From Acidimicrobiales bacterium (GTDB lineage Bacteria > Actinomycetota > Acidimicrobiia > Acidimicrobiales > RAAP-2): a stretch of DNA of 64,000 nt. The notes under the pieces are model-generated. The model did no database searches, was not told the DNA's origin, and worked only from the letters and a program-made list of their open reading frames with translations. Positions within the stretch are counted from its first letter, which is position 1; each line of letters starts with the position of its first letter. This document shows positions 1 to 64,000 of this stretch, piece after piece. The stretch covers positions 1 to 64,000 of the forward strand of contig JADMIJ010000005.1 of assembly GCA_015478655.1 (NCBI GenBank), in the 5' to 3' direction. The translations under genes and the position numbers were made by a program.

Positions 1-72
1 CACGGCGACTGGAACTACACCGTCAGTGCTCAATCAGTCGTGGCGTGAGGCCTTAACGGCCTATTCCCAGAA

Positions 73-237
73 TTACCAGCGGTAGAACCGGCGGTTTCCA
101 GCGCTCTCGCCCCGCCCCATGGCAAAGCCCACCAGCCAAAGTATGAGGAGCACTGCAGCCACTATCCAGAGGAAGTGCAGCGCAAATCCCAATCCTGCGA
201 ATAACAGGACAACTAGAAAAGCGAGCAGAATAACCAT
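73..237 (-). CDS. Small hydrophobic membrane protein (lmo0937-like)
   Basis: A protein of about 54 residues, almost all hydrophobic, with two closely spaced membrane segments around a central LHFLW stretch and a short polar tail ending in RRFYRW. Size and layout resemble the tiny lmo0937-type membrane proteins often found in stress regulons; no reaction can be assigned. I chose the ATG at 237 because an AAGGGAAGG ribosome site lies about 11 nt upstream and family members begin at the first membrane segment. A TTG at 312 in the same frame would add 25 polar residues. It sits with hemerythrin and YtxH-like genes, which fits a stress or envelope role by inference. Confidence 0.6.
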   Translation of the reverse strand: MVILLAFLVVLLFAGLGFALHFLWIVAAVLLILWLVGFAMGRGESAGNRRFYRW

Positions 238-346
238 TGGCGTGAATGTCCTTCCCTTGACCGGGCCGCTCTGACCCTCATGAAAATGATTCCCCGAGTA
301 CCGGGTCTTCAAACCAAATAGGTGAATGACTATCGGTCACCAAATG

Positions 347-865
347 TCATGCCACAGGGTGTCCGGGCTCGAGAGGTGGCAGAGTATGAGAGGTCAGCAC
401 TCCTTGGCATTGACCCCCATCGCCCGCCACGGGGCGCGCCAGCAGTGCCTGGTGATCTCCCACATCAAACCGCTCGAGGATGAGGCATTCGATCCAGGCC
501 GCGCAGTCGCTCAGGACCGGGGCCCCCGTCGTGCCCGGCGACCAGTGACAGTGCTGGAACTTTGCGAAATTGTCGCCGGTGTGCCCACCGAAGAGCGAAG
601 CCAGTTCTGTCTGGTCTCTCCCCAGAATGTGGAGCACAACGCCCTCAGCCCGTTCAGCTACGAAGTAGGTGTGGTTGACCTTGGAGATGCAGATCAGGAA
701 GCGGGGTGGACGGATACTGCATTGTGTTACGAATCCAGCCAGGCAGCCGCTGATGTCCCGGGGCGATGAAGCGGTGGTGACCACAAAGAATGAGTACTCG
801 ACCCGATCAGTGAACGCCGCCATAGCACGATCGATGGCCGCCCTTTCTGCCGACGCTGGCTTCAT
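347..865 (-). CDS. Flavin reductase-like (FMN-binding split-barrel) protein
   Basis: 172 residues with features of the flavin reductase-like domain: an N-terminal strand pattern ending in SFFVVTTASS, then CLAGFVTQCSIRPP, a PPRFLICISKVNHT stretch, and a central GHTGDNFAKF segment where the family usually has a GxSGRDxDKF-type loop. Such proteins bind FMN and reduce flavin with NAD(P)H or serve as flavoprotein partners; the substrate here is unknown. The ATG at 865 has only a weak upstream ribosome site. It lies just downstream of the hemerythrin gene on the same strand (28 bp gap), so the two may be cotranscribed in an oxygen or redox response. Confidence 0.7.
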   Translation of the reverse strand: MKPASAERAAIDRAMAAFTDRVEYSFFVVTTASSPRDISGCLAGFVTQCSIRPPRFLICISKVNHTYFVAERAEGVVLHILGRDQTELASLFGGHTGDNFAKFQHCHWSPGTTGAPVLSDCAAWIECLILERFDVGDHQALLARPVAGDGGQCQGVLTSHTLPPLEPGHPVA

Positions 866-893
866 GGTGTCCGGGCCGCTTCAATCTCGGTGG

Positions 894-1529
894 TCAAGAA
901 CCGGGACGCACTGATTTCACGAGATCACGGGCTTTGTCCACGACTCCAGAAACGGAGTCTGGTAGCAGATTTCCCGGTGGTTCATCTGATGCCCGCGGAT
1001 GGGGGCGGGGGGAAGCCGTTCTCTTGGCGTCGTGCAAGGCCTCACCGAGCTCCAGAAGCCTCTTTCGAGTCAATTGTGACCGGAGCAGGGGGAAGAGCTC
1101 ATTCTCTTCCTCACGTACGTGATGGCGAACATTCTCCGCCATCACAGTCACCTTCGCTTCGAATCGTTCGTCCCTCGGATCCAAGCCGATCAGCTCTTGG
1201 AGCTGCCATTTGACGACGTGGTGCTCCTCGAGGTACTCGAGGACATCATCAGCGGGAGATCGGACCTCACTGCGGGCGGCAGGGTACAGGATCCTCTCTT
1301 CGACAACGGCATGTCGGGACAATTCGGCGATCATCCGATCGACCAACTTGCGCTTGGACTTGTATGCCGTCGTGCCCGCCTTGGAGAACGCCTTGAACAG
1401 CCGTTCGACCTCTCGGTGATCTGCCTTCAAGAGGGCAATGGCATCCAGCGCCGCTGGTTTCCGGGTCCTGGATGACGGTCCTTTGACGCTCTTCGTTGCG
1501 GCCGACGCTGGGGCAGTTCTGATTGCCAC
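894..1529 (-). CDS. Hemerythrin HHE domain protein
   Basis: 211 residues. A basic, Ala/Lys-rich N-tail (1-28) precedes an HHE domain at about 29-150 with a likely di-iron ligand set: H38 in ADHREVE, H73 and E77 in SRHAVVEE, H103/H104 in EEHHVVKW and H136/H137 with E140/E141 in RHHVREEENELF. Such proteins bind oxygen or sense it and iron. The C-terminal 50 residues are polar and probably flexible. GTG start at 1529 with a strong GAGGAGGG ribosome site. It is transcribed away from the YtxH-like gene, so 1530-1711 should hold promoters for both. The N-tail could mediate nucleic-acid or membrane contact, but that is a guess. Confidence 0.88.
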   Translation of the reverse strand: MAIRTAPASAATKSVKGPSSRTRKPAALDAIALLKADHREVERLFKAFSKAGTTAYKSKRKLVDRMIAELSRHAVVEERILYPAARSEVRSPADDVLEYLEEHHVVKWQLQELIGLDPRDERFEAKVTVMAENVRHHVREEENELFPLLRSQLTRKRLLELGEALHDAKRTASPRPHPRASDEPPGNLLPDSVSGVVDKARDLVKSVRPGS

Positions 1530-1711
1530 GTGGTCCCTCCTCGGGGGTGCGTGATCTCAAATTCTGTTGGTTCCGATGTACCCCGGCGTGCAAGGCAGAA
1601 ACATTCCCGTTGCGCGCATAGATGCGAGGGGAATGGGAAGAGTCACGTAGAGACTGCCGACCGACAGCGGTCCGGCGCCCAGTTGCGCCGATCAGCGGAG
1701 AGGAGTTCGTG

Positions 1712-2101
1712 ATGAAGAATGTATGGAAGGGACTAGTGCTCGGAGGGCTGACCGGAGTAGCCGCGGGTGTCGTGCTCGATGTGCTCGACCGGGGGGCGCG
1801 ACAGGCGACCGCAATCGGCGACAGGGTGGCGCATCAAGCCCCAGAGGTCGTGGATCGGTTGCGCCATGCGGTGTCTGATGCCGTTGCAGAGGGCGCCAGC
1901 AGGGTTCGAGACCCTGAGGTTGCCGAGCAGGCCAAGGAGGTCACGCTGGCGGCGAAAAAGAAGACGGGGGAGGTCGTGTCCGACGGAAAGACCAGGGCGG
2001 CCGCCGCCGCCGCTGATACCAGGGAGATGATCGGAAGCGCCCTGTCCGATGGCAAGGCCAAGACGAAGTCGGTCGCCAACGCCACCAAGGAAGCGCCCTG
2101 A
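1712..2101 (+). CDS. YtxH-like Ala/Lys-rich stress protein
   Basis: 129 residues. Residues 5-25 form one membrane-spanning or amphipathic Gly-rich segment (GLVLGGLTGVAAG); the rest is a long charged, Ala-rich helix rich in KKKTGE- and DGKTRAA-type stretches, like YtxH or LEA-type stress proteins. No enzymatic motif. The ATG at 1712 is preceded by GGAGAGGAG with 7 nt spacing, which decides the start over in-frame codons at 1622 and 1709. The next gene begins just after its stop and the stop codon lies in a 13-bp direct repeat. A membrane-anchored protective or scaffolding role is inferred from composition only. Confidence 0.65.
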   Translation: MKNVWKGLVLGGLTGVAAGVVLDVLDRGARQATAIGDRVAHQAPEVVDRLRHAVSDAVAEGASRVRDPEVAEQAKEVTLAAKKKTGEVVSDGKTRAAAAAADTREMIGSALSDGKAKTKSVANATKEAP

Positions 2102-2125
2102 TCGAGGCGTTCCTGATCGAGGCGT
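2098..2125 (+). repeat. 13-bp direct repeat across a stop/start junction
   Basis: CTGATCGAGGCGT occurs at 2098-2110 and again at 2113-2125, a period of 15 bp. The first copy contains the TGA of the YtxH-like gene and the second contains the GTG at 2124, a possible start of the next gene. It looks like a small tandem duplication that may have shifted translation initiation. Confidence 0.8.
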
Positions 2126-3191
2126 GAATCCCGTTCGGGCCGTCCTCCGGGCCGTTGACGGTGCGCAGCAGCGCACGGCATCCCTGGCGTTCGTGGTGGG
2201 CGTGATCAGGAAGTTCGGAGATGATCGGTGTGGGTCGTTGGCGGCCCTGTTGACCCACTACGGTTTCCTCTCCCTGTTCCCGCTCCTCTTGTTGCTGCTG
2301 ACGGTTGTCGGGATGGCATCGGGCGGGGACCCCGCGACCATTCACCGAATCGAACACTCGGCGCTGTCCCAGTTTCCCGTCGTCGGCGAGCAGCTCGGTG
2401 CGAACATCCACCAACTTCATAACCGGGCCGGCGTCGGTCTGGCCGTCGGTATCGCCGGCCTTGTGTGGGGGTCCCAGGGGGCCATACAGGCCGCCCAGTA
2501 CGCCATGGCCGAGGTGTGGAATGTGCCAAACACCGAGCGCCCTGGATTCGGTGCCCGGCTCCTTCGCACGCTCGGCACCATGGCGCTGTTGGGGGTCCTG
2601 CTGGTGGTCAGCGCGGGAATCGCCGGTTTCGTCACAGTCGGCAATGGGACCGGCCTCGAGACGCTCGGGTCGATTGCCCTATCCCTCGTCCTCAATGTCA
2701 CCATCGGTGCCGTGGCCTTCCGCCTGCTGACGCCGAAGCAGATCAGCTGGCGATGGCAGGTCCCAGGCGCGGTCGTGGGCGGGGTGGGGTGGACGCTTCT
2801 CCAGTACCTCGGCGGCGCGCTGGTCGGCCATACGCTCCGCCATACCAGTCAGGTGTACGGATTCTTTGCCGTCGTGCTGGGCCTTCTTGCCTGGATCTAT
2901 CTGAATGCGCAACTCACCATGTTTGCCGCCGAGATCAATGTCGTGAAGGCTCGCCATTTGTGGCCGAGGTCGCTGGTGCCACCCCCACTGACCGTCGCGG
3001 ACAAGAAGGTGCTGGCGGACATCACCTTGGAGACCACAACCCGGCCTGAGCAGAGGGTCGGGGTCGCCTTCGATGAGGAGCACCCTGGCGCCCGAGACCC
3101 CAATTTCGTTCGGCCGACCTCCTGGATGGGGACCGGAGACCACTCCGGGCAGTCGAGTGACGAGAGCCAACAGTGTTCGCTCCAGTCCTGA
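2124..3191 (+). CDS. YihY/BrkB-family inner membrane protein
   Basis: About 355 residues. The N-part carries the family signature of a KFGDD stretch followed by LTHYGFLSLFPLLLLL, then about six membrane segments, the last of which contains VYGFFAVVLGLLAWIYLNAQL and FAAEIN. The family (formerly called RNase BN) consists of polytopic membrane proteins of unsettled transport function. The C-terminal 80 residues are polar and cytoplasmic. The start is uncertain: GTG at 2124 is near the end of the upstream gene, while ATG at 2049 would overlap that gene by 53 bp. It is probably cotranscribed with the YtxH-like gene. Confidence 0.85.
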   Translation: MNPVRAVLRAVDGAQQRTASLAFVVGVIRKFGDDRCGSLAALLTHYGFLSLFPLLLLLLTVVGMASGGDPATIHRIEHSALSQFPVVGEQLGANIHQLHNRAGVGLAVGIAGLVWGSQGAIQAAQYAMAEVWNVPNTERPGFGARLLRTLGTMALLGVLLVVSAGIAGFVTVGNGTGLETLGSIALSLVLNVTIGAVAFRLLTPKQISWRWQVPGAVVGGVGWTLLQYLGGALVGHTLRHTSQVYGFFAVVLGLLAWIYLNAQLTMFAAEINVVKARHLWPRSLVPPPLTVADKKVLADITLETTTRPEQRVGVAFDEEHPGARDPNFVRPTSWMGTGDHSGQSSDESQQCSLQS

Positions 3192-3300
3192 CCACACTGT
3201 CGATAAAATCCCTCGCTGCCGATCCCCCGTGTTTGACCTTCGGGATCTGGAGGCCCACACTGATCGCTGGCCCACCAGGGCCGGGCAAGGAGCCGAGGAC

Positions 3301-3756
3301 ATGGGACAGTGGAGCAGGGCCGAGCTCGAGCGGGCGTTCGCCGAGTATCAACGCAAGGCCGCCGAGGCTGGTCGATCCGGCGACTGGAAGGAGTGGGCCG
3401 ACCAGTTCACGGAGGACGCCACCTACATCGAGCACCATTTCGGGACGTTCGTGGGCCGGGAGGCCATCTTCGAATGGATCGCCTCGGCCATGTCGGACTA
3501 CCCGGGCCGCGACATGCCGGAGTTCCCCATCGGGTGGTACATCATCGACGATGAGCGTGGTTGGGTGGTGTGCCAGGTGTGGAACCGGATGAGGGACCCC
3601 GGCGACGGCAGCATTCATCAGGAGTACAACGTCACCCTCCTCAAGTACGCCGGAGACGATCGCTGGTCCTACGAGGAGGACATCTACAACCCGATGCGGT
3701 TCGGAGCCATGGTGGCGGAGTGGGAAGCCGCCCGCTCGGCGGCGTCGGCCGGCTGA
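3301..3756 (+). CDS. SnoaL/NTF2-like protein
   Basis: 151 residues of the NTF2-like alpha+beta fold: helices at 5-40 (ELERAFAEYQRKAAE), then FTEDATYIEHHFGTFVGREAIFEWI, and strands with WVVCQVWNRM and YNVTLLKYAGDDRW. This fold serves as hydratase, isomerase, cyclase or ligand-binding unit; the catalytic identity cannot be read from the sequence. The ATG at 3301 has an AAGGAG site at 3287-3292. It lies between YihY and an aldo/keto reductase on the same strand. A second NTF2-like protein lies at 37369. Confidence 0.72.
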   Translation: MGQWSRAELERAFAEYQRKAAEAGRSGDWKEWADQFTEDATYIEHHFGTFVGREAIFEWIASAMSDYPGRDMPEFPIGWYIIDDERGWVVCQVWNRMRDPGDGSIHQEYNVTLLKYAGDDRWSYEEDIYNPMRFGAMVAEWEAARSAASAG

Positions 3757-3808
3757 CCGGGAGGACCGAGGGTCGCTACGCCGGACTCGGCCGCACTACC
3801 CTGCCATC

Positions 3809-4669
3809 ATGGAAGCCCGACGGCTGGGAAGGACCGGGCACCGCTCGTCGGTGGCCATTCTCGGGGGAGCGGCCTTCTGGGACTCCGACCGCGACGCCAC
3901 GGCCGCAGCCTTCGATGCAGCCATGGCCGCCGGGGTCAACCACCTCGACGTGGCCCCACAGTACGGGAAGGCGCAACAACTGCTCGGGCCTCACATCCCG
4001 GCCGTGCGGGACCGACTGTTCGTGGCCTGCAAGACACTCCGCCACAGCGCCGACGGGGTGCGGGCGCAACTCGAGGAGTCGCTCGAGCTGCTGCGCTGCG
4101 ATCACTTCGACCTCTACCAGCTCCACGGAGTCACCGATGTCGACGACCTGGAGACGCGGGCCGGCGCCCTCGAAGCCATCGTGACCGCCCGGGAGGAAGG
4201 CCTGTGCCGATGGGTGGGCATCACCGGCCACAACCTGACGGCCCCTGCAGCCCACCTCGAGGCACTGCGCCGGCACGACCTCGATACGGTGATGTTCCCG
4301 GTCAGTCCCCAGCTCTGGTCGGACCGGGCCTACCGAGGCGATGCGGAGGCGCTGCTGGCCCACGCCGATGAGCACGATGTCGGTGTCATGGCCATCAAGG
4401 CTGTATCCGCCCGACCCTGGGGGGACCGCGCCCACACCTCGGGGACCTGGTACGAGCCCTACACCTCGAGCGAAGACATCTCCCGAGGTGTCAGGTTCGC
4501 CCTCTCGACTCCCGGGGTCCACGCCCTGTGCACCCCGGGCGATCAACAGGTGCTCCCGGTCGTCCTCGAAGCTGCGGAACGCTACACACCGATGGACGGG
4601 GCGGAGCGAGATGCAGCCGTCGAGGCCGTGGCCGGCGAACCCAGCATCTTCCCCATGCCCACCGCCTGA
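3809..4669 (+). CDS. Aldo/keto reductase family protein
   Basis: 286 residues, a compact (beta/alpha)8 aldo/keto reductase. The catalytic tetrad is visible as D47 (HLDVAPQYG), Y52, K75 (ACKT) and H106 (YQLHGV). The family reduces carbonyls with NADPH; the substrate is unknown. TACCCT at 3797-3802 lies 6 nt before the ATG at 3809 and no Shine-Dalgarno is visible, which suggests a leaderless transcript. The stop is 4 bp before the biotin-carrier/carboxyltransferase start, so the two form an operon. Confidence 0.85.
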   Translation: MEARRLGRTGHRSSVAILGGAAFWDSDRDATAAAFDAAMAAGVNHLDVAPQYGKAQQLLGPHIPAVRDRLFVACKTLRHSADGVRAQLEESLELLRCDHFDLYQLHGVTDVDDLETRAGALEAIVTAREEGLCRWVGITGHNLTAPAAHLEALRRHDLDTVMFPVSPQLWSDRAYRGDAEALLAHADEHDVGVMAIKAVSARPWGDRAHTSGTWYEPYTSSEDISRGVRFALSTPGVHALCTPGDQQVLPVVLEAAERYTPMDGAERDAAVEAVAGEPSIFPMPTA

Positions 4670-4673
4670 CGGC

Positions 4674-6518
4674 ATGGACCTGCTCCCCGGCTCGATCCTC
4701 ACCGTGGTCGCACCGGTGCAGGGAACCGTGGTATCGGTGCCGGTCGCCCCGGGGGATGCGGTGGACCGTGGTGCCCCGGTGGCGGTCCTCGAGTCCATGA
4801 AGATGGAGCACGTCGTAGCCGCCGCTTCGGCCGGCGCCGTCCGTTCGGTGGCCGTGGAGCCGGGAGCACTGGTGGCCGCGGGCGATCCGCTGGTCGTGGT
4901 GGAGGTATCCGCCGACTCGGGGACCAGAATGGGCGAGGAAGTGCCTGTCGACCTCGATGTCATTCGAGCCGATCTGGCCGAGCTCGGCCGGCGCCAGTCC
5001 GGGGTGCTCGATGCCGCCCGCCCCGATGTGGTGGCGCGGCGTCACCGGCGGGGGAGGCGCACGGCGCGGGAGAACGTCGCCGATCTGTGCGACCCGGGGA
5101 CCTTCACCGAGTACGGGTCACTGGCCATCGCCGCGCAGCGGGCCCGCCGCCCACTCGAGGAGCTCATCGAGCGGACCCCGGCCGACGGGCTGGTGGCCGG
5201 CATCGGCAGGGTGAACGGGAGCCAGTTCGATGACCGGCGATCATCGTGCGCCGTGCTCTCCTACGACTACACCGTGCTGGCCGGGACCCAGGGCCAACAG
5301 AACCATCGGAAGAAGGACCGCCTGTTCGAGCTCATCGAGCGCCTGCGATTGCCGGTGGTCCTGTTCGCCGAGGGCGGGGGAGGCCGGCCCGGGGATACGG
5401 ACTATGCCGTCATCACCGGTCTCGACACCCTGGCCTTCTCGCTGTTCGGACGGTTGAGTGGCCTGGTGCCCATGGTGGGGATCGCATCCGGATGGTGCTT
5501 TGCCGGCAACGCCGCCCTCCTCGGCTGCTGCGACGTGATCATCGCCACCAGGGATGCCTCCATCGGAATGGGTGGACCGGCCATGATCGAGGGGGGCGGG
5601 CTCGGGACCTATGGGCCCGAGGAGGTCGGCCCCCTCGATGTCCAGGTCCCCAACGGGGTCGTGGACCTGGTGGCCGACGACGACGCCGACGCCGTCCGCC
5701 TGGCCCGGTCGTACCTCTCGTACTTCCAAGGGCCCAGCGAAGGATGGTCCTGCGCCGACCAGCGACTGCTGCGCTCGGCCATTCCCGAGGAGCGGGTGCG
5801 GGTCTACGACGTTCGGCAACTCATCGGCATCCTGGCTGACGAAGACTCGGTGATGGAGTTGCGTCAGGGGTTCGCCGGGGGCATGGTGACCGCCCTCGTC
5901 AGAGTGGAGGGCAGGACCGTCGGTGTGGTCGCCAACAACCCCGGCCACCTCGGCGGTGCCATCGACAGCGATGGAGCCGACAAGGCCGCCCGCTTCCTCC
6001 AGCTGTGCGACGCCCACGACGTCCCGATCCTGTTCCTGTGCGATACGCCGGGCTTCATGGTCGGCCCGGAGGCGGAGCGGACGGCCCAGGTCCGCCACTT
6101 CGGCCGTCTCTTCGTGATCGGAGCCAGCCTCACCGTCCCCTTCTTCACCATGGTACTGCGCAAGGGTTACGGGCTGGGGGCCCAGGCCATGGCCGGGGGG
6201 AGCTTCCGTTCGCCCATCTTCACGGTGGCGTGGCCGAGCGGTGAGCTGGGCGGCATGGGGTTGGAGGGCGCCGTCCGGCTCGGGTTCCGAAGGGAGCTCG
6301 AGGCGGTGGAAGATCCCGAACAACGGGAGGCCCAGTTCCAGAGCATGGTCGAACGGGCCTACCAGCACGGGCGGGCCATCAATGTGGCGACGGCATTCGA
6401 GATCGACGACGTGATCGACCCCGCGGACTCGCGCCGGAGGATCGTCGATGCGCTCCGAGCAGCGCCGCCTCCACCGCCGCGTACAGGCAAGAAGCGATCC
6501 TGTGTGGACACGTGGTGA
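4674..6518 (+). CDS. Fused biotin carrier/acyl-CoA carboxyltransferase
   Basis: 614 residues. Residues 1-80 form a biotinyl domain with the biotin-attachment motif ESMKMEHV (biotinyl lysine at K43). After a linker, residues 95-600 form an acyl-CoA carboxylase carboxyltransferase with N- and C-lobes: a YDYTVLAGTQGQ stretch, GRLSGLVPMVGIASG, IGMGGPAMIEGGG and later NNPGHLGGAIDSDGADKAARF and FLCDTPGFMVG. It transfers CO2 from biotin to an acyl-CoA. Carrier and transferase normally sit on separate chains or the carrier is fused to biotin carboxylase; here the carrier is at the N-terminus of the transferase. No biotin carboxylase is in the window. The ATG at 4674 lies 4 bp after the aldo/keto reductase stop. 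Confidence 0.9.
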   Translation: MDLLPGSILTVVAPVQGTVVSVPVAPGDAVDRGAPVAVLESMKMEHVVAAASAGAVRSVAVEPGALVAAGDPLVVVEVSADSGTRMGEEVPVDLDVIRADLAELGRRQSGVLDAARPDVVARRHRRGRRTARENVADLCDPGTFTEYGSLAIAAQRARRPLEELIERTPADGLVAGIGRVNGSQFDDRRSSCAVLSYDYTVLAGTQGQQNHRKKDRLFELIERLRLPVVLFAEGGGGRPGDTDYAVITGLDTLAFSLFGRLSGLVPMVGIASGWCFAGNAALLGCCDVIIATRDASIGMGGPAMIEGGGLGTYGPEEVGPLDVQVPNGVVDLVADDDADAVRLARSYLSYFQGPSEGWSCADQRLLRSAIPEERVRVYDVRQLIGILADEDSVMELRQGFAGGMVTALVRVEGRTVGVVANNPGHLGGAIDSDGADKAARFLQLCDAHDVPILFLCDTPGFMVGPEAERTAQVRHFGRLFVIGASLTVPFFTMVLRKGYGLGAQAMAGGSFRSPIFTVAWPSGELGGMGLEGAVRLGFRRELEAVEDPEQREAQFQSMVERAYQHGRAINVATAFEIDDVIDPADSRRRIVDALRAAPPPPPRTGKKRSCVDTW

Positions 6519-6602
6519 TCCACTGCTGTGATCTGCCGGTGATTCTCTGAGGATCGGGGCCGTTCGTCCTCAACGAGGAGGTCGTTCAGCAGGGGTGTTC
6601 TC

Positions 6603-7502
6603 TCAGCCGGGTAGGAGGCCGTCGGTGAACTCCCGCACGGACCTCCACGCGGCTTCCGCCTCGGGTACCCCGAGGTTGACGAGTCCCTGGATGCCGTGGA
6701 CCCCGCCCGCCACCACATCGAGTTGGGCGTCCACGCCCGCCTCCCGGGCGCGCACCCACGCCTGTTCCGCGTCGAGGCGGCACACATCCGTCTCGCCGAC
6801 CTGGAAGAGGAGGGGCGGAAGCCCGTCGAGGGCCGCCCTTCCCGGCGAGGCCCACACGCCGTGGGGGTCACCGCCGGCTCCGAGGTAGTCCAAGGCCCGG
6901 GCCCGCAGGAACCCCTCGGAGATGAACGGGTCCCGGGTGCTCGGTCCGTCCGGCCCGTAGCCCTGGGTGTCGAGGTCGATCCAGCCGGACAGGCAGACCA
7001 GTCCGGCGGGAAGCGGGAGGTCGGCGTCGCGGGCCCGGAGGAGCGTGGCCAAGGCCAGGCCTCCCCCACATGAGTCGCCCACGAAGACGAGACGGTCGGG
7101 CGCCTGCCCCTCCTCGAGGAGGCCCTCGTAGGCCGCCATGCAGTCATCCAGGCCGGCGGGGTAGGGGTGCTCGGGTGCCAGCCGGTAGTCCACGGTCAGA
7201 ACCGGGACCCCGATTCCGTCGGCGATGAATTCGGCGTAGAAGAGGTAGGCGGCGAGGTCGCAGGAGACGAAGGCGCCCCCGTGGAAGAAGAGAGCGGCGC
7301 CGCGGTCGGGATCGCTCGAGGAAGAGGTCAGCCAACCGGCGCGCACGCCCCCCACCTCTGAGCGCCGTACCGATGTGTCCGGCCTCAGCGGTTGGCCGTG
7401 CAGCGGGGCGAACTTCTCCCTGGTGCTCAGGTAGTCGTCACGCGGATCGGCGAAGTCCGCCGGCATGCCGGAGATGACCTGGTTGAGCAGCTCGCTGGTC
7501 AT
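6603..7502 (-). CDS. Alpha/beta hydrolase (HSL-family esterase)
   Basis: 299 residues of the hormone-sensitive-lipase-like esterase family. The oxyanion motif HGGAF is at 74-78, YRLAPEHPYP at 106-115 and the nucleophile motif GDSCGG places Ser at 144. Acid and base are likely D239 (GETD) and H269 (GGVHG). Such enzymes cleave short-chain esters. It lies 24 bp downstream of the deacetylase gene on the same strand and probably shares its transcript; deacetylase plus esterase suggests turnover of an acylated small molecule, which is inference. Confidence 0.88.
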   Translation of the reverse strand: MTSELLNQVISGMPADFADPRDDYLSTREKFAPLHGQPLRPDTSVRRSEVGGVRAGWLTSSSSDPDRGAALFFHGGAFVSCDLAAYLFYAEFIADGIGVPVLTVDYRLAPEHPYPAGLDDCMAAYEGLLEEGQAPDRLVFVGDSCGGGLALATLLRARDADLPLPAGLVCLSGWIDLDTQGYGPDGPSTRDPFISEGFLRARALDYLGAGGDPHGVWASPGRAALDGLPPLLFQVGETDVCRLDAEQAWVRAREAGVDAQLDVVAGGVHGIQGLVNLGVPEAEAAWRSVREFTDGLLPG

Positions 7503-7526
7503 GGTCGTGGACCAGGGTCCATTCCG

Positions 7527-8543
7527 TCAGGCCGAACGGTTCAGCGCGGCCCGGCGCACCGTCCCGATGTGGCGCAGCTGATCGGCACCCGGACCCCCGG
7601 TCGTCGGAGCCTCGGAAGTAGGGGCGGCATCGACCAGGGCGCCGAGGGTGGCGGACGTCGATGACCGCAGTGCCTCGAGGTCGTACCCTCCTTCGAGGAA
7701 CAGCACCATGCGCCCGGGCGCCGGCGCGAACTCGGCGGTGGTCCGGGCCAGCCGGGCGAAGTCTCCTGCCGACAGTGCCATCTCGGCCAGAGGATCGTCC
7801 CGATGGGCGTCGAATCCCGCTGAGACCAGCACCCATGAGGGCATGAAGTCGGCCACAGCCGGCGCCACCAGCTGATCGAAGGCTCGTCCCATGACGTCAC
7901 CGGTGGTGCCGGCGGGCAGCGGGAGGTTCATGGTGCTTCCTCTCCCTCGTGGCCCTCCGATGTCGTCCGCCCGACCGGTCCCGGGGTAGAACGGCCACTG
8001 GTGGGTGGAGACGTAGAGCACCTCAGGGTGATCCCAGAAGAGCGCCTGGGTGCCGTTGCCGTGATGGACGTCCCAGTCGACGATCAGCACCAGTTCTCCA
8101 GCCGCGGCCAGGGATGCGGCTGCCACCGCCACGTTGTTGAGCAGGCAGAAGCCCATGGCCCGATCGAAGAGGGCGTGGTGCCCGGGGGGGCGGGCGGCCA
8201 CGAAGGCCACCCCCGTGCCACGGGTCCTGAGTGCGTCGACGGCCACCAACCCACCGCCGGCGGCCAGGCGCGCCGCCTCCCACGACCCCGCCGTGGCATA
8301 GGTGTCGGCGTCGAGAGGTCCACCGCCTTGGGCGCTGAACCGTTGCAGTCGCTCGAGGTAGTCGGCCGAGTGCACCAGTCTGAGCTCATCGATGTCGGCA
8401 GGTCGGGAGGGGATCTCCACCAGGTCGGAGTCCAGGTGGAGATCGGCGACGCCTCCCATGACGGCCCCGATCCGACTCGGCCGCTCCGGATGTCGAGGCC
8501 GTTCGTGCTGCTCGGACGCAACCGGCCCGACCACGATCAGCAT
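7527..8543 (-). CDS. Histone deacetylase-family amidohydrolase (AcuC-like)
   Basis: 338 residues covering the arginase/deacetylase fold. Motifs: RPPGHHA with the catalytic His pair H122/H123; VDWDVHHGNGTQ with zinc ligands D158 and H160; SAGFDAHRDDP with third ligand D245; EGGYD with the transition-state Tyr at 287. Bacterial members act on acetylated lysine, acetylpolyamines or other N-acyl compounds. The ATG at 8543 fits the family N-terminus; a longer frame upstream has no conserved sequence. It is the first gene of a pair with the downstream esterase. Substrate unknown. Confidence 0.92.
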   Translation of the reverse strand: MLIVVGPVASEQHERPRHPERPSRIGAVMGGVADLHLDSDLVEIPSRPADIDELRLVHSADYLERLQRFSAQGGGPLDADTYATAGSWEAARLAAGGGLVAVDALRTRGTGVAFVAARPPGHHALFDRAMGFCLLNNVAVAAASLAAAGELVLIVDWDVHHGNGTQALFWDHPEVLYVSTHQWPFYPGTGRADDIGGPRGRGSTMNLPLPAGTTGDVMGRAFDQLVAPAVADFMPSWVLVSAGFDAHRDDPLAEMALSAGDFARLARTTAEFAPAPGRMVLFLEGGYDLEALRSSTSATLGALVDAAPTSEAPTTGGPGADQLRHIGTVRRAALNRSA

Positions 8544-8740
8544 GGTCGCCCGTCGGAATACCCGGTGCCTGGGACCATGGTCTGCGAGGCTCGAGGGCTG
8601 CTCCCCGGGGACCCGGTGCGGACCGAGCCGGCGGCGGACTCGACCCACATGGCGGCGGCGTGGGGAATGTCGGCTCGGGGCACGGCCGCGATCGACCGCT
8701 CAGCCGCCGGGCCGGCGCCCGCCCGAATACGGCACCGACG

Positions 8741-9415
8741 TCACGGCGTGGCCCGCTGGACGGAGAGCCAGTCGCGCGCTTCGAGATAGGGGGCGAAGGC
8801 CGCGACGATGGTGTCGATGTCCGCCGGGCTCTTGGGACGCTGCATCTCGTACAGATGGGGAAACCGGAGCCAACCGGTGACGTGTTCCCAGAGGCGCACC
8901 GCCTCGGCGCCGGCGGGGGGATTGACCAGGACCGGACCGAAGAGGGCCTGACCGTCGTCGAAGACGAGGGTCGGGACCCCGAAGCCTCCCTTGGACGTGA
9001 CGTTCTGGTGCTCGCGGAGAACCTCGTCACCGGTCGAGGGATCGTCGATGGCCGCCTTCACGATCCCGGGGTCGAGACCGAGCTCGGTGAGCAGGACCTC
9101 GGCCACCTCGGGCCGGTGCGGCTTCCGTCCTTCGACGTGGAGGGCCCTGCCCGCCCCGGCGTACCACCGGTCGAGGAGGCTCATGTCCTGGCGACGGAGG
9201 TAGGCCCCGATGCGCATCATGGACCAGCCGTAGGACCATGCGCGCTCCCAAGGGTGCTTCTTACCCTCGCCGCGGTTGATCTCCTCCAGGCTGAAGAACC
9301 GCCACCGCACGTCGATGCCGGTCAGGTCGCGGACCTCGCGCATCCACAGCGACGTGTGGTAGGCGTACGGGCACATGATGTCGAAGTGGAAGTCGACTCC
9401 CGTCGGATGGTCCAC
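8741..9415 (-). CDS. DsbA-fold oxidoreductase (Rv2466c/FrnE-like)
   Basis: About 224 residues with a thioredoxin fold and inserted helical domain: N-terminal [19 protein letters not shown], a helical insert, then the cis-Pro loop FGVPTLVF and FGPVLVN. The order matches actinobacterial DsbA-like proteins related to the mycothiol-dependent nitroreductase Rv2466c, but the active-site motif reads CPYA, so only the first Cys is kept. GTG at 9415 is preferred because GGAGAGGAG lies 9 nt upstream; ATG at 9463 lacks such a site. A one-Cys active site is compatible with a thiol-transferase or isomerase mechanism. The upstream neighbour on the same strand is an aldo/keto reductase. Confidence 0.8.
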
Positions 9416-9498
9416 CGTGATCGCGCTCCTCTCCGATGCTGCGGCCAGGGAAGGCCTGACCATGGGCACCGTACACTCCGCCGGACGTGATCCGTTCC

Positions 9499-10479
9499 TC
9501 AGAAGTGACCGAGAACCGGGTGGGGCACGTAGGGCTCCTCGAGCCTGGCCACCTCTTCGGCGCCGAGCTCCAGGTGTTCGGCGGCCAATGCGTCGACGAG
9601 GTGGCCGAGCTTGGTGGCGCCGACGATCGGGGCGGTGACTCCCGGCCGCTGCAGGAGCCAGGCCAGCGCCACCTGGGCCGGCGGCACCTGGCGTTCGGCG
9701 GCGACCTCGGCCACACGCTCGACCACGTCGAAGTCGGTGGGCTGGCTGTAGAGGTAGTCGGTGAAGCCGTCGGTGTCCGAACGGGTGGTGTTGCGGGCAC
9801 CCTCTCTCGTGCGGTTGCCGGCCAGCACCCCACGGGCCAACGGGCTCCACGGGATGATCCCCACACCCTGGTCGATGCACAGGGGGATCATCTCTCGCTC
9901 CTCCTCGCGGTAGATGAGGTTGTAGTGGGGCTGCATGGAGACGAACCTGGTCCAGTTGTTGAGGTCGGCGACGTGTTGGGCCTTGGCGAACTGCCACGAG
10001 AACATGCTGCTGGCTCCGATGTACCGCGCCTTTCCGGCCCGGACCACGTCATGGAGCGCCTCCATCGTCTCCTCGATCGGGGTCCGGGAGTCCCACCGAT
10101 GGATCTGGTAGAGGTCGACGTATTCCATGTCCAACCGGGCCAGCGAGGCGTCGACGGCGGACATGATGTGCTTGCGGGACAGACCGCCTCCGTTCTCCCC
10201 CGGTGTCATCGGCATGAAGACCTTGGTGGCCACCACCATCTCCTCGCGGCTGAGGAATTTGGGCAGCAGCCGCCCCGTGGCTACTTCACTGGCGCCGTTG
10301 GAGTACGTGTCGGCGGTGTCGAAGAACGTGACCCCTCCTTCCACCGCAGCCTTGACGATGGGCTCGGTTTCCGCTTCGTCCAGCACCCAGGGACGGTCGC
10401 TGTCGTTGCCGAAGCTCATCATGCCCAGGCACACACGCGACACCCGCAGACCGGTGTTGCCCAGATTCACGTAGTTCAT
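9499..10479 (-). CDS. Aldo/keto reductase
   Basis: 326 residues typical of the YajO/Tas-like aldo/keto reductases. Catalytic residues are D54 and Y59 ([11 protein letters not shown]), K86 (VATKVF) and H127 (YQIHRWD); the cofactor-binding end has [15 protein letters not shown]-dependent carbonyl reduction is expected, substrate unknown. The ATG at 10479 has a GGAGG site 5 nt upstream. It is divergent from the acyl-CoA ligase at 10873 and is followed by the DsbA-fold gene. Confidence 0.92.
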
Positions 10480-10872
10480 GGTCCCTCCAGGGTTGACGTC
10501 TCATACGCACCGCGACGAGGGTCGGACCCGACCGGATGGTCGAGCCCGCCCGCACTCGGGGGTCCCTTCCACACTTGCCGGGCCCCACCGCCGACTCTAC
10601 TGGTGGTCGATCCGGATACGACACTGACATGACCGGCCCGAGGCGAGCCGGATGGCGGACGCATCACCCGGCGGATAGGTTCTCCAGTCGTTGTGAGAGT
10701 GGACACCTGATGTCGAGGGGCCAGCGTTCGGGGGTGAGACGATCGACGGGACGTCGGATGTCTGGTTTGCTGCACCAATGATGGCGTCTCTGTCCCGCTC
10801 GGCTCTGTCCCGCTCGGCCCGAAGTCTCCCGACCCGCGGGTGGCGGCCGAGCGCCGGGCACCGGGGGGATCG
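10480..10872. other. Divergent intergenic region
   Basis: 393 bp between two divergently transcribed genes. No convincing gene seen. It holds a TAGGTT hexamer on the plus strand at 10676-10681, possibly a -10 element for the ligase, and an exact 15-bp tandem repeat at 10789-10818. Promoters for both neighbours are expected here. Confidence 0.5.
10789..10818 (+). repeat. Exact 15-bp tandem repeat
   Basis: TCTGTCCCGCTCGGC occurs twice back to back (10789-10803 and 10804-10818), 55 bp upstream of the acyl-CoA ligase start. Function unknown; it may be a recent slippage duplication or a pair of protein-binding sites. Confidence 0.85.
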
Positions 10873-12366
10873 ATGACGGGTCCGACGGTCGAGGGCACCC
10901 CCTTCATCACCCGGATCCGCACCATGGCCGACGAGCACCCCGACATGGTGGCGGTGAGCCTGGTGGACGAGCAGGGGTCGGTGACCGAGTTGAGCTGGCG
11001 CCACCTCGACGAACGTTCCAACCAGGTGGGCAGGGCCATGACCGCCCGCGGCGTCGGCGTAGGCGACCGGGTGGGCCTCGAACTGCCCAACTCGAGGGGG
11101 ATGGTCGAGGCGGTGCTGGCGGCCTGGAAGGTCGGGGCCGCTCCGGTCCCGGTGCGCTGGGACCTGCCGGACTGGGAGCGAGACCGGGTCGCTCAGGTAC
11201 TCGACGCCGCCCTGATGGTCGGCCGTGAAAGCTCTGACCTCTTCGTCGAAGCCGACGCGTTGTCGTCCGCACCACTCCCACCCGTGGTGTCGCCCTCGGT
11301 CAGCGGCATCTGCAGCAGTGGCTCGACCGGCACGCCCAAGGTGATCATGGATCACAATCCGGCGGTGCTGCTGCCGTCCTCCAAGCCGTTCCCAGCGGCC
11401 TGGGGGGTCGACGTCGGCACGCAGCGGATCCTGGTCCCGACCGCGCTCTACCACACCAACGGGTTTGCCCAGTTCACCTATCTGCTGGCCGGGGACTCGC
11501 TTACCATCATGGTCAAGTTCGACGCCGCGCTGGCCGTCGACCTCATCGAGCGCCAGAGGATCACCACATTTACGGCCACGCCTACCATGCTGGCCCGTAT
11601 CGCCCGGCTGCCCGGCATCGACCGTCGAGACTTCTCGAGTCTGGTGTGGGTCCAGCAGGGGGCGGCATCGTTCCCGCCGGCCCTGGTGCGCACCTGGATC
11701 GATCTGGTCGGCGGCGATCGGCTGTACATGTGCTACGGGATGACCGAACGGATCGGGCTCACCGCCATCCGCGGCGACGAGTGGCTCGAGCACCCGGGGA
11801 GCATCGGGCGGGGCTTTCGGGGCACGGAGCTCCGGATCCTCGACCAGGACCAGCACGAGGTGCCCGTCGACGAGGTCGGTGAGATCTACATGCGGTCGAC
11901 GACGACGGGAATGTACGGCTATCTCGGCTCGAGCCAGTCGCTCCCCACCACGGCCGACGGCTTCGCCACCGCCGGCGACCTCGGGCGTCTGGATGCCGAG
12001 GGCTACCTGTTCATCGCCGACCGGCGGGTCGACATGATCGTGAGCGGCGGGGCGAACGTGTTCCCGGCCGAGGTGGAAGCGGCCCTGTCCGAACACCCCG
12101 CCATTGCCGACGTCGTGGTCATCGGGCTACCCGATCCGGAGTGGGGGCACCGGGTGCACGCCATCGTCGAGCCGGAACGGCCGGACGGGCCGCCGTCGGA
12201 GGATGAGGTCAGGGGCTTCGCCAAGCAACGCCTGGCGGGCTACAAAGTGCCCAAGACGGTCGAGTTCGTCGACGCCATCCCCCGGAGCGCCGCCACCAAG
12301 GTGAACCGCGCCCAGCTGGTGGCGGAACGGACATCGGACCCCGTCATGACCGACCTCAACGGGTGA
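10873..12366 (+). CDS. AMP-dependent acyl-CoA synthetase
   Basis: 497 residues of the ANL superfamily. The P-loop is SSGSTGTPK (about residue 150), the adenine motif is MCYGMTE, then TAGDLGRLDAEGYL with the ribose-binding Asp, the hinge region DRRVDMIVSGG, and the C-terminal catalytic Lys in the ATKVNRAQL stretch. It should activate a carboxylic acid to its CoA thioester through an acyl-adenylate. The ATG at 10873 follows a GGGGGG site. Its 3' end overlaps the convergent thiolase gene by 11 bp. The acid substrate is not readable. Confidence 0.9.
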   Translation: MTGPTVEGTPFITRIRTMADEHPDMVAVSLVDEQGSVTELSWRHLDERSNQVGRAMTARGVGVGDRVGLELPNSRGMVEAVLAAWKVGAAPVPVRWDLPDWERDRVAQVLDAALMVGRESSDLFVEADALSSAPLPPVVSPSVSGICSSGSTGTPKVIMDHNPAVLLPSSKPFPAAWGVDVGTQRILVPTALYHTNGFAQFTYLLAGDSLTIMVKFDAALAVDLIERQRITTFTATPTMLARIARLPGIDRRDFSSLVWVQQGAASFPPALVRTWIDLVGGDRLYMCYGMTERIGLTAIRGDEWLEHPGSIGRGFRGTELRILDQDQHEVPVDEVGEIYMRSTTTGMYGYLGSSQSLPTTADGFATAGDLGRLDAEGYLFIADRRVDMIVSGGANVFPAEVEAALSEHPAIADVVVIGLPDPEWGHRVHAIVEPERPDGPPSEDEVRGFAKQRLAGYKVPKTVEFVDAIPRSAATKVNRAQLVAERTSDPVMTDLNG

Positions 12367-13486
12367 GGATGACCACGCTGGTGTTGGCCCCTCTGCCGAT
12401 GGTGTGGGCCAGGCCGACCCTGGCACCCTCGACCTGACGGGAACCGCACTCGCCGCGCAGCTGGCGAACCAACTCGACCACCTGTCCGAGCGCCGACGCC
12501 CCCAGGGGCTCGCCCTTGGACAACAGCCCCCCACTGGCGTTGACCGGGACCCGCCCGCCCATGGCGGTCGACCCGTCGCGGATCAACCCGGGCGAGCAGC
12601 CCGGCTCGCACAGGCCCAGTTCCTCGTAGGCCAGCAGCTCACGGGCGGCGTCGGTGTCCTGGCACTCGACCAGGTCGAGGTCGCCGGGTCCGAGGTCCGA
12701 TTCGCCGTAGGCCGCCTGGGCCGCCCTCCAGGTCGGGGACGGGATGGCGTCGTCGCAACTCCCCGAAAGGGGTGTCGACTCGCTCAGCACCGGCCCCGGA
12801 AGGTGCGAGAGCACCACCGACGACCGGAGTCGGACCCCGGTCCAGTCGCGGTCGGCCCGGCGCAGCACGACCGCGGCCGCACCCTCATTCGGGGAGCACA
12901 GCATCCACAGCCGGAGAGGGGCGCACACCATCCGGGAGTGGAGGACGGCCTCGGCCGTGACCTCGGAGCGGAACATGGCATCGGGGTTGGCCGACCCGTG
13001 CCGACGGTTCTTCACCACCACGGCGGTGAGGTCCTCCTCGGTCACCCCGGAGTTGGACATGAGCCGCTGGGCCCGGAGGGCGAAGTAGGCGGGGGTGGCG
13101 GTGAGCCCCGCGGCTTCCTGCCACGGCTCGAAGAACGAGGAGCGGATGATCCCCTTCGGCATCTTCTCGATCCCGAAGGCGAGGACCCTCTCGTACTGGC
13201 CGCTGCGAATGGAGGCGGCGGCCAACATGAGGGCGGCTGCCCCGCTGGCACATCCCGCTTCGACGTCGATGATCGGCATCCCGGTCATTCCCAAACGGCC
13301 CAGCACGCGATGGCCGGAGGCGACGCCTCCGTAGGCCGTGCCGCAGAAGGCGGCCTGCGGGGAGGTGGCCGCACCGGCCTCGGCCAGCGCGGCGCGGACG
13401 GCGTCGACGCCGAGGTCGGTGACCGTATGATCCGGGAAGCGGCCGAAGGGGTGGATGCCGACCCCGGCCACCCCGACGCCGATCAC
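12356..13486 (-). CDS. Thiolase-fold lipid-transfer protein (SCP2-type)
   Basis: 376 residues of the thiolase superfamily, SCP2/Ltp branch. The nucleophile Cys is kept at C79 (EAGCASG), and CSPNEGAAA is at 197-205. The C-terminal GHP of true thiolases reads GEP at 325-327, and the second catalytic Cys region is IGRGANTS without Cys. Members with a DUF35 partner act as retro-aldolases or thiolases on side-chain CoA esters; the Ltp2-ChsH2 pair of steroid degradation is the described example. The ATG overlaps the DUF35 stop by 4 bp (ATGA), so the two are coupled. The 3' end overlaps the convergent ligase gene. Confidence 0.85.
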   Translation of the reverse strand: MIGVGVAGVGIHPFGRFPDHTVTDLGVDAVRAALAEAGAATSPQAAFCGTAYGGVASGHRVLGRLGMTGMPIIDVEAGCASGAAALMLAAASIRSGQYERVLAFGIEKMPKGIIRSSFFEPWQEAAGLTATPAYFALRAQRLMSNSGVTEEDLTAVVVKNRRHGSANPDAMFRSEVTAEAVLHSRMVCAPLRLWMLCSPNEGAAAVVLRRADRDWTGVRLRSSVVLSHLPGPVLSESTPLSGSCDDAIPSPTWRAAQAAYGESDLGPGDLDLVECQDTDAARELLAYEELGLCEPGCSPGLIRDGSTAMGGRVPVNASGGLLSKGEPLGASALGQVVELVRQLRGECGSRQVEGARVGLAHTIGRGANTSVVILTR

Positions 13487-13875
13487 GGGGTCTCCGGAGC
13501 GAAGGCCCAGGACAGCAGGGGTTCATCCGCGCCGTCACCGACATCGTCGAGGACCAGACGCATGGCCTGGCCGGCGTGCAGCGAGGCCGGGTCCGACTCG
13601 GTCAGCCGGGTCACCACGCGGATGCAGTCCCCGAGCTCCACCACGCCGAAGCCGTAGGGGACCGTACCGTGGTACCCGGGCGGAGGGGAGGTCACCGCGG
13701 TCCACGCCCACAGGCGGCCGACCGAGGGCAGCTCGCAGGGGTCGACGGCGTCCGCTCCGCAGTAGGGGCAGGTGTCGGTGGCGGGGAAGTGCTGGCGCCC
13801 ACAGGACCGACAGCGGGCCCCGATGAGGTGGGGATCCGTCCCCTCGGTGAACAGGCCCTCCTGTACGGCGGTCAC
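13483..13875 (-). CDS. DUF35 zinc-ribbon/OB-fold acyl-CoA-binding protein
   Basis: 130 residues from the GTG at 13875. A rubredoxin-like zinc ribbon supplies the CRSCG and CPYCG Cys pairs, followed by an OB-fold (GRLWAWTAVTSPPPGY ... PYGFGVVEL). DUF35 proteins partner thiolase-fold enzymes and bind acyl-CoA. TACGCT at 13884-13889 on the minus strand lies 8 nt before the GTG, which suggests a leaderless start and argues against an in-frame TTG at 13893. It is translationally coupled to the thiolase. Confidence 0.88.
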   Translation of the reverse strand: MTAVQEGLFTEGTDPHLIGARCRSCGRQHFPATDTCPYCGADAVDPCELPSVGRLWAWTAVTSPPPGYHGTVPYGFGVVELGDCIRVVTRLTESDPASLHAGQAMRLVLDDVGDGADEPLLSWAFAPETP

Positions 13876-13883
13876 GGGTCGGG

Positions 13884-13889
13884 AGCGTA
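13884..13889 (-). promoter_or_regulatory. Predicted -10 of leaderless promoter (DUF35)
   Basis: TACGCT on the minus strand matches TANNNT and is 8 nt from the GTG at 13875. No Shine-Dalgarno is visible. Confidence 0.45.
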
Positions 13890-13941
13890 GCAACGACGAC
13901 GTCCCCGCCGAGGGGTCCGGGGTCCGGCCATCAGACGGGCA

Positions 13942-15198
13942 TCAGATGATGCCCGCAGCGAGGAGGGTTTCCAGTTGGTCTTCGTCCAATCCGACCAGAT
14001 CGCACCAGATCTCGCGGTTGTGCTGGCCGAGGGACGGGGCGGGGGAAGGGGCCGAGGGCCTCCGGTCGTCGAGGCGGGGGAACGGCCCCTGCTGGAGGTG
14101 GGGTCCGGCAAACGGGTCATCAACCTCGACCAGGTCGCCGCGGGCTATCACGTGGGGGTCGGCGATGATCTCGGCCGCATCGTGGGCCACGCCCACCGGG
14201 ACGCCGTAGGCCACGCAGACCGCCTCGATCTCGCGGGCGGTGCGGGCGGCGGCCCACTCGGCCACCAGGTCGTTGATGGTGTCGGCGTCCGCGACCCGGC
14301 GGCTCAAGGTCGACCAGCGGGGGTCCTCGGCCAGTTCCGTCCGTCCCATGGCGCGGCACAGCCGCTTGAAGTTGGCATCCGAACCACCGACGATGCACAC
14401 ATAGCGCCCGTCCGAGGTGGCGTAGTTGTCGAGTGGGGCCGAATTGGAGAGCCGGTTGCCCTGTCGCTGGCGGGTCATCCCGAGCCGGTCCTGGCCGGCG
14501 ATGGTCCATTCGAGGATGCGGAGCACCGCTCCGTAGAGGGGGGCGTCCACCACGCCACCCCGCCCGGTTCCCGTGCCGGGACGATCGCGGCGGTAGAGGG
14601 CGGCCAGCACGGCTTCGGCGGCAAAGACCCCGGTCAGGTAGTCCGAGATGGTCACGCCGGGACGGACGGGGGGCCGGTCGGGATAGCCGGTGATGGCCAA
14701 CAGCCCGCCATAGGCGATACCCATGCGGTCCAGTCCCGGCCGCTCGGAGTACGGCCCGTCCTGGCCGAAGACGCTGATGCGGGCCCAGACCAGGCGGGGG
14801 TCGCAGTCATCGGGACCGACATCCCACCCTTCCAAGGTGCCGGGCCGGAAGTTCTCGCACACCACGTCGGCGGTGGCCACCAGGCGTCGGAAGAGATCCT
14901 GTCCCTGCGGCTGGCGGAGATCAAGGGTGATCCCCTTGCGACCCCGGCCCTCGACGGCCCACCACAGTGAGTAGTCGTGGCCGTCCGCATCCACCGCGAA
15001 GGGCCCGATGGTCCGCATGAAGTCGCCGCCGTCAGGCTGTTCGACCTTGATGACCTCGGCACCCATCTCGCCCAGGAGCCCGGCACAGAACGGGGCACTG
15101 ATCCTGGTCCCCACATCGATGACCCGCAGGCCGGACAAGGGGGCATCGGGCGCCGCCTCCGACACCCCACCCGCGCCGGCAGGGATCGAGTCGCTCAA
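13942..15198 (-). CDS. CaiB/BaiF-family CoA-transferase
   Basis: About 418 residues of the family III CoA-transferases. The N-terminal Rossmann part reads LSGLRVIDVGTRISAPFC and GAEVIKVEQPDGGD, then CENFRPGTLEGWDVG, ISVFGQDGPYSERPG, and the later DGRYVCIVGGSD and AYGVPVGVAHDAAE. It moves CoA between carboxylic acids. The TTG at 15198 overlaps the upstream crotonase stop (TTGA) and is the likely coupled start; a GTG at 15165 is the alternative and would remove 11 residues. The operon order is crotonase, CoA-transferase, then DUF35 and thiolase. Confidence 0.9.
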   Translation of the reverse strand: MSDSIPAGAGGVSEAAPDAPLSGLRVIDVGTRISAPFCAGLLGEMGAEVIKVEQPDGGDFMRTIGPFAVDADGHDYSLWWAVEGRGRKGITLDLRQPQGQDLFRRLVATADVVCENFRPGTLEGWDVGPDDCDPRLVWARISVFGQDGPYSERPGLDRMGIAYGGLLAITGYPDRPPVRPGVTISDYLTGVFAAEAVLAALYRRDRPGTGTGRGGVVDAPLYGAVLRILEWTIAGQDRLGMTRQRQGNRLSNSAPLDNYATSDGRYVCIVGGSDANFKRLCRAMGRTELAEDPRWSTLSRRVADADTINDLVAEWAAARTAREIEAVCVAYGVPVGVAHDAAEIIADPHVIARGDLVEVDDPFAGPHLQQGPFPRLDDRRPSAPSPAPSLGQHNREIWCDLVGLDEDQLETLLAAGII

Positions 15199-15995
15199 CG
15201 CACGCCGGGGAAGTCGGGCGAGCGGCGCTCCTTGAACGCCGCCATCCCCTCGGCCATCTCGGGAGAGGTGGCCGCCATGGCCTGGGCCTGGCCCTCCCGC
15301 TCGAGCGACTCGGGCAACGATGTCTCGAAACTGGAGTTGAGCAGCACCTTGGACAGGCCGAGGGAGCGGGTCGGACCCGCGGCCAGGCGGACGGCCAACT
15401 CGGAGGCTCCGGCGGCCAACTCGTCCGGTGTGGGGACGCACCGGTAGGCGAGGCCAAGGCCCACAGCTTCCGCCCCGCCCACCTTGTCGCCGAGCATCAC
15501 CATCGCCTTTGCCTTGGGCAGACCGACCAGACGAGGCAGGAGGTAGGCCCCACCGGCGTCGACCACCAGCCCCCAACGGGCGAACGACCAGACGAAGGTG
15601 GTCTGCTCACAAGTAAGCACGAAATCGCACGCCAGGGCCAAGTGGGCCCCCGGGCCGACGGCCGTGCCGTTGACGGCGGCAACCGTCGGCTTGTCGAGCT
15701 CCCACAGTTCGCGGATGAACGCCTGCACGCCCACCCGGAGGGCCTCGCTGGTGGTCCGGGGATCGAAGCCGGCGCCCCCGGCGGATCCCACGGTCGACTG
15801 CCGGAGGTCCATGCCCGAGCAAAAGGCGTCGCCCACGCCGGTGATGAGCAGCGATCTGACCCGGCTGTCGGCCCGAGCGTCCCGCACCCGGGCCACGATG
15901 TCGTCGCGCATCTCGACGCTCAGGGCGTTCTTGGCCTCGGGTCGATCGAGGGTCAGCCGGGCGACATGGTCGTCACCGACCTCGTAGCGGATCAT
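15195..15995 (-). CDS. Enoyl-CoA hydratase/isomerase, PaaG-like crotonase
   Basis: 266 residues, crotonase fold. Oxyanion-hole segments are FCSGMDL (58-64) and GTAVGPG (110-116). Both hydratase glutamates are missing: the first position is H118 and the second lies in WSFARWG. Instead D146 in LVVDAGGAYLLPRLVG matches the catalytic Asp of PaaG-type isomerases. The likely reaction is double-bond isomerisation of an enoyl-CoA. TACACT lies 6 nt before the ATG with no ribosome site, so the mRNA is probably leaderless. First gene of the 15995-to-12356 cluster. Confidence 0.88.
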   Translation of the reverse strand: MIRYEVGDDHVARLTLDRPEAKNALSVEMRDDIVARVRDARADSRVRSLLITGVGDAFCSGMDLRQSTVGSAGGAGFDPRTTSEALRVGVQAFIRELWELDKPTVAAVNGTAVGPGAHLALACDFVLTCEQTTFVWSFARWGLVVDAGGAYLLPRLVGLPKAKAMVMLGDKVGGAEAVGLGLAYRCVPTPDELAAGASELAVRLAAGPTRSLGLSKVLLNSSFETSLPESLEREGQAQAMAATSPEMAEGMAAFKERRSPDFPGVR

Positions 15996-16001
15996 GGCGT
16001 C

Positions 16002-16007
16002 AGTGTA
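16002..16007 (-). promoter_or_regulatory. Predicted -10 of leaderless promoter (crotonase)
   Basis: TACACT on the minus strand, followed by GACGCC and the ATG at 15995. The same hexamer-spacer arrangement ending in GACGCCATG is found before the SDR starting at 62828. A perfect 6-bp inverted repeat (GGCGTC/GACGCC, 15996-16001 and 16010-16015) flanks the hexamer and could be an operator. Confidence 0.5.
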
Positions 16008-16082
16008 ACGACGCCGACTTTCTCGAATGGGGTGGCCGGCTCAACTACGGTCTGCGCCTGTGCGCCAGAACCCTGTCCGCTC

Positions 16083-17777
16083 ATGAATTCCCCCCTTGTC
16101 TCTCTCGAAGAGGCGGTGGGGCGTCATGTCGAGGCCGGGGATGCCATCCATGTGGTGACGGGGCACTCGCGTTGGACGGCGGCGGCACGCGAGGTGGTGC
16201 GACAGTGGTGGGGTCGCGACCCGCAGTTCACCCTGGTCATGCTCAGCCTGTCCAGCCTCGGAACCGTGCTGTTCCGAGGGAGGCTGCTCAAGCGGGTGGT
16301 GACCGGCTACTCGGGTGACGTCTTCCCCAACTTCACGCCCAACAAGTGGTTCGCGGACGCCTACCTGAGCGGGGAGGTGGAGGTGGAGCACTGGTCGTTT
16401 CTGACCTTCCTCCAACGCCTGGAGGCGGCGGCCCGTGGGCTGCCCGCCGTCACCACCCTTTCGCTCCGTGGCTCGAGCATGGAGGCGAACGAGGGCTTCG
16501 CCGTCGTCGACTCGCCCTTCGGCGGCCAGGTCGGGTTGCTGGCCCCCTACGCACCCGACATCGCCCTCCTCCACGCCCCCCTGGCCGACCGCCAGGGCAA
16601 CGTCGCCCTCAGCCCCCCGCTCCTCGAGGGGGTCTGGGGCGTGCTGGCAGCCCGGCGCGGCGCCATCGTGACGGTGGAGCGCATCGTCGACGACATCCGT
16701 CCCTGGGCCCACCTGGTCAAGGTTCCCGCCCACCGCGTGCTCGCCCTGTGCGAGGTGCCGCTGGGCGCCCATCCCGGCGGCCTGTACACACCTCACCTCC
16801 CGGTCGAGGCGTACGGCGAAGACCTCGAGTTCTGGGAGGAGACCCGGGAGGCCAGCCGCGGGCCGGACTTCGACGCTTGGATCCGGCGCTGGGTGTTGGA
16901 CCCGGCGAACCAGACCGACTACCTCGAACAGCTGGGCCAGGCTCGGACCGCCCGATTGCGCCGTCGGGCCGATCCGGACTCGTGGCGCGACGACGAGGAC
17001 GCCCACCCTCCGGACCTGGACGCACCCGTCGGAGCCTGGGAGAGGGCCGCGGTCTACGGAGCCCGCCATGTCGCCGCCAGGGTCTCGGACGGCGGATTCG
17101 ACGCCGTACTGGCCGGGGCGGGCGTGGCCAACCTGTCGGCCTGGCTGGCCATCCGGACGTCCCGCGATGCCGGGTCTCACGCCGTGCTCACCGCCGAGCT
17201 CGGATTGTGGGGCTACGAGCCCACGCCGGCCGACCCGTTCGTGTTCAATCACCGCACCTTCCCGAGCGCCACCATGGTCAGTGACAGCGAGACGGTGCTC
17301 TCGACGTTGACGGGAGGTCCCGGCACCCGCCTGCTCGGGTGCCTCGGGGCGGCCCAGATCGACCGGCACGGCAACATCAATTCGACGGTGATCCCCGGTC
17401 GGGCCTTCTTGGTGGGGTCAGGCGGGGGCAACGACGTGGCCACGGCCGCCGACGAGGTGGTGGTGGTGGCCACCCTGGCCCCCCGCCGCACCGTGGACGA
17501 GGTGCCCTACATCACCTCACCGGGTGTCAGGGTGCGGGCCCTGGTGACCGACCTGGCCACCTTCGAGCGCGAGGAGGGTGCGTTCGTGTTGACCGCCGTG
17601 CCCGAGGGGCCCGAACCCCTCGAGGAACGCGTCGAGAGGGTCCGCCGGATCTGCGGTTGGGAGGTCACGGTCGCCGACCATGTGGGCGAATTGGGGAACC
17701 CGACCGACGACGAGGTCGAGGCCCTTCGTCGCTGGGATCCACAACAACGCTTCCTGCGCCCCGACCTGCCCGGCTGA
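16083..17777 (+). CDS. Fused alpha/beta CoA-transferase (GctAB/IpdAB-like)
   Basis: 564 residues containing both subunits of a family I CoA-transferase. The N-half (1-290) resembles the alpha subunit (SLEEAVGRHVEAGDAIHVV, FADAYLSGEVEVEHWS, HAPLADRQGNV, VERIV). The C-half (about 320-555) resembles the beta subunit (GAGVANLSAWLAI, LTAELGLWGYEPTPADPFVF, GAAQIDRHGNINST, GSGGGNDVA). Its closest characterised relatives by pattern are glutaconate CoA-transferase and the steroid-ring hydrolase IpdAB, normally two genes. ATG at 16083; TACGGT at 16046-16051 could be its -10. It is divergent from the crotonase operon. Confidence 0.88.
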   Translation: MNSPLVSLEEAVGRHVEAGDAIHVVTGHSRWTAAAREVVRQWWGRDPQFTLVMLSLSSLGTVLFRGRLLKRVVTGYSGDVFPNFTPNKWFADAYLSGEVEVEHWSFLTFLQRLEAAARGLPAVTTLSLRGSSMEANEGFAVVDSPFGGQVGLLAPYAPDIALLHAPLADRQGNVALSPPLLEGVWGVLAARRGAIVTVERIVDDIRPWAHLVKVPAHRVLALCEVPLGAHPGGLYTPHLPVEAYGEDLEFWEETREASRGPDFDAWIRRWVLDPANQTDYLEQLGQARTARLRRRADPDSWRDDEDAHPPDLDAPVGAWERAAVYGARHVAARVSDGGFDAVLAGAGVANLSAWLAIRTSRDAGSHAVLTAELGLWGYEPTPADPFVFNHRTFPSATMVSDSETVLSTLTGGPGTRLLGCLGAAQIDRHGNINSTVIPGRAFLVGSGGGNDVATAADEVVVVATLAPRRTVDEVPYITSPGVRVRALVTDLATFEREEGAFVLTAVPEGPEPLEERVERVRRICGWEVTVADHVGELGNPTDDEVEALRRWDPQQRFLRPDLPG

Positions 17778-17859
17778 GCGGGCGACCGAGCCAAACCTCG
17801 CCGGCGGAACCCAGGTCCCCCCTTGGCAGGTCCCCGGGCTGAGCGGGGTGGTCGGCAAG

Positions 17860-17865
17860 TAGCAT
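17860..17865 (+). promoter_or_regulatory. Predicted -10 of leaderless promoter (ACAD)
   Basis: TAGCAT, a 6-nt spacer GCCGAC, then the GTG at 17872. This arrangement supports the GTG over a downstream in-frame ATG at 17899. Confidence 0.5.
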
Positions 17866-17871
17866 GCCGAC

Positions 17872-19095
17872 GTGTCGCTGTCCTCAGGTGTTGATCCCAT
17901 GGGCGAGGATCCGGACCAGACCGCGCTCCGGGAGCTGGCCCGCCAGATCGGCGGCCGCGAGGTCGGTCCGAGGGCCGGAGAGAGCGACGAGTCGGGCGAG
18001 GTCCCCAGGGAGGCGATCAAGGCGCTGGCGACGGCGGACCTGTTCCGGGTGACCATCGGCACCGAATGGGGAGGCTTGGGGCTGGGCGACGTCGAGGCGG
18101 CCATCGTGCTCGAGGAGATCGCGCGCTTCGACGTGTCGACCGCCATCTGTTGCCAGCTGGCCTACAACGGGCCCAGTCGGGGGATCGAGCATCTCGGCGG
18201 CCAGGCACTGAAGGAGCGCTACCTCCCGACGGTGGCGTCGGGGGATTGCATTATCAGCATCGGCATCACCGAGCCGGACGCGGGCTCGGCTGTGCAGAAC
18301 ATGCGCGCCGCCTTGCGGGCTGACGGCCCCGGGCGGTGGCGGCTCAACGGCTACAAGAACTATTCGACGCTCGGCCATGTCGCATCGGCCGTCCTGGTGT
18401 GGTGCCGATGGCCGGGCGGCGACGGCGCCAAGGGCATCGGCGCGGTCGTCGTGCCCATGGACCGCGACGGAGTGAGCGTGACCGGGCGCCATCGGGGCAT
18501 GGGCATCCACGCCGCCACCGAGGCGGAGATCGCCCTCGACGACGTTGCCATCACCGAGGAAGACGTGCTCCTGGCAGGCGACCCGGGGTCGACCGAATCG
18601 TTCAAGACGCTGCTCGCGCACCTCAACCACGAGCGCTGCGGCAACGCCGCCATGTGCATCGGTGCCGCCCAGGGGGCCATGGAGCTTGCGGTGACCTACG
18701 CCCGTGACCGGGTCGTCGGCGGGCGTCCGATCGCAGAGTTGCAGGGGATCCAATGGAAGTTCGCCGACATGGCCGTTGCCCTCGAGGGAGCGCGTCTGCT
18801 GCTCGGACGGGCAGTCCGGCTGGCCGGGCCGGGTGGCACGCCGCCCCCGCTCGAGACGGCGATGGCCAAGACGGCCGCCAACCTGGCGGCCAAGCTGGTG
18901 TGCGACGAGTCCATGCAGATCCACGGCGGCTACGGCTACAGCCGGGAGTATCCGCTAGAACGTGCCTATCGGGACATCCGGGGCCTGTGCTTCGGTGCGG
19001 GCACCGTGGAGGCACAGAAGAACTTCATCGGCTCCAGCGTGGCCAAGGGGAAGGCCACCAGCTCGCCCGGGTGGAGGGATCAGACCAAGGGTTGA
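17872..19095 (+). CDS. Acyl-CoA dehydrogenase (IVD-type catalytic Glu)
   Basis: 407 residues of the FAD-dependent acyl-CoA dehydrogenase fold: helical N-domain, beta-domain with SIGITEPDAGSA (129-140) and C-terminal helices with MQIHGGYGYSREYPLERAYRD. The usual YEGT catalytic Glu position near the C-terminus reads FGAGT, so Glu is absent there. A Glu at 254 (HLNHERCGNA) sits at the position used by isovaleryl-CoA and long-chain dehydrogenases. It should introduce an alpha,beta double bond into a (possibly branched) acyl-CoA. It follows the fused CoA-transferase on the same strand. Confidence 0.9.
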   Translation: MSLSSGVDPMGEDPDQTALRELARQIGGREVGPRAGESDESGEVPREAIKALATADLFRVTIGTEWGGLGLGDVEAAIVLEEIARFDVSTAICCQLAYNGPSRGIEHLGGQALKERYLPTVASGDCIISIGITEPDAGSAVQNMRAALRADGPGRWRLNGYKNYSTLGHVASAVLVWCRWPGGDGAKGIGAVVVPMDRDGVSVTGRHRGMGIHAATEAEIALDDVAITEEDVLLAGDPGSTESFKTLLAHLNHERCGNAAMCIGAAQGAMELAVTYARDRVVGGRPIAELQGIQWKFADMAVALEGARLLLGRAVRLAGPGGTPPPLETAMAKTAANLAAKLVCDESMQIHGGYGYSREYPLERAYRDIRGLCFGAGTVEAQKNFIGSSVAKGKATSSPGWRDQTKG

Positions 19096-19123
19096 CCAGG
19101 CGAAGGCGACGCCAACGGTGTGG

Positions 19124-19909
19124 TCATCGCCATTTCCAATTGGGCCGGCGCTTCTCGGCGAAGGCCGAACGGGCCTCGGTGGCATCATCGAACCTCGACA
19201 GCCGGGCCGTGTAGTCCTGCTCGGTTCGGTATGCCTCCTTGAGAGACAGGTACTCGACACGGTTCATGCTCTCCTTGGCCAGGCGGAGGGCGATGGGGCT
19301 CTTGGCCGCCAGCTCCTGGGCGAGCGCCTGAGCGGTGGCCAGGAGGTCCTCACGGGGTACGACGCCACGCACCGCCCCCAGCCGGTGCAACTCTGCCGCG
19401 CTGACCTCTTCTCCGGTGAAGTACATCTCCCTGGCCTTGTAGCGACCGACGAGCATCGACACATGGGCACTGGCGCCGAGCAGACCCACGTTGATCTCGG
19501 GCGCACCGAAACTGGCCCCCTCGGCCGCCACCAGCATGTCGCAGCAGGCGGCGAAGGCCAGCCCGGCGCCCAGCGCAGGGCCATTGATGGCGCCGATGAC
19601 CGGCACGGCACAGTCCGTGATCGCCCACATGGCATCACGTGCCACCCGCGGTGGATCGGTCACCAGGGTGGGCGCGACCTCATCCGGAGGCCCGGCCGTC
19701 TGTCCGACCGATCGCAGGTCGACCCCAGCCATGAAGGCCCGGTCCCCGGCGGCGGTGAAGATGGCGGCCCGAACCTCCCGGTTGTCGTCGAAACTCCGAA
19801 AGGCGTCGCGAATCTCCGCCATCGTCCCGCGATCGATGGCGTTGACGGGCGGACGGTCGAGGGTCACCGTGGCGACGTGCTCGTCGATCTCGATGGTCAG
19901 GTCAGGCAC
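19124..19909 (-). CDS. Enoyl-CoA hydratase/isomerase family protein
   Basis: 261 residues from the GTG at 19909, which has a GGAGAGGGG ribosome site. Crotonase fold with oxyanion loops FMAGVDLRS and GPALGAG. Of the two hydratase glutamates, the first is replaced (GAGLAFA) and the second is kept as E138 in GAPEINVGLL. One Glu is the pattern of enoyl-CoA isomerases and several other crotonases. It is convergent with the acyl-CoA dehydrogenase and divergent from the DoxX-like gene. Substrate unknown. Confidence 0.86.
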   Translation of the reverse strand: MPDLTIEIDEHVATVTLDRPPVNAIDRGTMAEIRDAFRSFDDNREVRAAIFTAAGDRAFMAGVDLRSVGQTAGPPDEVAPTLVTDPPRVARDAMWAITDCAVPVIGAINGPALGAGLAFAACCDMLVAAEGASFGAPEINVGLLGASAHVSMLVGRYKAREMYFTGEEVSAAELHRLGAVRGVVPREDLLATAQALAQELAAKSPIALRLAKESMNRVEYLSLKEAYRTEQDYTARLSRFDDATEARSAFAEKRRPNWKWR

Positions 19910-20137
19910 GGTCGCCCCTCTCCGAGGTGGTGGCCGGTCCGACCCGGCGACGTCCGGCCTGGTACCTGGCGACCCGAGTGCATCCGACGAGGTTACCGGT
20001 GGCCGGAGTCGGCGGCTGGTAGGCCGGTGCCCGTACCCGGACGGACTTCGGGTGCCGACGCCCTGCGGCCGCATGGGCGCACCCGGGGCGCAAACCGGGC
20101 CTGGGCCGTGGTCCAGGGGCGGGGCGGGCCGAATCGG

Positions 20138-20143
20138 TAAACT
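20138..20143 (+). promoter_or_regulatory. Possible -10 for DoxX-like gene
   Basis: TAAACT, 50 nt upstream of the ATG at 20194, in the 19910-20193 divergent region. It would give a short leader containing the AAGGGA ribosome site. Confidence 0.35.
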
Positions 20144-20193
20144 CCGTGATCGCTTCGCCGCTGTCGGCGATCGGCCTGAACGAAGGGACCTTC

Positions 20194-20718
20194 ATGGAGT
20201 CGCACGCCTCGGACGTCGCTCTCTTGTTGCTCAGGGTGACCGCGGGCGGGATCTTCCTGGCCCACGGATTCAACCACGTGTTCGGAGGAGGCAAGATCGC
20301 CGGGACGGGGCGATGGTTCGAGAGCCTGGGCATGCGACCCGGATGGCTCCATGCCTGGACCGCCAGCCTCACCGAGATCGGCGCCGGGTTCCTGCTCATC
20401 GCCGGTCTGCTGACGCCGTTTGCCGCCGCAGGCGTGGTGGGGGTCATGCTGGTGGCGTGGATCACCAACCATCGGGGAAACGGCTTCTTCATCTTCCGCC
20501 CCGGCGAGGGTTGGGAGTACGTGATGACCCTCACGGTCGTCGGGGTGGTGATCGGGATCCTCGGCCCGGGCCGGTGGAGCCTGGATGATGTTGCCGGACT
20601 GCTCGGGCTCGGCGGGTGGACGGGCTGGTGGATCGTGCTCGCCCTCGGGGGTGGGGGCGCGGCCCTGCTCCTGGCCGGTTTCTGGCGGCCTCCGGTGAAG
20701 GCATCGGCGGCCGAGTAG
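20194..20718 (+). CDS. DoxX-family membrane protein
   Basis: 174 residues with four to five membrane helices. The DoxX pattern is visible as LLLLRVTAGGIFLAHGFNHVFGGG, then a second helix after WLHAWTASLTEIGAGFLLIAGLLTPFAA and a third at MLVAWITNH. DoxX-like proteins are linked to redox and thiosulfate metabolism, but most are uncharacterised. The ATG at 20194 follows AAGGGA; GTG at 20146 in frame is less likely. It stands alone between convergent and divergent neighbours. Confidence 0.82.
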   Translation: MESHASDVALLLLRVTAGGIFLAHGFNHVFGGGKIAGTGRWFESLGMRPGWLHAWTASLTEIGAGFLLIAGLLTPFAAAGVVGVMLVAWITNHRGNGFFIFRPGEGWEYVMTLTVVGVVIGILGPGRWSLDDVAGLLGLGGWTGWWIVLALGGGGAALLLAGFWRPPVKASAAE

Positions 20719-20769
20719 CGAACAGCCAGGACCGGTGGCGACCGAAGGCTCTCCGTCCGCTTGTTGCGC

Positions 20770-21714
20770 TCAGCTGAATTCGGGCATCACCGTCTCGGCG
20801 AAGAGCTCGAGAGTCCGGGGGTCGGCCCGGTCGTGGGTGAAGAAGACGAAGAGGGAGATCCCCTTGTCCACCAACTGGGCGATCCGATCGCGCACCATGG
20901 ACGGAGTGCCCACGTAGCCGCCCGCCTCCATCCCCCAACCTTCGCCGCCGTAGCGCCGCTCGGCGGCGGCCCTGGCCGTCCGCAGGGACGACTGGTCAGG
21001 GGCCAGGACCAGTACCGCCTCGTGGGATCGGCGGATGGTCGCCGGGTCCCGATCGATCCGGGCGCATTCCTCCTCCAAGCGGTCCTTGCTCGCCTCCCAC
21101 CCGGCGAGCCCGTAGGTGGGGATGTTCCAGACGTCGGCGTAGCGGGCCACCAGGGGCAAGGTGCGGAGCGGCCCGATCCCCCCGATGTGGATCGGCGGAT
21201 GCGGGGTCTGCGCCGGGGCCGGCAGGTTGGGCAGGTCGGTGACCTGGAAGTGCCGACCGGTGAAGGTCGTGGTCGCCCGGGTGAACATGCGGGTCAGGAT
21301 CTCCAACGACTCGGCCAACCGATCGGACCGCTCGGGGAATGCGCCCCAGGGCATGCCGGACTGCACATGCTCGGCGTTCACCGAGCCGCTGCCGATACCG
21401 AGCTCGAGTCGTCCCCCCGACAGGACGTCGAGGGTCGTCGCCATCTTGGCCAGCAGGGCGGGGTGGCGGAAGTTGTTGCAGAGGACGAGATGGCCCACCC
21501 GCAACGTGGTCGTCTGGGCCAGGAGGTAGGAGGCCAGCGTCCACCCTTCGAGCGAGTCGAGCTCCGGCTGACCGGGGCTGTAGAGGTGGTCGTAGAGCCA
21601 GAGCGAGTCGAAGCCCACCGATTCGGCCACGCGGGCTCGCTCGAGCATCTGCGAATAGGTGAACGAGACCTGGGGGACGTAGACGCCGAACTCCGTCGTC
21701 GAACCTGCGGTCAT
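20770..21714 (-). CDS. F420-type luciferase-like oxidoreductase
   Basis: 314 residues, TIM-barrel LLM-class flavin/F420 oxidoreductase. Features: YVPQVSFTYSQMLERARVAESVGFDSLWLYDHL at the N-end, TLDVLSGGRLELGIGSG, and PPIHIGGIGPLRTLPLVARYAD. Such enzymes transfer hydride with coenzyme F420 or act as flavin monooxygenases; in actinobacteria the F420 type is common. The ATG overlaps the upstream ligase stop by 4 bp (ATGA), so ligase and oxidoreductase are cotranslated and may act on the same acid. Confidence 0.88.
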   Translation of the reverse strand: MTAGSTTEFGVYVPQVSFTYSQMLERARVAESVGFDSLWLYDHLYSPGQPELDSLEGWTLASYLLAQTTTLRVGHLVLCNNFRHPALLAKMATTLDVLSGGRLELGIGSGSVNAEHVQSGMPWGAFPERSDRLAESLEILTRMFTRATTTFTGRHFQVTDLPNLPAPAQTPHPPIHIGGIGPLRTLPLVARYADVWNIPTYGLAGWEASKDRLEEECARIDRDPATIRRSHEAVLVLAPDQSSLRTARAAAERRYGGEGWGMEAGGYVGTPSMVRDRIAQLVDKGISLFVFFTHDRADPRTLELFAETVMPEFS

Positions 21715-23192
21715 CCGGTCAACCGGGCGACGACCTGCCGGCGCAGCAGTTTGCCCGTTTCGGTCCGGGGGAGCTCCGGCCAGAATTCGATGGTCTCGGG
21801 GGTCTTGGACGAGCGGAGCCGTGTCCGGACCACCTCCCTCAGCTCATCCCCGCTCATCGATCCGCGCTCACTCGCCACCACCACGGCCGCCAGGCGCTGT
21901 CCCCATTCGTCGTCGGGCAGGCCGACAACCACCGCGTCCACGACGCCGTCGCACGCCAGGAGCACGTCCTCGATCTCGTCCGGTGCGATGTTCTCGCCCC
22001 CCCGGATGATGGTGTCGTCGGCTCGTCCTTCGATGAACAGGTAGCCGTCCTCGTCGATGCGCCCCCGGTCGCGGCTGGAGAACCACCCGTCCCCGTCCAG
22101 CACGCTGACCCCGGCGTACTCGCCGGAGATCTGCTCGCCTCGGAGGAACAGCAGACCGAGCTCTCCGGCGGGGAGGGGTTCGCCCGCCTCGTCCCGCACC
22201 TGCAACTCGATCCCGGGCAGCAGCCGCCCGACCGACCCCAACCGGGCCCGGACGGCCGGATCCTCACTGGTGAAGGCGGCCCGGTGGTCGTCTGGGCCGA
22301 GCAGCGCGATGGTCGAGCTGGTCTCGGTCAGGCCGTAGGCGTTCACGAACCCCGTGGTCGGAAAGAGCTCCATCGCCCGGCGCAGCACGGGGGTCGGCAT
22401 GCGTGCCCCGCCGTAGGACAGGGCATTCAGGCTGGGTGTGTCGGCATCACCGGCTCCCTGGAGGTGGGCCACCACCCGGGCCAACATGGTAGGGATGACC
22501 ATGGCCTGGGTGACCTTGTGGTCTCGGACCGTGCGCAGCCAGAGCTCGGGGTCGAACCGGTCGAGATAGATGATGCGACGACCTGCGTAGACGTTGCTCA
22601 GCAGGTTGGCCACCCCGGCGATGTGGTAGGGCGGGACGGACACCAGCGAGATCTGGCGCTCGTCGGCACTGGCGAACTCGACGGTGCCCAGCAGGTAGGA
22701 CATGAGATGACGGTGACGCAGGACGGCGGCCTTGGGGGCCGCCGTGGTCCCACTGGTGTAGAGCAGCACGCAGGGAAGGTCGGGATCCTGGGGCGGCGGA
22801 GGTTCCACACGGGCCCCGGACAGCGACTCGGCGAACTCCTGGCACTGGGCCGACCGTGCTGGATCCGCACCAGCCGGTGGCTCGGTCCCGTATACGACGA
22901 ATGCGCCGGGGTGGGCATCGATCTGGGCGGCCAGCTGCTCGGCCCCCAGTCGGTAGTTGAGCGGGATGAAGGGCACTCCTGCGCCGGCGGCACCGAAGAG
23001 CGAAAGCGGGTAGGCGGCATGATTGCCTCCCAGGTAGACGACGGCGGGCACCCCGAGCTCGAGGAAGCGGGCCGATGCCGCCCACGAACGTTCGGCCAAC
23101 CGGGCGTAGTCGATGCTGTCCCCGTCGGCGGTCAGCGCGGTCCGGTCCCCGTAGCCGGCGTGGACCATGTCGAGCACGAGGCCGAGGTGCAT
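21711..23192 (-). CDS. AMP-dependent acyl-CoA synthetase
   Basis: 493 residues, ANL superfamily. P-loop YTSGTTAAPK, adenine motif NAYGLTE, then SRDRGRIDEDGYLFIEGRADDTIIRGGENIAP and the catalytic Lys in RTETGKLLRR. It activates a carboxylic acid to acyl-CoA; the side-chain specificity is unknown. It lies 9 bp after a 101-residue gene and overlaps the following oxidoreductase by 4 bp, giving a three-gene operon. Confidence 0.92.
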   Translation of the reverse strand: MHLGLVLDMVHAGYGDRTALTADGDSIDYARLAERSWAASARFLELGVPAVVYLGGNHAAYPLSLFGAAGAGVPFIPLNYRLGAEQLAAQIDAHPGAFVVYGTEPPAGADPARSAQCQEFAESLSGARVEPPPPQDPDLPCVLLYTSGTTAAPKAAVLRHRHLMSYLLGTVEFASADERQISLVSVPPYHIAGVANLLSNVYAGRRIIYLDRFDPELWLRTVRDHKVTQAMVIPTMLARVVAHLQGAGDADTPSLNALSYGGARMPTPVLRRAMELFPTTGFVNAYGLTETSSTIALLGPDDHRAAFTSEDPAVRARLGSVGRLLPGIELQVRDEAGEPLPAGELGLLFLRGEQISGEYAGVSVLDGDGWFSSRDRGRIDEDGYLFIEGRADDTIIRGGENIAPDEIEDVLLACDGVVDAVVVGLPDDEWGQRLAAVVVASERGSMSGDELREVVRTRLRSSKTPETIEFWPELPRTETGKLLRRQVVARLTG

Positions 23193-23201
23193 GGCCGCGG
23201 T

Positions 23202-23507
23202 TCAGTCCGAGGAGGGGAGTGGCTTCGCGCTCTTCAGCCGGAGCGGGAGCCCGTCGACGGCGAGCTCGCCCTCACCCGGCTTCGTGCACAGCAGTTCCAG
23301 CGTGTCGGACTCGTCCACGTACCGCTTGCCGAGAACGACGGCACCCTCGTGACCCGGTTGGATCTCCCGCTTCGGGGAGGCGTCATCGCCGCTCAGAACG
23401 GGCAGCCCTCCGCAGGTGACGGCGACGGCTCCTCCGGGGGTGCGGATCACGATCACCTCCGCTTCGCTCACCGCGCTGCGCAACCGAGCCCCTACCGTCA
23501 GCTCCAT
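23202..23507 (-). CDS. Conserved small protein upstream of acyl-CoA ligase
   Basis: 101 residues, not assigned to a named family. It starts MELTVGARLRSAVSEAEVIV and has VTCGGLPVLS and a later LLCTKPGEGELAVDG, with two Cys (one in CGG, one in CTKPG) that might bind metal. Strong GGAGGAGGG ribosome site before the ATG at 23507. It is the first gene of the operon with the ligase and the luciferase-like enzyme. By memory, similar short proteins occur beside fatty-acid genes in actinobacteria; I cannot confirm this here. Confidence 0.7.
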   Translation of the reverse strand: MELTVGARLRSAVSEAEVIVIRTPGGAVAVTCGGLPVLSGDDASPKREIQPGHEGAVVLGKRYVDESDTLELLCTKPGEGELAVDGLPLRLKSAKPLPSSD

Positions 23508-23767
23508 GAACTAGTCCCTCCTCCGATGCATCTGATGGGCCGTCCCGACGGAAGCAACTGGCCTCTGCCGGCATCGAGTTGAACGAAACGCCGACGCGGC
23601 ACGATCCACCTGCCGGTCGGCTGCCGGGCCTGCAGTGCCGGATCCCCTCTGAAGACTCTTCCCTCACTCCGACGATCGAGCAATTCGGCGACATCGTACC
23701 CCTGACTGCTCCCATGACTGGCACCGTGGGATTCTGAGGCTCGGGCTGTCCACCGACAGGGCCTCGC

Positions 23768-23773
23768 TAGTCT
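23768..23773 (+). promoter_or_regulatory. Predicted -10 of leaderless promoter (CaiB-like)
   Basis: TAGTCT, 7 nt before the GTG at 23781, no ribosome site in between. It is in the 273-bp region between the divergent small gene and this transferase. Confidence 0.5.
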
Positions 23774-23780
23774 CGTCTGC

Positions 23781-25169
23781 GTGTCGGACCTGCCTGTCCC
23801 TCCCGAAGGTACCTCCACAGCAGTGGACACGGTGGGCCGGCTGGTCGCCGGGCTCGGTCGTCACGGCATCGCCGTGGCCCCCGACGCCAGCGAGGGCGTG
23901 GCCGGCACGGCACCCGCGGCCTGCCCGGTGCTGCGATGGGCGGCGTCGGGGGCCATGTCCTTGACCGGCTGGCCGGGCGAGGCTCCCCAATGGCCGACCG
24001 GTGACGTGGTCGGACGGCTGGATGGCGCGGCCCGCCTCCTCGGCGTCATGGCCCGAGGATTCGGGACGGACCTGGCGCTGGACATCGGCGCCCTGCTGAC
24101 CCAGCGCGCCGCCGCCCGGGGTGTTGCCCGCTCAGGTGCCGTCTCCGTGGGTGGGCGCTGCCGGCTCGTCCGCGCCAGCGACGGTTGGGTGGCGGTCAGC
24201 CTGGCCCGCCCCAGCGATCTCGAGCTGGTCCCCGCCTTGACGGGTGGCTTCGTCACGGCCTGCTCCGACCCAGACCTTCCCGGAGAGGTGTGGGACGGAC
24301 TGAGGGAGTTCGTGAGGCGCCGACCGGGGGACGAGGTGGTGGCGAGGGCGCAGCTGCTCGGTCTCCCGGCGGCCCGGCTGCCGGCCTCGGCACCAGGCTC
24401 CGGACTGCCCTGGGTGATCCAACAGTTGGGCCAGAGGGCGCCGACGCCGACCCGGCCGCCGGTGGTCGTGGATTTCTCCGCCATGTGGGCGGGTCCACTC
24501 TGTGCTCATCTCCTGGGCCGGTGCGGCGCCCACGTGATGAAGGTGGAGGACGTCGGCCGCCCGGACGGGGCGCGCCGGGGGGACCCCTGGCTGTTCACCG
24601 AGCTCCATCGGCATCACGACCAGGTGCTGCTCGACTTCCGGAGCCCGACCGACCGACGGGCGCTGGGAAGGCTCGTCGACTCCGCCGACATGGTGGTCGA
24701 GAGCTCCCGTCCCCGGGCCTTGGCCTCCCTCGGGTTCAGCCCCCAGGAATTCCTCGGGGCGCGGTCCGGACGGACCTGGGTGTCGATCACCGGCTACGGC
24801 CGCGACGGACCCCGGTCGAATTGGGTGGCATTCGGTGACGACGCCGCCGTGTCCGCGAAACTGGTCGGCACCAGTGGTGGCGCGCGCTCGCCCGTGTTCT
24901 GCGCCGACGCCATCGCCGATCCGGTCAGCGGCCTGTGCGCGGCGGCGGGGGCAGCCGCCTCCTTTGCCGCCGGCGGGGGCTACCTCGTCGACTGTTCCAT
25001 GCAGGCCTCCAGCGCGTTCGCCAACCGGGACGGGAGTTGTGCCGGAGAGCACCGGGTGGAACGGCACGGTTCGACGTGGACGGCATATCACGATGACGCA
25101 TCACAGAGAGTCGAGAGCGAGGCTGATCCGCGGGGCCGGTGGCGGGACGAGCGGCGCCTCTCCGCGTGA
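23781..25169 (+). CDS. CoA-transferase family III protein with swapped halves
   Basis: 462 residues. Residues 50-200 resemble the C-terminal half of CaiB-type enzymes (LLGVMARGFGTDLALDIGALL, then CRLVRASDGWVAVSLARPSD and VVARAQLLGLPAARLP). Residues 226-415 resemble the N-terminal Rossmann half (PVVVDFSAMWAGPLCAHLLG, GAHVMKVEDVGRPDGARRGD, VLLDFRSP, VESSRPRALASLGFS, ITGYGRDGPRSNW). The order is thus reversed relative to the neighbour at 13942. CaiB enzymes form interlocked dimers, so a permuted chain is physically plausible. Expected reaction: CoA transfer between acids or racemisation. Its GTG start looks leaderless, and its stop overlaps the amidohydrolase start (GTGA). Confidence 0.8.
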   Translation: MSDLPVPPEGTSTAVDTVGRLVAGLGRHGIAVAPDASEGVAGTAPAACPVLRWAASGAMSLTGWPGEAPQWPTGDVVGRLDGAARLLGVMARGFGTDLALDIGALLTQRAAARGVARSGAVSVGGRCRLVRASDGWVAVSLARPSDLELVPALTGGFVTACSDPDLPGEVWDGLREFVRRRPGDEVVARAQLLGLPAARLPASAPGSGLPWVIQQLGQRAPTPTRPPVVVDFSAMWAGPLCAHLLGRCGAHVMKVEDVGRPDGARRGDPWLFTELHRHHDQVLLDFRSPTDRRALGRLVDSADMVVESSRPRALASLGFSPQEFLGARSGRTWVSITGYGRDGPRSNWVAFGDDAAVSAKLVGTSGGARSPVFCADAIADPVSGLCAAAGAAASFAAGGGYLVDCSMQASSAFANRDGSCAGEHRVERHGSTWTAYHDDASQRVESEADPRGRWRDERRLSA

Positions 25170-26623
25170 CCCCTTCACCGCCGGGGGCCGCGGCGCCGCC
25201 GTTGGTGTTCACGGACGTGGAGATCGAGGGCCGTCCGGGCCAGACGGTCGTCGCCGTGGCCGGCGTCGTCACCTTCGTCGGCGACGGAGATGATGCCCGC
25301 CGTGAGGTCCGGAGGCACCGGCGGGACGACACCGTGACCATCGACGGCCGGGGTGGCGCCCTCCTTCCGGGCCTCCACGACCACCACCTCCATCTCCTCA
25401 GCCTGGCGGCACGGGACGCCTCGGTGGACTGCAGCCAGCCGGCCGTGTTGGACCGCGCCGGGCTGGGCCAGGCCTTGCGGACGGCGGCCGCCGGCCGCCC
25501 ACCGGGCCATTGGGTGCGGGGCTACGGGTATGACGAGTCCAGCACCGGTGCGCTCGACCGAGCCGGACTCGACGAACTGCTGGGTGGCCTTCGCAGCATC
25601 CCGGTGAGGATCCAACACCGCAGTGGCCATCAATGGGTTCTGAACACGGCCGGGGTGGCCGCCATCCGCCGCGTGTCGGGAGAGGACCGATGGCCGGGCC
25701 CCGATGGCCTGATGCCATCGGACGGCATCTTCTCCGATGTCGACGGGATCCTCCGTCCGCTGTGGTCCGCAGGGCAGGGACCGGAGCTGGGTGGAGTCGG
25801 TGCCCGGCTGGCTCGTTTCGGGGTCACCGGCGTTACCGATGCCACGGTCACCAATGGCATGGCCGAGATCGAGGTGGTGGCCGCCGAACAGACGAGGGGC
25901 GCGCTCGGCCAGCGGGTGCTCATGCTGGGGGACGGGTTGCCGGCCCGGTCGGGGTCGATGCTGTGCACCGGGGCCCTCAAGCTGGTCCTGACCGACACCG
26001 ACCTCCCCTCACTCGACGAGTTGACGGCGGCCATCGTCGCGGCCGGAGCCCGGGGCGTCGCCTTGCACTGCGTCAGCCGCCAGTCGCTGGTCCTGGCCGC
26101 TGTGGCACTGCGCGAGGCGGGCGGAGGTCCTCATCGCATCGAGCACGCCAGCGTGGCACCTCCCGAGGCCATGGCGCTGTTGCGTGGCCTACCGGTCACC
26201 GTCGTCACCCAACCCGGGTTCATCACCGAGCACGGTGACCGCTACCGCCGCGAGGTCGATCCGAGCGATCGAACCTGGCTCTACCGGCTACGCGCCTGGA
26301 CCCTGGTCGGTGTCCCGCTGGCCGGCAGCACGGATGCGCCGTTCGGTGATCCCGACCCCTGGGCGGCAATGCGTGCCGCGGTGTCCCGCCGGACGGCGGG
26401 TGGCGCCGTCATGGGTGGCGCAGAGCGCCTGAGTGAGGAGCAGGCCCTCGGCCTGTTCCTCACACCGCTGGAGGACCCCGGGGGTCTGCCACGTCGAGTG
26501 GCCGTGGGGGCCAGCGCCGATCTCTGCCTGCTCTCCGTGGCGTGGCGCGAGGCCCGGCACCGGCTCGACCATCAGCTGGTGCGGGCCACCTTCGTCGACG
26601 GCAAGGCCATCTGGGGCGGGTGA
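25166..26623 (+). CDS. Amidohydrolase family 3 (YtcJ-like)
   Basis: 485 residues of the metal-dependent amidohydrolase superfamily. The PGLHDHHLHL motif carries the first metal pair at about H74 and H76; GHQWVLN, later VALHCVSRQSL, HRIEHAS and the C-terminal GSTDAPFGDPDPW with the metal/catalytic Asp follow. Such enzymes hydrolyse C-N bonds of amides or cyclic ureides. The GTG at 25166 overlaps the stop of the CoA-transferase (GTGA); a GTG at 25139 is possible. Linkage to a CoA-transferase suggests the hydrolysis product is an acid that enters CoA metabolism. Confidence 0.87.
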   Translation: MTPSPPGAAAPPLVFTDVEIEGRPGQTVVAVAGVVTFVGDGDDARREVRRHRRDDTVTIDGRGGALLPGLHDHHLHLLSLAARDASVDCSQPAVLDRAGLGQALRTAAAGRPPGHWVRGYGYDESSTGALDRAGLDELLGGLRSIPVRIQHRSGHQWVLNTAGVAAIRRVSGEDRWPGPDGLMPSDGIFSDVDGILRPLWSAGQGPELGGVGARLARFGVTGVTDATVTNGMAEIEVVAAEQTRGALGQRVLMLGDGLPARSGSMLCTGALKLVLTDTDLPSLDELTAAIVAAGARGVALHCVSRQSLVLAAVALREAGGGPHRIEHASVAPPEAMALLRGLPVTVVTQPGFITEHGDRYRREVDPSDRTWLYRLRAWTLVGVPLAGSTDAPFGDPDPWAAMRAAVSRRTAGGAVMGGAERLSEEQALGLFLTPLEDPGGLPRRVAVGASADLCLLSVAWREARHRLDHQLVRATFVDGKAIWGG

Positions 26624-26680
26624 GGCCAGCGGCTGCCGTCGACTCCGCCCTTCGATGGGTCGCGGGCGAAGGCGGCGGGA

Positions 26681-26686
26681 TAGCAT
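26681..26686 (+). promoter_or_regulatory. Possible -10 for aldehyde dehydrogenase
   Basis: TAGCAT in the 128-bp gap between the amidohydrolase and the aldehyde dehydrogenase, about 65 nt before the ATG. It would give a short leader carrying the GGGGAGA ribosome site. Confidence 0.35.
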
Positions 26687-26751
26687 GCGGGGACAGCGCA
26701 CCGGCGGCACCAAACAGTGGCCCGACCGCCGCCGACGACGGGGGAGAATCG

Positions 26752-28254
26752 ATGACCGCAACGACCAACGGCACCGGGACCGCGGCCGGTGAGCAACGGA
26801 TGCTCATCGACGGAAAGCTCGTCGAGGCCAAGTCGGGAAAGCTGTTCGACAACGTCAACCCGGCCACGGAGGCGGTGCTCGGCCAGGTGGCCGACGCCGG
26901 CCACGAGGACGTCGAGGAGGCCATCAGTGCGGGCCGGAGGGCGTTCGACGAGTCGGACTGGTCCACTGACAGGCAGCTGCGTCAACGATGCCTCCGTCAG
27001 CTCCAGACCGCCCTCGAGGAAGAGCAGGAACTGCTGCGGGCTGAACTCGTGGCCGAGGTGGGGACTCCGGTGCTGCTCACCTATGGTCCGCAGCTCGACG
27101 CCCCGCTGGCCGAGGGGTTCCGGTGGCCGACCGACTTCATCGATGAGTTCCAGTGGGAGCGCGACATCCCCGAGGGCCGCGCCTTCGGCACCCGGAGTTG
27201 GCGCAAGGTGACCAAGGAGCCGGTGGGGGTGGTGGCCGCCATCGTCCCCTGGAACTACCCCTTCGAGGTGACCGTCAACAAGCTGGGACCGGCGCTGGCC
27301 ACGGGGAACACCGTGATTCTCAAGGCGGCACCGAACACGCCGTGGAACGCCACCCGCATCGGTCGCCTGGTGGCGGAGCGGACAGACTTCCCCCCTGGCG
27401 TCCTCCAGGTGGTGACGACGTCAGACAACGCCGTGGCCGAGGACCTGGTCACCGACCCGCGCGTCGACCTCATCTCCTTCACCGGGTCCACCGCCGTCGG
27501 GCGCCGGATCATGGAGAAGGGCGCCCCCACCCTCAAGCGACTCTTCCTCGAGCTGGGAGGGAAGTCGGCGGACATCCTCCTCGATGACGCCGACTTCGAG
27601 GCCAAGCTGTCCATGGCGTGGACGGTGTGCGTCCACGGGGGCCAGGGATGCGTGATGCTCACCAGGATGCTGCTGCCCCGGTCCCGCTACGACGAGGGCA
27701 TGGCCCTCATCGAGGCCGGGTTCCAGAACGTCCCCTACGGTGATCCCACGGACCCGGGCAACCTCCAGGGGCCCCAGATCAGCGCCCTGCAGCGCGAGCG
27801 GGTGCTCGGCTATATCGAGAAGGGCGTGGCGGAGGGGGCCCGGCTGGTGGCCGGGGGCGGTCGGCCTCCCCAGTTCGACAAGGGGTTCTACGTCGAGCCG
27901 ACCCTGTTCGCCGACGTCGACAACTCGATGACCATCGCCCAGGAGGAGATCTTCGGACCCGTTCTGGTCGTGGTGCCCTTCGATGACGACGACGACGCCG
28001 TGCGGCTGGCCAACGACAGCCACTACGGGCTTGGCGTCGGGGTGACCTCCGGCTCGGAGGAACGGGCACTGGCCGTGGCCCGGCGGGTCAGGGCGGGGAC
28101 GGTGGCCGTCAACGGCGGTGTCTGGTACGGCGCCGACGCGCCCTTCGGCGGGTACAAGGCCAGCGGCATCGGGCGGCAGAACGGGCCCGAGGGGTTCGAG
28201 CAGTACACCGAGACCAAGACCTACGCCGGTGGCCTGCCCCCGTTGACGGAGTAG
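26752..28254 (+). CDS. NAD(P)-dependent aldehyde dehydrogenase
   Basis: 500 residues, complete aldehyde dehydrogenase. N168 (VPWNYP) holds the substrate oxygen, the Rossmann motif is FTGSTAVGRRI, the general base is E267 (LELGGKSADI) and the nucleophile is C300 (GGQGCVML). EEIFGPVLVV and the C-terminal PFGGYKASGIGRQNG are also present. It oxidises an aldehyde to the acid. ATG at 26752 with a GGGGAGA site. It follows the amidohydrolase and precedes a cupin on the same strand. Confidence 0.95.
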   Translation: MTATTNGTGTAAGEQRMLIDGKLVEAKSGKLFDNVNPATEAVLGQVADAGHEDVEEAISAGRRAFDESDWSTDRQLRQRCLRQLQTALEEEQELLRAELVAEVGTPVLLTYGPQLDAPLAEGFRWPTDFIDEFQWERDIPEGRAFGTRSWRKVTKEPVGVVAAIVPWNYPFEVTVNKLGPALATGNTVILKAAPNTPWNATRIGRLVAERTDFPPGVLQVVTTSDNAVAEDLVTDPRVDLISFTGSTAVGRRIMEKGAPTLKRLFLELGGKSADILLDDADFEAKLSMAWTVCVHGGQGCVMLTRMLLPRSRYDEGMALIEAGFQNVPYGDPTDPGNLQGPQISALQRERVLGYIEKGVAEGARLVAGGGRPPQFDKGFYVEPTLFADVDNSMTIAQEEIFGPVLVVVPFDDDDDAVRLANDSHYGLGVGVTSGSEERALAVARRVRAGTVAVNGGVWYGADAPFGGYKASGIGRQNGPEGFEQYTETKTYAGGLPPLTE

Positions 28255-28316
28255 CAACCGGGTATGCGGCCGGAGCTGCACCACGAATGACCCGAGCCGA
28301 CAATGGCGGAATGGAG

Positions 28317-28703
28317 ATGCGCATGGACGTCAGGTCGATGGAGGACGTGAGCCCGGTCATCGAGCACAATGGGACCACACCGGTGTGGTGGCTCGTTCCG
28401 CCGGGCCAGATGCAGGAGGCCACCGACGGCGGCTTCCTCGAGCTGGTCAGTGAGTGGATCGTCGAGGGCGGTGGCATGGTCGATCCGCACTCCCACCCGA
28501 CCCACGAGTTCTATTACATCGTCGCCGGCCGGGGGATCATGAAGATCGGGGACGAGGAGCGGGAGGTGGGTCAGGGAGACCTGGTGTACACGCCACCGGA
28601 CACCACGCACAGCATCTGGCCCGCGACCAACAACGCGCCGTTGCACGGGCTGGCCTTCGCCATCGGGGTGAAGGGAGCGGGCCCGGTCGACTACACGACC
28701 TGA
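28317..28703 (+). CDS. Cupin-domain protein (paralogue of 51181)
   Basis: About 128 residues, one cupin barrel. Metal ligands are H58, H60 and E64 (PHSHPTHEF) and H98 (TTHSIW). Small cupins of this kind are dioxygenases, isomerases or regulators; nothing here separates them. The start is set by comparison with the cupin at 51181-51570, which begins M-x-M-D in the same register; ATGs at 28311 and 28323 are close alternatives. By eye 64 of the first 100 positions are identical between the two copies. It follows the aldehyde dehydrogenase and is convergent with the kinase-like gene. Confidence 0.82.
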   Translation: MRMDVRSMEDVSPVIEHNGTTPVWWLVPPGQMQEATDGGFLELVSEWIVEGGGMVDPHSHPTHEFYYIVAGRGIMKIGDEEREVGQGDLVYTPPDTTHSIWPATNNAPLHGLAFAIGVKGAGPVDYTT

Positions 28704-28732
28704 GCAGCAGGCCGATCGAGCGGGGTCTGCGT

Positions 28733-29818
28733 TCAGCGCCTCGCTCGGCCGAGGGGGGTGGTGGACGCCAACTCGGCGGCCGCTCGCATGGTGTCGAGCA
28801 CCACGTACTCGTAGGCGGCCATGCTCGGGTTGTCCGCCTGGCCGGAGACCACGCGTGCGTAACCGGCCTCGAGGACGATGGCCAGCTTGAAACGAGCCAA
28901 GATCACGTAGTAGTCGATCTCGTCGACATCCCGCCCGCTCACACTGGCGTAGTGCTCCAGTGCTTCCGCCCGGCTGGGCATCCCGGTCGAGTCCACGTAG
29001 CCCTTGGTCCGGTCCTCATCGGGATCCGTCCAGCCGCTCATGACCCACCCGAGGTCCAGGAGGGGATCACCGACGGTGGACATCTCCCAGTCGACCATGG
29101 CCGCCAACCGGGCCGGTGCCCCGTGGCCGAACATGACATTGGCGAACTGGTAGTCCCCGTGAATGATCCCGGGCACCCAGTGCGTGGGCTTGTGGGCGCG
29201 CAGCCAATCCGAGGCCACATCGAGCCCGGGTAGCTCGCGGAACTGGACGGCATTGAGGTGGGCCAACCACCGGTCCACCTGACGATCGTGAAAGCCCTCC
29301 GGCTTGCCGAATCCCTCCAACCCCCGGGCACGCCAGTCGACCCGAGCCAGCCGGGCAATGCCGTCGATCAACTCGATCCCCAGTCCGTAGCGCGCCTCGA
29401 GGTCGGTATCGAAGGGGGCGGGCCATCCGTCCATGTTCATCGGGGACCACCCGTCGACCAGGCTCATGAGGTAGAAGGACGACCCGATCACCTCCGGGTC
29501 GCTGCACGAGGCAAACGCCTCGGGGTGGGGCACATCGGTGCCGTTCAGCGCCTCGAGGACGCGGAACTCGCGCAGCATGGTCTCGTTCCGGCCCTTGGGG
29601 ACGATCCGGGGTGGCCGTCGGAGCACGGCGTGAAACCCGCCCCGCCGGATCTCGAAGATCTCGTTGGAGGCGCCGCCGCTGATGAAGCTGGACGTGACCG
29701 GCTCGCCCTGTCCGGGGAGATCCTCTCCGTCCATCCATCGGCCCAGGCGTTGGACGTCCACCAGCCCGTCGGTGCGGACGGCAATGGCTTCTTCCTCTTC
29801 CGCGGTTCGCTTGGCCAA
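28733..29818 (-). CDS. APH-family phosphotransferase (ACAD10/11 kinase-like)
   Basis: 361 residues of the aminoglycoside-phosphotransferase fold. Gly loop SGGASNEIFEI (47-57), Lys/Arg strand AVLRRPP, catalytic HGDYQFAN at 220-227, and metal-binding DWE at 243-245 followed by GDPLLDLGW. In actinobacteria and pseudomonads this family includes the kinases (LvaA, the APH domain of ACAD11) that phosphorylate 4-hydroxyacyl-CoA before an acyl-CoA-dehydrogenase-like partner removes phosphate. It lies 3 bp after an SDR gene on the same strand, with a matching dehydrogenase 1.8 kb away. The function is inferred from context. Confidence 0.85.
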   Translation of the reverse strand: MAKRTAEEEEAIAVRTDGLVDVQRLGRWMDGEDLPGQGEPVTSSFISGGASNEIFEIRRGGFHAVLRRPPRIVPKGRNETMLREFRVLEALNGTDVPHPEAFASCSDPEVIGSSFYLMSLVDGWSPMNMDGWPAPFDTDLEARYGLGIELIDGIARLARVDWRARGLEGFGKPEGFHDRQVDRWLAHLNAVQFRELPGLDVASDWLRAHKPTHWVPGIIHGDYQFANVMFGHGAPARLAAMVDWEMSTVGDPLLDLGWVMSGWTDPDEDRTKGYVDSTGMPSRAEALEHYASVSGRDVDEIDYYVILARFKLAIVLEAGYARVVSGQADNPSMAAYEYVVLDTMRAAAELASTTPLGRARR

Positions 29819-29821
29819 CGG

Positions 29822-30688
29822 TCAGCCTCCTTCGTCGTCGGGATAGGGCTCTGCGAAACCGGCGTCGGGCACGTCGGCCAGACCCTGGTGCAGCTCGACC
29901 GGCGGCGCCGTCGTCGGGGGGTCGGGAACGCGTGGGGCCATGATGCCCTCACGCCTGCGCAGCGCGAACATGCTCTCTCGCCGACCGGAGTAGGAGGGTG
30001 GTTGGCGCACCATCCAGACGATCCCTTCGGCGGCCACGGCTGACGGTTCCCAGTTCGAGTGGTCGACTCCGGGGGTGTTGGCCACGAATCCCTCGGAGGC
30101 CACGGCCACGTCGATGCGAAAGCAATTGACGGCGATGTTCGAAGGCGCCAGCTGGAGTGCGGCGTCCACCGTCAGGCGCTCGAGGCCGATCTTCGAGATG
30201 CCATAGGCCATCAGCGACGAGTGGGGGTACATGGCGGCAACAGACGAGACGTTGATGACAACGCCGCCGCCCGTCGCGCCCATGGCCGGGACCGCCTGGC
30301 GCAGGGCGATCATGGGGGCGCGCAGATTGACCTGCATGATGAGGTCATAGCGGGACAAGGGGATGTCCAGACCACCGACGAAGGTGATGGCGGCATTGTT
30401 CACCAGGATGTCGAGGCGTCCGAAGTGCTCGACGGCCCGGTCCACCATCGCCTCCACCTGTGCATCGACGGCCAGATTGGTCGGGATGGCCAGCCCCCGG
30501 CGACCCGCCTGTTCGATGGCGGCCACCGTCTCATCGAGCGTCCCGGGCGTCCGCCGGGGCTCGATTCTGGTGGACCGGGCGGCGCAGGCCACATGGCACC
30601 CGGCCTGGGCCAGCGCCACCGCGGTGGCGGCGCCGACCCCCCGGCTGGCCCCGGTGACCAGGGCCACTCTCCCGTCCAGATCGTCCAT
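29822..30688 (-). CDS. Short-chain dehydrogenase/reductase
   Basis: 288 residues. Cofactor motif TGASRGVG at 12-19, NNAAITF, and the catalytic Ser-Tyr-Lys set in NVSSVAAMYPHSSLMAYGISKIG. The C-terminal extension (250-288) is rich in Pro and acidic residues. It should oxidise or reduce a hydroxy/oxo group with NAD(P). The ATG at 30688 has a GGAGTAAAGG stretch upstream. It heads a two-gene operon with the APH-fold kinase and is divergent from the TetR gene. Confidence 0.9.
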   Translation of the reverse strand: MDDLDGRVALVTGASRGVGAATAVALAQAGCHVACAARSTRIEPRRTPGTLDETVAAIEQAGRRGLAIPTNLAVDAQVEAMVDRAVEHFGRLDILVNNAAITFVGGLDIPLSRYDLIMQVNLRAPMIALRQAVPAMGATGGGVVINVSSVAAMYPHSSLMAYGISKIGLERLTVDAALQLAPSNIAVNCFRIDVAVASEGFVANTPGVDHSNWEPSAVAAEGIVWMVRQPPSYSGRRESMFALRRREGIMAPRVPDPPTTAPPVELHQGLADVPDAGFAEPYPDDEGG

Positions 30689-30783
30689 GTCCGTGCCTTT
30701 ACTCCGCCCGGTCGGGGTCGTCCCGTCCCGGGCCCTCGGCACCGCAGGCGCCCGGGGCAAACAGTATGTATGTTGGATACGTC

Positions 30784-30915
30784 ATGAATCAAGCGCACCG
30801 GACGATCATCGGACGAGGCCCGGCCACCAGTTCCACGGCCATCGGTTCCGACGGCCTCCCGTGTCCGGGCTCTGCCAGTGCTCCGGGCGTGTCGGACCGG
30901 CGGCAGGCACGTTGA
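30784..30915 (+). CDS. Possible 43-residue leader peptide before TetR
   Basis: An ATG-initiated frame of 43 codons, MNQAHRTIIG at the start, Ser/Pro/Gly-rich after. TATGTT at 30769-30774 lies 9 nt before the ATG, so it could be read from a leaderless mRNA. Its TGA overlaps the TTG start of the TetR gene (TTGA), which would couple their translation. No family recognised. It may be only a leader; codon usage is not distinctive. Confidence 0.3.
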   Translation: MNQAHRTIIGRGPATSSTAIGSDGLPCPGSASAPGVSDRRQAR

Positions 30916-31553
30916 GGCCCGCCGGTGGTGATCCGGGGCTCCGGGCCGCCCACGTGCAGGACACCCGACGGGCGCTCATCGCCACGGCCCGACAGCTGTT
31001 CGCCGAAGACGGGTTCCAAGCCACCCGGACCGAGGAGATCGTGCAGCGGGCCGGGCTCACCCGGGGGGCCCTCTACCACCACTTTCGCGACAAGGAGGAT
31101 CTCTTCCGCGCCGTGTTCGAGGAGGTGTCGGGCGAAGTGGTCCAACTGCTGCGCCGTCGATCGAGCGACGGGGACACCAACGCCTGGGACCTCTTCCGCA
31201 TCAACAGCGAGGTCTACCTCGATGCGGCGTCGACCAACCAGGCCTACCGACAGATCGTCCTCATCGACGGCCCGGCGGTCCTGGGCTGGACGACGTGGTC
31301 GGAGCGTGGGGACGGTCCGACCCACAAGATCATCGAGTATCTGCGGGACGCGGTGGCCGAAGGACTGCTCGAACCCCAACCGATCGAGCCGTTGGCCCAC
31401 CTGCTGACGGCGCTGGGCGTCGGGTCGGCCATGTACGTCGCCCACGCCGACGATCCGTTGACGGCCCGACGGGAGATCGGCCAATGCAACGATCGATTCC
31501 TCACCGGACTGGGCCTGAGGACCCGGGGCCCCGAACCGGCCCGCCTCTCGTGA
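30912..31553 (+). CDS. TetR-family transcriptional regulator
   Basis: 213 residues. The helix-turn-helix is clear: TRRALIATARQLFAEDGFQATRTEEIVQRAGLTRGALYHHFRDKEDLFRAVF. The remainder is a helical ligand-binding domain. The start is uncertain: TTG at 30912 (overlapping a leader ORF stop) or GTG at 30954. It lies between the divergent SDR-kinase operon and the downstream dehydrogenase and probably controls both. The 30761-30785 AT-rich patch, with GTAT and ATAC half-sites 9 bp apart, is a candidate operator. Confidence 0.85.
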   Translation: MRPAGGDPGLRAAHVQDTRRALIATARQLFAEDGFQATRTEEIVQRAGLTRGALYHHFRDKEDLFRAVFEEVSGEVVQLLRRRSSDGDTNAWDLFRINSEVYLDAASTNQAYRQIVLIDGPAVLGWTTWSERGDGPTHKIIEYLRDAVAEGLLEPQPIEPLAHLLTALGVGSAMYVAHADDPLTARREIGQCNDRFLTGLGLRTRGPEPARLS

Positions 31554-31625
31554 CTGACCGGACCCTGCAGCCAACGGGCGGCGCCACCGGTGCCGACGCC
31601 CTGAAGACCTGAAGAAAGGACCTCG

Positions 31626-32927
31626 ATGAGCTGGGATTTCTCAACCGAACCGGAGTTCCAAGCCAAACTCGATTGGGCTCGCACCTTCGTCGAGGAGCGA
31701 GTCGAGCCCCTCGACCTCCTCTATCCCCACCGACAATTCCACCCCCTCGACGACGAACTGCGGCCGCTGGTCGACCCGATGAAGCAGGAGGTACGGGACC
31801 ACGACCTCTGGGCCGCGCACCTCGGGCCGGAGCTCGGAGGGAAGGGGTACGGGCAGCTCAGGCTGGCCCTCCTGAACGAGATCCTGGGTGTGTCGGGTTG
31901 GGCGCCCATCGTCTTCGGGACCCAAGCCCCCGACACCGGCAACGCCGAGATCATCGCCCACTACGGCACGGAGGCGCAGAAGGCGACCTACCTGCAGCCG
32001 TTGCTCGACGGCGAGGTGTTCTCCTGCTACTCGATGACCGAGCCGCAGGCCGGATCGGACCCGAAGCAGTTCACGACCCGCGCTGTCCGCGACGGGGACG
32101 AATGGGTGCTCAACGGGTGGAAGTTCTTCTCCTCCAACGCCCGCACGGCAGCGTTCCTGATCGTCATGGCCATCACCGACCCGGAGGTCAGCGTGTACCA
32201 GGGCGCGTCCATGTTCCTGGTCCCCACGGACACGCCCGGCGTGGACATGGTCCGCCACATCGGGCTGGCCGGCGAGTCCGAGGACGAGGGCATGCACGCC
32301 CTGATCCACTACCAGGACGTCCGGGTACCCGCCGACAGTCTGCTCGGCGGCGAGGGCCAGGCGTTCGCCATCGCCCAGACCCGGCTCGGAGGGGGTCGGG
32401 TGCACCACGCCATGCGGTCGGTGGCCACCTGCCAGCGGGCACTCGACCTGCTGTGTGAGCGGGTGCTCAGTCGTGAGACGCAGGGGAGCCTGCTGGCCCG
32501 CAAGGAGTTCATGCAGGGCGACATCGCCGATTCGTATGCCGAGCTGGCCCAGTTCCGGTTGCTGGTGCTGTACACCGCCTGGGAGATCGACACCTACAAG
32601 GACTATCGGCGTACCCGAAAGAACATCGCCGCCATCAAGGCGCTCACCCCCAAGGTGGTGCACGACGCCGTGTGGCGGTCGATGCACGCCCATGGCGCCC
32701 TCGGGGTGTCAAACGAGATGCCCTTCGGAGGCATGTGGATGATGGCTCCCGTGATGAGCGTGGTGGACGGCCCCACCGAGGTCCACAAGGTCACGGTGGC
32801 CCGGGAGGTGCTGAAGGACTACGAGCCCGCCCCGGGTCTGTGGCCGACGGCCCACCTGCCGGCCCAGAGGGAGGCGGCCCGCGCCAAGCTGGCCACGTAT
32901 CTCGAGCACGTGGTCGGAAATTCTTGA
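31626..32927 (+). CDS. ACAD10/11-like acyl-CoA dehydrogenase
   Basis: 433 residues, FAD-dependent acyl-CoA dehydrogenase fold with SMTEPQAGSDP in the beta-domain, GGGRVHHAMRSVATCQRAL, and HGALGVSNEMPF with VDGPTEVH near the C-end, where the YEGT Glu is replaced by Asp. The RxHHAMR and DGPxEVH pattern is that of ACAD10/11-type enzymes, which in animals are fused to an APH kinase domain and in Pseudomonas (LvaC) act on phosphorylated 4-hydroxyacyl-CoA. AGAAAGGA ribosome site. Follows TetR by 72 bp, with the kinase just beyond on the other strand. Confidence 0.88.
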   Translation: MSWDFSTEPEFQAKLDWARTFVEERVEPLDLLYPHRQFHPLDDELRPLVDPMKQEVRDHDLWAAHLGPELGGKGYGQLRLALLNEILGVSGWAPIVFGTQAPDTGNAEIIAHYGTEAQKATYLQPLLDGEVFSCYSMTEPQAGSDPKQFTTRAVRDGDEWVLNGWKFFSSNARTAAFLIVMAITDPEVSVYQGASMFLVPTDTPGVDMVRHIGLAGESEDEGMHALIHYQDVRVPADSLLGGEGQAFAIAQTRLGGGRVHHAMRSVATCQRALDLLCERVLSRETQGSLLARKEFMQGDIADSYAELAQFRLLVLYTAWEIDTYKDYRRTRKNIAAIKALTPKVVHDAVWRSMHAHGALGVSNEMPFGGMWMMAPVMSVVDGPTEVHKVTVAREVLKDYEPAPGLWPTAHLPAQREAARAKLATYLEHVVGNS

Positions 32928-32929
32928 GC

Positions 32930-33220
32930 TTAGTCTCCCCCGGTCGAGACGAAGATCTCCCACGCCCCTCTGACGCTGGCATCAGGGCGATCCTGGCCTT
33001 GTCCGACGTGAGCATGGAGCAATTCGCCCTCGGACTCCTCCGCCGCTTCGAGTGGGCCGACAAACGGGTGCTCGGGCGGCGGGTCCATCGAGTCCACCCC
33101 GTCATCCCGCACCAGCGCGGTGGGGCTCCCATCAGAGAACCAGCGGGCCAAGTGCTGCCGGTACGGGTCGCGGTACCAGCCCTGGGCCCTGTGGAGCGTC
33201 TGGGGCAGCGTTCTGTTCAT
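32930..33220 (-). CDS. Small GWYRDP-motif protein
   Basis: 96 residues. The N-half has GWYRDPYRQHLARWFSDG and ALVRDDGVDSMDPPPEH, a short motif resembling the DUF2510-type fold of actinobacterial proteins; the rest is acidic. No membrane segment. Its ATG at 33220 has TAAACT 7 nt upstream, and two 13-bp direct repeats cover the promoter, so it is likely a tightly repressed gene. It ends 2 bp from the dehydrogenase stop (convergent). The function is unknown. Confidence 0.65.
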   Translation of the reverse strand: MNRTLPQTLHRAQGWYRDPYRQHLARWFSDGSPTALVRDDGVDSMDPPPEHPFVGPLEAAEESEGELLHAHVGQGQDRPDASVRGAWEIFVSTGGD

Positions 33221-33537
33221 GGACTCCAGTTTACCGTACGTTCACCTAACCGTCACCGTACGTTCACTTTTCCATCCCTGACAGGAGAGCGCAAAGAGCC
33301 GGGAAGGCCCGCCCCGAGCGCACGGCCCGGGTGGAGGCAACCAGGTACCGTTGGGCCTGGCCAGCGATGTGCGGGGTGGCCGCAGGCCCCAACTGCAGGG
33401 CCCGATCCATGGAACGGCGGTCCAGGAGGTGTCGTGAAACCACCGGCTCTTACCACCAACCTGCCTGGGCGATCCTGCTTCGGCCCCCTCCTTCGGCTGG
33501 CCCCGTAGTGCTCCTCCTGCCCGAAGCCGCCGGTCCC
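33221..33537. other. Intergenic region upstream of DUF2889 gene
   Basis: 317 bp. The first 47 bp hold the promoter and tandem repeats of the small gene on the minus strand. I see no gene or clear terminator in the rest; a promoter for the DUF2889 gene is expected but no strong hexamer stands out. Confidence 0.4.
33228..33267 (-). promoter_or_regulatory. Leaderless promoter with tandem operator repeats
   Basis: On the minus strand TAAACT (33228-33233) lies 7 nt before the ATG at 33220. ACCGTACGTTCAC occurs on the plus strand at 33233-33245 and 33255-33267, 22 bp apart (about two helical turns). Each contains the near-palindrome ACCGTACGTT. They overlap the -10 and the -35 region, as expected for repressor sites, plausibly TetR type. 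Confidence 0.6.
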
Positions 33538-34572
33538 ATGGACCCTGCTCCCACGACCCCCAGCCGCCCGCCGGGTTCGATCCGGAGGACCTCCAGCATC
33601 GACACGGCTCGACCTGACGGGCTGCGGGGAGACCTCTTCATCACTGCTCGGGCCCGGGACCTGCGCACCGACCTCGACGGGACCGCCTCGGTGGTGGGCG
33701 AGGCCGAGCTGGATGCCCGGGTGGACGGGACGACCCGGGAGCTCCGCTCCCTCGTCACGATGCCGGCGCTTCCCGCACTCGACCTGCTCATCGGGACCGT
33801 GGTCGGCCCCGGGTTCCGGCGCCGTCTGGCCGACGAGGTGCCCCGCGAGCAGGAGGTGGGGTCCTTGCTGCACCTGCTGCTGGACGACCTGCCCGGCGCC
33901 GCCCTGGTGTCGGGATACGCCCTTCAGCGGGGAGGTGCCCTCGAGGATCTCGAGCCCCGAGCAGCATCGCCGGAGGGTTCGACGGCCGGAGCCGCCGCCC
34001 TTGGCGTGCGCGATGACCTCTGTGCCGGCTGGGCGCACGACGCCACCATGATGGTGACGATCCGCACCCGGGGGGCCATTCCCATGGCGATGGGGCCGCC
34101 CGCTCCGATCCTCGAGCCGCCGGACGATCCGTGGTCGTGGCACGAGATGCCCCCGCTGGCGCCCCATGCCATGCGACGCCGCCGCCGGCTGGACGTCCTC
34201 CCGTCCACAGCGCCCGAGACGGCCCACGGGGTCGACGTCCATTTCCGGGACAGCCACATGGACGCGGACGGTGCCGAGTCCGTGGTCCACGAGTACTCCG
34301 TGTCCGGTGCGGTGGAGGGCGTCGAGGGGCGGGTGACAGCGATGGCCGCTCGCGCCCGCGTGCTGCCGTGGATGGAGTGCCCGGCCGCTGTGGCCAGCGC
34401 TGACCGCCTGATCGGCATGCCCGTGGGCGAGCTCCGGACCTGGGTCCGGCGGGAGATGACGGGCGCATCCACGTGCACCCACCTGAACGACACCCTGCGC
34501 GCCCTGGGCGACGTGACGGTGCTGGCGTCGGCGCTCGACAATACGGATGCGGGGGACACCCCCGGCGTGTGA
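33538..34572 (+). CDS. DUF2889-domain protein
   Basis: About 344 residues. The first 130 residues begin with RRTSSIDTARPDGLRGDLF and GEAELDARVDG-type strands. The C-part has WMECPAAVASADRLIGMPVGELR and CTHLNDTLRALGDV, the conserved Cys-Pro and CTHL elements of DUF2889. The fold function is unknown. The start is uncertain: ATG at 33538 or GTG at 33508. It is followed on the same strand by a thioesterase and an SDR, so it may belong to a CoA-ester pathway. Confidence 0.75.
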   Translation: MDPAPTTPSRPPGSIRRTSSIDTARPDGLRGDLFITARARDLRTDLDGTASVVGEAELDARVDGTTRELRSLVTMPALPALDLLIGTVVGPGFRRRLADEVPREQEVGSLLHLLLDDLPGAALVSGYALQRGGALEDLEPRAASPEGSTAGAAALGVRDDLCAGWAHDATMMVTIRTRGAIPMAMGPPAPILEPPDDPWSWHEMPPLAPHAMRRRRRLDVLPSTAPETAHGVDVHFRDSHMDADGAESVVHEYSVSGAVEGVEGRVTAMAARARVLPWMECPAAVASADRLIGMPVGELRTWVRREMTGASTCTHLNDTLRALGDVTVLASALDNTDAGDTPGV

Positions 34573-34696
34573 GCCCTCGGGCGGGAGGCGGTTGCCTGTG
34601 ACAAGATCCCCGGGCCGAGGGTGCCCTTGTCGAAGCGAAGGGCTCGCCGGGGGTACGGGACCTCGGGCGACGTGTGCCCACCGGGGAGAGTCCGAC

Positions 34697-35551
34697 ATGT
34701 CCGAACCGTCCGGATTGCGAAGCGTGCTCGACCTCGAGCCGGCAGGGAAGGGCCGGTTCCGGGCCCGGAACTTCGACACCGGATTCGGAGGCGTGGTGTT
34801 CGGAGGCCAGCTGCTGGCCCAGACCATCGTGGCCGGGTCATCCGTGGACCCGACCAAGGAGGTCAAGTCGGTCCACACCGTCTTCGCCCGCGGGGGCGCC
34901 ATGGATCAGGAGCTGGACATCGACGTCGAGCCCATGCATGTCGGACGGGCGCTGGCCAGCGCCACGGTGACCATCCGGCAGGCCGACCGGCTCTGCACCC
35001 GTTCGCTCGTCCTCCTCAGCGCGGTCGAACCCGACCTCATCCGGCACGGGGCGGGTGCACCCGCCGTCGGGGCACCTGACGACGCGCCGCGCTCGGGTGG
35101 AGCCGAGGCGTTCTGGGAGATCCGGGTGGTCGACGGGATCGACATCGCCGACCCCGAAGCGGTCGGTCCGGCCGAGCTCTTCGTGTGGGTCCGCTTCCCC
35201 GGGGGAGCGGCGACCGGTGTTGTCGGCCAGGCCATGCTGGCCTACGCCACGGACGGCTTTCTCATCGGCACGGCCATGCGCCCCCATGCGGGCATCGGGC
35301 AGTCGATGTCCCACGTGTCCATCTCGACCAGCGTCCTGAGCCACACCCTGACGTTCCACGAACCGATCGACGCCACGGCGTGGCATCTCCTGGCCCATGA
35401 GAGCCCGTATGCGGGACGCGGCCGTTCCTACGGTCGGGCCAACATCTTCACCGAGGATGGTCGTCTGGTGGCCTCGTTCGTCCAGGACAACATGGTCCGC
35501 GCCTTCCCCGACGGCCAACAGCCCGGGACCACGGGCCGTTCGAAGTTCTGA
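34697..35551 (+). CDS. Acyl-CoA thioesterase (TesB-like double hotdog)
   Basis: 284 residues forming two hotdog units. N-half: FGGVVFGGQLLAQTIVAG with the Gly-rich turn and VHTVFARGGAMDQELDIDV; C-half: SMSHVSISTSVLSHTLTFHEPIDATAWHLL and GRSYGRANIFTEDGRLVAS. TesB-like enzymes hydrolyse acyl-CoA to acid and CoA. ATG at 34697 with GGGGAGAG upstream. It is 6 bp from the next gene, an SDR. Confidence 0.88.
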   Translation: MSEPSGLRSVLDLEPAGKGRFRARNFDTGFGGVVFGGQLLAQTIVAGSSVDPTKEVKSVHTVFARGGAMDQELDIDVEPMHVGRALASATVTIRQADRLCTRSLVLLSAVEPDLIRHGAGAPAVGAPDDAPRSGGAEAFWEIRVVDGIDIADPEAVGPAELFVWVRFPGGAATGVVGQAMLAYATDGFLIGTAMRPHAGIGQSMSHVSISTSVLSHTLTFHEPIDATAWHLLAHESPYAGRGRSYGRANIFTEDGRLVASFVQDNMVRAFPDGQQPGTTGRSKF

Positions 35552-35557
35552 GCCGAC

Positions 35558-36337
35558 ATGGAACTGAGCGGTGCAGCAGCAGTGGTCACCGGCGGCGCCG
35601 GGGGGTTGGGCGAGGCGACGGTGCGACGCCTCGTGGCGGCGGGGGCCAGGGTGGTCATCGCCGACCTGGCCCGGGAGAAGGCGGAGGCCCTGGCGGGCGA
35701 GATGGGCGCCGCGGCAGCGTTCGTAGAGACGGACGTGACCGAGGAGGACAGCGTGTCGAGGGCTCTGGACTGCGCCTCCGCCATGGGACCGTTGCGCGTG
35801 GCGGTGGCCGTCCACGGGGGTTTCGGCGGAGGGGGGAGGACGCTGCGGTCCGACGGGACCCCGCATGCCTTGGAGGACTTCCGTCGGACAGTCGACCACT
35901 ACCTGGTGGGGACGTTCAATGTCCTCCGGCTGGCCGCGCAGGCCATGGCCAGCACGGACCCCGGGGAGGACGGTGAGCGCGGCGTGATCATCAACACAGC
36001 CTCCATCGCCGGCTACGAGGGCACCATCGGTACGGTCGCCTATGCCGCCGCCAAGGGCGGCGTCATCGGCATGACCCTGACCGCGGCCCGAGACCTGGCC
36101 GTGGTGGGCGTCCGGGTGGTGACGATCGCCCCCGGGACGTTCATCACCCCCGCCTACGGGATGGAGCCGGAGAAGGTCGAGGCCATGTGGGCTCCGGCGG
36201 TCCCCTTCCCCAAACGGATGGGACAGCCGCGCGAGTATGCCCACCTGGTGCAGGCCATCTGCGAGAACTCGTACCTCAACGGTGAGGTCATCCGGATCGA
36301 TGGGGCCATCCGGTTCGGGCCAAAGGGCCCTCGGTGA
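35558..36337 (+). CDS. SDR, HSD10/3-hydroxyacyl-CoA dehydrogenase-like
   Basis: 259 residues. TGGAGGLG cofactor loop (11-18), DVTEEDSV at the adenine pocket, and ASIAGYEGTIGTVAYAAAKGG with catalytic Ser, Tyr and Lys. Sequence order and length match type-II 3-hydroxyacyl-CoA dehydrogenases (HSD17B10-like), which oxidise 3-hydroxyacyl-CoA or hydroxysteroids with NAD. It follows the thioesterase by 6 bp, likely the same operon. Confidence 0.9.
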   Translation: MELSGAAAVVTGGAGGLGEATVRRLVAAGARVVIADLAREKAEALAGEMGAAAAFVETDVTEEDSVSRALDCASAMGPLRVAVAVHGGFGGGGRTLRSDGTPHALEDFRRTVDHYLVGTFNVLRLAAQAMASTDPGEDGERGVIINTASIAGYEGTIGTVAYAAAKGGVIGMTLTAARDLAVVGVRVVTIAPGTFITPAYGMEPEKVEAMWAPAVPFPKRMGQPREYAHLVQAICENSYLNGEVIRIDGAIRFGPKGPR

Positions 36338-36388
36338 TCCACGGGGCGTGAGCCTGGGCCCTCGGCGCAGGCAGGATCAGGCGGGCGC

Positions 36389-37249
36389 CTATCCGATGGT
36401 GGGCAGGATCCTGTCCTGCAGGAAGTCGACCACCGCATCGGAGAAGGCGTCGTTGCGGTCGCCGGCGATCATGTGGGCCGCTCCTTCGACCCCCACCACC
36501 GTGGCGTCGGGAATGCGGGCCAGGAGGTCGTCCACGCCCTCCTGGGTGACGACGTCGCTGAGGAGACCTCGAACCAGAAGGGTGGGAACGCGTATGTTGC
36601 TCATGGCGACATCCAGGAGCCCGACCAGGCGATCGGGAACGACCTCGGTCCGCTCCTGGCGGATGAGTCGCGGGTCCCAGTGCCAGTACCAGCGACCGTC
36701 GCGCTGGCGCAGCACCTTCATGAGGCCCGCCGGGTTCACCCGCTTGGCCCGCTGGGGGGTGTAGGCGGCGATGGCATCGGCCGCCGCCTCCAAGGTGTCG
36801 AACCCGTCCAGCCCGGACTGCATGAAGGTGGCGATGCGCTGGATCCCGGCGGGGTTGCTCTTCGGCGTGATGTCCACCAGCACCAGGCCGCAGGAGACGG
36901 TGCGGTCGCTGGTGCCTTCGGCCAGCATGGCCGACATGCCCCCCAGGGAGGCGCCGATCAGGACCGGCGGTTTGCCCAGTTGGTCGACGACGGCCAGGCA
37001 GTCCCCTCCGAAGGCCGTGAAGGAGTAGTCGCCGTTGGGGGCCCAATCGCTGTCCCCGTGACCGCGGAGATCGAGGGCGACGGTGCGCCATCCATGGGTT
37101 GCCACCGTGTCGGCTGTCGATCCCCACGCATACCGGGTCTGGCCCCCTCCGTGCAGGAAGAGGACGGGCCAGGCGTCGGGGTCGCCCCGGACGTCCGCCA
37201 CCAGCCGCACACCCTCGAATCCCTCAAAGACCACTCGTTCGGCGTTCAT
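36389..37249 (-). CDS. Alpha/beta hydrolase
   Basis: 286 residues. Canonical alpha/beta hydrolase: oxyanion HGGG, LDLRGHGDSDW, nucleophile elbow GASLGG (Ser in IGASLGGMSA), acid near GLLSDVV and His in EGAAHMIAGD. Epoxide-, ester- or C-C hydrolases share this pattern; the actual substrate is unknown. The ATG at 37249 has GGAG in front. It is convergent with the SDR and divergent from the NTF2-like gene. Confidence 0.88.
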   Translation of the reverse strand: MNAERVVFEGFEGVRLVADVRGDPDAWPVLFLHGGGQTRYAWGSTADTVATHGWRTVALDLRGHGDSDWAPNGDYSFTAFGGDCLAVVDQLGKPPVLIGASLGGMSAMLAEGTSDRTVSCGLVLVDITPKSNPAGIQRIATFMQSGLDGFDTLEAAADAIAAYTPQRAKRVNPAGLMKVLRQRDGRWYWHWDPRLIRQERTEVVPDRLVGLLDVAMSNIRVPTLLVRGLLSDVVTQEGVDDLLARIPDATVVGVEGAAHMIAGDRNDAFSDAVVDFLQDRILPTIG

Positions 37250-37356
37250 GGCTCCATCGTCGCACCTCGTCACCGATCGGGGGACGTGGAGGCGATGGAG
37301 TCGGAGGCGCCTTCCCCGTTCAGGCGGTGCGGCCGCCCGCCCGGGCACGGCGGCGG

Positions 37357-37362
37357 TAGCGT
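37357..37362 (+). promoter_or_regulatory. Predicted -10 of leaderless promoter (NTF2-like)
   Basis: TAGCGT, spacer TCCGGG (6 nt), then ATG at 37369, without a ribosome site. Confidence 0.5.
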
Positions 37363-37368
37363 TCCGGG

Positions 37369-37875
37369 ATGATCGATGATGGGCTGATGGCCGAGTCGGT
37401 CCACGACACCGGCATTCGGCGATTGCAGCACGCCTACGCCGACGTGGTCAACCGGCGGGCCTGGGCCGAGCTGGACCAGCTGTTCCTCCCCGACGCACCG
37501 ATCGTCATCGACCGGCGGGCCGGGGATCCTCTTGTCCTGACCGGCGGCACCGACCTGGGCCAATTCATCGGACGCTCCATCGAACCGTTCGAGTTCTTCG
37601 AATTCGTCATCCTCAACGCCCACATCGTGTTCCCCGAGGGAGCCTCGGCCGGCTCCGCGGTGGGCCGCCTCTTCATGAGCGAGCTCCGCCAACAGCGGGA
37701 GGGCGGCCACTGGTCGACCATCTTCGGGCTCTATCACGACCGCTATGTCCTCGACGGTGGCCGTTGGTGGTTCGCCGAACGCAGGTATCACTCCTTGGCC
37801 CGGAGTAGTCGAGATCTCGACGTGTTCCCCCTTCCCCTCCATCCGGGGATCGAGGTGCCGGCGGTCGAGGTGTAG
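37369..37875 (+). CDS. SnoaL/NTF2-like protein
   Basis: 168 residues. N-terminal helices (IRRLQHAYADVVNRRAWAEL), DLFLPDAP-like turn, FEFFEFVILNAHIVF and strands through WSTIFGLYHDRYVLDGGRWWFAERRYHSL. The pattern fits the SnoaL_4-type NTF2 fold found in hydroxylating-dioxygenase small subunits and dehydratases; no catalytic residues can be named. It appears to be read from a leaderless mRNA and may share a transcript with the phosphatase gene. Confidence 0.75.
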   Translation: MIDDGLMAESVHDTGIRRLQHAYADVVNRRAWAELDQLFLPDAPIVIDRRAGDPLVLTGGTDLGQFIGRSIEPFEFFEFVILNAHIVFPEGASAGSAVGRLFMSELRQQREGGHWSTIFGLYHDRYVLDGGRWWFAERRYHSLARSSRDLDVFPLPLHPGIEVPAVEV

Positions 37876-37958
37876 CCCTCGCCGGCGCCGGCCGGCGGAC
37901 CCAGCGCCGGTGGGCGGGCCGCCCATCGTCCATCGGTGCTCCGGGGCATGGGAGCATC

Positions 37959-38438
37959 ATGGGCATGCCGCTGCTGCTGGTCCGGCACGGGCATGCCGGG
38001 AGACGGAGCGCCTACCAGGGCGATGACCGGGCGCGCCCGCTCTCGAAGCGGGGGGTGGCACAAGCCCGCGCCCTGGTCCCACTGCTGAGCGACTTCCGAC
38101 CCCAGCGCATTCTGAGCAGTCCCTTCGTCCGCTGCTGTGAGACGGTGCGCCCGACGGCGGAGGCACTGGAGCTCTCCGTGGAGTCCATCGATGAGCTGGC
38201 CGAAGGGCATGGAGCCGATGCGTTGCGATTGATGGAGCGGATGGCGGGCGAGTCTGCCGTCCTCTGCACCCACGGGGATGTGGCCACCGAGGCGCTCGAG
38301 GCCCTGACCCCCGACAGCAGCGAGCGGAAGCGGCAGTCGATGCGTCTGCAGAAGGGCGACGTGTGGGTCATCCAGTCGACCGGCACCTCGCTGGCCATCG
38401 TCAGGCGCATCCGACCGGGCAGGGAGGCTGACCAATGA
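37959..38438 (+). CDS. Histidine phosphatase (SixA-like)
   Basis: 159 residues. The RHGHAG motif near residue 9 gives the phospho-accepting His (H10), PLSKRGVAQA follows, SSPFVRCCETV holds the second Arg, and CTHGD the second His. SixA-type phosphatases remove phosphate from small molecules or phospho-His proteins. ATG at 37959 with GGGAG upstream, or ATG at 37965. The following gene is murL, 123 bp away with its own promoter, so a link to peptidoglycan is only positional. Confidence 0.88.
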   Translation: MGMPLLLVRHGHAGRRSAYQGDDRARPLSKRGVAQARALVPLLSDFRPQRILSSPFVRCCETVRPTAEALELSVESIDELAEGHGADALRLMERMAGESAVLCTHGDVATEALEALTPDSSERKRQSMRLQKGDVWVIQSTGTSLAIVRRIRPGREADQ

Positions 38439-38545
38439 CCGGGCCATCCCATCCGCTCCGCCGCCGCCTCCCGGCGGGGGCCTGACCCGGGTCCGCCGGC
38501 CCGACCCCAGGTGAGCCGGTCGCCGGCGGTTGGGACGACCACCAG

Positions 38546-38551
38546 TACGCT
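38546..38551 (+). promoter_or_regulatory. Predicted -10 for murL
   Basis: TACGCT, 9 nt before the ATG of murL at 38561. It would give a leader of about 0-3 nt. Confidence 0.45.
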
Positions 38552-38560
38552 GATGCGGCC

Positions 38561-39922
38561 ATGAGCGACCCCGACCGGTTCAATCCGGACGACTTCGAAG
38601 CGTTTCGCGTCCTCGACCGATCCTTCGACCAACGGTCGCGGACCGCCTCGCTCCACTATGCGTTGGACCGGGGGCCGTCATTCGTCGAGACCATCACGTT
38701 CGAGACCGCGACCGGGGCATCGACGCCGGTGGACACGGCGGCGTTGGAGCGGGCCCTGCTCCACCTGCACATTGCCGCCGGTACCAGTTACTACAAGACG
38801 GCGGCACCGCCGGTGGTGTCCGTCGAATCCGATGACCTCAGCCCTGCGGAGGTGGCCTTCCACCGGCACCTGTACGACGAAGGGCTACGCGAGTTCGCGG
38901 TGGGCAACGGGCTCCCGGTGCCCCGGCCGGTCACCGTTGCCCCCCGGTCGTCGGCGTCCCGCCGGCCCCTGTCGGCGCGACCGGGAGGACCCCGGCGGCT
39001 GGTGGTCCCGATCGGGGGCGGAAAGGACTCGATGGTCCTCATCGAGGCCCTGCGACCCCTCAACCCGCAGCTGTTGGCGGTCAATCCCCATCGACTGGTC
39101 ACCGATCTGGCCGAGCAGGCCGGTCTGGATCTGCTGGTGGTGAGGCGAGAGCTCTCGCCGAACCTCTCGGCGCTCAATCGAGCCGGCGCCCGCAACGGCC
39201 ACGTGCCCATCACGGCCATCATCTCGCTCATCGCTGCCCTCGGCAGCACGATCTACGGCTATGACACCATCGCCATGGCCATCGAGCGCTCGGCCAGCGA
39301 GGAGACCGTGCTGGTCGACGGGGTCCCGGTCAACCACCAGTATTCGAAGAGCGTCGCGTTCGAGCGCCTGCTGGCCGGTCTGGTAGCCACCTCGATCGAT
39401 CCCGGCCTCACCTACGCCTCGGCGCTGCGTCCCTATTCGGAGTTGGCCATCGCCCGGGCCTTCGCCCCGCTCACCCGCTACCACCCCAACTTCTGCAGCT
39501 GCAACACGGTGTTCCGACAGTCGGCCGGAGCCGAGGACCGTTGGTGCGGCGAGTGCGCCAAGTGTCGGTTCGTCGGGCTGATGCTGGCCCCGTTCATGAG
39601 CCCGGAGGCGCTGTCCGCCGTCATCGGGCGTGACATGTTCGCCGATCGACTCCAGGTCGCCGGCTTTGCCGCCCTGATGAGCGACGACGACAAGCCGTTC
39701 GAGTGCGTGGGGGAGCGCCGCGAGTCGGCCGCCGCCCTGAGGATGCTGTCCGACCGGCCGGAGTGGAAGCAGTCGCCCGTGGTGGCAGCGCTGGCCGCCC
39801 GGGCCCGGGCCATGGTGTCGGACGCCGACATCGAGATGCTCCTGACCCCTGCGCCTGATCTGGCCTTCCCGGATCCCGAGGTGGCCGCGGCGGTCGACCG
39901 CTTCGTGGCCGTGCCGGCGTGA
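38561..39922 (+). CDS. murL: UDP-MurNAc-L-Ala-L-Glu epimerase MurL
   Basis: 453 residues. An ATP-PP-loop-like motif GGGKDS lies at 152-157, and the C-part has a Cys cluster FCSCNTVF ... WCGECAKCRF (C312, C314, C329, C332, C335). Both are features I associate with MurL, which inverts the terminal L-Glu of UDP-MurNAc-L-Ala-L-Glu to D-Glu using ATP. Its stop overlaps the start of a MurD-type ligase (GTGA), the known MurD2-MurL pairing of Xanthomonas and some actinobacteria. Together they replace MurI plus standard MurD. Confidence 0.85.
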   Translation: MSDPDRFNPDDFEAFRVLDRSFDQRSRTASLHYALDRGPSFVETITFETATGASTPVDTAALERALLHLHIAAGTSYYKTAAPPVVSVESDDLSPAEVAFHRHLYDEGLREFAVGNGLPVPRPVTVAPRSSASRRPLSARPGGPRRLVVPIGGGKDSMVLIEALRPLNPQLLAVNPHRLVTDLAEQAGLDLLVVRRELSPNLSALNRAGARNGHVPITAIISLIAALGSTIYGYDTIAMAIERSASEETVLVDGVPVNHQYSKSVAFERLLAGLVATSIDPGLTYASALRPYSELAIARAFAPLTRYHPNFCSCNTVFRQSAGAEDRWCGECAKCRFVGLMLAPFMSPEALSAVIGRDMFADRLQVAGFAALMSDDDKPFECVGERRESAAALRMLSDRPEWKQSPVVAALAARARAMVSDADIEMLLTPAPDLAFPDPEVAAAVDRFVAVPA

Positions 39923-41307
39923 ACCTCGACCAGCTGTGCGGCCGGCGGGTGGCAGTCTGGGGCCTCGGACAGGAGGGCCTGGCCATGGCCGCCTTGCTGG
40001 CCGGACGGGGCGTGATCCCGGTGCTGATCGACGATGACGTCGATGCCGCCTCGGCCCAGGCGGTCGCCGTGCTCGGCGGGGACTCCGTCGTGGTCGGCCC
40101 GGCCACCGTGACCTGGTCGGACCTCGACGCAGTGGTGCGGTCGCCCGGCGTGAGCCGGTATCGACCGGAACTGCTCGCCGCCGCCGCCTCGGGCGTCACC
40201 GTCACCACCGCCATGGCCCTGTGGCTGGAGGACTTCGCCGAGGCGCGTGTGGTGGCGATCACCGGCACCAAGGGGAAGAGCACCACGGCCGCCCTCACCG
40301 CCTCGATCCTCCGTGAGGAAGGCATGGAGGTGGCGCTGATCGGCAACATCGGGGTGCCGGTCACCGACATGTACGACCGTCCCCTGGTCGACGCCTACGT
40401 GGTGGAGGTGTCGTCGTACCAGGCCGCCGACGTCACCGTCTCGCCCGGGGTCTGCGTGTTGACCAGCCTGGCGCCGGACCATCTCGACTGGCACGGCGGC
40501 CAGGAGCCCTACTACCGGGACAAGCTGCGTCTCATCGAGGCCGGGCCTCCCGGCGCCCTGGCGGTCAGTGCAGCCAGCCCCGAGGCGGTGCAGCGGACCG
40601 AGCGTCACCCGGGCCGGACCCTGTTCGGACCCTCGGGCCGGGTCCGGGTCGCCCCATCCGGAGTGATCGAAGTCGACGGGGAGCCCCTAGTCGATTCCCG
40701 ACGGCTTCGAGCACCGGGCTGGCACAACCAGTGGAACCTCTGCGGTGCCGTTGCCGGCACCATGCTGCTCGAGGGCCGGCCTCCCTCGGCCCGCTCGGTC
40801 GCAGCCGCGGTGGACGCGTTCGAGGGCCTGCCGTCGCGCTGTTACACCATCGGCCGGCGTGACGGTCTCACGTTCGTCGATGACGCCCTGGCCTCCAACC
40901 CGTTCGCCACCATGGCATCGGTCGAGGCGTTCCCCGGGCGCCAGCTGACGGTCATCCTGGGCGGGGCCGACCGGGGCATCGACGTGGGTCCTCTGGTCGA
41001 GGCGCTTGCCCGTCGGTCACCGATCCCGACGGTGGTCGTGCTCCCACCCGATGGCCAGCGGCTGCGTGTCGCCCTCGACTCGCTCCCTGCCGCCGATCGG
41101 CCGCCCGTGCCGGTGCGAGAGGCCGATGACATGGTCGGCGCCGTGAGGGAGGCGGTGGCGTCGACGGCCGGCGGTGGCGTGATCCTCTTCTCGCCGGCCG
41201 CCCCCACTCCCGACGGTCAGGGAGGCTTCCGCGAACGCAGCCGCCAGTTCGCCGCCGCCTCGGGCGTGCCGGCGCCGCCGGCGCCCGGTCCCGGGCCGGG
41301 ATCCTGA
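39919..41307 (+). CDS. murD2: UDP-MurNAc-L-Ala--L-Glu ligase MurD2
   Basis: 462 residues with the three Mur-ligase domains. N-terminal UDP-binding Rossmann (VAVWGLGQEGLAMAAL), ATP P-loop GTKGKST at 116-122, VEVSSYQ and TSLAPDHLDWHGG, and C-terminal domain LASNPFATMASVEAF with ILGGADRGID. It adds L-Glu to UDP-MurNAc-L-Ala for the MurL route. GTG start overlapping murL. The C-terminal tail is Pro/Ala-rich. MurD proper is the alternative; the murL overlap supports MurD2. Confidence 0.87.
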   Translation: MNLDQLCGRRVAVWGLGQEGLAMAALLAGRGVIPVLIDDDVDAASAQAVAVLGGDSVVVGPATVTWSDLDAVVRSPGVSRYRPELLAAAASGVTVTTAMALWLEDFAEARVVAITGTKGKSTTAALTASILREEGMEVALIGNIGVPVTDMYDRPLVDAYVVEVSSYQAADVTVSPGVCVLTSLAPDHLDWHGGQEPYYRDKLRLIEAGPPGALAVSAASPEAVQRTERHPGRTLFGPSGRVRVAPSGVIEVDGEPLVDSRRLRAPGWHNQWNLCGAVAGTMLLEGRPPSARSVAAAVDAFEGLPSRCYTIGRRDGLTFVDDALASNPFATMASVEAFPGRQLTVILGGADRGIDVGPLVEALARRSPIPTVVVLPPDGQRLRVALDSLPAADRPPVPVREADDMVGAVREAVASTAGGGVILFSPAAPTPDGQGGFRERSRQFAAASGVPAPPAPGPGPGS

Positions 41308-41366
41308 AGATTGACAATGGCGACGCTCCGGGGCCACGGTAGGGGAGGAGCCGGGAGGGGCGTGGC

Positions 41367-42422
41367 ATGAGCCAGATCACGATCATCGAGGAGCACGCCC
41401 GAACGGTGGAGGCCGATCCCGACGCCGAGCACACGACGTTCCTCATCGACTCCGATCGGCTCCCCGATGCCCTGGGGTGGGAGTTGAAGCCCGCCGGCCT
41501 GTGCCAGGAGGACACCTGTGTCCCCGTCCTCCATCCTGCCGGCCTGTGCGTGGGGGACCGTCTCGACCTGGCGGCCGTGGCCGCGGCGCTGGGTCGACCG
41601 GCGGTCATCGACGTCGACGCCGGGCTCATGGCCGTGGCCCTGCCCGCCGAACTCCGGCGACAGGCGCTCGACGACCTGAGGGCCCCCGTGTTCGAGTTGC
41701 CGGATGTCGACGGGAAGCGACACCACCTCGACGAGTGGCTCGGCCTCAAGCGGTTGCTGGTGACCTTCTCGAGCTGGTGCGGTTGCCGCTACGACCTGCC
41801 GGGCTGGCAGGCACTGCACGACGAACTGCGTCCCCTGGGTTTCACCGTCATCGCCGTGGCCATCGACCACAGTCCCGACGATGTCCGGCCCTGGATCGAG
41901 GGGATCACCATGCCCGTTCTCTACGATCCCTACCATCTCCTGACCGAGCTCTATGCCATCTCCAACGTGCCCACCGTCGTGTGGATCGACGAGGAGGGCC
42001 ACATCGCCCGGCCCATCGGCGCCGCCCACGGCAGCGACCTCTTCGTCGAGTTCACCGGCATCGAGGCCAAGCCCCATCTCGACGAGGTGCGCCGGTGGGT
42101 CAGGGAGGGGGTCCTGCCCCTCACCGAGGACGATGCCCGCCTGGCGGTGGCCGATCTGTCCGAGGAGGAGGTGCAGGCCCGCCTGCACTTTCGAGTGGCC
42201 TCGGCGGCCCATCGGGAAGGCAGGGAAGAGGTCACCCGCCGTCACATCGCCCGGGCCTCCGAACTTGCCCCCGACGACCTCACCATCTGGCGGGCGGGCA
42301 TGCCCCTGGTGGGGGAGGATCCCTTCGGCGATGGCTTCATGGTGAAGTATGAGGCGTGGCTGGGGCGGGGGAGTCCCGCCCACGGGCTGCCGCCGGTGGC
42401 GGGCCCGGGCCCGGCGGCCTGA
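41367..42422 (+). CDS. Thioredoxin-fold (TlpA/redoxin-like) protein
   Basis: 351 residues. Residues 1-95 form a separate N-domain with three Cys in CQEDTC and GLCVGD; 100-245 is a thioredoxin/redoxin fold with FSSWCGCRYDLPGW (C138, C140), SNVPTVVWID with the cis-Pro, and IARPIGAAHG; 250-340 is helical. The usual CxxC is replaced by WCGC, a CxC motif. It could be a thiol oxidoreductase or peroxiredoxin-like protein. No signal peptide, so cytoplasmic. It is just downstream of murD2 and upstream of a hotdog gene, with a GGAGGAG site before its ATG. Confidence 0.75.
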   Translation: MSQITIIEEHARTVEADPDAEHTTFLIDSDRLPDALGWELKPAGLCQEDTCVPVLHPAGLCVGDRLDLAAVAAALGRPAVIDVDAGLMAVALPAELRRQALDDLRAPVFELPDVDGKRHHLDEWLGLKRLLVTFSSWCGCRYDLPGWQALHDELRPLGFTVIAVAIDHSPDDVRPWIEGITMPVLYDPYHLLTELYAISNVPTVVWIDEEGHIARPIGAAHGSDLFVEFTGIEAKPHLDEVRRWVREGVLPLTEDDARLAVADLSEEEVQARLHFRVASAAHREGREEVTRRHIARASELAPDDLTIWRAGMPLVGEDPFGDGFMVKYEAWLGRGSPAHGLPPVAGPGPAA

Positions 42423-42538
42423 ACCAGGCCGGAGGTTGCGCGCTACGGTGCGCATCGGGCACCCTAGGGCCCGCCCGGTGGCGATCGCCACGACGACGCG
42501 TTCCGGTGAGCTGTTCGACAACAGGGGAGGAGCCCCAG

Positions 42539-43036
42539 GTGGCAGACGACGTCCTGGACAAGATCATCGGCAAGCCGACGGGAACCACGGTGGTGACCGT
42601 CGAGCGCGGCCAGCTGGGTCTGTTCGCCCAGGCGGTCAAGGATGAGAGCCCCATCTACCGCGACCCGAGGGCGGCAGCGGCGGCCGGGCTCCCCGGCATC
42701 CCCGCGCCGCCCACCTACCCCTTCGTCATGGGCAACTTCGGGGTCTTCCCCGAGCTGCAGACAGAAGAGGCTCCGGTCGGCAATCCGATGGCCGAGGTCC
42801 TCGGGCCCCTCATGGCCAAGGGCGGGATCATCCTCCACGGTGAGCAGGAGTTCACCTACCACCGACCGGTGCTGGCCGGTGATGTCCTGGTCGGGGAGGG
42901 GAAGGTCGTGGACGCCTATCAAAAGGAGTCCAAGGGGAAGACCATGACCTTCGTGGTGGTCGAGACGGCGTGGAGCCAGCGGGGCACCGGCGAGCCGGTC
43001 TGCACGTCGCGCATGAACATCATCCACCGGATCTGA
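42539..43036 (+). CDS. MaoC N-terminal-like hotdog protein (HadA/ChsH-like)
   Basis: 165 residues of the MaoC-like hotdog fold without the catalytic Asp/His motif: SPIYRDPRAAAAAGLPGIPAPPTYPFVMG at 38-70 and GEQEFTYHRPVLAGDVLVGEGKVVDAYQKE. This arrangement is the noncatalytic subunit (HadA or ChsH1/2 MaoC-N) that pairs with a catalytic hotdog; a matching partner is at 46311. The GTG at 42539 has GGGGAGGAG 6 nt upstream. The next gene, a crotonase, begins at the stop (TGATG). Confidence 0.85.
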   Translation: MADDVLDKIIGKPTGTTVVTVERGQLGLFAQAVKDESPIYRDPRAAAAAGLPGIPAPPTYPFVMGNFGVFPELQTEEAPVGNPMAEVLGPLMAKGGIILHGEQEFTYHRPVLAGDVLVGEGKVVDAYQKESKGKTMTFVVVETAWSQRGTGEPVCTSRMNIIHRI

Positions 43037-43884
43037 TGCCGGAAACCAGGGCGGACTCCCAGGCGGAGCTGGCGTCCGGCACCGTGCTCCGGCGGATCGA
43101 GGAGGGGGTGGCCTGGATCACGCTCAACCGACCCGAGGCGGGAAACGCCCTCACCGCCGAGATGCGCGAGCAGCTCATCGCCTGGCTCGACGAAGCCTCG
43201 GCCGACCTGGCGGTGAGGGCGGTGGTCCTCACGGGAGCGGGAGAGAAGGGCTTCTGCACCGGAGCCGACCTCCGTTCGCCGATTGCCGGCCCGGCCCGAC
43301 CCGAGGGCGCACCCGCCCGGGCGGTGGGTGACGCGGCCCGGATGATCCGCACCGGTTGGCAGCGCCTGGTGAGCGCCGTGCTCGACTGTGAGAAGCCCGT
43401 GATCGCCGCGGTCAACGCCACCGCGGCCGGAGGCGGGATGAGCCTGGCCATGGCCTGCGACCTGGTCCTGGCGGCCGAGGAGGCCAAGTTCATCGCCGTG
43501 TTCGTGCGTCGGGGGATCGCCCCCGACGCCGGTGCGGCCTATCTGCTGGCCCGGCTGGTCGGGCCCCAACGGGCCAAGGAGCTGTTCTTCTTCGGGGACG
43601 ACGTCCCGGCCCGGGAGGCCGAGCGGCTCGGGCTCGTCAATCGTGTCGTCCCGGCGGCCGAGTTGGCGGCGGTCGCCGGCGCTTGGGCCACCAGGCTCGC
43701 CGCCGGCCCGACCAAGGCCATCGGCATGGCCAAGTACCTGACCAATCGGGCCCTCGAGTCGGATCGGGCGGCTGCGCTGTGGGACGAGGCGGTGGCCCAG
43801 GAGCTGGTCACCGGCAGCCAGGACTGCGGCGAGGGCCTGGCTGCCTTCGCCGAGCGCCGGTCCCCGGTGTTCAAGGGTTGGTAG
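43036..43884 (+). CDS. Enoyl-CoA isomerase/hydratase, PaaG-like
   Basis: 282 residues. Crotonase fold with FCTGADLRS and ATAAGGGMSLAMACD, so the first hydratase Glu is Met; the second is lost too. D164 in IAPDAGAAYLLARLVG matches the Asp of PaaG-type isomerases. Likely isomerises or hydrates an unusual enoyl-CoA. The ATG overlaps the hotdog gene stop by 1 bp, so both are in one operon, upstream of the KstR-like site. Confidence 0.87.
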   Translation: MPETRADSQAELASGTVLRRIEEGVAWITLNRPEAGNALTAEMREQLIAWLDEASADLAVRAVVLTGAGEKGFCTGADLRSPIAGPARPEGAPARAVGDAARMIRTGWQRLVSAVLDCEKPVIAAVNATAAGGGMSLAMACDLVLAAEEAKFIAVFVRRGIAPDAGAAYLLARLVGPQRAKELFFFGDDVPAREAERLGLVNRVVPAAELAAVAGAWATRLAAGPTKAIGMAKYLTNRALESDRAAALWDEAVAQELVTGSQDCGEGLAAFAERRSPVFKGW

Positions 43885-43902
43885 CCGGTACCGCCCGATT
43901 TC

Positions 43903-43916
43903 TAGAACCGGTTCTG
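43903..43916 (+). promoter_or_regulatory. KstR-like operator palindrome
   Basis: TAGAACCGGTTCTG contains the perfect 12-bp palindrome AGAACCGGTTCT (43904-43915). It matches the mycobacterial KstR consensus TNNAACNNGTTNNA at all defined positions except the last base. It lies 65 bp before the double-domain acyl-CoA dehydrogenase start, consistent with control of that gene and the following hotdog gene. Confidence 0.55.
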
Positions 43917-43980
43917 GTTCTGGACGGCGAACTGCTAGAAAGTCCCTCATGAAGGCAACCCGACTCCCCGGGGGCTGACG

Positions 43981-46260
43981 GTGCCCATCGGTATTCGCGA
44001 CGAGCACGAGGAGCTGCGGGAGTCGGTCGAGCGTTGGATCGAGTCCCGCTGCCCGCCGGCTGCCACGCGGGCCGCCCTGGACTCGGCGGCAGATGAACTC
44101 CCCTCCTTCTGGCCTGATCTGGCCGGCCAGGGCACCCTCGGGATCCATCTAGCCGAGGAGTCCGGAGGCCAGGGCGCGGGGTTCGTCGAACTGGCGGTTG
44201 TGGCCGAAGCCCTCGGACGGGCCGCGGCCCCGGGCCCGTGGGCGACCACCGCCGTGGTCGGCGCCGTGGTGTCGGAATGCGGCGGCCCGACCCAGGCCAA
44301 GGACATCCTCCCCGGTCTGGCTGACGGGACCACGCCGGCGTCACTGGTGGTCCCGACCGGTGCGCCCGACGGGGCGGCGGTGGCGCGGTCCGGCCTGTCC
44401 GGACGGAGTGGCGGGGATGGCACCGTGACGGTCGACGGCGCCATCGGGCCCATCCCCAACGGAGCCGTGGCCGCGTTGGTGCTGGTCCCGGTCTGGGTGG
44501 CGGGCTCGGTGCGGTGGGTGATGCTCGAGCAGGGTGACGCCGCCGGCGTCGACACCCTCGCCAGTCTCGACCCGACCCGGCGGTCGGCACGCTGGACGCT
44601 CCGTGGCACGACCGTGCCCGCCGGGCGGATGCTGCCCGGTGACCCGACGGAGCGGATCCGCGACCTGGCGTTGATCGTCGCCTCCGCCGAAGCGGTGGGC
44701 GGGGCCCGATGGTGTCTGGAGACAGCGGCTGCGCACGCCGGGACCCGTCACCAGTTCGGCCGGCCCATCGGTCAGTTCCAGGGGGTCAAACACCGCCTGG
44801 CCGACATGTTGGTCTCCGTGGAACAGGCGGTGGCGGCCACCTGGGACGCGGCCACCGCGGCAGACCACCAGCGCCTGGTGGACTCCGACACCCCTGGTCC
44901 CGGACTCGGGGCCGGGGGCGACCAGGTCCGTCTGGCGGCCTACTTGGCGGCGACCCTGGCCTTGGACGGCTACGTGGAGGCGGCCAAGGGGGCCATCCAG
45001 GTCCTCGGGGGCATGGGCTTCACCTGGGACCACGACGCCCACATCCACTTGCGCCGGGCCACTACCTTGCGTCAGCTCCTCGGGGGGACCGCCCCGCTTC
45101 GGGCCGGAGCCGCCCGGCTGGCCCTGGGTGGCCAGCGGCGTCGGCTGACCATCGACCTTCCACCGGAGGCAGAGGGCCTGCGTCGTGAGCTGACTCCGCT
45201 GATCAGTTCTCTCGCCTCCATCGCCGACCCGGCCGAGCGGCGACGGGGCCTGGCGGAGGCCGGGCTGATGGCGCCGCACTGGCCGTCCCCCTGGGGTCGC
45301 GGTGCCGGGGCCGTCGAGCAATTGGTGATCGATCAACTGTTCGCCGATCAGGGCCTGCAGCGACCCAACCTCGCCGTCGCGGCCTGGGCCCTCCCGACCA
45401 TCATCGCCCACGGGACTGCCGAGCAGGCCGACCGCTGGGTGGGGCCGACCCTGCGCGGCGAGCTGCTGTGGTGCCAGTTGTTCAGCGAGCCCGGAGCCGG
45501 GTCCGACCTCGCCGCGCTGTCGACGCGGGCTACCAGAGTGGCCGGAGGCTGGTCCCTGGCGGGCCAGAAGGTGTGGACCTCCGTGGCGGCTCGGGCCGAT
45601 ATGGGCATCTGCCTGGCCCGAACCGACCCCGACGCGCCCAAGCACCGGGGCATCACCTATTTCCTGGTGGACATGAAGTCACCCGGCATCGAGGTTCGGC
45701 CGCTCCGTGAGATCACCGGGCACGAACTGTTCAACGAGGTCTTCCTCGACGGCTGCTTCGTGCCCGATTCGTGCGTGGTGGGCGACGTGGACGGCGGCTG
45801 GAAGCTGGCCCGGACCACGTTGGCCAACGAACGGGTGTCGTTGTCGACGGGCTCGGCATTCGGTGGGGTCTTGGAGGGGGTCCTGGATCAGGTGGCGGCT
45901 CGTCCCGAGCGCCACGACCCGGTCACCCTCGATCGGCTCGGACTCCTGTTGGCGGAGGCCCAGTCGCTGGCCCAACTGGGCATGCGGGCCACGCTCCGCT
46001 CGGTGGGTGGACTGCAACCCGGCTCCGAATCGAGCGTCGGCAAGCTGGTGGGGGCCGAATTCGAACAGCGGGTGCACGAGTTCGGGCTCGGCCTGTGTGG
46101 TCCTGACGGAGCCCTCATCGACGGTGAGGCGGCAGTGTCGGCCCACGGGGTGCTCCACAGCAGGTGCCTGACCATCGCCGGGGGTACCAGCGAAGTGCAG
46201 CGCAACGTCATCGGGGAACGGCTGCTGGGCCTGCCTCGCGATCCGGAGCCGGGGCAGTGA
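43981..46260 (+). CDS. Double-domain acyl-CoA dehydrogenase (FadE34/ChsE3-like)
   Basis: 759 residues, two acyl-CoA dehydrogenase domains in one chain: N-domain about 1-385 (AEESGGQGAGFVE, HQFGRPIGQFQGVKHRLADM, GGMGFTWDHDAHIHL) and C-domain about 390-750 (FSEPGAGSDLAAL, GWSLAGQKVWTS, IAGGTSEVQRN). In neither domain is there a Glu in the YEGT place. A Glu at about 617 (LANERVSL) is the IVD-type base, so only the C-domain looks active. Fused chains with this layout include FadE34/ChsE3, which desaturates steroid side-chain CoA. GTG start. Upstream are a hotdog and a crotonase; downstream a catalytic hotdog. Confidence 0.88.
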   Translation: MPIGIRDEHEELRESVERWIESRCPPAATRAALDSAADELPSFWPDLAGQGTLGIHLAEESGGQGAGFVELAVVAEALGRAAAPGPWATTAVVGAVVSECGGPTQAKDILPGLADGTTPASLVVPTGAPDGAAVARSGLSGRSGGDGTVTVDGAIGPIPNGAVAALVLVPVWVAGSVRWVMLEQGDAAGVDTLASLDPTRRSARWTLRGTTVPAGRMLPGDPTERIRDLALIVASAEAVGGARWCLETAAAHAGTRHQFGRPIGQFQGVKHRLADMLVSVEQAVAATWDAATAADHQRLVDSDTPGPGLGAGGDQVRLAAYLAATLALDGYVEAAKGAIQVLGGMGFTWDHDAHIHLRRATTLRQLLGGTAPLRAGAARLALGGQRRRLTIDLPPEAEGLRRELTPLISSLASIADPAERRRGLAEAGLMAPHWPSPWGRGAGAVEQLVIDQLFADQGLQRPNLAVAAWALPTIIAHGTAEQADRWVGPTLRGELLWCQLFSEPGAGSDLAALSTRATRVAGGWSLAGQKVWTSVAARADMGICLARTDPDAPKHRGITYFLVDMKSPGIEVRPLREITGHELFNEVFLDGCFVPDSCVVGDVDGGWKLARTTLANERVSLSTGSAFGGVLEGVLDQVAARPERHDPVTLDRLGLLLAEAQSLAQLGMRATLRSVGGLQPGSESSVGKLVGAEFEQRVHEFGLGLCGPDGALIDGEAAVSAHGVLHSRCLTIAGGTSEVQRNVIGERLLGLPRDPEPGQ

Positions 46261-46310
46261 CTGTGCCATCATCTGTGTGTCCTGCGCACCGGAAGGATGG
46301 AGGTTGATCG

Positions 46311-46742
46311 ATGGGTGACCACGTGTTGTGTTTCGAGGACGTCGCCGAAGGTGACGAAGCCCCCGTGAGGTCGCATGTCCTGAGCCGCACCGACCTGGTC
46401 GCCTATGCCGGAGCATCGGGCGACTTCAATCCCATGCACCACGATGAGGTGAAGGCCACCGCCGCCGGTCAGCCCAGCGTGTTCGGGCACGGGATGTTCT
46501 CGATGGGGTTCCTCGGCTCGGCCATCACCGACTATGTCGGGGTCGGGCACGTCCGCCGGTTCCAGGCCCGCTTCGCCAAGCAGACCTGGCCCGACGAGGT
46601 CCTGCGCACCAAGATCGTCGTCACTGGCAAACGGATGGACGGTGACGAGGCCCTGGTGGATCTCGATGTGCGCTTGCACAATGCCGAGGGCGAGGAGAAG
46701 GTCGTCGGCGAGGCCACCGCCGTGGTCCCGCTGCGCTCCTGA
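46311..46742 (+). CDS. MaoC-type (R)-enoyl-CoA hydratase (HadB-like)
   Basis: 143 residues. The catalytic hotdog motif GASGDFNPMHHD gives D38 and H43; GHGMFSMGFLG and RRFQARFAKQTWPDEVLRT complete the hydratase-2 pattern. It hydrates enoyl-CoA (or dehydrates 3-hydroxyacyl-CoA). AAGGATGGAGG ribosome site. It should pair with the noncatalytic hotdog at 42539 as HadA/HadB-like subunits, with the crotonase and dehydrogenase between them. Confidence 0.88.
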   Translation: MGDHVLCFEDVAEGDEAPVRSHVLSRTDLVAYAGASGDFNPMHHDEVKATAAGQPSVFGHGMFSMGFLGSAITDYVGVGHVRRFQARFAKQTWPDEVLRTKIVVTGKRMDGDEALVDLDVRLHNAEGEEKVVGEATAVVPLRS

Positions 46743-46810
46743 CCGGCCTCTGAGAAGCGGCCGGGCCCGTCCCGAGCGGCGACCCCGTCGGCCGGAGGGC
46801 GCAAGCGCCC
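46743..46810. terminator. Bidirectional terminator hairpins
   Basis: Two GC-rich hairpins in the convergent gap: CCGGCC/GGCCGG (46743-46748 and 46759-46764, 10-nt loop) and GGGCGC-AA-GCGCCC (46797-46810). No T-run, as is common in actinobacteria. Confidence 0.45.
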
Positions 46811-46816
46811 GCGTGG

Positions 46817-47719
46817 CTAGGCGATGTTGAAGGGCGGCACTCCCGACGACACCCCTTTGAACAACTCGCCCTTGGCCGCGGCCAGCTCCCCGGGGGTCCA
46901 CATGGAATCGCGATGGATCTCGCCCACCACGTGGTGCCCGCCCATGGCCCAGATGTCGCCGCCGTAGACGATGAAATTCTGCCCGCTGATGTCGGCAGCC
47001 TCGTCGGAGGCGAGGAAGGCCACCAGTTGGGCCACATTGCGGGGATCGAACTTGTCGAAGCCCTCCTCGGCCTTGGCCATCTCGCCGAACAGGTCCTCGG
47101 TCATCCGGGTCCGCGCCCGGGGGGAGATCGAGTTGACGTTGATGCCGTAGCGCCCGAGCTCGCGGGCCAGGACCCAGGTGAGGGAGGCGATCCCGCCCTT
47201 GGCAGCGGCGTAGTTGGCCTGGCCGGCATTCCCGAACAGCCCGGACTCCGACGAGGTGTTGACGATCCGGCCGGTGAACGTCTCGCCGGCCTTGGCTCTG
47301 GCCCTCCAGTGGACGGCGGCATGGTGGGAGGGGGCGAAGTGCCCCTTCAGATGGACACGGATGACGTCGTCCCAGTCCGATTCCTCCATGTTGAAGCTCA
47401 TCTTGTCGCGCAGGATGCCGGCATTGTTGACCAGGATGTCGAGTTGTCCGAAGGTGTCGACGGCCTGAGCCACCAGGTCCTTGGCCCCCTGCCACGAGCT
47501 CACGTCGGAGGCGTTGACGGCACCGTCGCTACCCCCGGCCTTGATCAGCTCGACCACCTCTTCAGCCGGGTGCTTGTCACCCCCTTCGCCCTTCACGGAC
47601 GCACCCACGTCGTTCACGATCACCTTGGCCCCGAGGGAGGCCATCAACAGGGCCTCCTCCCGGCCGATGCCGCGCCCGGCGCCGGTCACGATCGCTACTT
47701 TGCCGTCGAGCATTCCCAT
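46817..47719 (-). CDS. SDR dehydrogenase (HSD17B4/MFE-like)
   Basis: 300 residues. TGAGRGIG (12-19), NNAGILRDKMSFNMEE, and SSESGLFGNAGQANYAAAKGG with catalytic Ser, Tyr, Lys. The DVGAS insertion (about 37-45) and NNAGILRD are typical of the (3R)-hydroxyacyl-CoA dehydrogenase domain of peroxisomal multifunctional enzymes. It would oxidise the 3-hydroxyacyl-CoA from the MaoC hydratase, which faces it. AGGAGG site; ATG at 47719 chosen for spacing. A close relative is at 61920. Confidence 0.9.
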   Translation of the reverse strand: MGMLDGKVAIVTGAGRGIGREEALLMASLGAKVIVNDVGASVKGEGGDKHPAEEVVELIKAGGSDGAVNASDVSSWQGAKDLVAQAVDTFGQLDILVNNAGILRDKMSFNMEESDWDDVIRVHLKGHFAPSHHAAVHWRARAKAGETFTGRIVNTSSESGLFGNAGQANYAAAKGGIASLTWVLARELGRYGINVNSISPRARTRMTEDLFGEMAKAEEGFDKFDPRNVAQLVAFLASDEAADISGQNFIVYGGDIWAMGGHHVVGEIHRDSMWTPGELAAAKGELFKGVSSGVPPFNIA

Positions 47720-47834
47720 CATGTCCTCCTGGATCCGATTCCCCATGGCCGTGCACGCTGATGCCGCGACGGAACCGGGGAAGCATGGCCGAAATGCACC
47801 CCTCCCGGCAAGACCGGGTGCACCGTGGGCCGGT

Positions 47835-48710
47835 TCACGGGCGAACGGCAGGGGCCACGGGGTGGTCCCGGACGACCGGCAGGACCTCGTCGGCGAAGCG
47901 CCGGATGGCCTCGATGGCGTCCTTGCCCCTGGCCCAGGGCTTGACCAGGGCCCGTCCCACCCCGGCGTCGGCCAATCGCCGGAGATCGTCTCGGCCGACG
48001 CCCCCGGCCCCGAGGGTGATCTCCACGGTTCCGGGACGCCCCGACTCCTCTCGAAGCTGGGCCAGGCGGGCGGCGGCCGCGGGGATCTGCTCGATGGTGT
48101 GGTTCATGGGGATCCAACCGTCACCCACCAACGCGGCGCGGCGCAGTGCGGCCGGTCCGTCGCCACCGATGTGGAGCGGCGGCCATGGCTGGTGGCTCGG
48201 CTTGGGTTCGAACATCACGGGGGCGAAGTCGAAGAACTCGCCGTGGTGCTCGACCACCGGTTCGCTCCACAGCCGCCGGCACACCTCGATGGCCTCGTCG
48301 ACCCGCCGACCCCGGCTGGCGAAGTCGAGGCCGACGGCCTCCCATTCCGCCTGCAGCCAGCTGGCCCCGATGCCGAACTCCACCCGTCCCCCGGAGACGA
48401 CGTCGAGGGTGGTGACGGCTCGGGCCACGATGAACGGGTGGCGCAGGCCGATGTTGTAGACCTGCGTCCCCAAGTGGATCCGTTCGGTCTGCCCGGCGAG
48501 GAAGCCGAGGTAGGCGAAGACGTCGAAGATCGGGACGTCGGACGGGATGGGGGGGTGGTCGGACCCCGCAAAGGGGCTGCCGTCGGCCGCAACCGGGACG
48601 ACCAGGTGCTCGGGCATCCAGACGGACTCGTAGCCCAACCGGTCGGCCTCACGGGTCGCCTCGGCCCACAGGGCGGGCCTGAGCACTCCGAGCGAGATCC
48701 CGATCTTCAC
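47835..48710 (-). CDS. F420-type luciferase-like oxidoreductase
   Basis: 291 residues, LLM-class TIM barrel. MKIGISLGVLRPALW at the start, SVWMPEHLVVP, IHLGTQVYNIGLRHPFIVARAVTTLDVVSGGRVEFGIGASW, and PPLHIGGDGPAALRRAALVGDGW. F420 or flavin hydride transfer is expected. GTG at 48710 with GGAGGTGG 5 nt upstream decides the start. It is divergent from the RidA-RraA pair across a 330-bp gap. Confidence 0.88.
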   Translation of the reverse strand: MKIGISLGVLRPALWAEATREADRLGYESVWMPEHLVVPVAADGSPFAGSDHPPIPSDVPIFDVFAYLGFLAGQTERIHLGTQVYNIGLRHPFIVARAVTTLDVVSGGRVEFGIGASWLQAEWEAVGLDFASRGRRVDEAIEVCRRLWSEPVVEHHGEFFDFAPVMFEPKPSHQPWPPLHIGGDGPAALRRAALVGDGWIPMNHTIEQIPAAAARLAQLREESGRPGTVEITLGAGGVGRDDLRRLADAGVGRALVKPWARGKDAIEAIRRFADEVLPVVRDHPVAPAVRP

Positions 48711-49040
48711 CGAACCCACCTCCGACGTGATGGGCGTGCCGGATCCGGAGGCCCGGGCTCCGACGACTCGCCCCGGATCGGTCTGCGCTGCGCCCCTCGC
48801 GCCCACCAGGCGATCATACGCCGGGAGGGGGATCACTGACATCAGCGTCATACAACCCGTCGACGAGGGCGGTAGCATCAGCGCGGAACGCCGGGCACCG
48901 CGCCGGCATGGTTGCCGGAGGAAGCTGTTGACGCCTTGTCCCGTCGAGAAGTACCGAGCGCTGGCGGGGGCCATCGTCCCGGTCCACGCCCCGACCTCCG
49001 TCCGGCCCGCCGGCCGGCGTGACCCCGGCCGGGGGCACGG
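48711..49040. other. Divergent regulatory region (LLM / RidA)
   Basis: 330 bp. It holds the inverted repeat TGAC-ATCAGC-GTCA at 48837-48850, a TAGCAT -10 candidate at 48873-48878 on the plus strand, and a possible small leader ORF from 48928. The repeat lies about 23 bp before the hexamer, where a regulator could act. Confidence 0.45.
48837..48850. promoter_or_regulatory. Inverted repeat upstream of RidA-RraA
   Basis: TGACATCAGCGTCA, half-sites TGAC and GTCA separated by 6 bp, 23 bp upstream of TAGCAT (48873-48878). A regulator site is inferred. Confidence 0.35.
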
Positions 49041-49044
49041 TTGA
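48928..49044 (+). CDS. Possible 38-residue leader ORF before RidA
   Basis: TTG-initiated frame with a good GGAGGA ribosome site 5 nt upstream (48917-48922). The peptide is basic and Pro/Gly-rich with no recognised family. Its TGA overlaps the RidA TTG (TTGA), suggesting translational coupling. It may be only a leader. Confidence 0.3.
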   Translation: MTPCPVEKYRALAGAIVPVHAPTSVRPAGRRDPGRGHG

Positions 49045-49529
49045 CGGCGTCCGGTCGGGTTCGGGCGCGACTGATCGAGCTCGATCTCGAGCTCTACGGG
49101 CCGCATCCGCCCCACGATCCGCTGGACGCGGTGGTGGTGCACGGCGGGGTTGCCCGCACCTCTGGCCAGCTCCCGAGGATCGACGGCGTCCTGACCTGTT
49201 CGGGTGTGCTGGGGCGGACGGTGACCGTCGCCGAGGGCAGGCGGGCCGCGGAAGTCTGCGCCCTCAATGCGCTGTCGGTGCTGGAGGTGGCCCTCGGCAC
49301 CCTCGATCGGGTGGAGCGGGTGCTGTCGGTGACCGCCTACGTGGCCTCCGACCCCGACTTCCACGAACAACCGGCGGTGGTGGACGGCGCCAGCGCGGTG
49401 CTGTTCGACGTGTTCGGCGAGGCCGGGCGGCACACACGGTCGGCCATCGGCGTGGCGGCCCTTCCCCGGGGTGGCGCAGTGGAGATCGAGGTGATCGTCG
49501 CCATCACCGGGGACGGAGGGGTGTCGTGA
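49041..49529 (+). CDS. RidA/YjgF-family protein
   Basis: 162 residues. The family pattern is visible: VVVHGGVARTSGQLP, an AAEVCALNALSVLEVALGTLDRV helix, and HTRSAIGVAALPRGGAVEIEVIVAI with R133 at the substrate-binding place. Canonical RidA deaminates reactive imines to ketoacids. The start is TTG at 49041, overlapping a leader ORF stop. It precedes an RraA-like gene by 27 bp, with which it is probably cotranscribed. Confidence 0.85.
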   Translation: MTASGRVRARLIELDLELYGPHPPHDPLDAVVVHGGVARTSGQLPRIDGVLTCSGVLGRTVTVAEGRRAAEVCALNALSVLEVALGTLDRVERVLSVTAYVASDPDFHEQPAVVDGASAVLFDVFGEAGRHTRSAIGVAALPRGGAVEIEVIVAITGDGGVS

Positions 49530-49556
49530 TGAGGCAGAGCGAGAGGGAGATGGTCG

Positions 49557-50216
49557 ATGGGTGACGAATCGGTGGGCAACCCGACGGGGCAGTCGGACAC
49601 GTCCGAGCAGCTGCAACGGATGGGCTCGGCCACCTTGGGGGAGTCGGGAGCACTGACCCTGCCACCCCGGTTGCGACCGGTCTGGCCGGGTGCCGCCCTG
49701 GCCGCCCCGGCCTTCCCCGTCATGTGCACACCCGGAGACAACCTCGCCCTGCACGTGGCGGTCACCCATGCCCCCGATGGCTCGGCCCTGGTGGTGGACG
49801 TCGGCGAGGTGGCCGAACGCGGCTACTGGGGGGAGGTGCTGACCACGGCGGCCGAGGCGCGGGGGATCGTCGGCCTGGTCATCGACGGCGGCGTGCGCGA
49901 CGTGGACGCGCTGCAGTCCCATGGGTTTCCGGTCTTCTCGTCCCTCGTCTCCCTGCCCGGGGCGACCAAGCAGTCCCGTGGCCGGGTGGGAGCGCCCATC
50001 CGGTTCGCCGGGGCGCCGGTGACGATGGGCGACTGGGTGGTGGGTGACGTCGACGGCGTCGTCATCGTCCCTGGCGACGCCCTCGGCGCCGTGCTGGCCG
50101 CCGCCCGGAGCCGGACGGCCAAGGAGGCCGGCTACTTCGAGGAGTTGCGGGCCGGGGTGACCACCGTCGAGCTTCTCGGCCTGGACACTTCGGCGGTGGT
50201 CGTGGGCCCGGGCTGA
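49557..50216 (+). CDS. RraA-like aldolase/decarboxylase
   Basis: 219 residues of the RraA fold. CTPGDNLALHVAV (58-69) and VIDGGVRDVDAL with R114/D115 are the metal- and substrate-binding motifs of 4-hydroxy-4-methyl-2-oxoglutarate aldolase/oxaloacetate decarboxylase type members. It may cleave a 2-oxo or hydroxy acid; the RNase-E-regulator role of RraA is unlikely with this motif. It follows RidA. The ATG at 49557 overlaps no neighbour, with a GAGGGAGATGG site upstream. Confidence 0.82.
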   Translation: MGDESVGNPTGQSDTSEQLQRMGSATLGESGALTLPPRLRPVWPGAALAAPAFPVMCTPGDNLALHVAVTHAPDGSALVVDVGEVAERGYWGEVLTTAAEARGIVGLVIDGGVRDVDALQSHGFPVFSSLVSLPGATKQSRGRVGAPIRFAGAPVTMGDWVVGDVDGVVIVPGDALGAVLAAARSRTAKEAGYFEELRAGVTTVELLGLDTSAVVVGPG

Positions 50217-50231
50217 CCCGACCGTCGGGTC
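50215..50231. terminator. Hairpin between RraA and dehydrogenase
   Basis: GACCCGA-CCG-TCGGGTC, a perfect 7-bp stem with a 3-nt loop, directly after the RraA stop in the convergent gap. No T-run. Confidence 0.45.
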
Positions 50232-50241
50232 ACCGGCCCGG

Positions 50242-51180
50242 TCAGGCCCGGACGAGGTGCTCGGGGGTGCGGCCGGCCAGCACGTCACAGATGGCCTGGC
50301 TGGCCATCCGGGCCATGGCCGTCCTGGTCTGGGTGGAGGCGCTGCCGATGTGGGGCAGGAGCACCGTTCTCGGTGCCGCCAGCAGATCCGGGTCGATGGC
50401 GGGCTCCTCGGAGTACACGTCGATGCCGGCGGCGAAGATGTCGCCCTTCTCGAGGGCCCGGGCCAACGCGGCTTCGTCCACGACGGCGCCGCGGGCGGTG
50501 TTCACGAGCACGGCCGTGGGCTTCATGAGCGCCAGCTCCTCGGCCCCGATGAGATGCCGCGTGGACGGGGTGAGCGGGACGTGCAGGCTCACGGTGTCCG
50601 AGCGGGCCAGAAGCTCGGGGAGGGCGGCAACGTAGCCCGGCGCCCCGGTGTCCGTCCGGGAGTGGTGGAGGACCTCCATCCCGAACCCCTCGGCCCGGCG
50701 GGCGACGGCCCGGGCGATCCTCCCGCACCCCACCAGGCCGAGGCATGTGCCGTGCACGTCGCGGCCCAGGTGGTCGGTGATGCCCCATCCCTGCCACCGG
50801 CCGGCCCGCAGGTCCCGCTCGGCGTCTGAGGCCAGCCGGCCGGCGGAGAGAATCAACAGGAAGGCCAGGTCGGCGGTGGTCTCGTCGAGGACTCCGGGGG
50901 TGTTGCAGACGACGATGCCGAGCGCAGCTGCTTCGGCCACGTCCACATTGTCGTAGCCGACGGCGGCCACGCTGACCACGCGGAGCCGGGCCGCCGCCCC
51001 CGCTCGCAGGACGCGCTCGTCGATCCGGTCGGTGAGCATGCACAGGACGCCGTCGACGTCTGCGACCAGGCCGGCCAGGTCGGGTGCGGGCCCCTCCGCC
51101 AACACGATCTCATGGCCGGCGTCGAGGATGGGGTCGGTCCCGCCCTCGGGGACGGGCCGGGTGAGCAGGACCCGCGCCAC
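50242..51180 (-). CDS. D-2-hydroxyacid dehydrogenase (glyoxylate reductase-like)
   Basis: 312 residues. Rossmann motif GCGRIA at 151-156, catalytic R230 (NTARGAVVDE), E259 (DVYSEEP) and H277 (LPHIGS). It reduces 2-oxoacids such as glyoxylate or hydroxypyruvate with NAD(P)H. GTG start at 51180 directly follows the cupin stop (TGAGTG) on the same strand, so cupin and dehydrogenase are cotranscribed. With the AllA-like gene nearby, glyoxylate is an attractive substrate, by inference. Confidence 0.9.
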   Translation of the reverse strand: MARVLLTRPVPEGGTDPILDAGHEIVLAEGPAPDLAGLVADVDGVLCMLTDRIDERVLRAGAAARLRVVSVAAVGYDNVDVAEAAALGIVVCNTPGVLDETTADLAFLLILSAGRLASDAERDLRAGRWQGWGITDHLGRDVHGTCLGLVGCGRIARAVARRAEGFGMEVLHHSRTDTGAPGYVAALPELLARSDTVSLHVPLTPSTRHLIGAEELALMKPTAVLVNTARGAVVDEAALARALEKGDIFAAGIDVYSEEPAIDPDLLAAPRTVLLPHIGSASTQTRTAMARMASQAICDVLAGRTPEHLVRA

Positions 51181-51570
51181 TCAGTGGTTGGTGTAGTCGA
51201 TGGGGCCGGCGTCCGGAGTGCCGATGGCGAAGCAGAAGCAGTGGATGGCGGCGTTGTCGCTGACGGGCCGCAACGTGTGGACGGCGTCCGGTGGGATGTG
51301 GATGAGGTCGCCCTGGCCGACCGGCCGCTCCTCCTGCCCGATCGTCATGATCCCCCGGCCCCGGAGCACGTAGTAGAACTCGTGCGTGGGGTGGGAATGG
51401 GGCTCGACCCGACCTCCCCCCGGCACCTCGAACTCGTTCACCAGCTCGAGGAACCCCCCCTTGGTGACGTCCCGGAGCTCCCGGGGATTGACCATCCACC
51501 ACACGGGCACGGTGCCGTTGTGCTCGACGACCGGCGCGGCGTCCTCGATGTTGCGTATGTCCATCGTCAT
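51181..51570 (-). CDS. Cupin-domain protein (paralogue of 28317)
   Basis: 129 residues. The same cupin motif and register as the gene at 28317: H58, H60 and E64 in PHSHPTHEF and H98. The start ATG at 51570 has GGGAGGTGG 8 nt upstream, confirming the M-x-M-D start. It is followed by the D-2-hydroxyacid dehydrogenase. Role unknown; two near-identical cupins in separate operons suggest a common ligand or regulator. Confidence 0.85.
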   Translation of the reverse strand: MTMDIRNIEDAAPVVEHNGTVPVWWMVNPRELRDVTKGGFLELVNEFEVPGGGRVEPHSHPTHEFYYVLRGRGIMTIGQEERPVGQGDLIHIPPDAVHTLRPVSDNAAIHCFCFAIGTPDAGPIDYTNH

Positions 51571-51636
51571 GGCCGTGGCCACCTCCCGTTCAGTCGGTTC
51601 ATTCGGACTCGGCGTGCGCAATCGGTAGAGTGCATC

Positions 51637-51652
51637 CTGATACCGGTGTCAG
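51637..51652. promoter_or_regulatory. Palindromic operator between cupin and AllA-like genes
   Basis: CTGATACCGGTGTCAG is palindromic at 14 of 16 positions. It lies between divergent starts at 51570 and 51677. A related sequence occurs at 58228-58243. Confidence 0.5.
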
Positions 51653-51676
51653 GTTAGATCAGGTCGGGGAGGGTGC

Positions 51677-52180
51677 ATGGGTGGCGCGGTTGGCCGGATC
51701 AGGCCGGAAGCACTGACACCGGAGGCATGGGCCCCGTTCGGCTGGGTTCCGGTGTGCGACACCGACCCGGAGGACGGAACCGGGCGATTGTCGTTCGCCT
51801 GGGACGACGTCCACGTCAATCTCATCGGCCATCGCCGCGACGAGGTGCCGGCCGTCGACGGGGGTCTGCGGTGCGAGGTCCTCTTCCGGCACGCCACCCA
51901 TACGCAGGTGGTGATGCCTCTCGATGTGGCCGCGGTGGTCGTGGTCGCACCGGCGGGAGCGGATCTGGACAGCCCCGGAGGGTGGGAGGCGATCCGTGCG
52001 TTCACCCTGCCCGTACTGTCGTCCGTGGTGCTGCACCGCGGGACCTGGCACTGGGGCCCCTATCCGGTCGACGCCGAGTCGGTCCAGCTCTTCAACGTCC
52101 AAGGGCTCCGTTACCGCGAGGACAACGACAGCATCGACCTGGCGGCCCTGGGGGAGTCCGTGGACGTGTTGCTCGTCTGA
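51677..52180 (+). CDS. Ureidoglycolate lyase-like (AllA) protein
   Basis: 167 residues resembling the AllA cupin-like lyases: PEALTPEAWAPFGWV at 9-23, CEVLFRHATHTQVVMPLD with HTQ, and VVLHRGTWHWGPYPV with the His pair. AllA splits ureidoglycolate into glyoxylate and urea. GGGGAGG site before the ATG. The substrate is inferred. The glyoxylate product could be handled by the D-2-hydroxyacid dehydrogenase on the other strand. Confidence 0.75.
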   Translation: MGGAVGRIRPEALTPEAWAPFGWVPVCDTDPEDGTGRLSFAWDDVHVNLIGHRRDEVPAVDGGLRCEVLFRHATHTQVVMPLDVAAVVVVAPAGADLDSPGGWEAIRAFTLPVLSSVVLHRGTWHWGPYPVDAESVQLFNVQGLRYREDNDSIDLAALGESVDVLLV

Positions 52181-52216
52181 CCCCGCCCGGGTCCCGACCG
52201 GTGGTCCGCTTCGCGC

Positions 52217-52987
52217 TCAGCCGGGTGAGGAGGGGAAGAGGGCCCGGTGGACCATGGTCGTCAGCGTGTCGAGAGCGGCCTCATCGGTCGGCTCGCCCAT
52301 GAAGTCCCGCATGAAATGAAATCGGTCGAGCATGGCGATGACTGCCATCCCGGCCACTTCGGGGTCGAGGTCCCCGGTCGGGCCGGCGGAGGCGATCCGC
52401 GACGCCATGGCGTGGATGTGGGCGGCCACCATCCTCCGGTTCTGGTCACCGACGACGGGGTCGATGGAGGCCAGGTCGGTCCACGACCGGAACAGGGGCG
52501 CGTACCGGGACCACAGTGCTGAATAGTCCGCCACCCACTGGCGCAGGTTGTCCCAGCTCTCGATATCGAGCTTGCTGCCCGCCTCCGAGACGGCGTAGAG
52601 GCTCGAGGCCTCGGAGGTCGCTTCGATGGTGAGGGCCCGGATCAGGTCCTCCTTGTTCGAGAAGTACAGATAGAAGGTGCCATGGGAGGTGTTGGCGATG
52701 TCGACGACGTCTTTGACCCGTGTGCCGTGGTACCCCCGCTCGTCGATCGCCTCCATGGCGGCGTCGAGAAGATTGCGCATGGTTTGCCGGCCCTGGCTTC
52801 GCAGCGCCCGCTTGCTGGCCGGAACGCCGACCGCCGAGGCATCCGCCGGCGCTCCGTCCACCAGCGCGCCATCCCCAGGTTGCGGGGGAGTTGAGGGCGG
52901 CCGCGGGTTACGCGACGCCGACCCGGTTGCCGGCCCCCTCGGGGGCCGTCGGGGCCGATCGGGTCCCTTGCCTGCGGTTTTGGCCAT
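52217..52987 (-). CDS. TetR-family regulator
   Basis: 256 residues. Residues 1-55 are Pro/Arg/Ala-rich and disordered; the HTH is at about 65-110 (QTMRNLLDAAMEAIDERGYHGTRVKDVVDIANTSHGTFYLYFSNKEDLI); the rest is a helical ligand-binding domain. The long basic N-tail is unusual for TetR. It follows the importer gene livF by 30 bp on the same strand and may autoregulate the importer operon. ATG at 52987; internal starts after the tail are possible. Confidence 0.85.
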   Translation of the reverse strand: MAKTAGKGPDRPRRPPRGPATGSASRNPRPPSTPPQPGDGALVDGAPADASAVGVPASKRALRSQGRQTMRNLLDAAMEAIDERGYHGTRVKDVVDIANTSHGTFYLYFSNKEDLIRALTIEATSEASSLYAVSEAGSKLDIESWDNLRQWVADYSALWSRYAPLFRSWTDLASIDPVVGDQNRRMVAAHIHAMASRIASAGPTGDLDPEVAGMAVIAMLDRFHFMRDFMGEPTDEAALDTLTTMVHRALFPSSPG

Positions 52988-53017
52988 TGGAGGCTCGGAG
53001 TCGTCCGTTCGCCGCCC

Positions 53018-53803
53018 CTACCCGGGCGACGGTCCGCCTGTGCGACTGGTCATGAGCTGCTCCATTGCTTCCTTCGCCTGACCCGCGGGCCCCGAATACG
53101 CCACCGTGCCGTGCTCGAGGATCACTGCCGTCTGGGCCAGCGCCACGGCCCGGTCCACCTGCTGCTCGACCACCAGCAGGGCGGTGCCGGCCTCGTTGAT
53201 CCTCCGGAGTCCCTCATAGACCGTTTCGATGACCACGGGGGCCAGTCCGAGCGAGAGCTCGTCGGCCACGAACAGACGGGGTGGCGCCACCAGGACCTTG
53301 GCCAGGGACAGCAGCCGTTGCTGACCTCCCGACAGCGTGCCCCCGCGCTGCTTGCGGCGCTCGCCCAGCACGGGGAACCCCTGGTAAGCCCGGTCGAGGG
53401 CGTCCTGCACCTGCTTGCGCCCGAGCCGTTGCCGAAAGGCCAGCACCAGGTTCTCCTCGACGGTGAGGTTGGCGAAGATCCCGCGGCCCTCGGGAACGTG
53501 GGCCATGCCGGCCCGGGCGATCCGGTAGGCCGCCTGTCCGGTGACGTCCTTCCCGCCCGTGCGGATGGCACCGCTGGTGCTGGGCATCAGCCCGCTCACC
53601 ACCCGGGCCACCGTGGACTTGCCCGCACCGTTGGAGCCGAGCAGCGCGGTGATGCCACCGGCGGGCACGGCAAAGGAGATGTCGAAGAGGGCGCGATAGG
53701 GCCCGTAGGCCGCGCTCACGTGGTCCACCTCCAGGGCATGTGGAGCGCTGTCGGGCGCGGGCCGGTTGCCGTTGGGACTGGCGGTGCCCGCGGTCTCGAT
53801 CAT
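53018..53803 (-). CDS. livF: Branched-chain-type ABC importer ATPase LivF
   Basis: 261 residues. Walker A GSNGAGKST at 56-64, signature LSGGQQRLLSLAKVL, Walker B LFVADELSLGLAP, then VEQQVDRAVALA with the His-loop region EQQ. The HVPEGRGIFANLTVEENL motif after the Q-loop is LivF-specific. The first 22 residues are an extra polar N-tail. Energises import with LivG. Overlaps livG by 4 bp (ATGA). Confidence 0.93.
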   Translation of the reverse strand: MIETAGTASPNGNRPAPDSAPHALEVDHVSAAYGPYRALFDISFAVPAGGITALLGSNGAGKSTVARVVSGLMPSTSGAIRTGGKDVTGQAAYRIARAGMAHVPEGRGIFANLTVEENLVLAFRQRLGRKQVQDALDRAYQGFPVLGERRKQRGGTLSGGQQRLLSLAKVLVAPPRLFVADELSLGLAPVVIETVYEGLRRINEAGTALLVVEQQVDRAVALAQTAVILEHGTVAYSGPAGQAKEAMEQLMTSRTGGPSPG

Positions 53804-54618
53804 TCGCTGATCCCGAGATAGGCGTCGCGCACCCGGGGGTCGGCCATCACCTCGTCGAACGTGCCCTCGGCCACCCGGCTGCCGAGGTCCATGACAATGG
53901 TCCGGTCCACCACCGCGCCGACCATGGTGAGGTCGTGCTCGACCAGGAGCACGGCCATGCCGTGCTCCTTCTGCAGGGTGCGGAGCACGCCGGCCAGCTC
54001 CTTGGTCTCCTGCACGTCGAGACCCGAGGAGGGCTCGTCGGCCAACAGGAGCATCGGGTCCCCGACCAGGGCCCGGGCCAGCTCGACGAGCCGGCACAAA
54101 CCGAGGCCGAGGGCGCTCACCGGGGTGTCACCCCGATCAGCGATGCCGATGAGCTCGAGCACGTTGGCCACCCGGGCCAGCTCGTCGGCGGCCGGCTTGC
54201 TCTTGTGGCACAGGTCACGCCACAGCCGCCCGTCACCGCGCCGGGCTCGTTCGGCCACGAGAAGGTGTTGTCGCACGGTCATGTCCGGGAAGACCTCGAC
54301 CCGCTGGTAGGTCCGCCCGATCCCGAGCCGGGCCCGTTGGTAGACGGCCAACCCGTCGATGGCCGTGCCGGACAGCTCGACCCGCCCGCGCTCGGGGCGG
54401 AGCTGCCCGCAGATGCAATTGAACAGGGTGGTCTTACCCGCCCCATTGGGGCCGACCAGGCCGACGCTCTCGCCGGCCGACACCGTCAAGCTCATGTTGC
54501 TGACGGCGGCGATGCCTCCGAACGACTTGGAGACGTCGGTGACTTGTAGCAGCGGTCGCCCGGGCGGTCCCGCTCCGGCCCCGTTCTGAGCCACGTCGAC
54601 TCGCCAACCGTCGGTCAT
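53800..54618 (-). CDS. livG: Branched-chain-type ABC importer ATPase LivG
   Basis: 272 residues. Walker A GPNGAGKTT, Q-loop and GIGRTYQRVEVFPDMTVRQHL, the signature region SALGLGLCRLVELARAL (a nonstandard form of LSGGQ), Walker B LLLADEPSSGLD and VEHDLTMVG. RTYQ near residue 102 is the LivG hallmark. It overlaps livHM and livF by 4 bp each. The ~20-residue N-tail is polar. Confidence 0.93.
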   Translation of the reverse strand: MTDGWRVDVAQNGAGAGPPGRPLLQVTDVSKSFGGIAAVSNMSLTVSAGESVGLVGPNGAGKTTLFNCICGQLRPERGRVELSGTAIDGLAVYQRARLGIGRTYQRVEVFPDMTVRQHLLVAERARRGDGRLWRDLCHKSKPAADELARVANVLELIGIADRGDTPVSALGLGLCRLVELARALVGDPMLLLADEPSSGLDVQETKELAGVLRTLQKEHGMAVLLVEHDLTMVGAVVDRTIVMDLGSRVAEGTFDEVMADPRVRDAYLGISE

Positions 54619-56678
54619 GGCCCGGCTCTCCCCGGCCGCTCGGAGGCCGAGGGGTCGATGCGAACCTGTCCGACGGCCGTCGGACTCGGGCCCGCTTCCG
54701 ACGGGGCCGTAACCGGCGGCCCGAGCGACACCGGTACCGCGGCGTGGCGGTCACCGAAGAGCAGTTGTTCCATGCGGAGCGTCCATTTGCTCTTCTGGAA
54801 CTCGAGGATGCCCTCGGGGTGGTTGGCGTACTGGAGCGCACCGAAGGCGAAGAGGACGATGACCAGGCTCTCGCCGCCCACCCGGGCGGGCAGGTAGGTC
54901 AGGAGCTGTTGGATGACCACAAAGGCGAAGCCGGCATTGATGGCCCCCTCCACCGTGCTGACCCCGGTGGTGACCACGATGACGACGAAGACCAGGGAGA
55001 ACTGGTAGTTGAACTGGGCGGCGTTGACGGTCTGCTGCTGGAGGATGAGCACGGTGCCGCCCAGTCCGGCCACCATCCCCGAGAGGGCGAAGATCAGTAC
55101 CCGCTGCCAGGTGAGGTTGATGCCGAGGCCGGCCGCCGCCGTCTCGCTGCCTCGCATGGCCGACAGGTACTGGCCCGTGGTGCCGCTGCGCACCAGCAGT
55201 ACGCCGATGGTGCAGACCACCAGTACCAGAATGCTGAGAACGAACAGGGCGTGCCCGTTGGGGTTGAAGATGCCGAGCCCTATCCACTTGGACTGCACAC
55301 TCAGGGCCGCGCCGTTGCTGATCGTGCCCTGGGTGAACACCGAGTTGTCGAAGAAGAGTGCGGCGGCGATGGTCATCAGCGCCAGGCCGAGTCCTTTGAG
55401 CCGGAGTGAGACGAGAGCCAGCACCACGGCCACGGCGCCGGCCAGCAGCATCCCGAACACGGCGCCGGCCAGGAGGCTCAGTCCGAGATGGTTGGCCAGC
55501 TGGGCGGCGGTGAACGCGCCCACGCCGGCCAGGGTGGCCTGGCACAGCGAGAGCTGGCCACCCATTCCGGTGATGAGGGTGATGGACAGGAAGATGATGG
55601 AGTAGGCCAGGCCGGCGTTGAACACGCTCTCCCAGGTGGCGGGGATCCAGGTGAGCATGGACACGCAGAACGCGGCCAGCAGCACATACCAGGCCGGGCG
55701 GATGACCCGGTTGAGTTGCGGGGCCCGCACGGCAGCGGTGGTCGGCGGTGTCGGTGGGTCGACCGAGGCCAGGGGGTCCTTCGATTCGTCCAGGCTCCGC
55801 ATGCCCGGCACGAACAGCAGGGCGCCCACCAGGACGATGAACGGCAGCGATGGGAGCACTGCGGCCGACAGTGTGCTGGAGGAGGGAAGGTACCCTTGCA
55901 GCAACGTCGAGGCCACGCCCATGAGGATCCCGACCAGGGCGGCGAGGGGCAGGGAGCGGAGGGACGCCCAGGCCGCGGCGGCGAAGGCGGCGACCAACAG
56001 GGTGGCGTAGTCCTGGGCCTGGAGTTGCCCGTAGATGGGTGCCAGCATGACCCCGGCCAAACCGGCCAGGAAACTCGAGATGGCCCAGGCCGTGGCCACC
56101 ACGGCACTCGAATTGACCCCGTCCAGCGCAACCAGCCGCCGGCTCTCGACCGCACCCCGCATCTGCAGCCCGAGGTTGGTGAAGCGCATGAGGACGACGA
56201 GGGCGACGAGCACGACTGCCGTGATGACGAACGAGCTCAGGTAGATCCCGTTGATGGGCTGGCTCACCACCCGGAAGTAGACGGTGTTCGGGTCGAACAG
56301 GATGCTCGGCGAGTTGAACTGGTTCTGGTTGCCGAAGAGCACCGGCAGTAGAGCCGGGATGCCGACGAACAAGCTGATCCCCATGACTAGCTTGGCGGTG
56401 GTGTTGGTGCTCGGGATCTTGCGGAACAGCAATCGGTCGAAGATCAGTCCGAGGGCGGGGGCCAGGATGACCACCGACAGGAAGAAGGCTAGCCAGATGG
56501 GCATGTGCTCGTTCTGGACCAGCTTGGTATAGACGAAGGCCGAGGTGTAGGCCTGGGCACCGAAGGCGAAGTTGAACACCCCGGTGGCCTGGTAGGTGAG
56601 CACCAGGCTGACGGCCACGATGGCGTAGGTGCAGCCGTAGGGGACGCCGGGGATGGCGAAGCCGAGGAAGTGCTCCAC
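54615..56678 (-). CDS. Fused LivH-LivM permease
   Basis: 687 residues. N-half (about 1-290) is LivH-like with GVPYGCTYAIVAVSLVLTYQATGVFNFAFGAQ, and the C-half (about 330-620) is LivM-like with GGQLSLCQATLAGVGAFTAAQLANHLG. Each half has 8 or so membrane helices, joined by a polar linker (DESKDPLASVDPPTPP). The tail after residue 625 is cytoplasmic. Normally two genes; here one chain. It is 41 bp after the binding-protein stop. Confidence 0.92.
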   Translation of the reverse strand: MEHFLGFAIPGVPYGCTYAIVAVSLVLTYQATGVFNFAFGAQAYTSAFVYTKLVQNEHMPIWLAFFLSVVILAPALGLIFDRLLFRKIPSTNTTAKLVMGISLFVGIPALLPVLFGNQNQFNSPSILFDPNTVYFRVVSQPINGIYLSSFVITAVVLVALVVLMRFTNLGLQMRGAVESRRLVALDGVNSSAVVATAWAISSFLAGLAGVMLAPIYGQLQAQDYATLLVAAFAAAAWASLRSLPLAALVGILMGVASTLLQGYLPSSSTLSAAVLPSLPFIVLVGALLFVPGMRSLDESKDPLASVDPPTPPTTAAVRAPQLNRVIRPAWYVLLAAFCVSMLTWIPATWESVFNAGLAYSIIFLSITLITGMGGQLSLCQATLAGVGAFTAAQLANHLGLSLLAGAVFGMLLAGAVAVVLALVSLRLKGLGLALMTIAAALFFDNSVFTQGTISNGAALSVQSKWIGLGIFNPNGHALFVLSILVLVVCTIGVLLVRSGTTGQYLSAMRGSETAAAGLGINLTWQRVLIFALSGMVAGLGGTVLILQQQTVNAAQFNYQFSLVFVVIVVTTGVSTVEGAINAGFAFVVIQQLLTYLPARVGGESLVIVLFAFGALQYANHPEGILEFQKSKWTLRMEQLLFGDRHAAVPVSLGPPVTAPSEAGPSPTAVGQVRIDPSASERPGRAGP

Positions 56679-56719
56679 TTCCCGACCGCCCTAGCCCTTC
56701 TCGCCGATGGCGGCGATGG

Positions 56720-58078
56720 TCACGTTCCCGGGGTCCCGGCGGGGGGCGTTGCCAACACGGGGTTCGTCAGGCTGACGTCCTTGGCGAAGCAAACGATCGT
56801 CTGTGGCGGCTTGGCCACGGCGGGGACGAACTTGGTCCCGCTCACCTTGACGAAGGCCGAGCAGCCCGGAAACGAGGTGAGCGTGTTCGTGTGGAGCTTC
56901 GTCCAGTCAACGGTCGACGAGACGCCGCCGGCGGTGAAGTTGGTGAGCGTATTGATCTGGTTGATGACGTTGGCCTGGGTCAGGTTGTTCCCGGCCATTC
57001 TGATGCCCTGGACCAGCAAGGCGGCCGACTCCCATCCCTGGAGGGCCAGGAGCGAGTAGGCGTTCGCAGGCGAGTACTTGTTCATGGCGGCCAGGTACTG
57101 GTCCATGCCCGGGTACTTCCCCGGGTAGGCCGTGGCCACCTGGAACGGGACATTGCCGTTGAGATTGAAATAGACGCCCTGCATGAGATTGCTGTACTGG
57201 CTGAGGAGGGCATTGTCGTAGCCGCTGAACCACAGCTGGTGGACATTGAGGCCGTACTGCTTGATGGCCCGGGCCAGGGTGACATTGTCCGAGCTCTGCA
57301 TGCAGGTGAAGACGAAGTCCGCCCCTGCCTGCTGCATCCGCTGGACGGCCGGGGTGTAGTCGCCCCCGAGCGACTCGTCGAGGTTGGTGTAGACCACCTT
57401 GATCCCGGCCGCCTGGAGCTTCTGGGCGCTGGTGTGGCAGGCGGCGTAGGACGAGGTGATGGCCGGCCCATAGCTCATGACCACCGCCGACTTGGCGTTG
57501 AGCTGCTTCATCAGGTAGGCGATGCTCTGGGCCCCGTAGTTGTAGTCCTGGGTCGAGCCGCCGGCCCCGAAGAGATTCGGATCCGGCGTCCAGTTGCCAC
57601 TGGTGTTGTAGCCGAAGGTCGGGGTCTTGGTCTGGACGAAGAGGCCGGGTGTGAAGAAGAAGGTGGAGATGAAGGCGGCGAACACCCCGTCCTGCTGGAT
57701 GAGGGTGTGCGACAGCTGGTTGAAGGAGGTGCCGGCGTCATCGAGGTTGGCGGTCAGGACGATCTTGCGTCCGCCGACACCGCCGTTGGCGTTCACGGTG
57801 TTGAGATAGGCCTGGATCCCGGGGACGAAGGAGGCAAAATCTGCGGCGATGGACCCGGTGAGGGAGGCGATCGAACCCACACTGATTTGGGTGGCCGTGA
57901 CTCCAGGCGCTGGCCCACTGGCGGTGCCCGACGTGGACGACGAACCCGAGGACGGTTTGGCGGTGGTGGTGCTGGGGGAGGTCGAACTGGAGCAACTGGC
58001 GATCAGTGCCGAGGCGAGCAGTACCGCGCCGATGGCGGCCGGAACTCGTACCTTTGATCCACCCGTGCGGTGTCGCAT
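56720..58078 (-). CDS. ABC importer substrate-binding lipoprotein (LivK-like)
   Basis: 452 residues. A lipoprotein signal with lipobox LIASC (lipidated C29), then a Ser/Thr-rich linker, and a type-I periplasmic-binding-protein fold: QISVGSIASLTGSIAADF, GGVGGRKIVLTANLDD, QLNAKSAVVMSYGP, and GADFVFTCMQSSDN. It delivers a small ligand (amino acid, amide or organic acid) to LivHM. The ATG at 58078 has a GGGGGA site. First gene of the importer operon; a TAGGTT hexamer 35 nt upstream may be its -10. Confidence 0.92.
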   Translation of the reverse strand: MRHRTGGSKVRVPAAIGAVLLASALIASCSSSTSPSTTTAKPSSGSSSTSGTASGPAPGVTATQISVGSIASLTGSIAADFASFVPGIQAYLNTVNANGGVGGRKIVLTANLDDAGTSFNQLSHTLIQQDGVFAAFISTFFFTPGLFVQTKTPTFGYNTSGNWTPDPNLFGAGGSTQDYNYGAQSIAYLMKQLNAKSAVVMSYGPAITSSYAACHTSAQKLQAAGIKVVYTNLDESLGGDYTPAVQRMQQAGADFVFTCMQSSDNVTLARAIKQYGLNVHQLWFSGYDNALLSQYSNLMQGVYFNLNGNVPFQVATAYPGKYPGMDQYLAAMNKYSPANAYSLLALQGWESAALLVQGIRMAGNNLTQANVINQINTLTNFTAGGVSSTVDWTKLHTNTLTSFPGCSAFVKVSGTKFVPAVAKPPQTIVCFAKDVSLTNPVLATPPAGTPGT

Positions 58079-58368
58079 ATATCCCCCATGTTCTGTGCGT
58101 GGTGCCGCTGATCGGAACCTATCGTGCCTCTCGGCATGCCCCCAAGACTGGTCAGCGCCACCTTCATCGGTCCGCAGGTTGCGGTGCCAATGACGAAGGT
58201 AACCGAAACCGGTCCGATGTGCTTTGTATGATAACCGTGTCAGAGTTCGCGGTGCTGAAGGTAGCTCAAACGGGGCGACACCCTCTTCACCTGACCAACG
58301 CTCTGTTGCACCCCCCGGTGGTCGGTCGGTGCGGAGCGGATTGCCCAGGCAGAGAAGAGACGGTGCCA
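58079..58368. promoter_or_regulatory. Divergent promoter region: importer / exporter
   Basis: 290 bp between the importer operon and the ABC exporter. On the minus strand TAGGTT lies about 35 nt before the lipoprotein ATG, with TTGGGG 18 bp further upstream. On the plus strand TATGAT at 58227-58232 is a -10 candidate, overlapped by the palindrome-like ATGATAACCGTGTCAG (58228-58243). Confidence 0.45.
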
Positions 58369-59364
58369 ATGGATGTCGACGACAAGGACCCGGAGGTGGC
58401 CGTGGAGGTTGCCGACCTGGTCAAGCGCTACCCGAAGGCGCCGGTCGATTCGGTTGGAGGCATCAGCTTCGGTGTCCGACGGGGCGAAGTGTTCGGCTTT
58501 CTAGGGCCGAATGGCGCCGGCAAGACCACGACCATCGGGATCCTCACCACCAGGATCCGACCCACGGCCGGTCGTGCCCGGGTCGCCGGGGTCGATGTGA
58601 TGGCCGACCCTGTGGGTGCCCGGCGGGTGCTCGGGGTGGTCCCCCAGCAGAACAACCTCGACCGCTCCCTGTCGGTGCGCCAGAACCTGCTGTTCCACGC
58701 CAGTTACCACGGTGTGCCCCGCGCCGTCAGGAAGACACGGGCGGACGAATTGTTGGCCCAGTTCGGGTTGGCCGACCGGCCCAACGGGAGGCCGGATGAT
58801 TTCTCCGGGGGGCAGATCCAACGCATGATGATCGCCCGGGCCCTCATGCACGACCCGACGGTGCTGTTCCTCGACGAGCCCTCGACCGGCCTCGATCCGG
58901 CCGCCCGGCTCTTCACGTGGGAGCGGGTCGCCCAGCTCAAGGCGGAGGGGACCACGGTGGTGATCACCACCCACGACATGGAGGAGGCGGCGACGTTGAG
59001 CGACCGGGTGGCGATCATCGACCACGGAAAGCTCCTGGCCCTCGACACCCCCAACGCCTTGGTGAGGGGCATGGCCGGCGAGCGCACACTCGACTGTCTG
59101 GTTGAGGCGGAGCATGCTTCCGACCCGGCCGCCGTCCATGGGCCGCTCGACGGGCTTGCCGCCGTCGACCGGGTGGAGGAGCTCGACGATCCCGAGGTGA
59201 GCGGATGGCGCTTCCGGGTCTACGTCCAGTCCGATCCGGCCTCGCTGGTGGCGCTCGTCGCGCAGGTCATCAGTGACGCCGGCGCTCGGCTTGTCGACGT
59301 CCGTCTCGGTGAGCCGACGCTCGAGGACGTCTTCATCCACCTCACCGGCAGGTCGTTGCGATGA
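58369..59364 (+). CDS. ABC exporter ATPase (DrrA-like)
   Basis: 331 residues. Walker A GPNGAGKT at 46-53, GVVPQQNNLDRSLSVRQNLLFHASYHG, signature FSGGQIQRMMIARAL, Walker B VLFLDEPSTGLDPAAR and TTHDMEEAATLSD. The C-terminal ~90 residues carry the GEPTLEDVFIHLTG element of DrrA-type drug/lipid exporters. GTG at 58363 or 58237 could be earlier starts. It overlaps the permease by 4 bp (ATGA). Cargo unknown; linkage to an acyl-CoA ligase suggests a lipid-like compound, by inference. Confidence 0.92.
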   Translation: MDVDDKDPEVAVEVADLVKRYPKAPVDSVGGISFGVRRGEVFGFLGPNGAGKTTTIGILTTRIRPTAGRARVAGVDVMADPVGARRVLGVVPQQNNLDRSLSVRQNLLFHASYHGVPRAVRKTRADELLAQFGLADRPNGRPDDFSGGQIQRMMIARALMHDPTVLFLDEPSTGLDPAARLFTWERVAQLKAEGTTVVITTHDMEEAATLSDRVAIIDHGKLLALDTPNALVRGMAGERTLDCLVEAEHASDPAAVHGPLDGLAAVDRVEELDDPEVSGWRFRVYVQSDPASLVALVAQVISDAGARLVDVRLGEPTLEDVFIHLTGRSLR

Positions 59365-60197
59365 CCTCCGTGGCGGGTGGTGTTGGAGGGACAGTGACCA
59401 CGGTGCGCGCCGGGCGCGGCCGCCCGTGGAGTCCGTGGCGGGCCTTCCTCGCCATTCTGCGTCGGGACCTCTACGTCACGGGCCGGGAGTTCCCGTTCTT
59501 CCTGGCCCAGGTGATCCTCCAGCCATTGTTCCTCCTCTTCGTATTCGGAAAGGTCCTCACCCAGCTCGGCTACGCACGGCCCGGTTACGTGGACGTGCTC
59601 TTCCCGGGGCTGGTGGCATTGGCCGCCGTCCTCACCGGGTTCCAGAGCACCGCGCTCCCTCTGGTCATCGAGTTCTCCTACAGCAACGAGATCGAGGACC
59701 GCTTGTTGGCACCGCTCCCCATCGGGGCGGTTGCCCTCGAGAAGGTGGTCGTCTCCGCCATGCGGGGAACGATCGCTGCCGCGGTCATGTTTCCGATCGG
59801 GCTCTGGCTGCTCGGATCCATCCCATGGACCGCCGGAGCGGCCGTCGGCGTGTCGGTGATGACGGTCGTGGGCGCCCTCATCGGAGCGGCCATGGGACTC
59901 GTGCTGGGCACCTTCGTCTCGCCCAACCGCATCAATCTCACGTTTGCCCTGGTCACAACGCCGTTGTTGTTCACCGGGTCGAGTCAGTACCCCTGGCCTT
60001 CCCTCACCCACATCCGCTGGTTCCAGGTGGTCTCGGCCCTGAATCCGATGACCTACGTGAGCGAGGGACTCCGGGGCCTGATGGCCCCGAACGTGCCCCA
60101 CATCCAGACGTGGATCTGTTTCGTTGCCGCCATCGGATCGCTGGTGGTGCTCACGGCGGTGGGCATGGTCGGCTTCCTGCGCCGGGCATTGGGTTGA
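59361..60197 (+). CDS. ABC-2 type exporter permease (DrrB-like)
   Basis: 278 residues with six membrane helices. FLAILRRDLYVTGREFPFFLAQVILQPLFLLFVFGKVL at the N-end, FPGLVALAAVLTGFQSTALPLVIEF, then NEIEDRLLAPLPI, TPLLFTGSSQYPW and ALNPMTYVSEGLRGLM. This is the ABC-2/DrrB pattern. It pairs with the overlapping ATPase to export a hydrophobic compound. Confidence 0.92.
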   Translation: MTSVAGGVGGTVTTVRAGRGRPWSPWRAFLAILRRDLYVTGREFPFFLAQVILQPLFLLFVFGKVLTQLGYARPGYVDVLFPGLVALAAVLTGFQSTALPLVIEFSYSNEIEDRLLAPLPIGAVALEKVVVSAMRGTIAAAVMFPIGLWLLGSIPWTAGAAVGVSVMTVVGALIGAAMGLVLGTFVSPNRINLTFALVTTPLLFTGSSQYPWPSLTHIRWFQVVSALNPMTYVSEGLRGLMAPNVPHIQTWICFVAAIGSLVVLTAVGMVGFLRRALG

Positions 60198-60269
60198 GCG
60201 CATGACGGCGGGTTCGACCAGAGTGGGGGTGCGAGCTGCATCGGACAGCACGGGAAGGGAGAGAGATCA

Positions 60270-61901
60270 GTGAGTGGATCGAGGGGCCGTCGCTCGGCGC
60301 TGCAAGTGGACCAACTCAGGACCATGGCGGAGGCCTACCCCGACGAGATCGGGTACCGGGTGATGGGGAAGGGGCAACTGACGTTCTCCCGTTGGGACGG
60401 GGACGCCAACCGGCTGGCAAGGGGCCTGACGGCACGAGGCATCGTTCACGGTGACCGCGTGGCCATCCGCCTGAGCGCGTCCAACGCCCTCCGTTGGGTC
60501 ATTGCCTACGCCGCCATCCACAAGGCCGGCGGGGTGGCGGTGCCGCTCGATCCTCGACTGGCCCCGGCGGAAGTGGACCGGATGTTCGTCCACGCCCATG
60601 TGGTGGCCCAGGTGGCTGACGACGACCGGGTCGGGATGCGTGCGTCGGGTTCCCCGTCCGGCTCGGGAACCGGCTCCCCGGTGGAACTGGTGATCGACGC
60701 CTCGCTCGATGATGCCGGCTCGTCCCGGCCCACCGCAGAGGACGGGCAGACCGTCGCGGGCGCCACGCCCGGGCCACGTCTCCTCTCCTGGGATGAGGCG
60801 CTCGACGACGACGGATCCGGGTACCAGGTCCCGGTCGACGACGACGATCTCGCCGACATCATGTTCACCTCGGGCACCACCGGTCATCCGAAGGGGGTGG
60901 CGGTTCGTCACGTCAACGCGTCGACCGTCCCCAACTCCGAGCCCACGTGGAGTGGGAGCCTGTGGCTCCACGCCAGCCCGTTGACCACCTTTGCCGGCCT
61001 GGCCTTCGTCTACGCCCCGATGAAACTGGGGATGACCTGCGTGTACCAGCCCCGCTTCGACGTCGACGAGTGGCTGGACTTCATCGAATCGGATGCCCCC
61101 CAAGCGGTGTTCCTGGTGCCGTCGATGGTCCAGTTGCTCCTCGGCCACCCCCGCTTCGAGCGGGTGGACTTCTCCTCGGTGAGCCTCTGCTCGGTGGGCA
61201 GCGCACCGTTGGCACCGACGGCCATCGATCGCCTACAGGAGCGGATGCCCGACGCCGTCGTGTCCAACAACTACGGGATGACAGAAGCCGGGTCGGTCTA
61301 CTGCGTGATGCCCAAAGGCGAGGCAGTGCGACGCCCCGGCTCCGTCGGAAAGCCTCTTCCCCCTGCCGAGGTCCGGTGTGTCGACGACGACGGCGCCGTT
61401 GTCCCCGCCGGTGCGTACGGGGAGATCGAGCTGCGGATACCCGGTCGTCAGCGCGAGTACTTCAATGACCCGGAGGCGACCGCTGCGACCTGGGTCGACG
61501 GTTGGCTGCATACAGGCGACATCGGCCGGCTGGACGAGGACGGCTATCTCTACATCGGTGGACGGGCCAAGGACGTGATCATCCGGGGCGGGTCCAACGT
61601 CTATGCCGTCGACGTGGAGTACGCCATCCTCTCGCATCCCGGCGTGGAAGAGGTTGCGGTCATCGGCGTCCCTCACGACGTCCTCGGCGAGGACCTGGCC
61701 GCAGTGATCGTGGCCCGCCCCGGTCAGGACCTCGATGCGGAGGTGCTGCGCCAGCACTGCCTGGCCGCCTTGGCCGCCTACAAGGTACCGAGGCGGTGGG
61801 CGTTCGTCGACGAGCTGCCACGAAATCCAGCCGGCAAGGTGCTCAAGCACGAGCTGCAGGTCCGATTCGCCGACGGCATCCCCGTCACCGGCGGACCCTG
61901 A
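60270..61901 (+). CDS. AMP-dependent acyl-CoA synthetase
   Basis: 543 residues, ANL superfamily. P-loop FTSGTTGHPKG, adenine motif NNYGMTEAG, HTGDIGRLDEDGYLYIGGRAKDVIIRGGSNVY with the hinge and the C-terminal catalytic Lys in RNPAGKVLKHEL. GTG at 60270 with AAGGGAGAG upstream decides the start. It lies 72 bp after the exporter permease and may be cotranscribed. It activates a carboxylic acid of unknown kind. Confidence 0.92.
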   Translation: MSGSRGRRSALQVDQLRTMAEAYPDEIGYRVMGKGQLTFSRWDGDANRLARGLTARGIVHGDRVAIRLSASNALRWVIAYAAIHKAGGVAVPLDPRLAPAEVDRMFVHAHVVAQVADDDRVGMRASGSPSGSGTGSPVELVIDASLDDAGSSRPTAEDGQTVAGATPGPRLLSWDEALDDDGSGYQVPVDDDDLADIMFTSGTTGHPKGVAVRHVNASTVPNSEPTWSGSLWLHASPLTTFAGLAFVYAPMKLGMTCVYQPRFDVDEWLDFIESDAPQAVFLVPSMVQLLLGHPRFERVDFSSVSLCSVGSAPLAPTAIDRLQERMPDAVVSNNYGMTEAGSVYCVMPKGEAVRRPGSVGKPLPPAEVRCVDDDGAVVPAGAYGEIELRIPGRQREYFNDPEATAATWVDGWLHTGDIGRLDEDGYLYIGGRAKDVIIRGGSNVYAVDVEYAILSHPGVEEVAVIGVPHDVLGEDLAAVIVARPGQDLDAEVLRQHCLAALAAYKVPRRWAFVDELPRNPAGKVLKHELQVRFADGIPVTGGP

Positions 61902-61919
61902 CCGGAATGGTGGCGGACC

Positions 61920-62828
61920 TCAGGTGCGCTTGCCCAGCAGCGGATGGCTGGGCATGCCCACCGGTTGCAGGTGTTGACCGAGCACCTCGTGGAAGTGGGC
62001 CGCGACCTCGTCCGGGGTCCATCCCCCGTCCTGCCACATGGTGGCGATCTGGCGGGGGGTCTGGAAGAGGGTGTACCCGTAGCCGGTCCGGCCCAGGACC
62101 TGGCCGTTGACGAAGGACGCCGCCTCGGAGGCCAGGAAGGCCACCATAGGGGCATTGAGGGCGGGGTCCTCGCTGGCCGGCGGCTCGGATCCCTCGTAGA
62201 GGCCCTCGGTCATCCGGGTGGTGCCCGACGGGGCCAGGGCGTTGACGGTGATCCCGTACTTGCCGAGCTCGACGGCCCACACGAAGGTCATGCCCATGAT
62301 GGCCGCCTTGGCCGCTCCGTAGTTGGTCTGGCCGAAGTTTCCCCGCAGGCCGGCGGACGACGTCATGTTCACGATGCGGCCGTACCCGGCCTCCTTCATG
62401 TGCGGGGCGGCGTGACGGGTGGCGTTGAAGGTTCCCTTCTGGTGCACGCCGATGACGGCGTCGTAGTCCTCCTCGGTCATCTTCAGCAGCGAGCGGTCGC
62501 GCACGATGCCCGCATTGTTGACCAGGATGTCGACCTGTCCGAAGGCGTCCATGGCCGTGTCGACGATCCGGCCTGCAGCCTCGAAGTCGCTCACCGAGTC
62601 GTGGCTGACCACGGCCTGACCCCCGGCCGCGGCGATCTCTTGGCAGACCTGGGCGGCGGGGTCATCCTCCGCGCCCATGGCGCCGTTGCCGTCACGACCG
62701 TCGAGACCGACCCCGATGTCGTTGACCACCACCTTGGCCCCCTCGGAGGCCAGGCTCAGGGCCACCTGGCGGCCGATCCCCCTGCCGGCTCCGGTGACGA
62801 TGGCAACGCGGTTGTCGAGGAGGCTCAT
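61920..62828 (-). CDS. SDR dehydrogenase (HSD17B4/MFE-like)
   Basis: 302 residues. TGAGRGIG near residue 12, VNDIGVGLDGRDGNG (the MFE-type insertion), NNAGIVRDRSLLKMTEED and SSAGLRGNFGQTNYGAAKAA with Ser, Tyr and Lys. It should be an NAD-dependent (3R)-hydroxyacyl-CoA or hydroxysteroid dehydrogenase. TAGTCT lies 6 nt before the ATG, so the mRNA is probably leaderless. A relative is at 46817, but with different context. Confidence 0.9.
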   Translation of the reverse strand: MSLLDNRVAIVTGAGRGIGRQVALSLASEGAKVVVNDIGVGLDGRDGNGAMGAEDDPAAQVCQEIAAAGGQAVVSHDSVSDFEAAGRIVDTAMDAFGQVDILVNNAGIVRDRSLLKMTEEDYDAVIGVHQKGTFNATRHAAPHMKEAGYGRIVNMTSSAGLRGNFGQTNYGAAKAAIMGMTFVWAVELGKYGITVNALAPSGTTRMTEGLYEGSEPPASEDPALNAPMVAFLASEAASFVNGQVLGRTGYGYTLFQTPRQIATMWQDGGWTPDEVAAHFHEVLGQHLQPVGMPSHPLLGKRT

Positions 62829-62834
62829 GGCGTC

Positions 62835-62840
62835 AGACTA
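62835..62840 (-). promoter_or_regulatory. Predicted -10 of leaderless promoter (SDR)
   Basis: TAGTCT on the minus strand, spacer GACGCC, then the ATG at 62828. The six-base spacer is identical to that of the crotonase at 15995. Confidence 0.5.
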
Positions 62841-62953
62841 GCCAGTGGGCCAGTTCACTGACTCTGCCGTCAGAGGCAAACGGTGCCCCCGCCAACGCTC
62901 CCGTCTCGGAGGTCAGGCGACGGCGGCGTCCCTTCCCGGCCCACGAGATCCGC

Positions 62954-63820
62954 TTAGCAGCGGTAGACGCGCTCCGCGTTGGTGGCGAATAGCTTGTCGC
63001 GAGACTCGCTGTCCAAGCCGGCCACGACAGTGCTGAACGTGGCGTAGAGCTCGTCGAAGGTGCCGTACATGGCGTCAACCGGGAAGTTGCTGGCGAACAT
63101 GCAGCGGTCGACACCGAAGGCCTCGATGGCGTATTCGAGCCACGGGGCGAGGGCGTCGACGTGGATGGACTCCAACGGCATGGCCAGGCCCGAGAGCTTG
63201 CACACGACGTTGTCACCCAGGCCGGCCAGCGCGTCGATGCCCGGCCGCCAGAGAGCACGTTCCTCATCGGAATTCGACCGGGGCCATCCGGTGTGCTCGA
63301 CGACAACGGCCAGATCATCGAAGCCGACGAGCTGCGCCGCCGCCGCCCGAAGCTGGTCGGTGTGGGTCATCAGCTCGAACACCAGATTCCGCTCCTGCAA
63401 CGCACCGAGCACTCCGACATCGGGGAGCGGACCATCGTGTATACCCATCGGGCGGACTCCGCGGAAGCGTGACGCGGTCATCTGCCGGTCGAGGAGATCG
63501 ACGGCCTCGGCCACCGTGTCGGTCGGGGGGAGACCGCCGATGATGGCGTCGGGGCCACCGGTCGAATCCACGTTGCTATCGAGCTCGATGGTCTCCTCGA
63601 TCGAGTGACGACCGGTGGCGGCGGCAACGTTGACGAACTTCTCGACGTTCCATCGGGCCGTCTCCCCCTGATAGGTGCCGGCGTCGAAGCGGCGATACAT
63701 CCTCGACGCATCGCCGGCGCCCTGTGTCGGAGGATGCGAGAGGTACGGGTACCAATCGGTGCGAGCGGGGTCCCAGAGGTGCACGTGGGCGTCGACCACA
63801 CGGGTGGGATGAGCGGTCAC
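62954..63820 (-). CDS. Amidohydrolase (lactonase/decarboxylase-like TIM barrel)
   Basis: 288 residues from the GTG at 63820, which follows GGAGG. The metal motif VDAHVHLWDP gives H12 and H14; later VVVEHTGWPRS, LSGLAMP, and FASNFPVDAMYG with the catalytic Asp. This is the amidohydrolase_2 type, including lactonases and decarboxylases of aromatic or sugar acids. Its start overlaps the stop of the gene that continues past the window end (GTGA). Substrate unknown. Confidence 0.86.
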   Translation of the reverse strand: MTAHPTRVVDAHVHLWDPARTDWYPYLSHPPTQGAGDASRMYRRFDAGTYQGETARWNVEKFVNVAAATGRHSIEETIELDSNVDSTGGPDAIIGGLPPTDTVAEAVDLLDRQMTASRFRGVRPMGIHDGPLPDVGVLGALQERNLVFELMTHTDQLRAAAAQLVGFDDLAVVVEHTGWPRSNSDEERALWRPGIDALAGLGDNVVCKLSGLAMPLESIHVDALAPWLEYAIEAFGVDRCMFASNFPVDAMYGTFDELYATFSTVVAGLDSESRDKLFATNAERVYRC

Positions 63821-64000
63821 CCGGCCTCCGTGTGCGGTGGATGGCCGACGGATCCGACCATCTCCCGGAGGGTGGCGTCGAGCCAATCGGGCACGGCCGG
63901 ACCACCGTACGTGATGCTGCCCAGTGGCCGGGGGTGGCCGCGGAGCCCCAACCAGCCGGCGCCGATCACCAGCTCCGCACCGGCGAGAGAGGCTGCTTCG
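63817..64000 (-). CDS. C-terminal fragment of a gene running off the window
   Basis: 60 codons ending at TGA 63817-63819, with the 5' end beyond position 64000. The visible end includes LVIGAGWLGLRGH and SITYGGPAVPDWLDATLREM. No family recognised from this fragment. Its stop overlaps the amidohydrolase GTG by 4 bp, so the two are in one operon. Confidence 0.6.
   Translation of the reverse strand, partial: EAASLAGAELVIGAGWLGLRGHPRPLGSITYGGPAVPDWLDATLREMVGSVGHPPHTEAG

What the first reader, a model, noticed from the sequence alone, without database searches (positions are those of the whole stretch)
38561..41307. murL-murD2 operon: an L-Glu route into peptidoglycan
The GGGKDS motif and Cys cluster of MurL, overlapping a complete Mur ligase by GTGA, point to the MurD2-MurL route, where L-Glu is added to UDP-MurNAc-L-Ala and then inverted to D-Glu. 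This was described in Xanthomonas and noted in some actinobacteria, and would make MurI and classical MurD dispensable. The gene is preceded by its own TACGCT promoter.
Basis: partly seen in the sequence, partly recalled or inferred. Interest (0 to 1): 0.7.

Follow-up and report, generated by a model that had tools for sequence, protein, structure and literature searches.

The report
MurL-MurD2 cell-wall operon in Acidimicrobiia
An uncultured actinobacterium appears to build its cell wall by adding ordinary L-glutamate and flipping it to the D form afterwards, a rare known route that here replaces the usual racemase; the flipping enzyme looks like a relative of the tRNA-modification enzyme QueC.

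Summary
Window 38561-39922 encodes a full-length MurL (NCBIfam MurL, E 2e-116), and 39919-41307 a full-length MurD-type ligase overlapping it by GTGA. The draft genome (93% complete) has no other MurD, no MurI and no D-amino-acid aminotransferase, and its dcw cluster goes mraY-ftsW with no murD between. Among 296 genomes of the class, 31 have murL; none of these has a MurI above cut-off, against 166 of the 265 without murL (p 9e-13). All 30 murL loci fetched from the class have murD directly downstream, fused in frame in two. The ligase carries the two substitutions universal in MurL-linked ligases (E. coli K319 to L/I, K348 to R: 102/102, versus 0/23 canonical). It keeps Asp where Xanthomonas MurD2 has the specificity residue Glu197.

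The pathway is known, so this is a new member in a lineage absent from the published list. Possibly new: the MurL model (pLDDT 94) matches QatC (Z 18.5) and QueC (Z 13.3), with collinear GGGxDS and four-Cys motifs. That supports the carboxylate-adenylation mechanism proposed for an enzyme described as lacking known domains. The TACGCT promoter box is conserved in six relatives. No enzyme activity was tested.

The parts
38546..38551 (+). TACGCT, probable -10 box of a leaderless or near-leaderless murL transcript
   Evidence: TACG(C/A)T at 9-10 nt before the murL ATG in the window and in L011, L075, L076, L077, L078, L079, with the flanking sequence diverged; not found by the generic sigma-70 scan
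38561..39922 (+). [quoted passage not shown]
   Evidence: NF041275 E 1.8e-116, 389 bits, residues 9-438; only copy in the genome; AlphaFold2 pLDDT 93.8, pTM 0.94
39014..39031 (+). GGGKDS PP-loop (MurL residues 152-157), predicted pyrophosphate-binding loop
   Evidence: all positions but K155 invariant in 110/110 homologues; aligned to QueC SGGxDS by hhalign
39500..39565 (+). four-Cys motif C314-x14-C329-xx-C332-xx-C335, predicted QueC/QatC-like zinc site
   Evidence: invariant in 110/110; aligned with the QueC CxxCxxC part; QatC and QueC have C(x)19CxxCxxC and C(x)8CxxCxxC zinc sites (PMC13279940, PMC13329287)
39704..39706 (+). fifth invariant cysteine, C382, in the FECVG segment; candidate catalytic residue
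   Evidence: 110/110 conserved; role is inference
39919..41307 (+). [quoted passage not shown]
   Evidence: TIGR01087 E 2.1e-72; only MurD in the genome; MurL-linked clade in the tree
40477..40479 (+). Asp187, at E. coli Asp182 / X. oryzae MurD2 Glu197: canonical-like residue kept
   Evidence: D in 35, E in 65, C in 2 of 102 MurL-linked ligases
40888..40890 (+). Leu324, at E. coli MurD Lys319 (MurD2 signature)
   Evidence: I/L in 102/102 MurL-linked, K in 23/23 canonical
40972..40974 (+). Arg352, at E. coli MurD Lys348 / X. oryzae MurD2 Arg358 (MurD2 signature)
   Evidence: R in 102/102 MurL-linked, K in 23/23 canonical

Best explanation
The two genes form a translationally coupled operon that is this actinobacterium's only recognisable route to the D-Glu of its peptidoglycan. 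[quoted passage not shown] MurL, an enzyme with a QueC/QatC-like PP-loop fold, then uses ATP to adenylate the alpha-carboxylate of the new Glu. This makes its alpha-proton labile; [quoted passage not shown] MurI and the dcw copy of murD are absent. Shown by sequence: the genes, linkage, absences, mutual exclusion and signature residues. Taken from published assays on homologues: both reactions and AMP formation. Inferred here: the QueC-like active site, and possibly a cyclic oxazolone intermediate, since activated N-acyl amino acids racemise that way in peptide chemistry (general knowledge).
For: Full-length MurL and MurD assignments. Single MurD, no MurI, and the only D-amino-acid-aminotransferase-like hit is IlvE. 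The dcw cluster runs mraY then ftsW without murD, whereas all 30 canonical murD loci of the order examined lie beside mraY or ftsW. murL and murI are mutually exclusive in 296 genomes: 0/31 versus 166/265 above cut-off, p 9e-13. murD is next to murL in 30/30 class loci, fused in two. MurD2 signature and one-split tree. The window MurL groups with Micromonosporaceae (SH-aLRT 84), the family of the actinobacterial enzymes verified in vitro (PMC8788868). Fold match to QatC and QueC.
Against: MurL scores 389 bits against the equivalog cut-off of 700. The ligase has Asp at the Glu197 position, where E197D altered stereospecificity in X. oryzae MurD2. The genome is a 347-contig draft at 93% completeness, so any single absence could be a gap; the relatives reduce this risk but do not remove it. 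About 75 of 296 class genomes show neither family, so absence of a MurI hit is not by itself proof of the MurL route. No activity data.
Confidence: 0.92

Rival explanations
1. The ligase is an ordinary D-Glu-adding MurD, and the MurL homologue does something else (for example nucleotide or peptide modification), with D-Glu coming from an unrecognised racemase.
For: The ligase passes the canonical TIGR01087 cut-off and keeps Asp at the E. coli Asp182 position. MurL scores below the NCBI equivalog cut-off.
Against: No MurI or D-amino-acid aminotransferase found. murL presence predicts murI absence class-wide. Constant murL-murD linkage and natural fusion. Both Lys319 and Lys348 are replaced as in every MurL-linked ligase. 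Asp-bearing ligases dominate among MurL-linked Acidimicrobiia.
Confidence: 0.05
2. The operon is a redundant, horizontally acquired extra; classical murI and murD exist in the unassembled 7% of the genome.
For: The genome is a draft (347 contigs, 93% complete).
Against: The dcw cluster is assembled and has no murD between mraY and ftsW. In the class survey 18 of the 19 genomes of family f1 (this genome and the same-genus G231 included) have murL, and none of the 19 has MurI above cut-off. G141's only hit is an aspartate/glutamate-type racemase, not MurI.
Confidence: 0.03
3. The route is as stated, but MurL is a PP-loop protein not of the QueC/QatC branch; its closest kin are tRNA sulfurtransferases such as TtuA.
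For: Foldseek's top hits are TtuA chains, and the best weak profile hits in PDB sequences include TtuA and TilS.
Against: On the structural realignment QatC (Z 18.5, 312 residues) and QueC (Z 13.3) stand well above TtuA (Z 8.6, 172 residues), and the Cys spacing fits the QueC/QatC zinc motif.
Confidence: 0.2

Closest known systems
MurD2-MurL pathway of Xanthomonas oryzae (XOO_1320/XOO_1319) and Micromonospora/Salinispora (Feng et al. 2017, reviewed in PMC8788868)
   Same: Full-length homologues of both enzymes, adjacent genes, no MurI; ligase carries Arg at the X. oryzae Arg358 position and Pro at the Pro433 position.
   Different: Different lineage (Acidimicrobiia). Asp instead of Glu at the Glu197 position, Leu rather than Ile at the Lys319 position, Pro rather than Phe/Tyr at the Phe435 position. 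Gene order is murL then murD2 on one strand as in Xanthomonas, not divergent as in the Micromonospora loci.
Classical MurI plus MurD route
   Same: The ligase has the same Mur ligase family and conserved residues (K115, E157, H183, K198 of E. coli MurD).
   Different: MurI absent, murD not in dcw, Lys319 and Lys348 both replaced.
QueC / QatC / Cap9 (QueC family PF06508)
   Same: MurL model matches QatC over 312 residues (Z 18.5) and QueC (Z 13.3); the PP-loop and the CxxCxxC part of a four-Cys motif are collinear.
   Different: No member of the MurL alignment hits PF06508 by sequence even at E 1; hhalign probability only 14.5%; different predicted substrate and no amide or nitrile chemistry expected. 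Two QueC-family papers do not mention MurL.

Membership tests
[quoted passage not shown]
   NF041275 E 1.8e-116 over residues 9-438; groups with Micromonosporaceae MurLs in the tree, SH-aLRT 84
[quoted passage not shown]
   389 bits; no genome of the class reaches 700. The model is named for Xanthomonadales, so this cut-off marks that lineage's MurL rather than the family; I file the window under the wider family only.
[quoted passage not shown]
[quoted passage not shown]
   needs an enzyme assay
MurD2 (L-Glu-adding MurD) | Arg at X. oryzae MurD2 Arg358 (E. coli Lys348) | tested here: met
   Arg352; R in 102/102 MurL-linked and K in 23/23 canonical
MurD2 (L-Glu-adding MurD) | Glu at X. oryzae MurD2 Glu197 (E. 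coli Asp182) | tested here: not met
   Window has Asp. 35 of 102 MurL-linked ligases also have Asp, 65 Glu, 2 Cys, so Glu does not appear to define the family.
MurD2 (L-Glu-adding MurD) | Loss of the Lys at E. coli 319 (K319T lets EcMurD accept L-Glu, PMC8788868) | tested here: met
   Leu324; I/L in 102/102 MurL-linked and K in 23/23 canonical
MurD2 (L-Glu-adding MurD) | Uses L-Glu | not testable with these tools
   needs an enzyme assay
QueC family (PF06508) | Passes the Pfam model | tested here: not met
   No hit for any of 30 MurLs even at E 1, so it is not filed as a QueC-family member
QueC family (PF06508) | QueC-like fold with SGGxDS and four-Cys zinc motif | tested here: inconclusive
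   Fold match Z 13.3-18.5 on a predicted model; motifs collinear but GGGxDS for SGGxDS; zinc not testable

The most novel reading that the evidence does not exclude
MurL arose from a QueC/QatC-type PP-loop enzyme. It works as a carboxylate-adenylating epimerase that exploits the racemisation of activated peptidyl amino acids (adenylate, possibly oxazolone), so a scaffold known for base modification and phage defence also serves cell-wall synthesis.
Probability: 0.5. Interest if true: 0.65.

Novelty: new member of a known kind. Interest (0 to 1): 0.5.

Why it matters
D-Glu supply is usually thought to require MurI. Here a branch of environmental actinobacteria appears to have replaced it, outside the published list of MurL taxa and below the NCBI model's cut-off. 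The comparison gives a two-residue diagnostic for MurD2 (not Lys at 319, Arg at 348) that holds in all 102 MurL-linked ligases and none of 23 canonical ones, and suggests that the published Glu197 determinant is not universal. The QueC/QatC-like fold gives a testable active site for an enzyme whose mechanism was described as unclear and whose pathway is a proposed narrow-spectrum antibiotic target.

Tried and rejected
Sequence search of PDB with MurL gave only chance repeats, and the profile search gave only sub-threshold PP-loop hits. Pfam and PADLOC give nothing for MurL. Foldseek alone ranked TtuA first with poor superposition (rmsd 8-19); the VIA realignment was needed to see QatC and QueC. 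A generic sigma-70 promoter scan found nothing; the promoter claim rests on conservation. The literature hit PMC2922099 for 'MurL' turned out to concern aminoacyl-tRNA-synthetase-like peptide ligases, and its single MurL mention was not pursued. I considered a D-amino-acid aminotransferase as D-Glu source and rejected it: the only candidate is IlvE beside leuB- and cimA-like genes.

Full report
Observation. Window 38561-39922 is a 453-aa ORF and 39919-41307 a 462-aa ORF starting with GTG, overlapping by GTGA. NCBIfam assigns the first to MurL (NF041275, E 1.8e-116, full length, 389 bits against a cut-off of 700) and the second to MurD (TIGR01087, E 2.1e-72, above cut-off). The second also hits three Mur-ligase Pfam domains; the first hits no Pfam family.

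Genome context. The window lies in a 4.47-Mb draft genome with 347 contigs, 92.9% complete. It has one MurL and one MurD above cut-off, both in this window; the next-best MurD-profile places fall well below cut-off, two of them being the MurC and MurE of the dcw cluster. Searches for Asp/Glu racemases (PF01177) and glutamate racemase (TIGR00067) found nothing better than E 0.7. The only hit to the D-amino-acid aminotransferase model is a branched-chain aminotransferase, IlvE. The dcw cluster is assembled: ftsI-type PBP, murE, mraY, ftsW, murG, murC, murB, ftsZ. No murD lies in the short mraY-ftsW gap. In contrast, all 30 canonical murD loci fetched from other genomes of the order lie beside mraY or ftsW, while only one of 110 murL loci (L104, an alphaproteobacterium) does.

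Mutual exclusion. In 296 genomes of the class, MurL occurs in 31 and MurI above cut-off in 166. No murL genome has MurI above cut-off (Fisher p 9e-13). The one weak hit, in G141, is an aspartate/glutamate-type racemase, not MurI. Limits: about 75 genomes show neither family, so another D-Glu source or missed genes exist in the class, and genomes are not independent samples, so the p-value overstates the evidence.

Linkage. In all 30 murL loci fetched from the class, murD follows directly on the same strand, mostly with overlap. In two genomes of one distant family (L017, L023) MurL and MurD are one continuous ORF of about 860 aa; I did not check these frames against assembly error, but two genomes agree. 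In the 80 named loci from GTDB genomes, most have murD close by, and in Micromonospora, Couchioplanes and Symbioplanes it is divergent.

Ligase identity. On an alignment of 102 MurL-linked and 23 canonical ligases, the position of E. coli Lys319 is Ile or Leu in all linked and Lys in all canonical; Lys348 is Arg in all linked and Lys in all canonical. The review PMC8788868 reports that X. oryzae MurD2 R358K and E197D shift specificity and that K319T lets E. coli MurD accept L-Glu; it also notes that Streptococcus mutans MurD, a D-Glu enzyme, has Arg at the 358 position, so that Arg alone is not diagnostic outside this comparison. The window ligase therefore has two of the three reported L-Glu determinants. 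At the third it has Asp, as do 35 of 102 linked ligases, nearly all the Acidimicrobiia among them. The published Glu197 is thus probably not required across the family; this is an inference from linkage, not a measured specificity. In a tree the linked ligases split from the canonical ones by a single change (SH-aLRT 99; quick tree, long branch). The canonical sample is the best-scoring subset for the MurD model, so it is biased to typical MurDs.

MurL phylogeny. The window's nearest named relatives are Acidimicrobiaceae MAGs (63-67% identity). Its clade joins Micromonosporaceae (SH-aLRT 84). The review states that orthologues of Micromonospora sp. and Salinispora tropica were confirmed in vitro, so the window protein sits between verified groups. 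The review's taxon list does not include Acidimicrobiia.

MurL fold. AlphaFold2 on 30 homologues gave pLDDT 93.8 and pTM 0.94. Realignment to solved structures ranks QatC first (Z 18.5, 312 residues), then QueC (13.3) and Cap9 (12.8), with TtuA, LarE and NAD synthetase at 7-9. hhalign of MurL against QueCs of related genomes aligns the GGGxDS loop with SGGxDS and CxxCxxC with the QueC zinc motif; probability is only 14.5% and the pairwise E 0.0019, and Pfam QueC does not detect MurL. So kinship to QueC is supported by structure and collinear motifs, not by sequence statistics. The reviews describe MurL as lacking known domains and its mechanism as unclear, with adenylation proposed because AMP forms. 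A PP-loop enzyme that activates a carboxylate fits that. Two recent QueC-family papers do not mention MurL; other literature was not exhaustively searched, so I cannot claim priority for the link. The oxazolone idea and a role for the invariant C382 are my inference.

Promoter. TACGCT at 38546-38551 is 9 nt before the ATG, and TACG(C/A)T recurs at 9-10 nt in six relatives while flanks differ. That suggests a -10 box with a leaderless or very short leader transcript; transcription was not measured.

Verdict. The pathway is known; the lineage, the Asp-type MurD2, the fusion and the QueC-like fold are additions.

Noticed in passing
L017:1354-3951 and L023:100-2682 (genomes G166, G009): MurL and MurD occur as a single continuous ORF of about 860 aa, a natural fusion; these ligases have Cys at the E. 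coli Asp182 position.
   Followed up: partly
class survey: About 75 of 296 genomes of the class have neither MurL nor a MurI hit, including some at least 95% complete (e.g. G145, G169, G267), so their D-Glu source is unclear.
   Followed up: no
L104 (alphaproteobacterial MAG): The only one of 110 murL loci that lies with mraY and ftsW, i.e. murL-murD2 near or inside a dcw cluster.
   Followed up: no
window 41367-42422: Downstream gene is a long ResA-like protein of the WAxxUGC family (NF041054, E 1e-55, below cut-off) with Cys (WCGC) where the family name has U; it follows murD2 also in L076 and L077.
   Followed up: partly
window 37959-38438: Upstream gene is a histidine-phosphatase (SixA / MutT1 C-terminal-like) that also precedes murL in L075, L076 and L077.
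   Followed up: partly
L089 and L130: L089 (Thiotrichales MAG) has murL but no murD hit within 5 kb; in L130 (Patulibacter) the murD hit lies over 3 kb away on the other strand.
   Followed up: no

Follow-up and report, generated by a model that had tools for sequence, protein, structure and literature searches.

A co-inherited cupin, AllA-like and RraA-like gene module of Acidimicrobiales, possibly serving catabolism of a non-ureide substrate

What does a gene cluster degrade when it groups RidA-family, RraA-like, D-2-hydroxyacid dehydrogenase, cupin and AllA-like genes? The initial annotation proposed a ureide or nitrogenous organic acid pathway ending in glyoxylate. The cluster spans 47835–52180 (∼4.3 kb) of the window, by which we mean the whole 64,000-nt stretch analyzed (positions 1–64,000, forward strand, of contig JADMIJ010000005.1, Acidimicrobiales bacterium assembly GCA_015478655.1). 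Open reading frames and Pfam profiles recovered all five genes that had been named there, and a sixth that had not, an F420/LLM oxidoreductase gene, opens the interval (Table 1). Our best explanation of the whole, to which we give a probability of roughly 0.4, is a co-inherited and operator-controlled module of carbon catabolism, with a sugar-acid-like rather than a ureide substrate.

Table 1. Positions of the module genes, neighboring genes and palindromes in the window
Feature	Position	Strand	Basis or remark
Palindrome, 1 mismatch	15856..15871	.	242 bases before CoA-transferase homologue
CoA-transferase, possible regulon member	15999..17777	+	56% identical to module-linked one in relatives
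Second cupin copy	28287..28703	+	60% identical to module cupin
F420-dependent LLM oxidoreductase	47835..48830	-	TIGR03619, 224 bits vs cut-off 167
Operator-like palindrome, 1 mismatch	48836..48851	.	Between LLM gene and RidA
RidA-family protein	49041..49529	+	PF14588/PF01042; TTG start, start uncertain
RraA-like class II pyruvate aldolase	49557..50216	+	PF03737, 128 bits
D-2-hydroxyacid dehydrogenase, glyoxylate-reductase-like	50242..51180	-	PF02826/PF00389
Single-domain cupin, complete HxH...E...H metal motif	51181..51621	-	PF07883
Operator-like palindrome, 1 mismatch	51637..51652	.	Divergent cupin/AllA-like promoter
AllA-like protein	51677..52180	+	PF04115, 42 bits vs gathering score 23
TetR-family regulator, candidate reader of palindrome	52217..52987	-	PF00440
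Liv-type ABC importer, two ATPases and fused permeases	53018..56678	-	ORFs
Lipoprotein substrate-binding protein	56720..58078	-	PF13458; start chosen from translation
SDR oxidoreductase, probable regulon member	61920..62828	-	Homology to relatives' SDR
Exact palindrome	62858..62873	.	Upstream of SDR

Co-inheritance and neighborhood of the module

The distribution of the genes was surveyed across the family (172 genomes). Genomes with the AllA-like protein and genomes with the cupin are an identical set of 19. RraA was present in 18 of these and RidA in 15, and at the thresholds used neither was found in the other family genomes (0 of 153 for RidA). Five of the 14 genomes of the window's own genus carry the module, a patchy, all-or-none pattern. 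The D-2-hydroxyacid dehydrogenase is found also in five family genomes without the module, and is missing, at threshold, from seven that bear it. Of the 19 strong genomes, 18 entered alignment A1; G003 has a run-on frame and was omitted.

Among 62 wider loci, gene neighborhoods could be counted for 61 (L101 had no usable match). The cupin divergently adjoins the AllA-like gene in 54 of the 61. All four core genes (AllA-like, cupin, RraA, dehydrogenase) were together in 27/61 loci, or in 24/42 when the count was limited to loci with enough upstream sequence. Co-inheritance in 19/172 genomes together with pairing in 54/61 loci means that the grouping is not due to chance; the genes do not scatter independently across related genomes, and the initial annotation was right to treat them as a unit. 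The AllA-like, cupin, RraA-like and dehydrogenase genes almost certainly form one co-inherited unit, and RidA often accompanies them in the window's family. The F420/LLM gene was rejected as a core member, having a close homologue in just 1/61 other loci, and is probably accessory. A plasmid collection yielded no near relative of the AllA-like protein and one cupin match, at 36%.

Adjoining the module, at about 52217–58078 on the minus strand, is a Liv-type ABC operon together with the TetR gene. The importer is of the amino-acid/organic-acid type. Homologous LivHM genes were found in 13/61 loci, and by another count the importer was linked to the module in 13/18. The substrate-binding protein had no solved relative at E 1e-10. 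An importer next door that could supply the substrate had been suggested before; the importer is real and of Liv type, and its linkage to the module in many relatives is the reason to think that it may do so.

A palindrome shared by module promoters

The palindrome CTGAC-N6-GTCAG lies in the cupin/AllA-like promoter of 20/62 loci, against a background of 0.94%, an enrichment backed by arm and spacing controls; it is absent from 42/62 AllA-like promoters. The window taken alone, with 7 sites where 3.3 are expected, gives a weak signal. For a longer palindrome, TGAYACCGGTRTCA, occurrence in the window did not exceed chance, and the conserved core was adopted instead. The same sites recur before CoA-transferase, SDR, class II aldolase and Gfo/Idh genes, in a survey where some loci overlap (e.g., L057 and L130). 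The window SDR is 75–78% identical to the SDR found beside class II aldolase and RidA in three relatives (G056, G003 and G005). In the window's own genome an exact site stands where a Gfo/Idh gene begins, one that is 74% identical to its counterpart in the relatives' clusters. We consider it likely that this shared operator defines a regulon. Its reader may be the adjacent TetR, a candidate to which we give an even chance; a TetR homologue was found in 9/61 loci, with the palindrome upstream of TetR in 3/6.

Fold and residues of the encoded proteins

The PF04115 match of the AllA-like protein is above the gathering score, yet the protein is far under every NCBIfam ureidoglycolate-lyase cut-off (best 30.6 vs 212 bits). 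It has the fold of AllA, known from E. coli (1yqc/1xsq) and P. putida (2bdr), with Z 18.8 to 2bdr over 151 residues (rmsd 2.6) and Z 16.8 to 1yqc, and it keeps the motif residues H72, Q77 and H125. By contrast, it is 18–26% identical to eight purine-linked AllAs, and the 'VDR' of AllA is replaced by 'NVQG'. The Glu of the 'E-x-H' motif, present in 8/8 purine-linked AllAs, is absent in 59/59 AllA-like rows, where the position is Phe (22), Tyr (22) or Asn (15). These rows are the window protein and 58/62 loci. Left out were L101, a fragment, L046 and L058 for their run-on frames, and L042, which nearly duplicates L041. The initial annotation had made its ureide proposal depend on the lyase residues, and on this count the proposal largely fails. 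A passage of PMC3793230 defines the activity of ureidoglycolate lyase (AllA, EC 4.3.2.3) by nickel-dependent urea release. As judged from its residues and profile scores, the AllA-like protein is a PF04115-fold protein and not a canonical ureidoglycolate lyase.

The DUF4867 cupins (SftX/SqvD, 9gyy, 9gyz) also have an AllA-type fold, and align to the AllA-like protein at Z 12–13 (best 13.1), weaker than its match to AllA. The two differ in sequence (12–14% identity), in ligands (Glu-His-Glu-His in DUF4867, of which the AllA-like protein lacks the first Glu) and in context, no sulfoglycolysis genes having been identified at the module. DUF4867 cupins occur in sugar (sulfoglycolysis) pathways, and a passage of PMC11968277 proposes ring opening or mutarotation as their role. 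The module adds a non-purine context for AllA-fold proteins, beside these unexplained proteins of sulfoglycolysis. There was no KdgF among the listed fold matches of the AllA-like protein, which excludes nothing.

Metal and catalytic residues of RraA are invariant in 36 rows (the window protein and 35/38 matches). Its G92, R114, D115, R186 and E190 correspond, at a constant offset, to G101, R123, D124, R195 and E199 of the P. putida aldolase, given as key residues of that class II enzyme in a passage of PMC5065237. The nearest solved relative is the HMG/CHA (LigK-type) aldolase 3noj (E 8e-33). Unlike that aldolase, the protein is below the curated LigK/CHA aldolase cut-offs (151.2 vs 304.5 and 159.1 vs 179 bits) and has another gene context; on these scores we file it as aldolase-like and not as LigK. 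Both Pfam domains and the conserved Arg, Glu and His place the dehydrogenase among D-isomer-specific 2-hydroxyacid dehydrogenases: R230, E259 and H277, which we take to be the catalytic residues, are invariant in 12 rows (the window protein and 11/37 dehydrogenases). Its best solved relatives are archaeal glyoxylate reductases (6bii, 5aov, 2dbq) and a probable 2-ketogluconate reductase (9m0t). The cupin residues H75, H77, E81 and H115 are kept in 47/47 rows (the window protein and 46/58 matches); matches from its fold search were generic and not diagnostic. R133 of the RidA-family protein aligns with the Arg, presumably catalytic, of the E. coli RidA 'RS' motif. Since this protein is under the TIGR00004 cut-off (24.2 vs 106.25 bits), we assign it to the Rid family and do not file it as a canonical RidA; Rid protein PA0814 (9bk9) is its closest solved relative (E 1.5e-41).

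Substrate and rival explanations

These observations suggest the following scheme. The Liv-type importer would bring in a sugar-acid-like compound or hydroxy-oxo acid. The two small cupin-fold metalloproteins, by analogy with AllA, DUF4867 and KdgF chemistry, could convert a cyclic form, by opening or rearrangement, into an open-chain 4-hydroxy-2-oxo acid. RraA, with its active-site residues in place, would cleave such an acid to pyruvate and an aldehyde or oxo acid, and the dehydrogenase, by its family, would interconvert a 2-oxo acid and its D-2-hydroxy acid. The RidA-family protein, which has the expected Arg, may remove imine or enamine by-products. Promoters that share CTGAC-N6-GTCAG would drive expression, perhaps with the adjacent TetR as reader.

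The chance that the substrate is sugar-acid-like we put a little short of even. GH4, FGGY kinase, a SorC regulator, a MalK-type importer, ThuA and class II aldolase accompany the module in L048, L057/L130 and L069, and the relatives' class II aldolase is over the cut-off of the L-fuculose-phosphate aldolase model. The explicit sugar-type loci form one clade (95/95) and so represent one event; ThuA and class II aldolase are also linked to the module in other clades. The window's own genome has no close homologue of the relatives' class II aldolase (best match 36%), and for this genome the enzyme was therefore rejected as a needed part.

The importer type noted above counts against our explanation, as do the genes for CoA-transferase, thiolase and acyl-CoA enzymes near the module. 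Together with the LigK-type models and structure nearest to RraA, and with an SDR that in three loci scores over the cut-off as coniferyl-alcohol-dehydrogenase-like, the CoA-transferase and thiolase of relatives would fit the lower part of a pathway for aromatic or lignin-derived compounds. In that case the cupin would be ring-opening or tautomerizing, RraA an aldolase of the 4-hydroxy-4-methyl-2-oxoglutarate / 4-carboxy-4-hydroxy-2-oxoadipate type, and CoA-transferase and thiolase the finishing enzymes. We judge this unlikely: the RraA scores are short of LigK, the module has no recurrent partner among ring-hydroxylating or classical ring-cleaving enzymes, and the linkage to GH4, FGGY kinase, ThuA and Gfo/Idh is left unexplained.

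Rid proteins and glyoxylate reductases are known in metabolite repair and housekeeping, and deep lineages keep just the core genes, among housekeeping genes. The RidA, dehydrogenase, RraA and two cupin-fold proteins might accordingly clear reactive 2-oxo acids and imines instead of feeding on an outside substrate. This appears more doubtful still, as the patchy presence described above, the importer, the regulator and the regulon with its several sites are what one expects of a catabolic system.

Genome content also bears on the ureide proposal. Allantoinase (TIGR03178) was over cut-off in 0/172 family genomes (268 vs 358 bits for the best match in the window's own genome), while two control genomes passed. 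In the window's own genome the profiles TIGR03214 and TIGR03176, with controls working, found neither AllC nor ureidoglycine aminohydrolase, and no purine genes were among the recurrent neighbors of the module in relatives. A pathway in which the AllA-like protein is ureidoglycolate lyase, the dehydrogenase reduces glyoxylate and the cupin or amidohydrolases replace the earlier steps would suit the PF04115 membership and AllA fold, the likeness to glyoxylate reductase and the proximity of RidA and importer, but these absences and the lost metal-motif Glu make it the least probable reading. The module is very probably not one for ureidoglycolate catabolism. What survives of a glyoxylate end product is that the dehydrogenase is glyoxylate-reductase-like and that aldol cleavage could yield glyoxylate; its ureide origin is unsupported.

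A match to PF04115 alone can yield the name 'ureidoglycolate lyase'; because residues, genome content and context argue against it here, such a match is no ground for concluding that an organism uses purines. Searches of open-license papers for this gene combination, or for ureidoglycolate lyase in taxa with names beginning Acidimicrobi, showed no description of the module. We tentatively propose that uncultured Actinomycetota have a catabolic regulon undescribed in the papers searched, in which a non-ureide PF04115 branch (Glu to Phe/Tyr/Asn in the metal site) and a dedicated small cupin may together, as a two-part step, carry out ring opening or isomerization and so supply an RraA-type pyruvate aldolase, under a CTGAC-N6-GTCAG switch found from Acidimicrobiaceae to distant actinobacterial lineages. 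The co-inherited set and its shared operator name the genes to test for a pathway by which uncultured actinobacteria of soil and fresh water use carbon.

The two amidohydrolases that the initial annotation noted elsewhere in the window are real, at 25139–26623 (PF07969) and 62954–63886 (PF04909). The second cupin copy sits behind aldehyde dehydrogenase and amidohydrolase genes.

Gene layout and inheritance of the module

Open reading frames and profile searches place six genes in 47835-52180, as listed in the table. The genome is of 4.47 Mb in 347 contigs and 93% complete, with the window in contig C103; in a contig search, the nearest named relatives of the window were mostly Acidimicrobiaceae metagenome-assembled genomes.

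Genes and palindrome sites in the window
Feature	Position	Strand	Remark
F420/LLM oxidoreductase		-	first of the six genes in 47835-52180
RidA and RraA-like aldolase		both +	27 bases between them
Cupin and D-2-hydroxyacid dehydrogenase		both -	end to start
AllA-like protein		+	
TetR, then Liv-type importer		-	beyond the AllA-like gene
Palindrome	51637		1 mismatch
Palindrome	48836		1 mismatch
Palindrome	15856		1 mismatch; ahead of CoA-transferase homologue
Palindrome	62858		exact; ahead of SDR
PF04909 amidohydrolase	62954-63886		adjoins the exact palindrome; sole NCBIfam match L-fucono-1,5-lactonase, far under cut-off (66 vs 400 bits)
Acyl-CoA dehydrogenase, enoyl-CoA hydratase, MaoC, SDR	39919-47746		run adjoining the module
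PF07969 amidohydrolase, aldehyde dehydrogenase, second cupin copy (60% identical)	25139-28703	+	in a row

Inheritance was followed in 172 family genomes from 21 genera. The AllA-like protein had a strong match in 19 of them, and two more matched weakly (E ~1e-4). The cupin (E ≤1e-35) was found in exactly those 19, with G003 and G091 carrying a more divergent version of it (63% and 59%). RraA (1e-45) was present in 18 of the 19, the exception being genome G005, and RidA (1e-45) in 15, both being absent from all other genomes; the dehydrogenase (1e-90) was shared by 12 of the 19 and five further genomes. Within the window's genus, five of 14 genomes hold AllA-like, cupin, RraA and RidA genes together and the other nine hold none of the four. 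Hypergeometric values for co-occurrence were 1e-25 to 3e-10, naive figures that ignore kinship and serve as a guide only. The grouping of these genes is real.

A scan of a wider contig collection yielded 62 loci. Metagenome-assembled genomes of Actinomycetota supplied nearly all of them, and one carries the label Acidobacteriota; synteny counts rest on 61 usable loci, many on short contigs. The cupin was divergent to the AllA-like gene and at most 700 bases away in 54 loci, and was found at ≥55% identity in 58. The dehydrogenase was present in 37 and RraA in 38, counts to be read with the many short contigs in mind. All four genes occurred together in 27 of the 61, 26 in the window's arrangement, and in 24 of the 42 loci holding at least 4.2 kb upstream. 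From these counts we take the core to be cupin and AllA-like first, RraA and dehydrogenase next. RidA (14 of 61 loci) is a frequent companion of the core in the window's family; also seen were the Liv importer (13), ThuA (10), TetR (9) and the LLM gene (1). In deep lineages the core sits amid housekeeping genes, amylase, PHP-domain, MurJ and BacA genes among them. Co-inheritance and synteny bear out the single pathway that the initial annotation proposed: the module is real and co-inherited, and probably co-regulated.

Several neighbors were noted. G015 keeps only part (MaoC, LLM) of the acyl-CoA dehydrogenase to SDR run beside the module. Extra cupin copies are also present in G001, G002, G003, G004, G015 and G063. 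A sulfatase gene of ~800 residues lies alongside the module in several Acidimicrobiaceae (L040, L041, L042, L044, L045), and several clusters (L029 16433-16879 and relatives) encode, after the zinc dehydrogenase, a conserved ~150-residue protein that matches nothing in Pfam or NCBIfam.

Conserved residues and the substrate

The predicted structure of the AllA-like protein (mean pLDDT 95.8) matched AllA of P. putida and E. coli at Z 18.8 and 16.8, with weaker matches to the DUF4867 cupins of sulfoglycolysis (13.1 and 12.1). Residues were compared with those of eight AllAs adjoining purine genes: the E. coli protein and copies on plasmids, next to alc, puuE, uraD or uricase. Each of the eight carries Glu two positions ahead of the first-motif His, where the 59 AllA-like proteins have Phe (22), Tyr (22) or Asn (15). 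H72, Q77 and H125 are common to both, whereas the VDR of AllA becomes NVQG. In a tree the two groups split with 100/100 support. Judged by these residues, the protein does not count as a canonical lyase. An extract of PMC3793230 gives AllA as requiring nickel and releasing urea; one of PMC11968277 gives the DUF4867 metal ligands as E97, H99, E103 and H150, of which E97 would map to the Phe/Tyr/Asn position.

The partner enzymes keep their alignment positions: cupin H75, H77, E81 and H115 in 47 rows, and the Arg of the RidA "RS" motif in the window's copy. In the dehydrogenase, R230, E259 and H277, which we take to be its catalytic triad, are invariant across 12 rows. RraA G92, R114, D115, R186 and E190, kept in 36 rows, align with G101, R123, D124, R195 and E199 of the P. 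putida HMG/CHA aldolase (3noj; extract of PMC5065237) at a constant offset of 9. With Arg-123 essential in that enzyme, according to the same extract, and its counterpart kept, aldolase or decarboxylase chemistry is likely for RraA.

Neighboring sugar genes bear on the substrate. In L048, a second dehydrogenase, GH4, sugar ABC importer and SorC regulator precede AllA-like, cupin and dehydrogenase genes, all in one direction. In G091 (L130, L057), the cupin and AllA-like genes are separated by those for GH4, FGGY kinase, class II aldolase, Gfo/Idh, ThuA and aldehyde dehydrogenase, and L069 has a similar layout; all three cases fall in one clade (95/95). The class II aldolase of the window's own relatives scores over the L-fuculose-phosphate aldolase cut-off. 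Together these favor a sugar-acid-like substrate, which we hold at a little under even odds (roughly 0.45). Given the CoA-transferase, thiolase and Liv importer, the substrate may instead be an organic acid or aromatic compound. The ureide substrate of the initial annotation was very probably wrong: allantoinase TIGR03178 exceeded cut-off in none of the 172 genomes (two control genomes did), ureidoglycine aminohydrolase and AllC were missing from the window's own genome (controls for both positive), and the AllA Glu is replaced in 59 of 59. A search for allantoicase found it in none of the 172 but was silent in its controls too, and so tells for neither side.

A shared palindrome

The divergent cupin/AllA-like promoter carries CTGAC-N6-GTCAG with TAGA-type elements on either side; 20 sites gave the consensus GTAGA-CTGACG-C--CGTCAG-C-TAGA. 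Of 62 AllA-like loci, 16 have it exactly and 20 with no more than one mismatch, compared to 0.94% of random 240-base stretches. Among 60 permuted arms CTGAC did best (20 loci, 16 exact); the runner-up reached 11, and the seven next-best had no exact match. Spacings of 2 to 12 gave 20 loci at 6 and at most 4 at any other. When AllA-like proteins were grouped at 70% identity, 11 of 44 groups had the site.

The palindrome also lies upstream of CoA-transferase (8/9), SDR (5/10), class II aldolase (5/11), TetR (3/6) and zinc dehydrogenase (2/8) genes. It was found before none of 40 RraA and none of 41 dehydrogenase genes, both being second in operons or apart. In 1.09 Mb scanned there were 76 sites, 40 in gene-upstream regions. 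The TetR beside the palindrome is a candidate reader of it; many site-bearing loci have no such TetR nearby. The parts of the module are all from known families, and the literature searched held no description of their combination, of the operator or of the altered residue in the AllA fold.

The window has seven sites against 3.3 expected, not significant by number alone. Its whole genome has eight exact places against one for the reversed control, four of them inside open frames. A Gfo/Idh/MocA gene that shares 74% identity with the relatives' cluster copy has one at its start, and another is ahead of an acyl-CoA dehydrogenase. A third, in G000 (contig C88; L149 268-7025), stands before a fused MFS/ABC importer gene, which is preceded by 3-hydroxyisobutyrate-dehydrogenase-like, Cgl0159-like aldolase, FGGY kinase and LarA-like genes.
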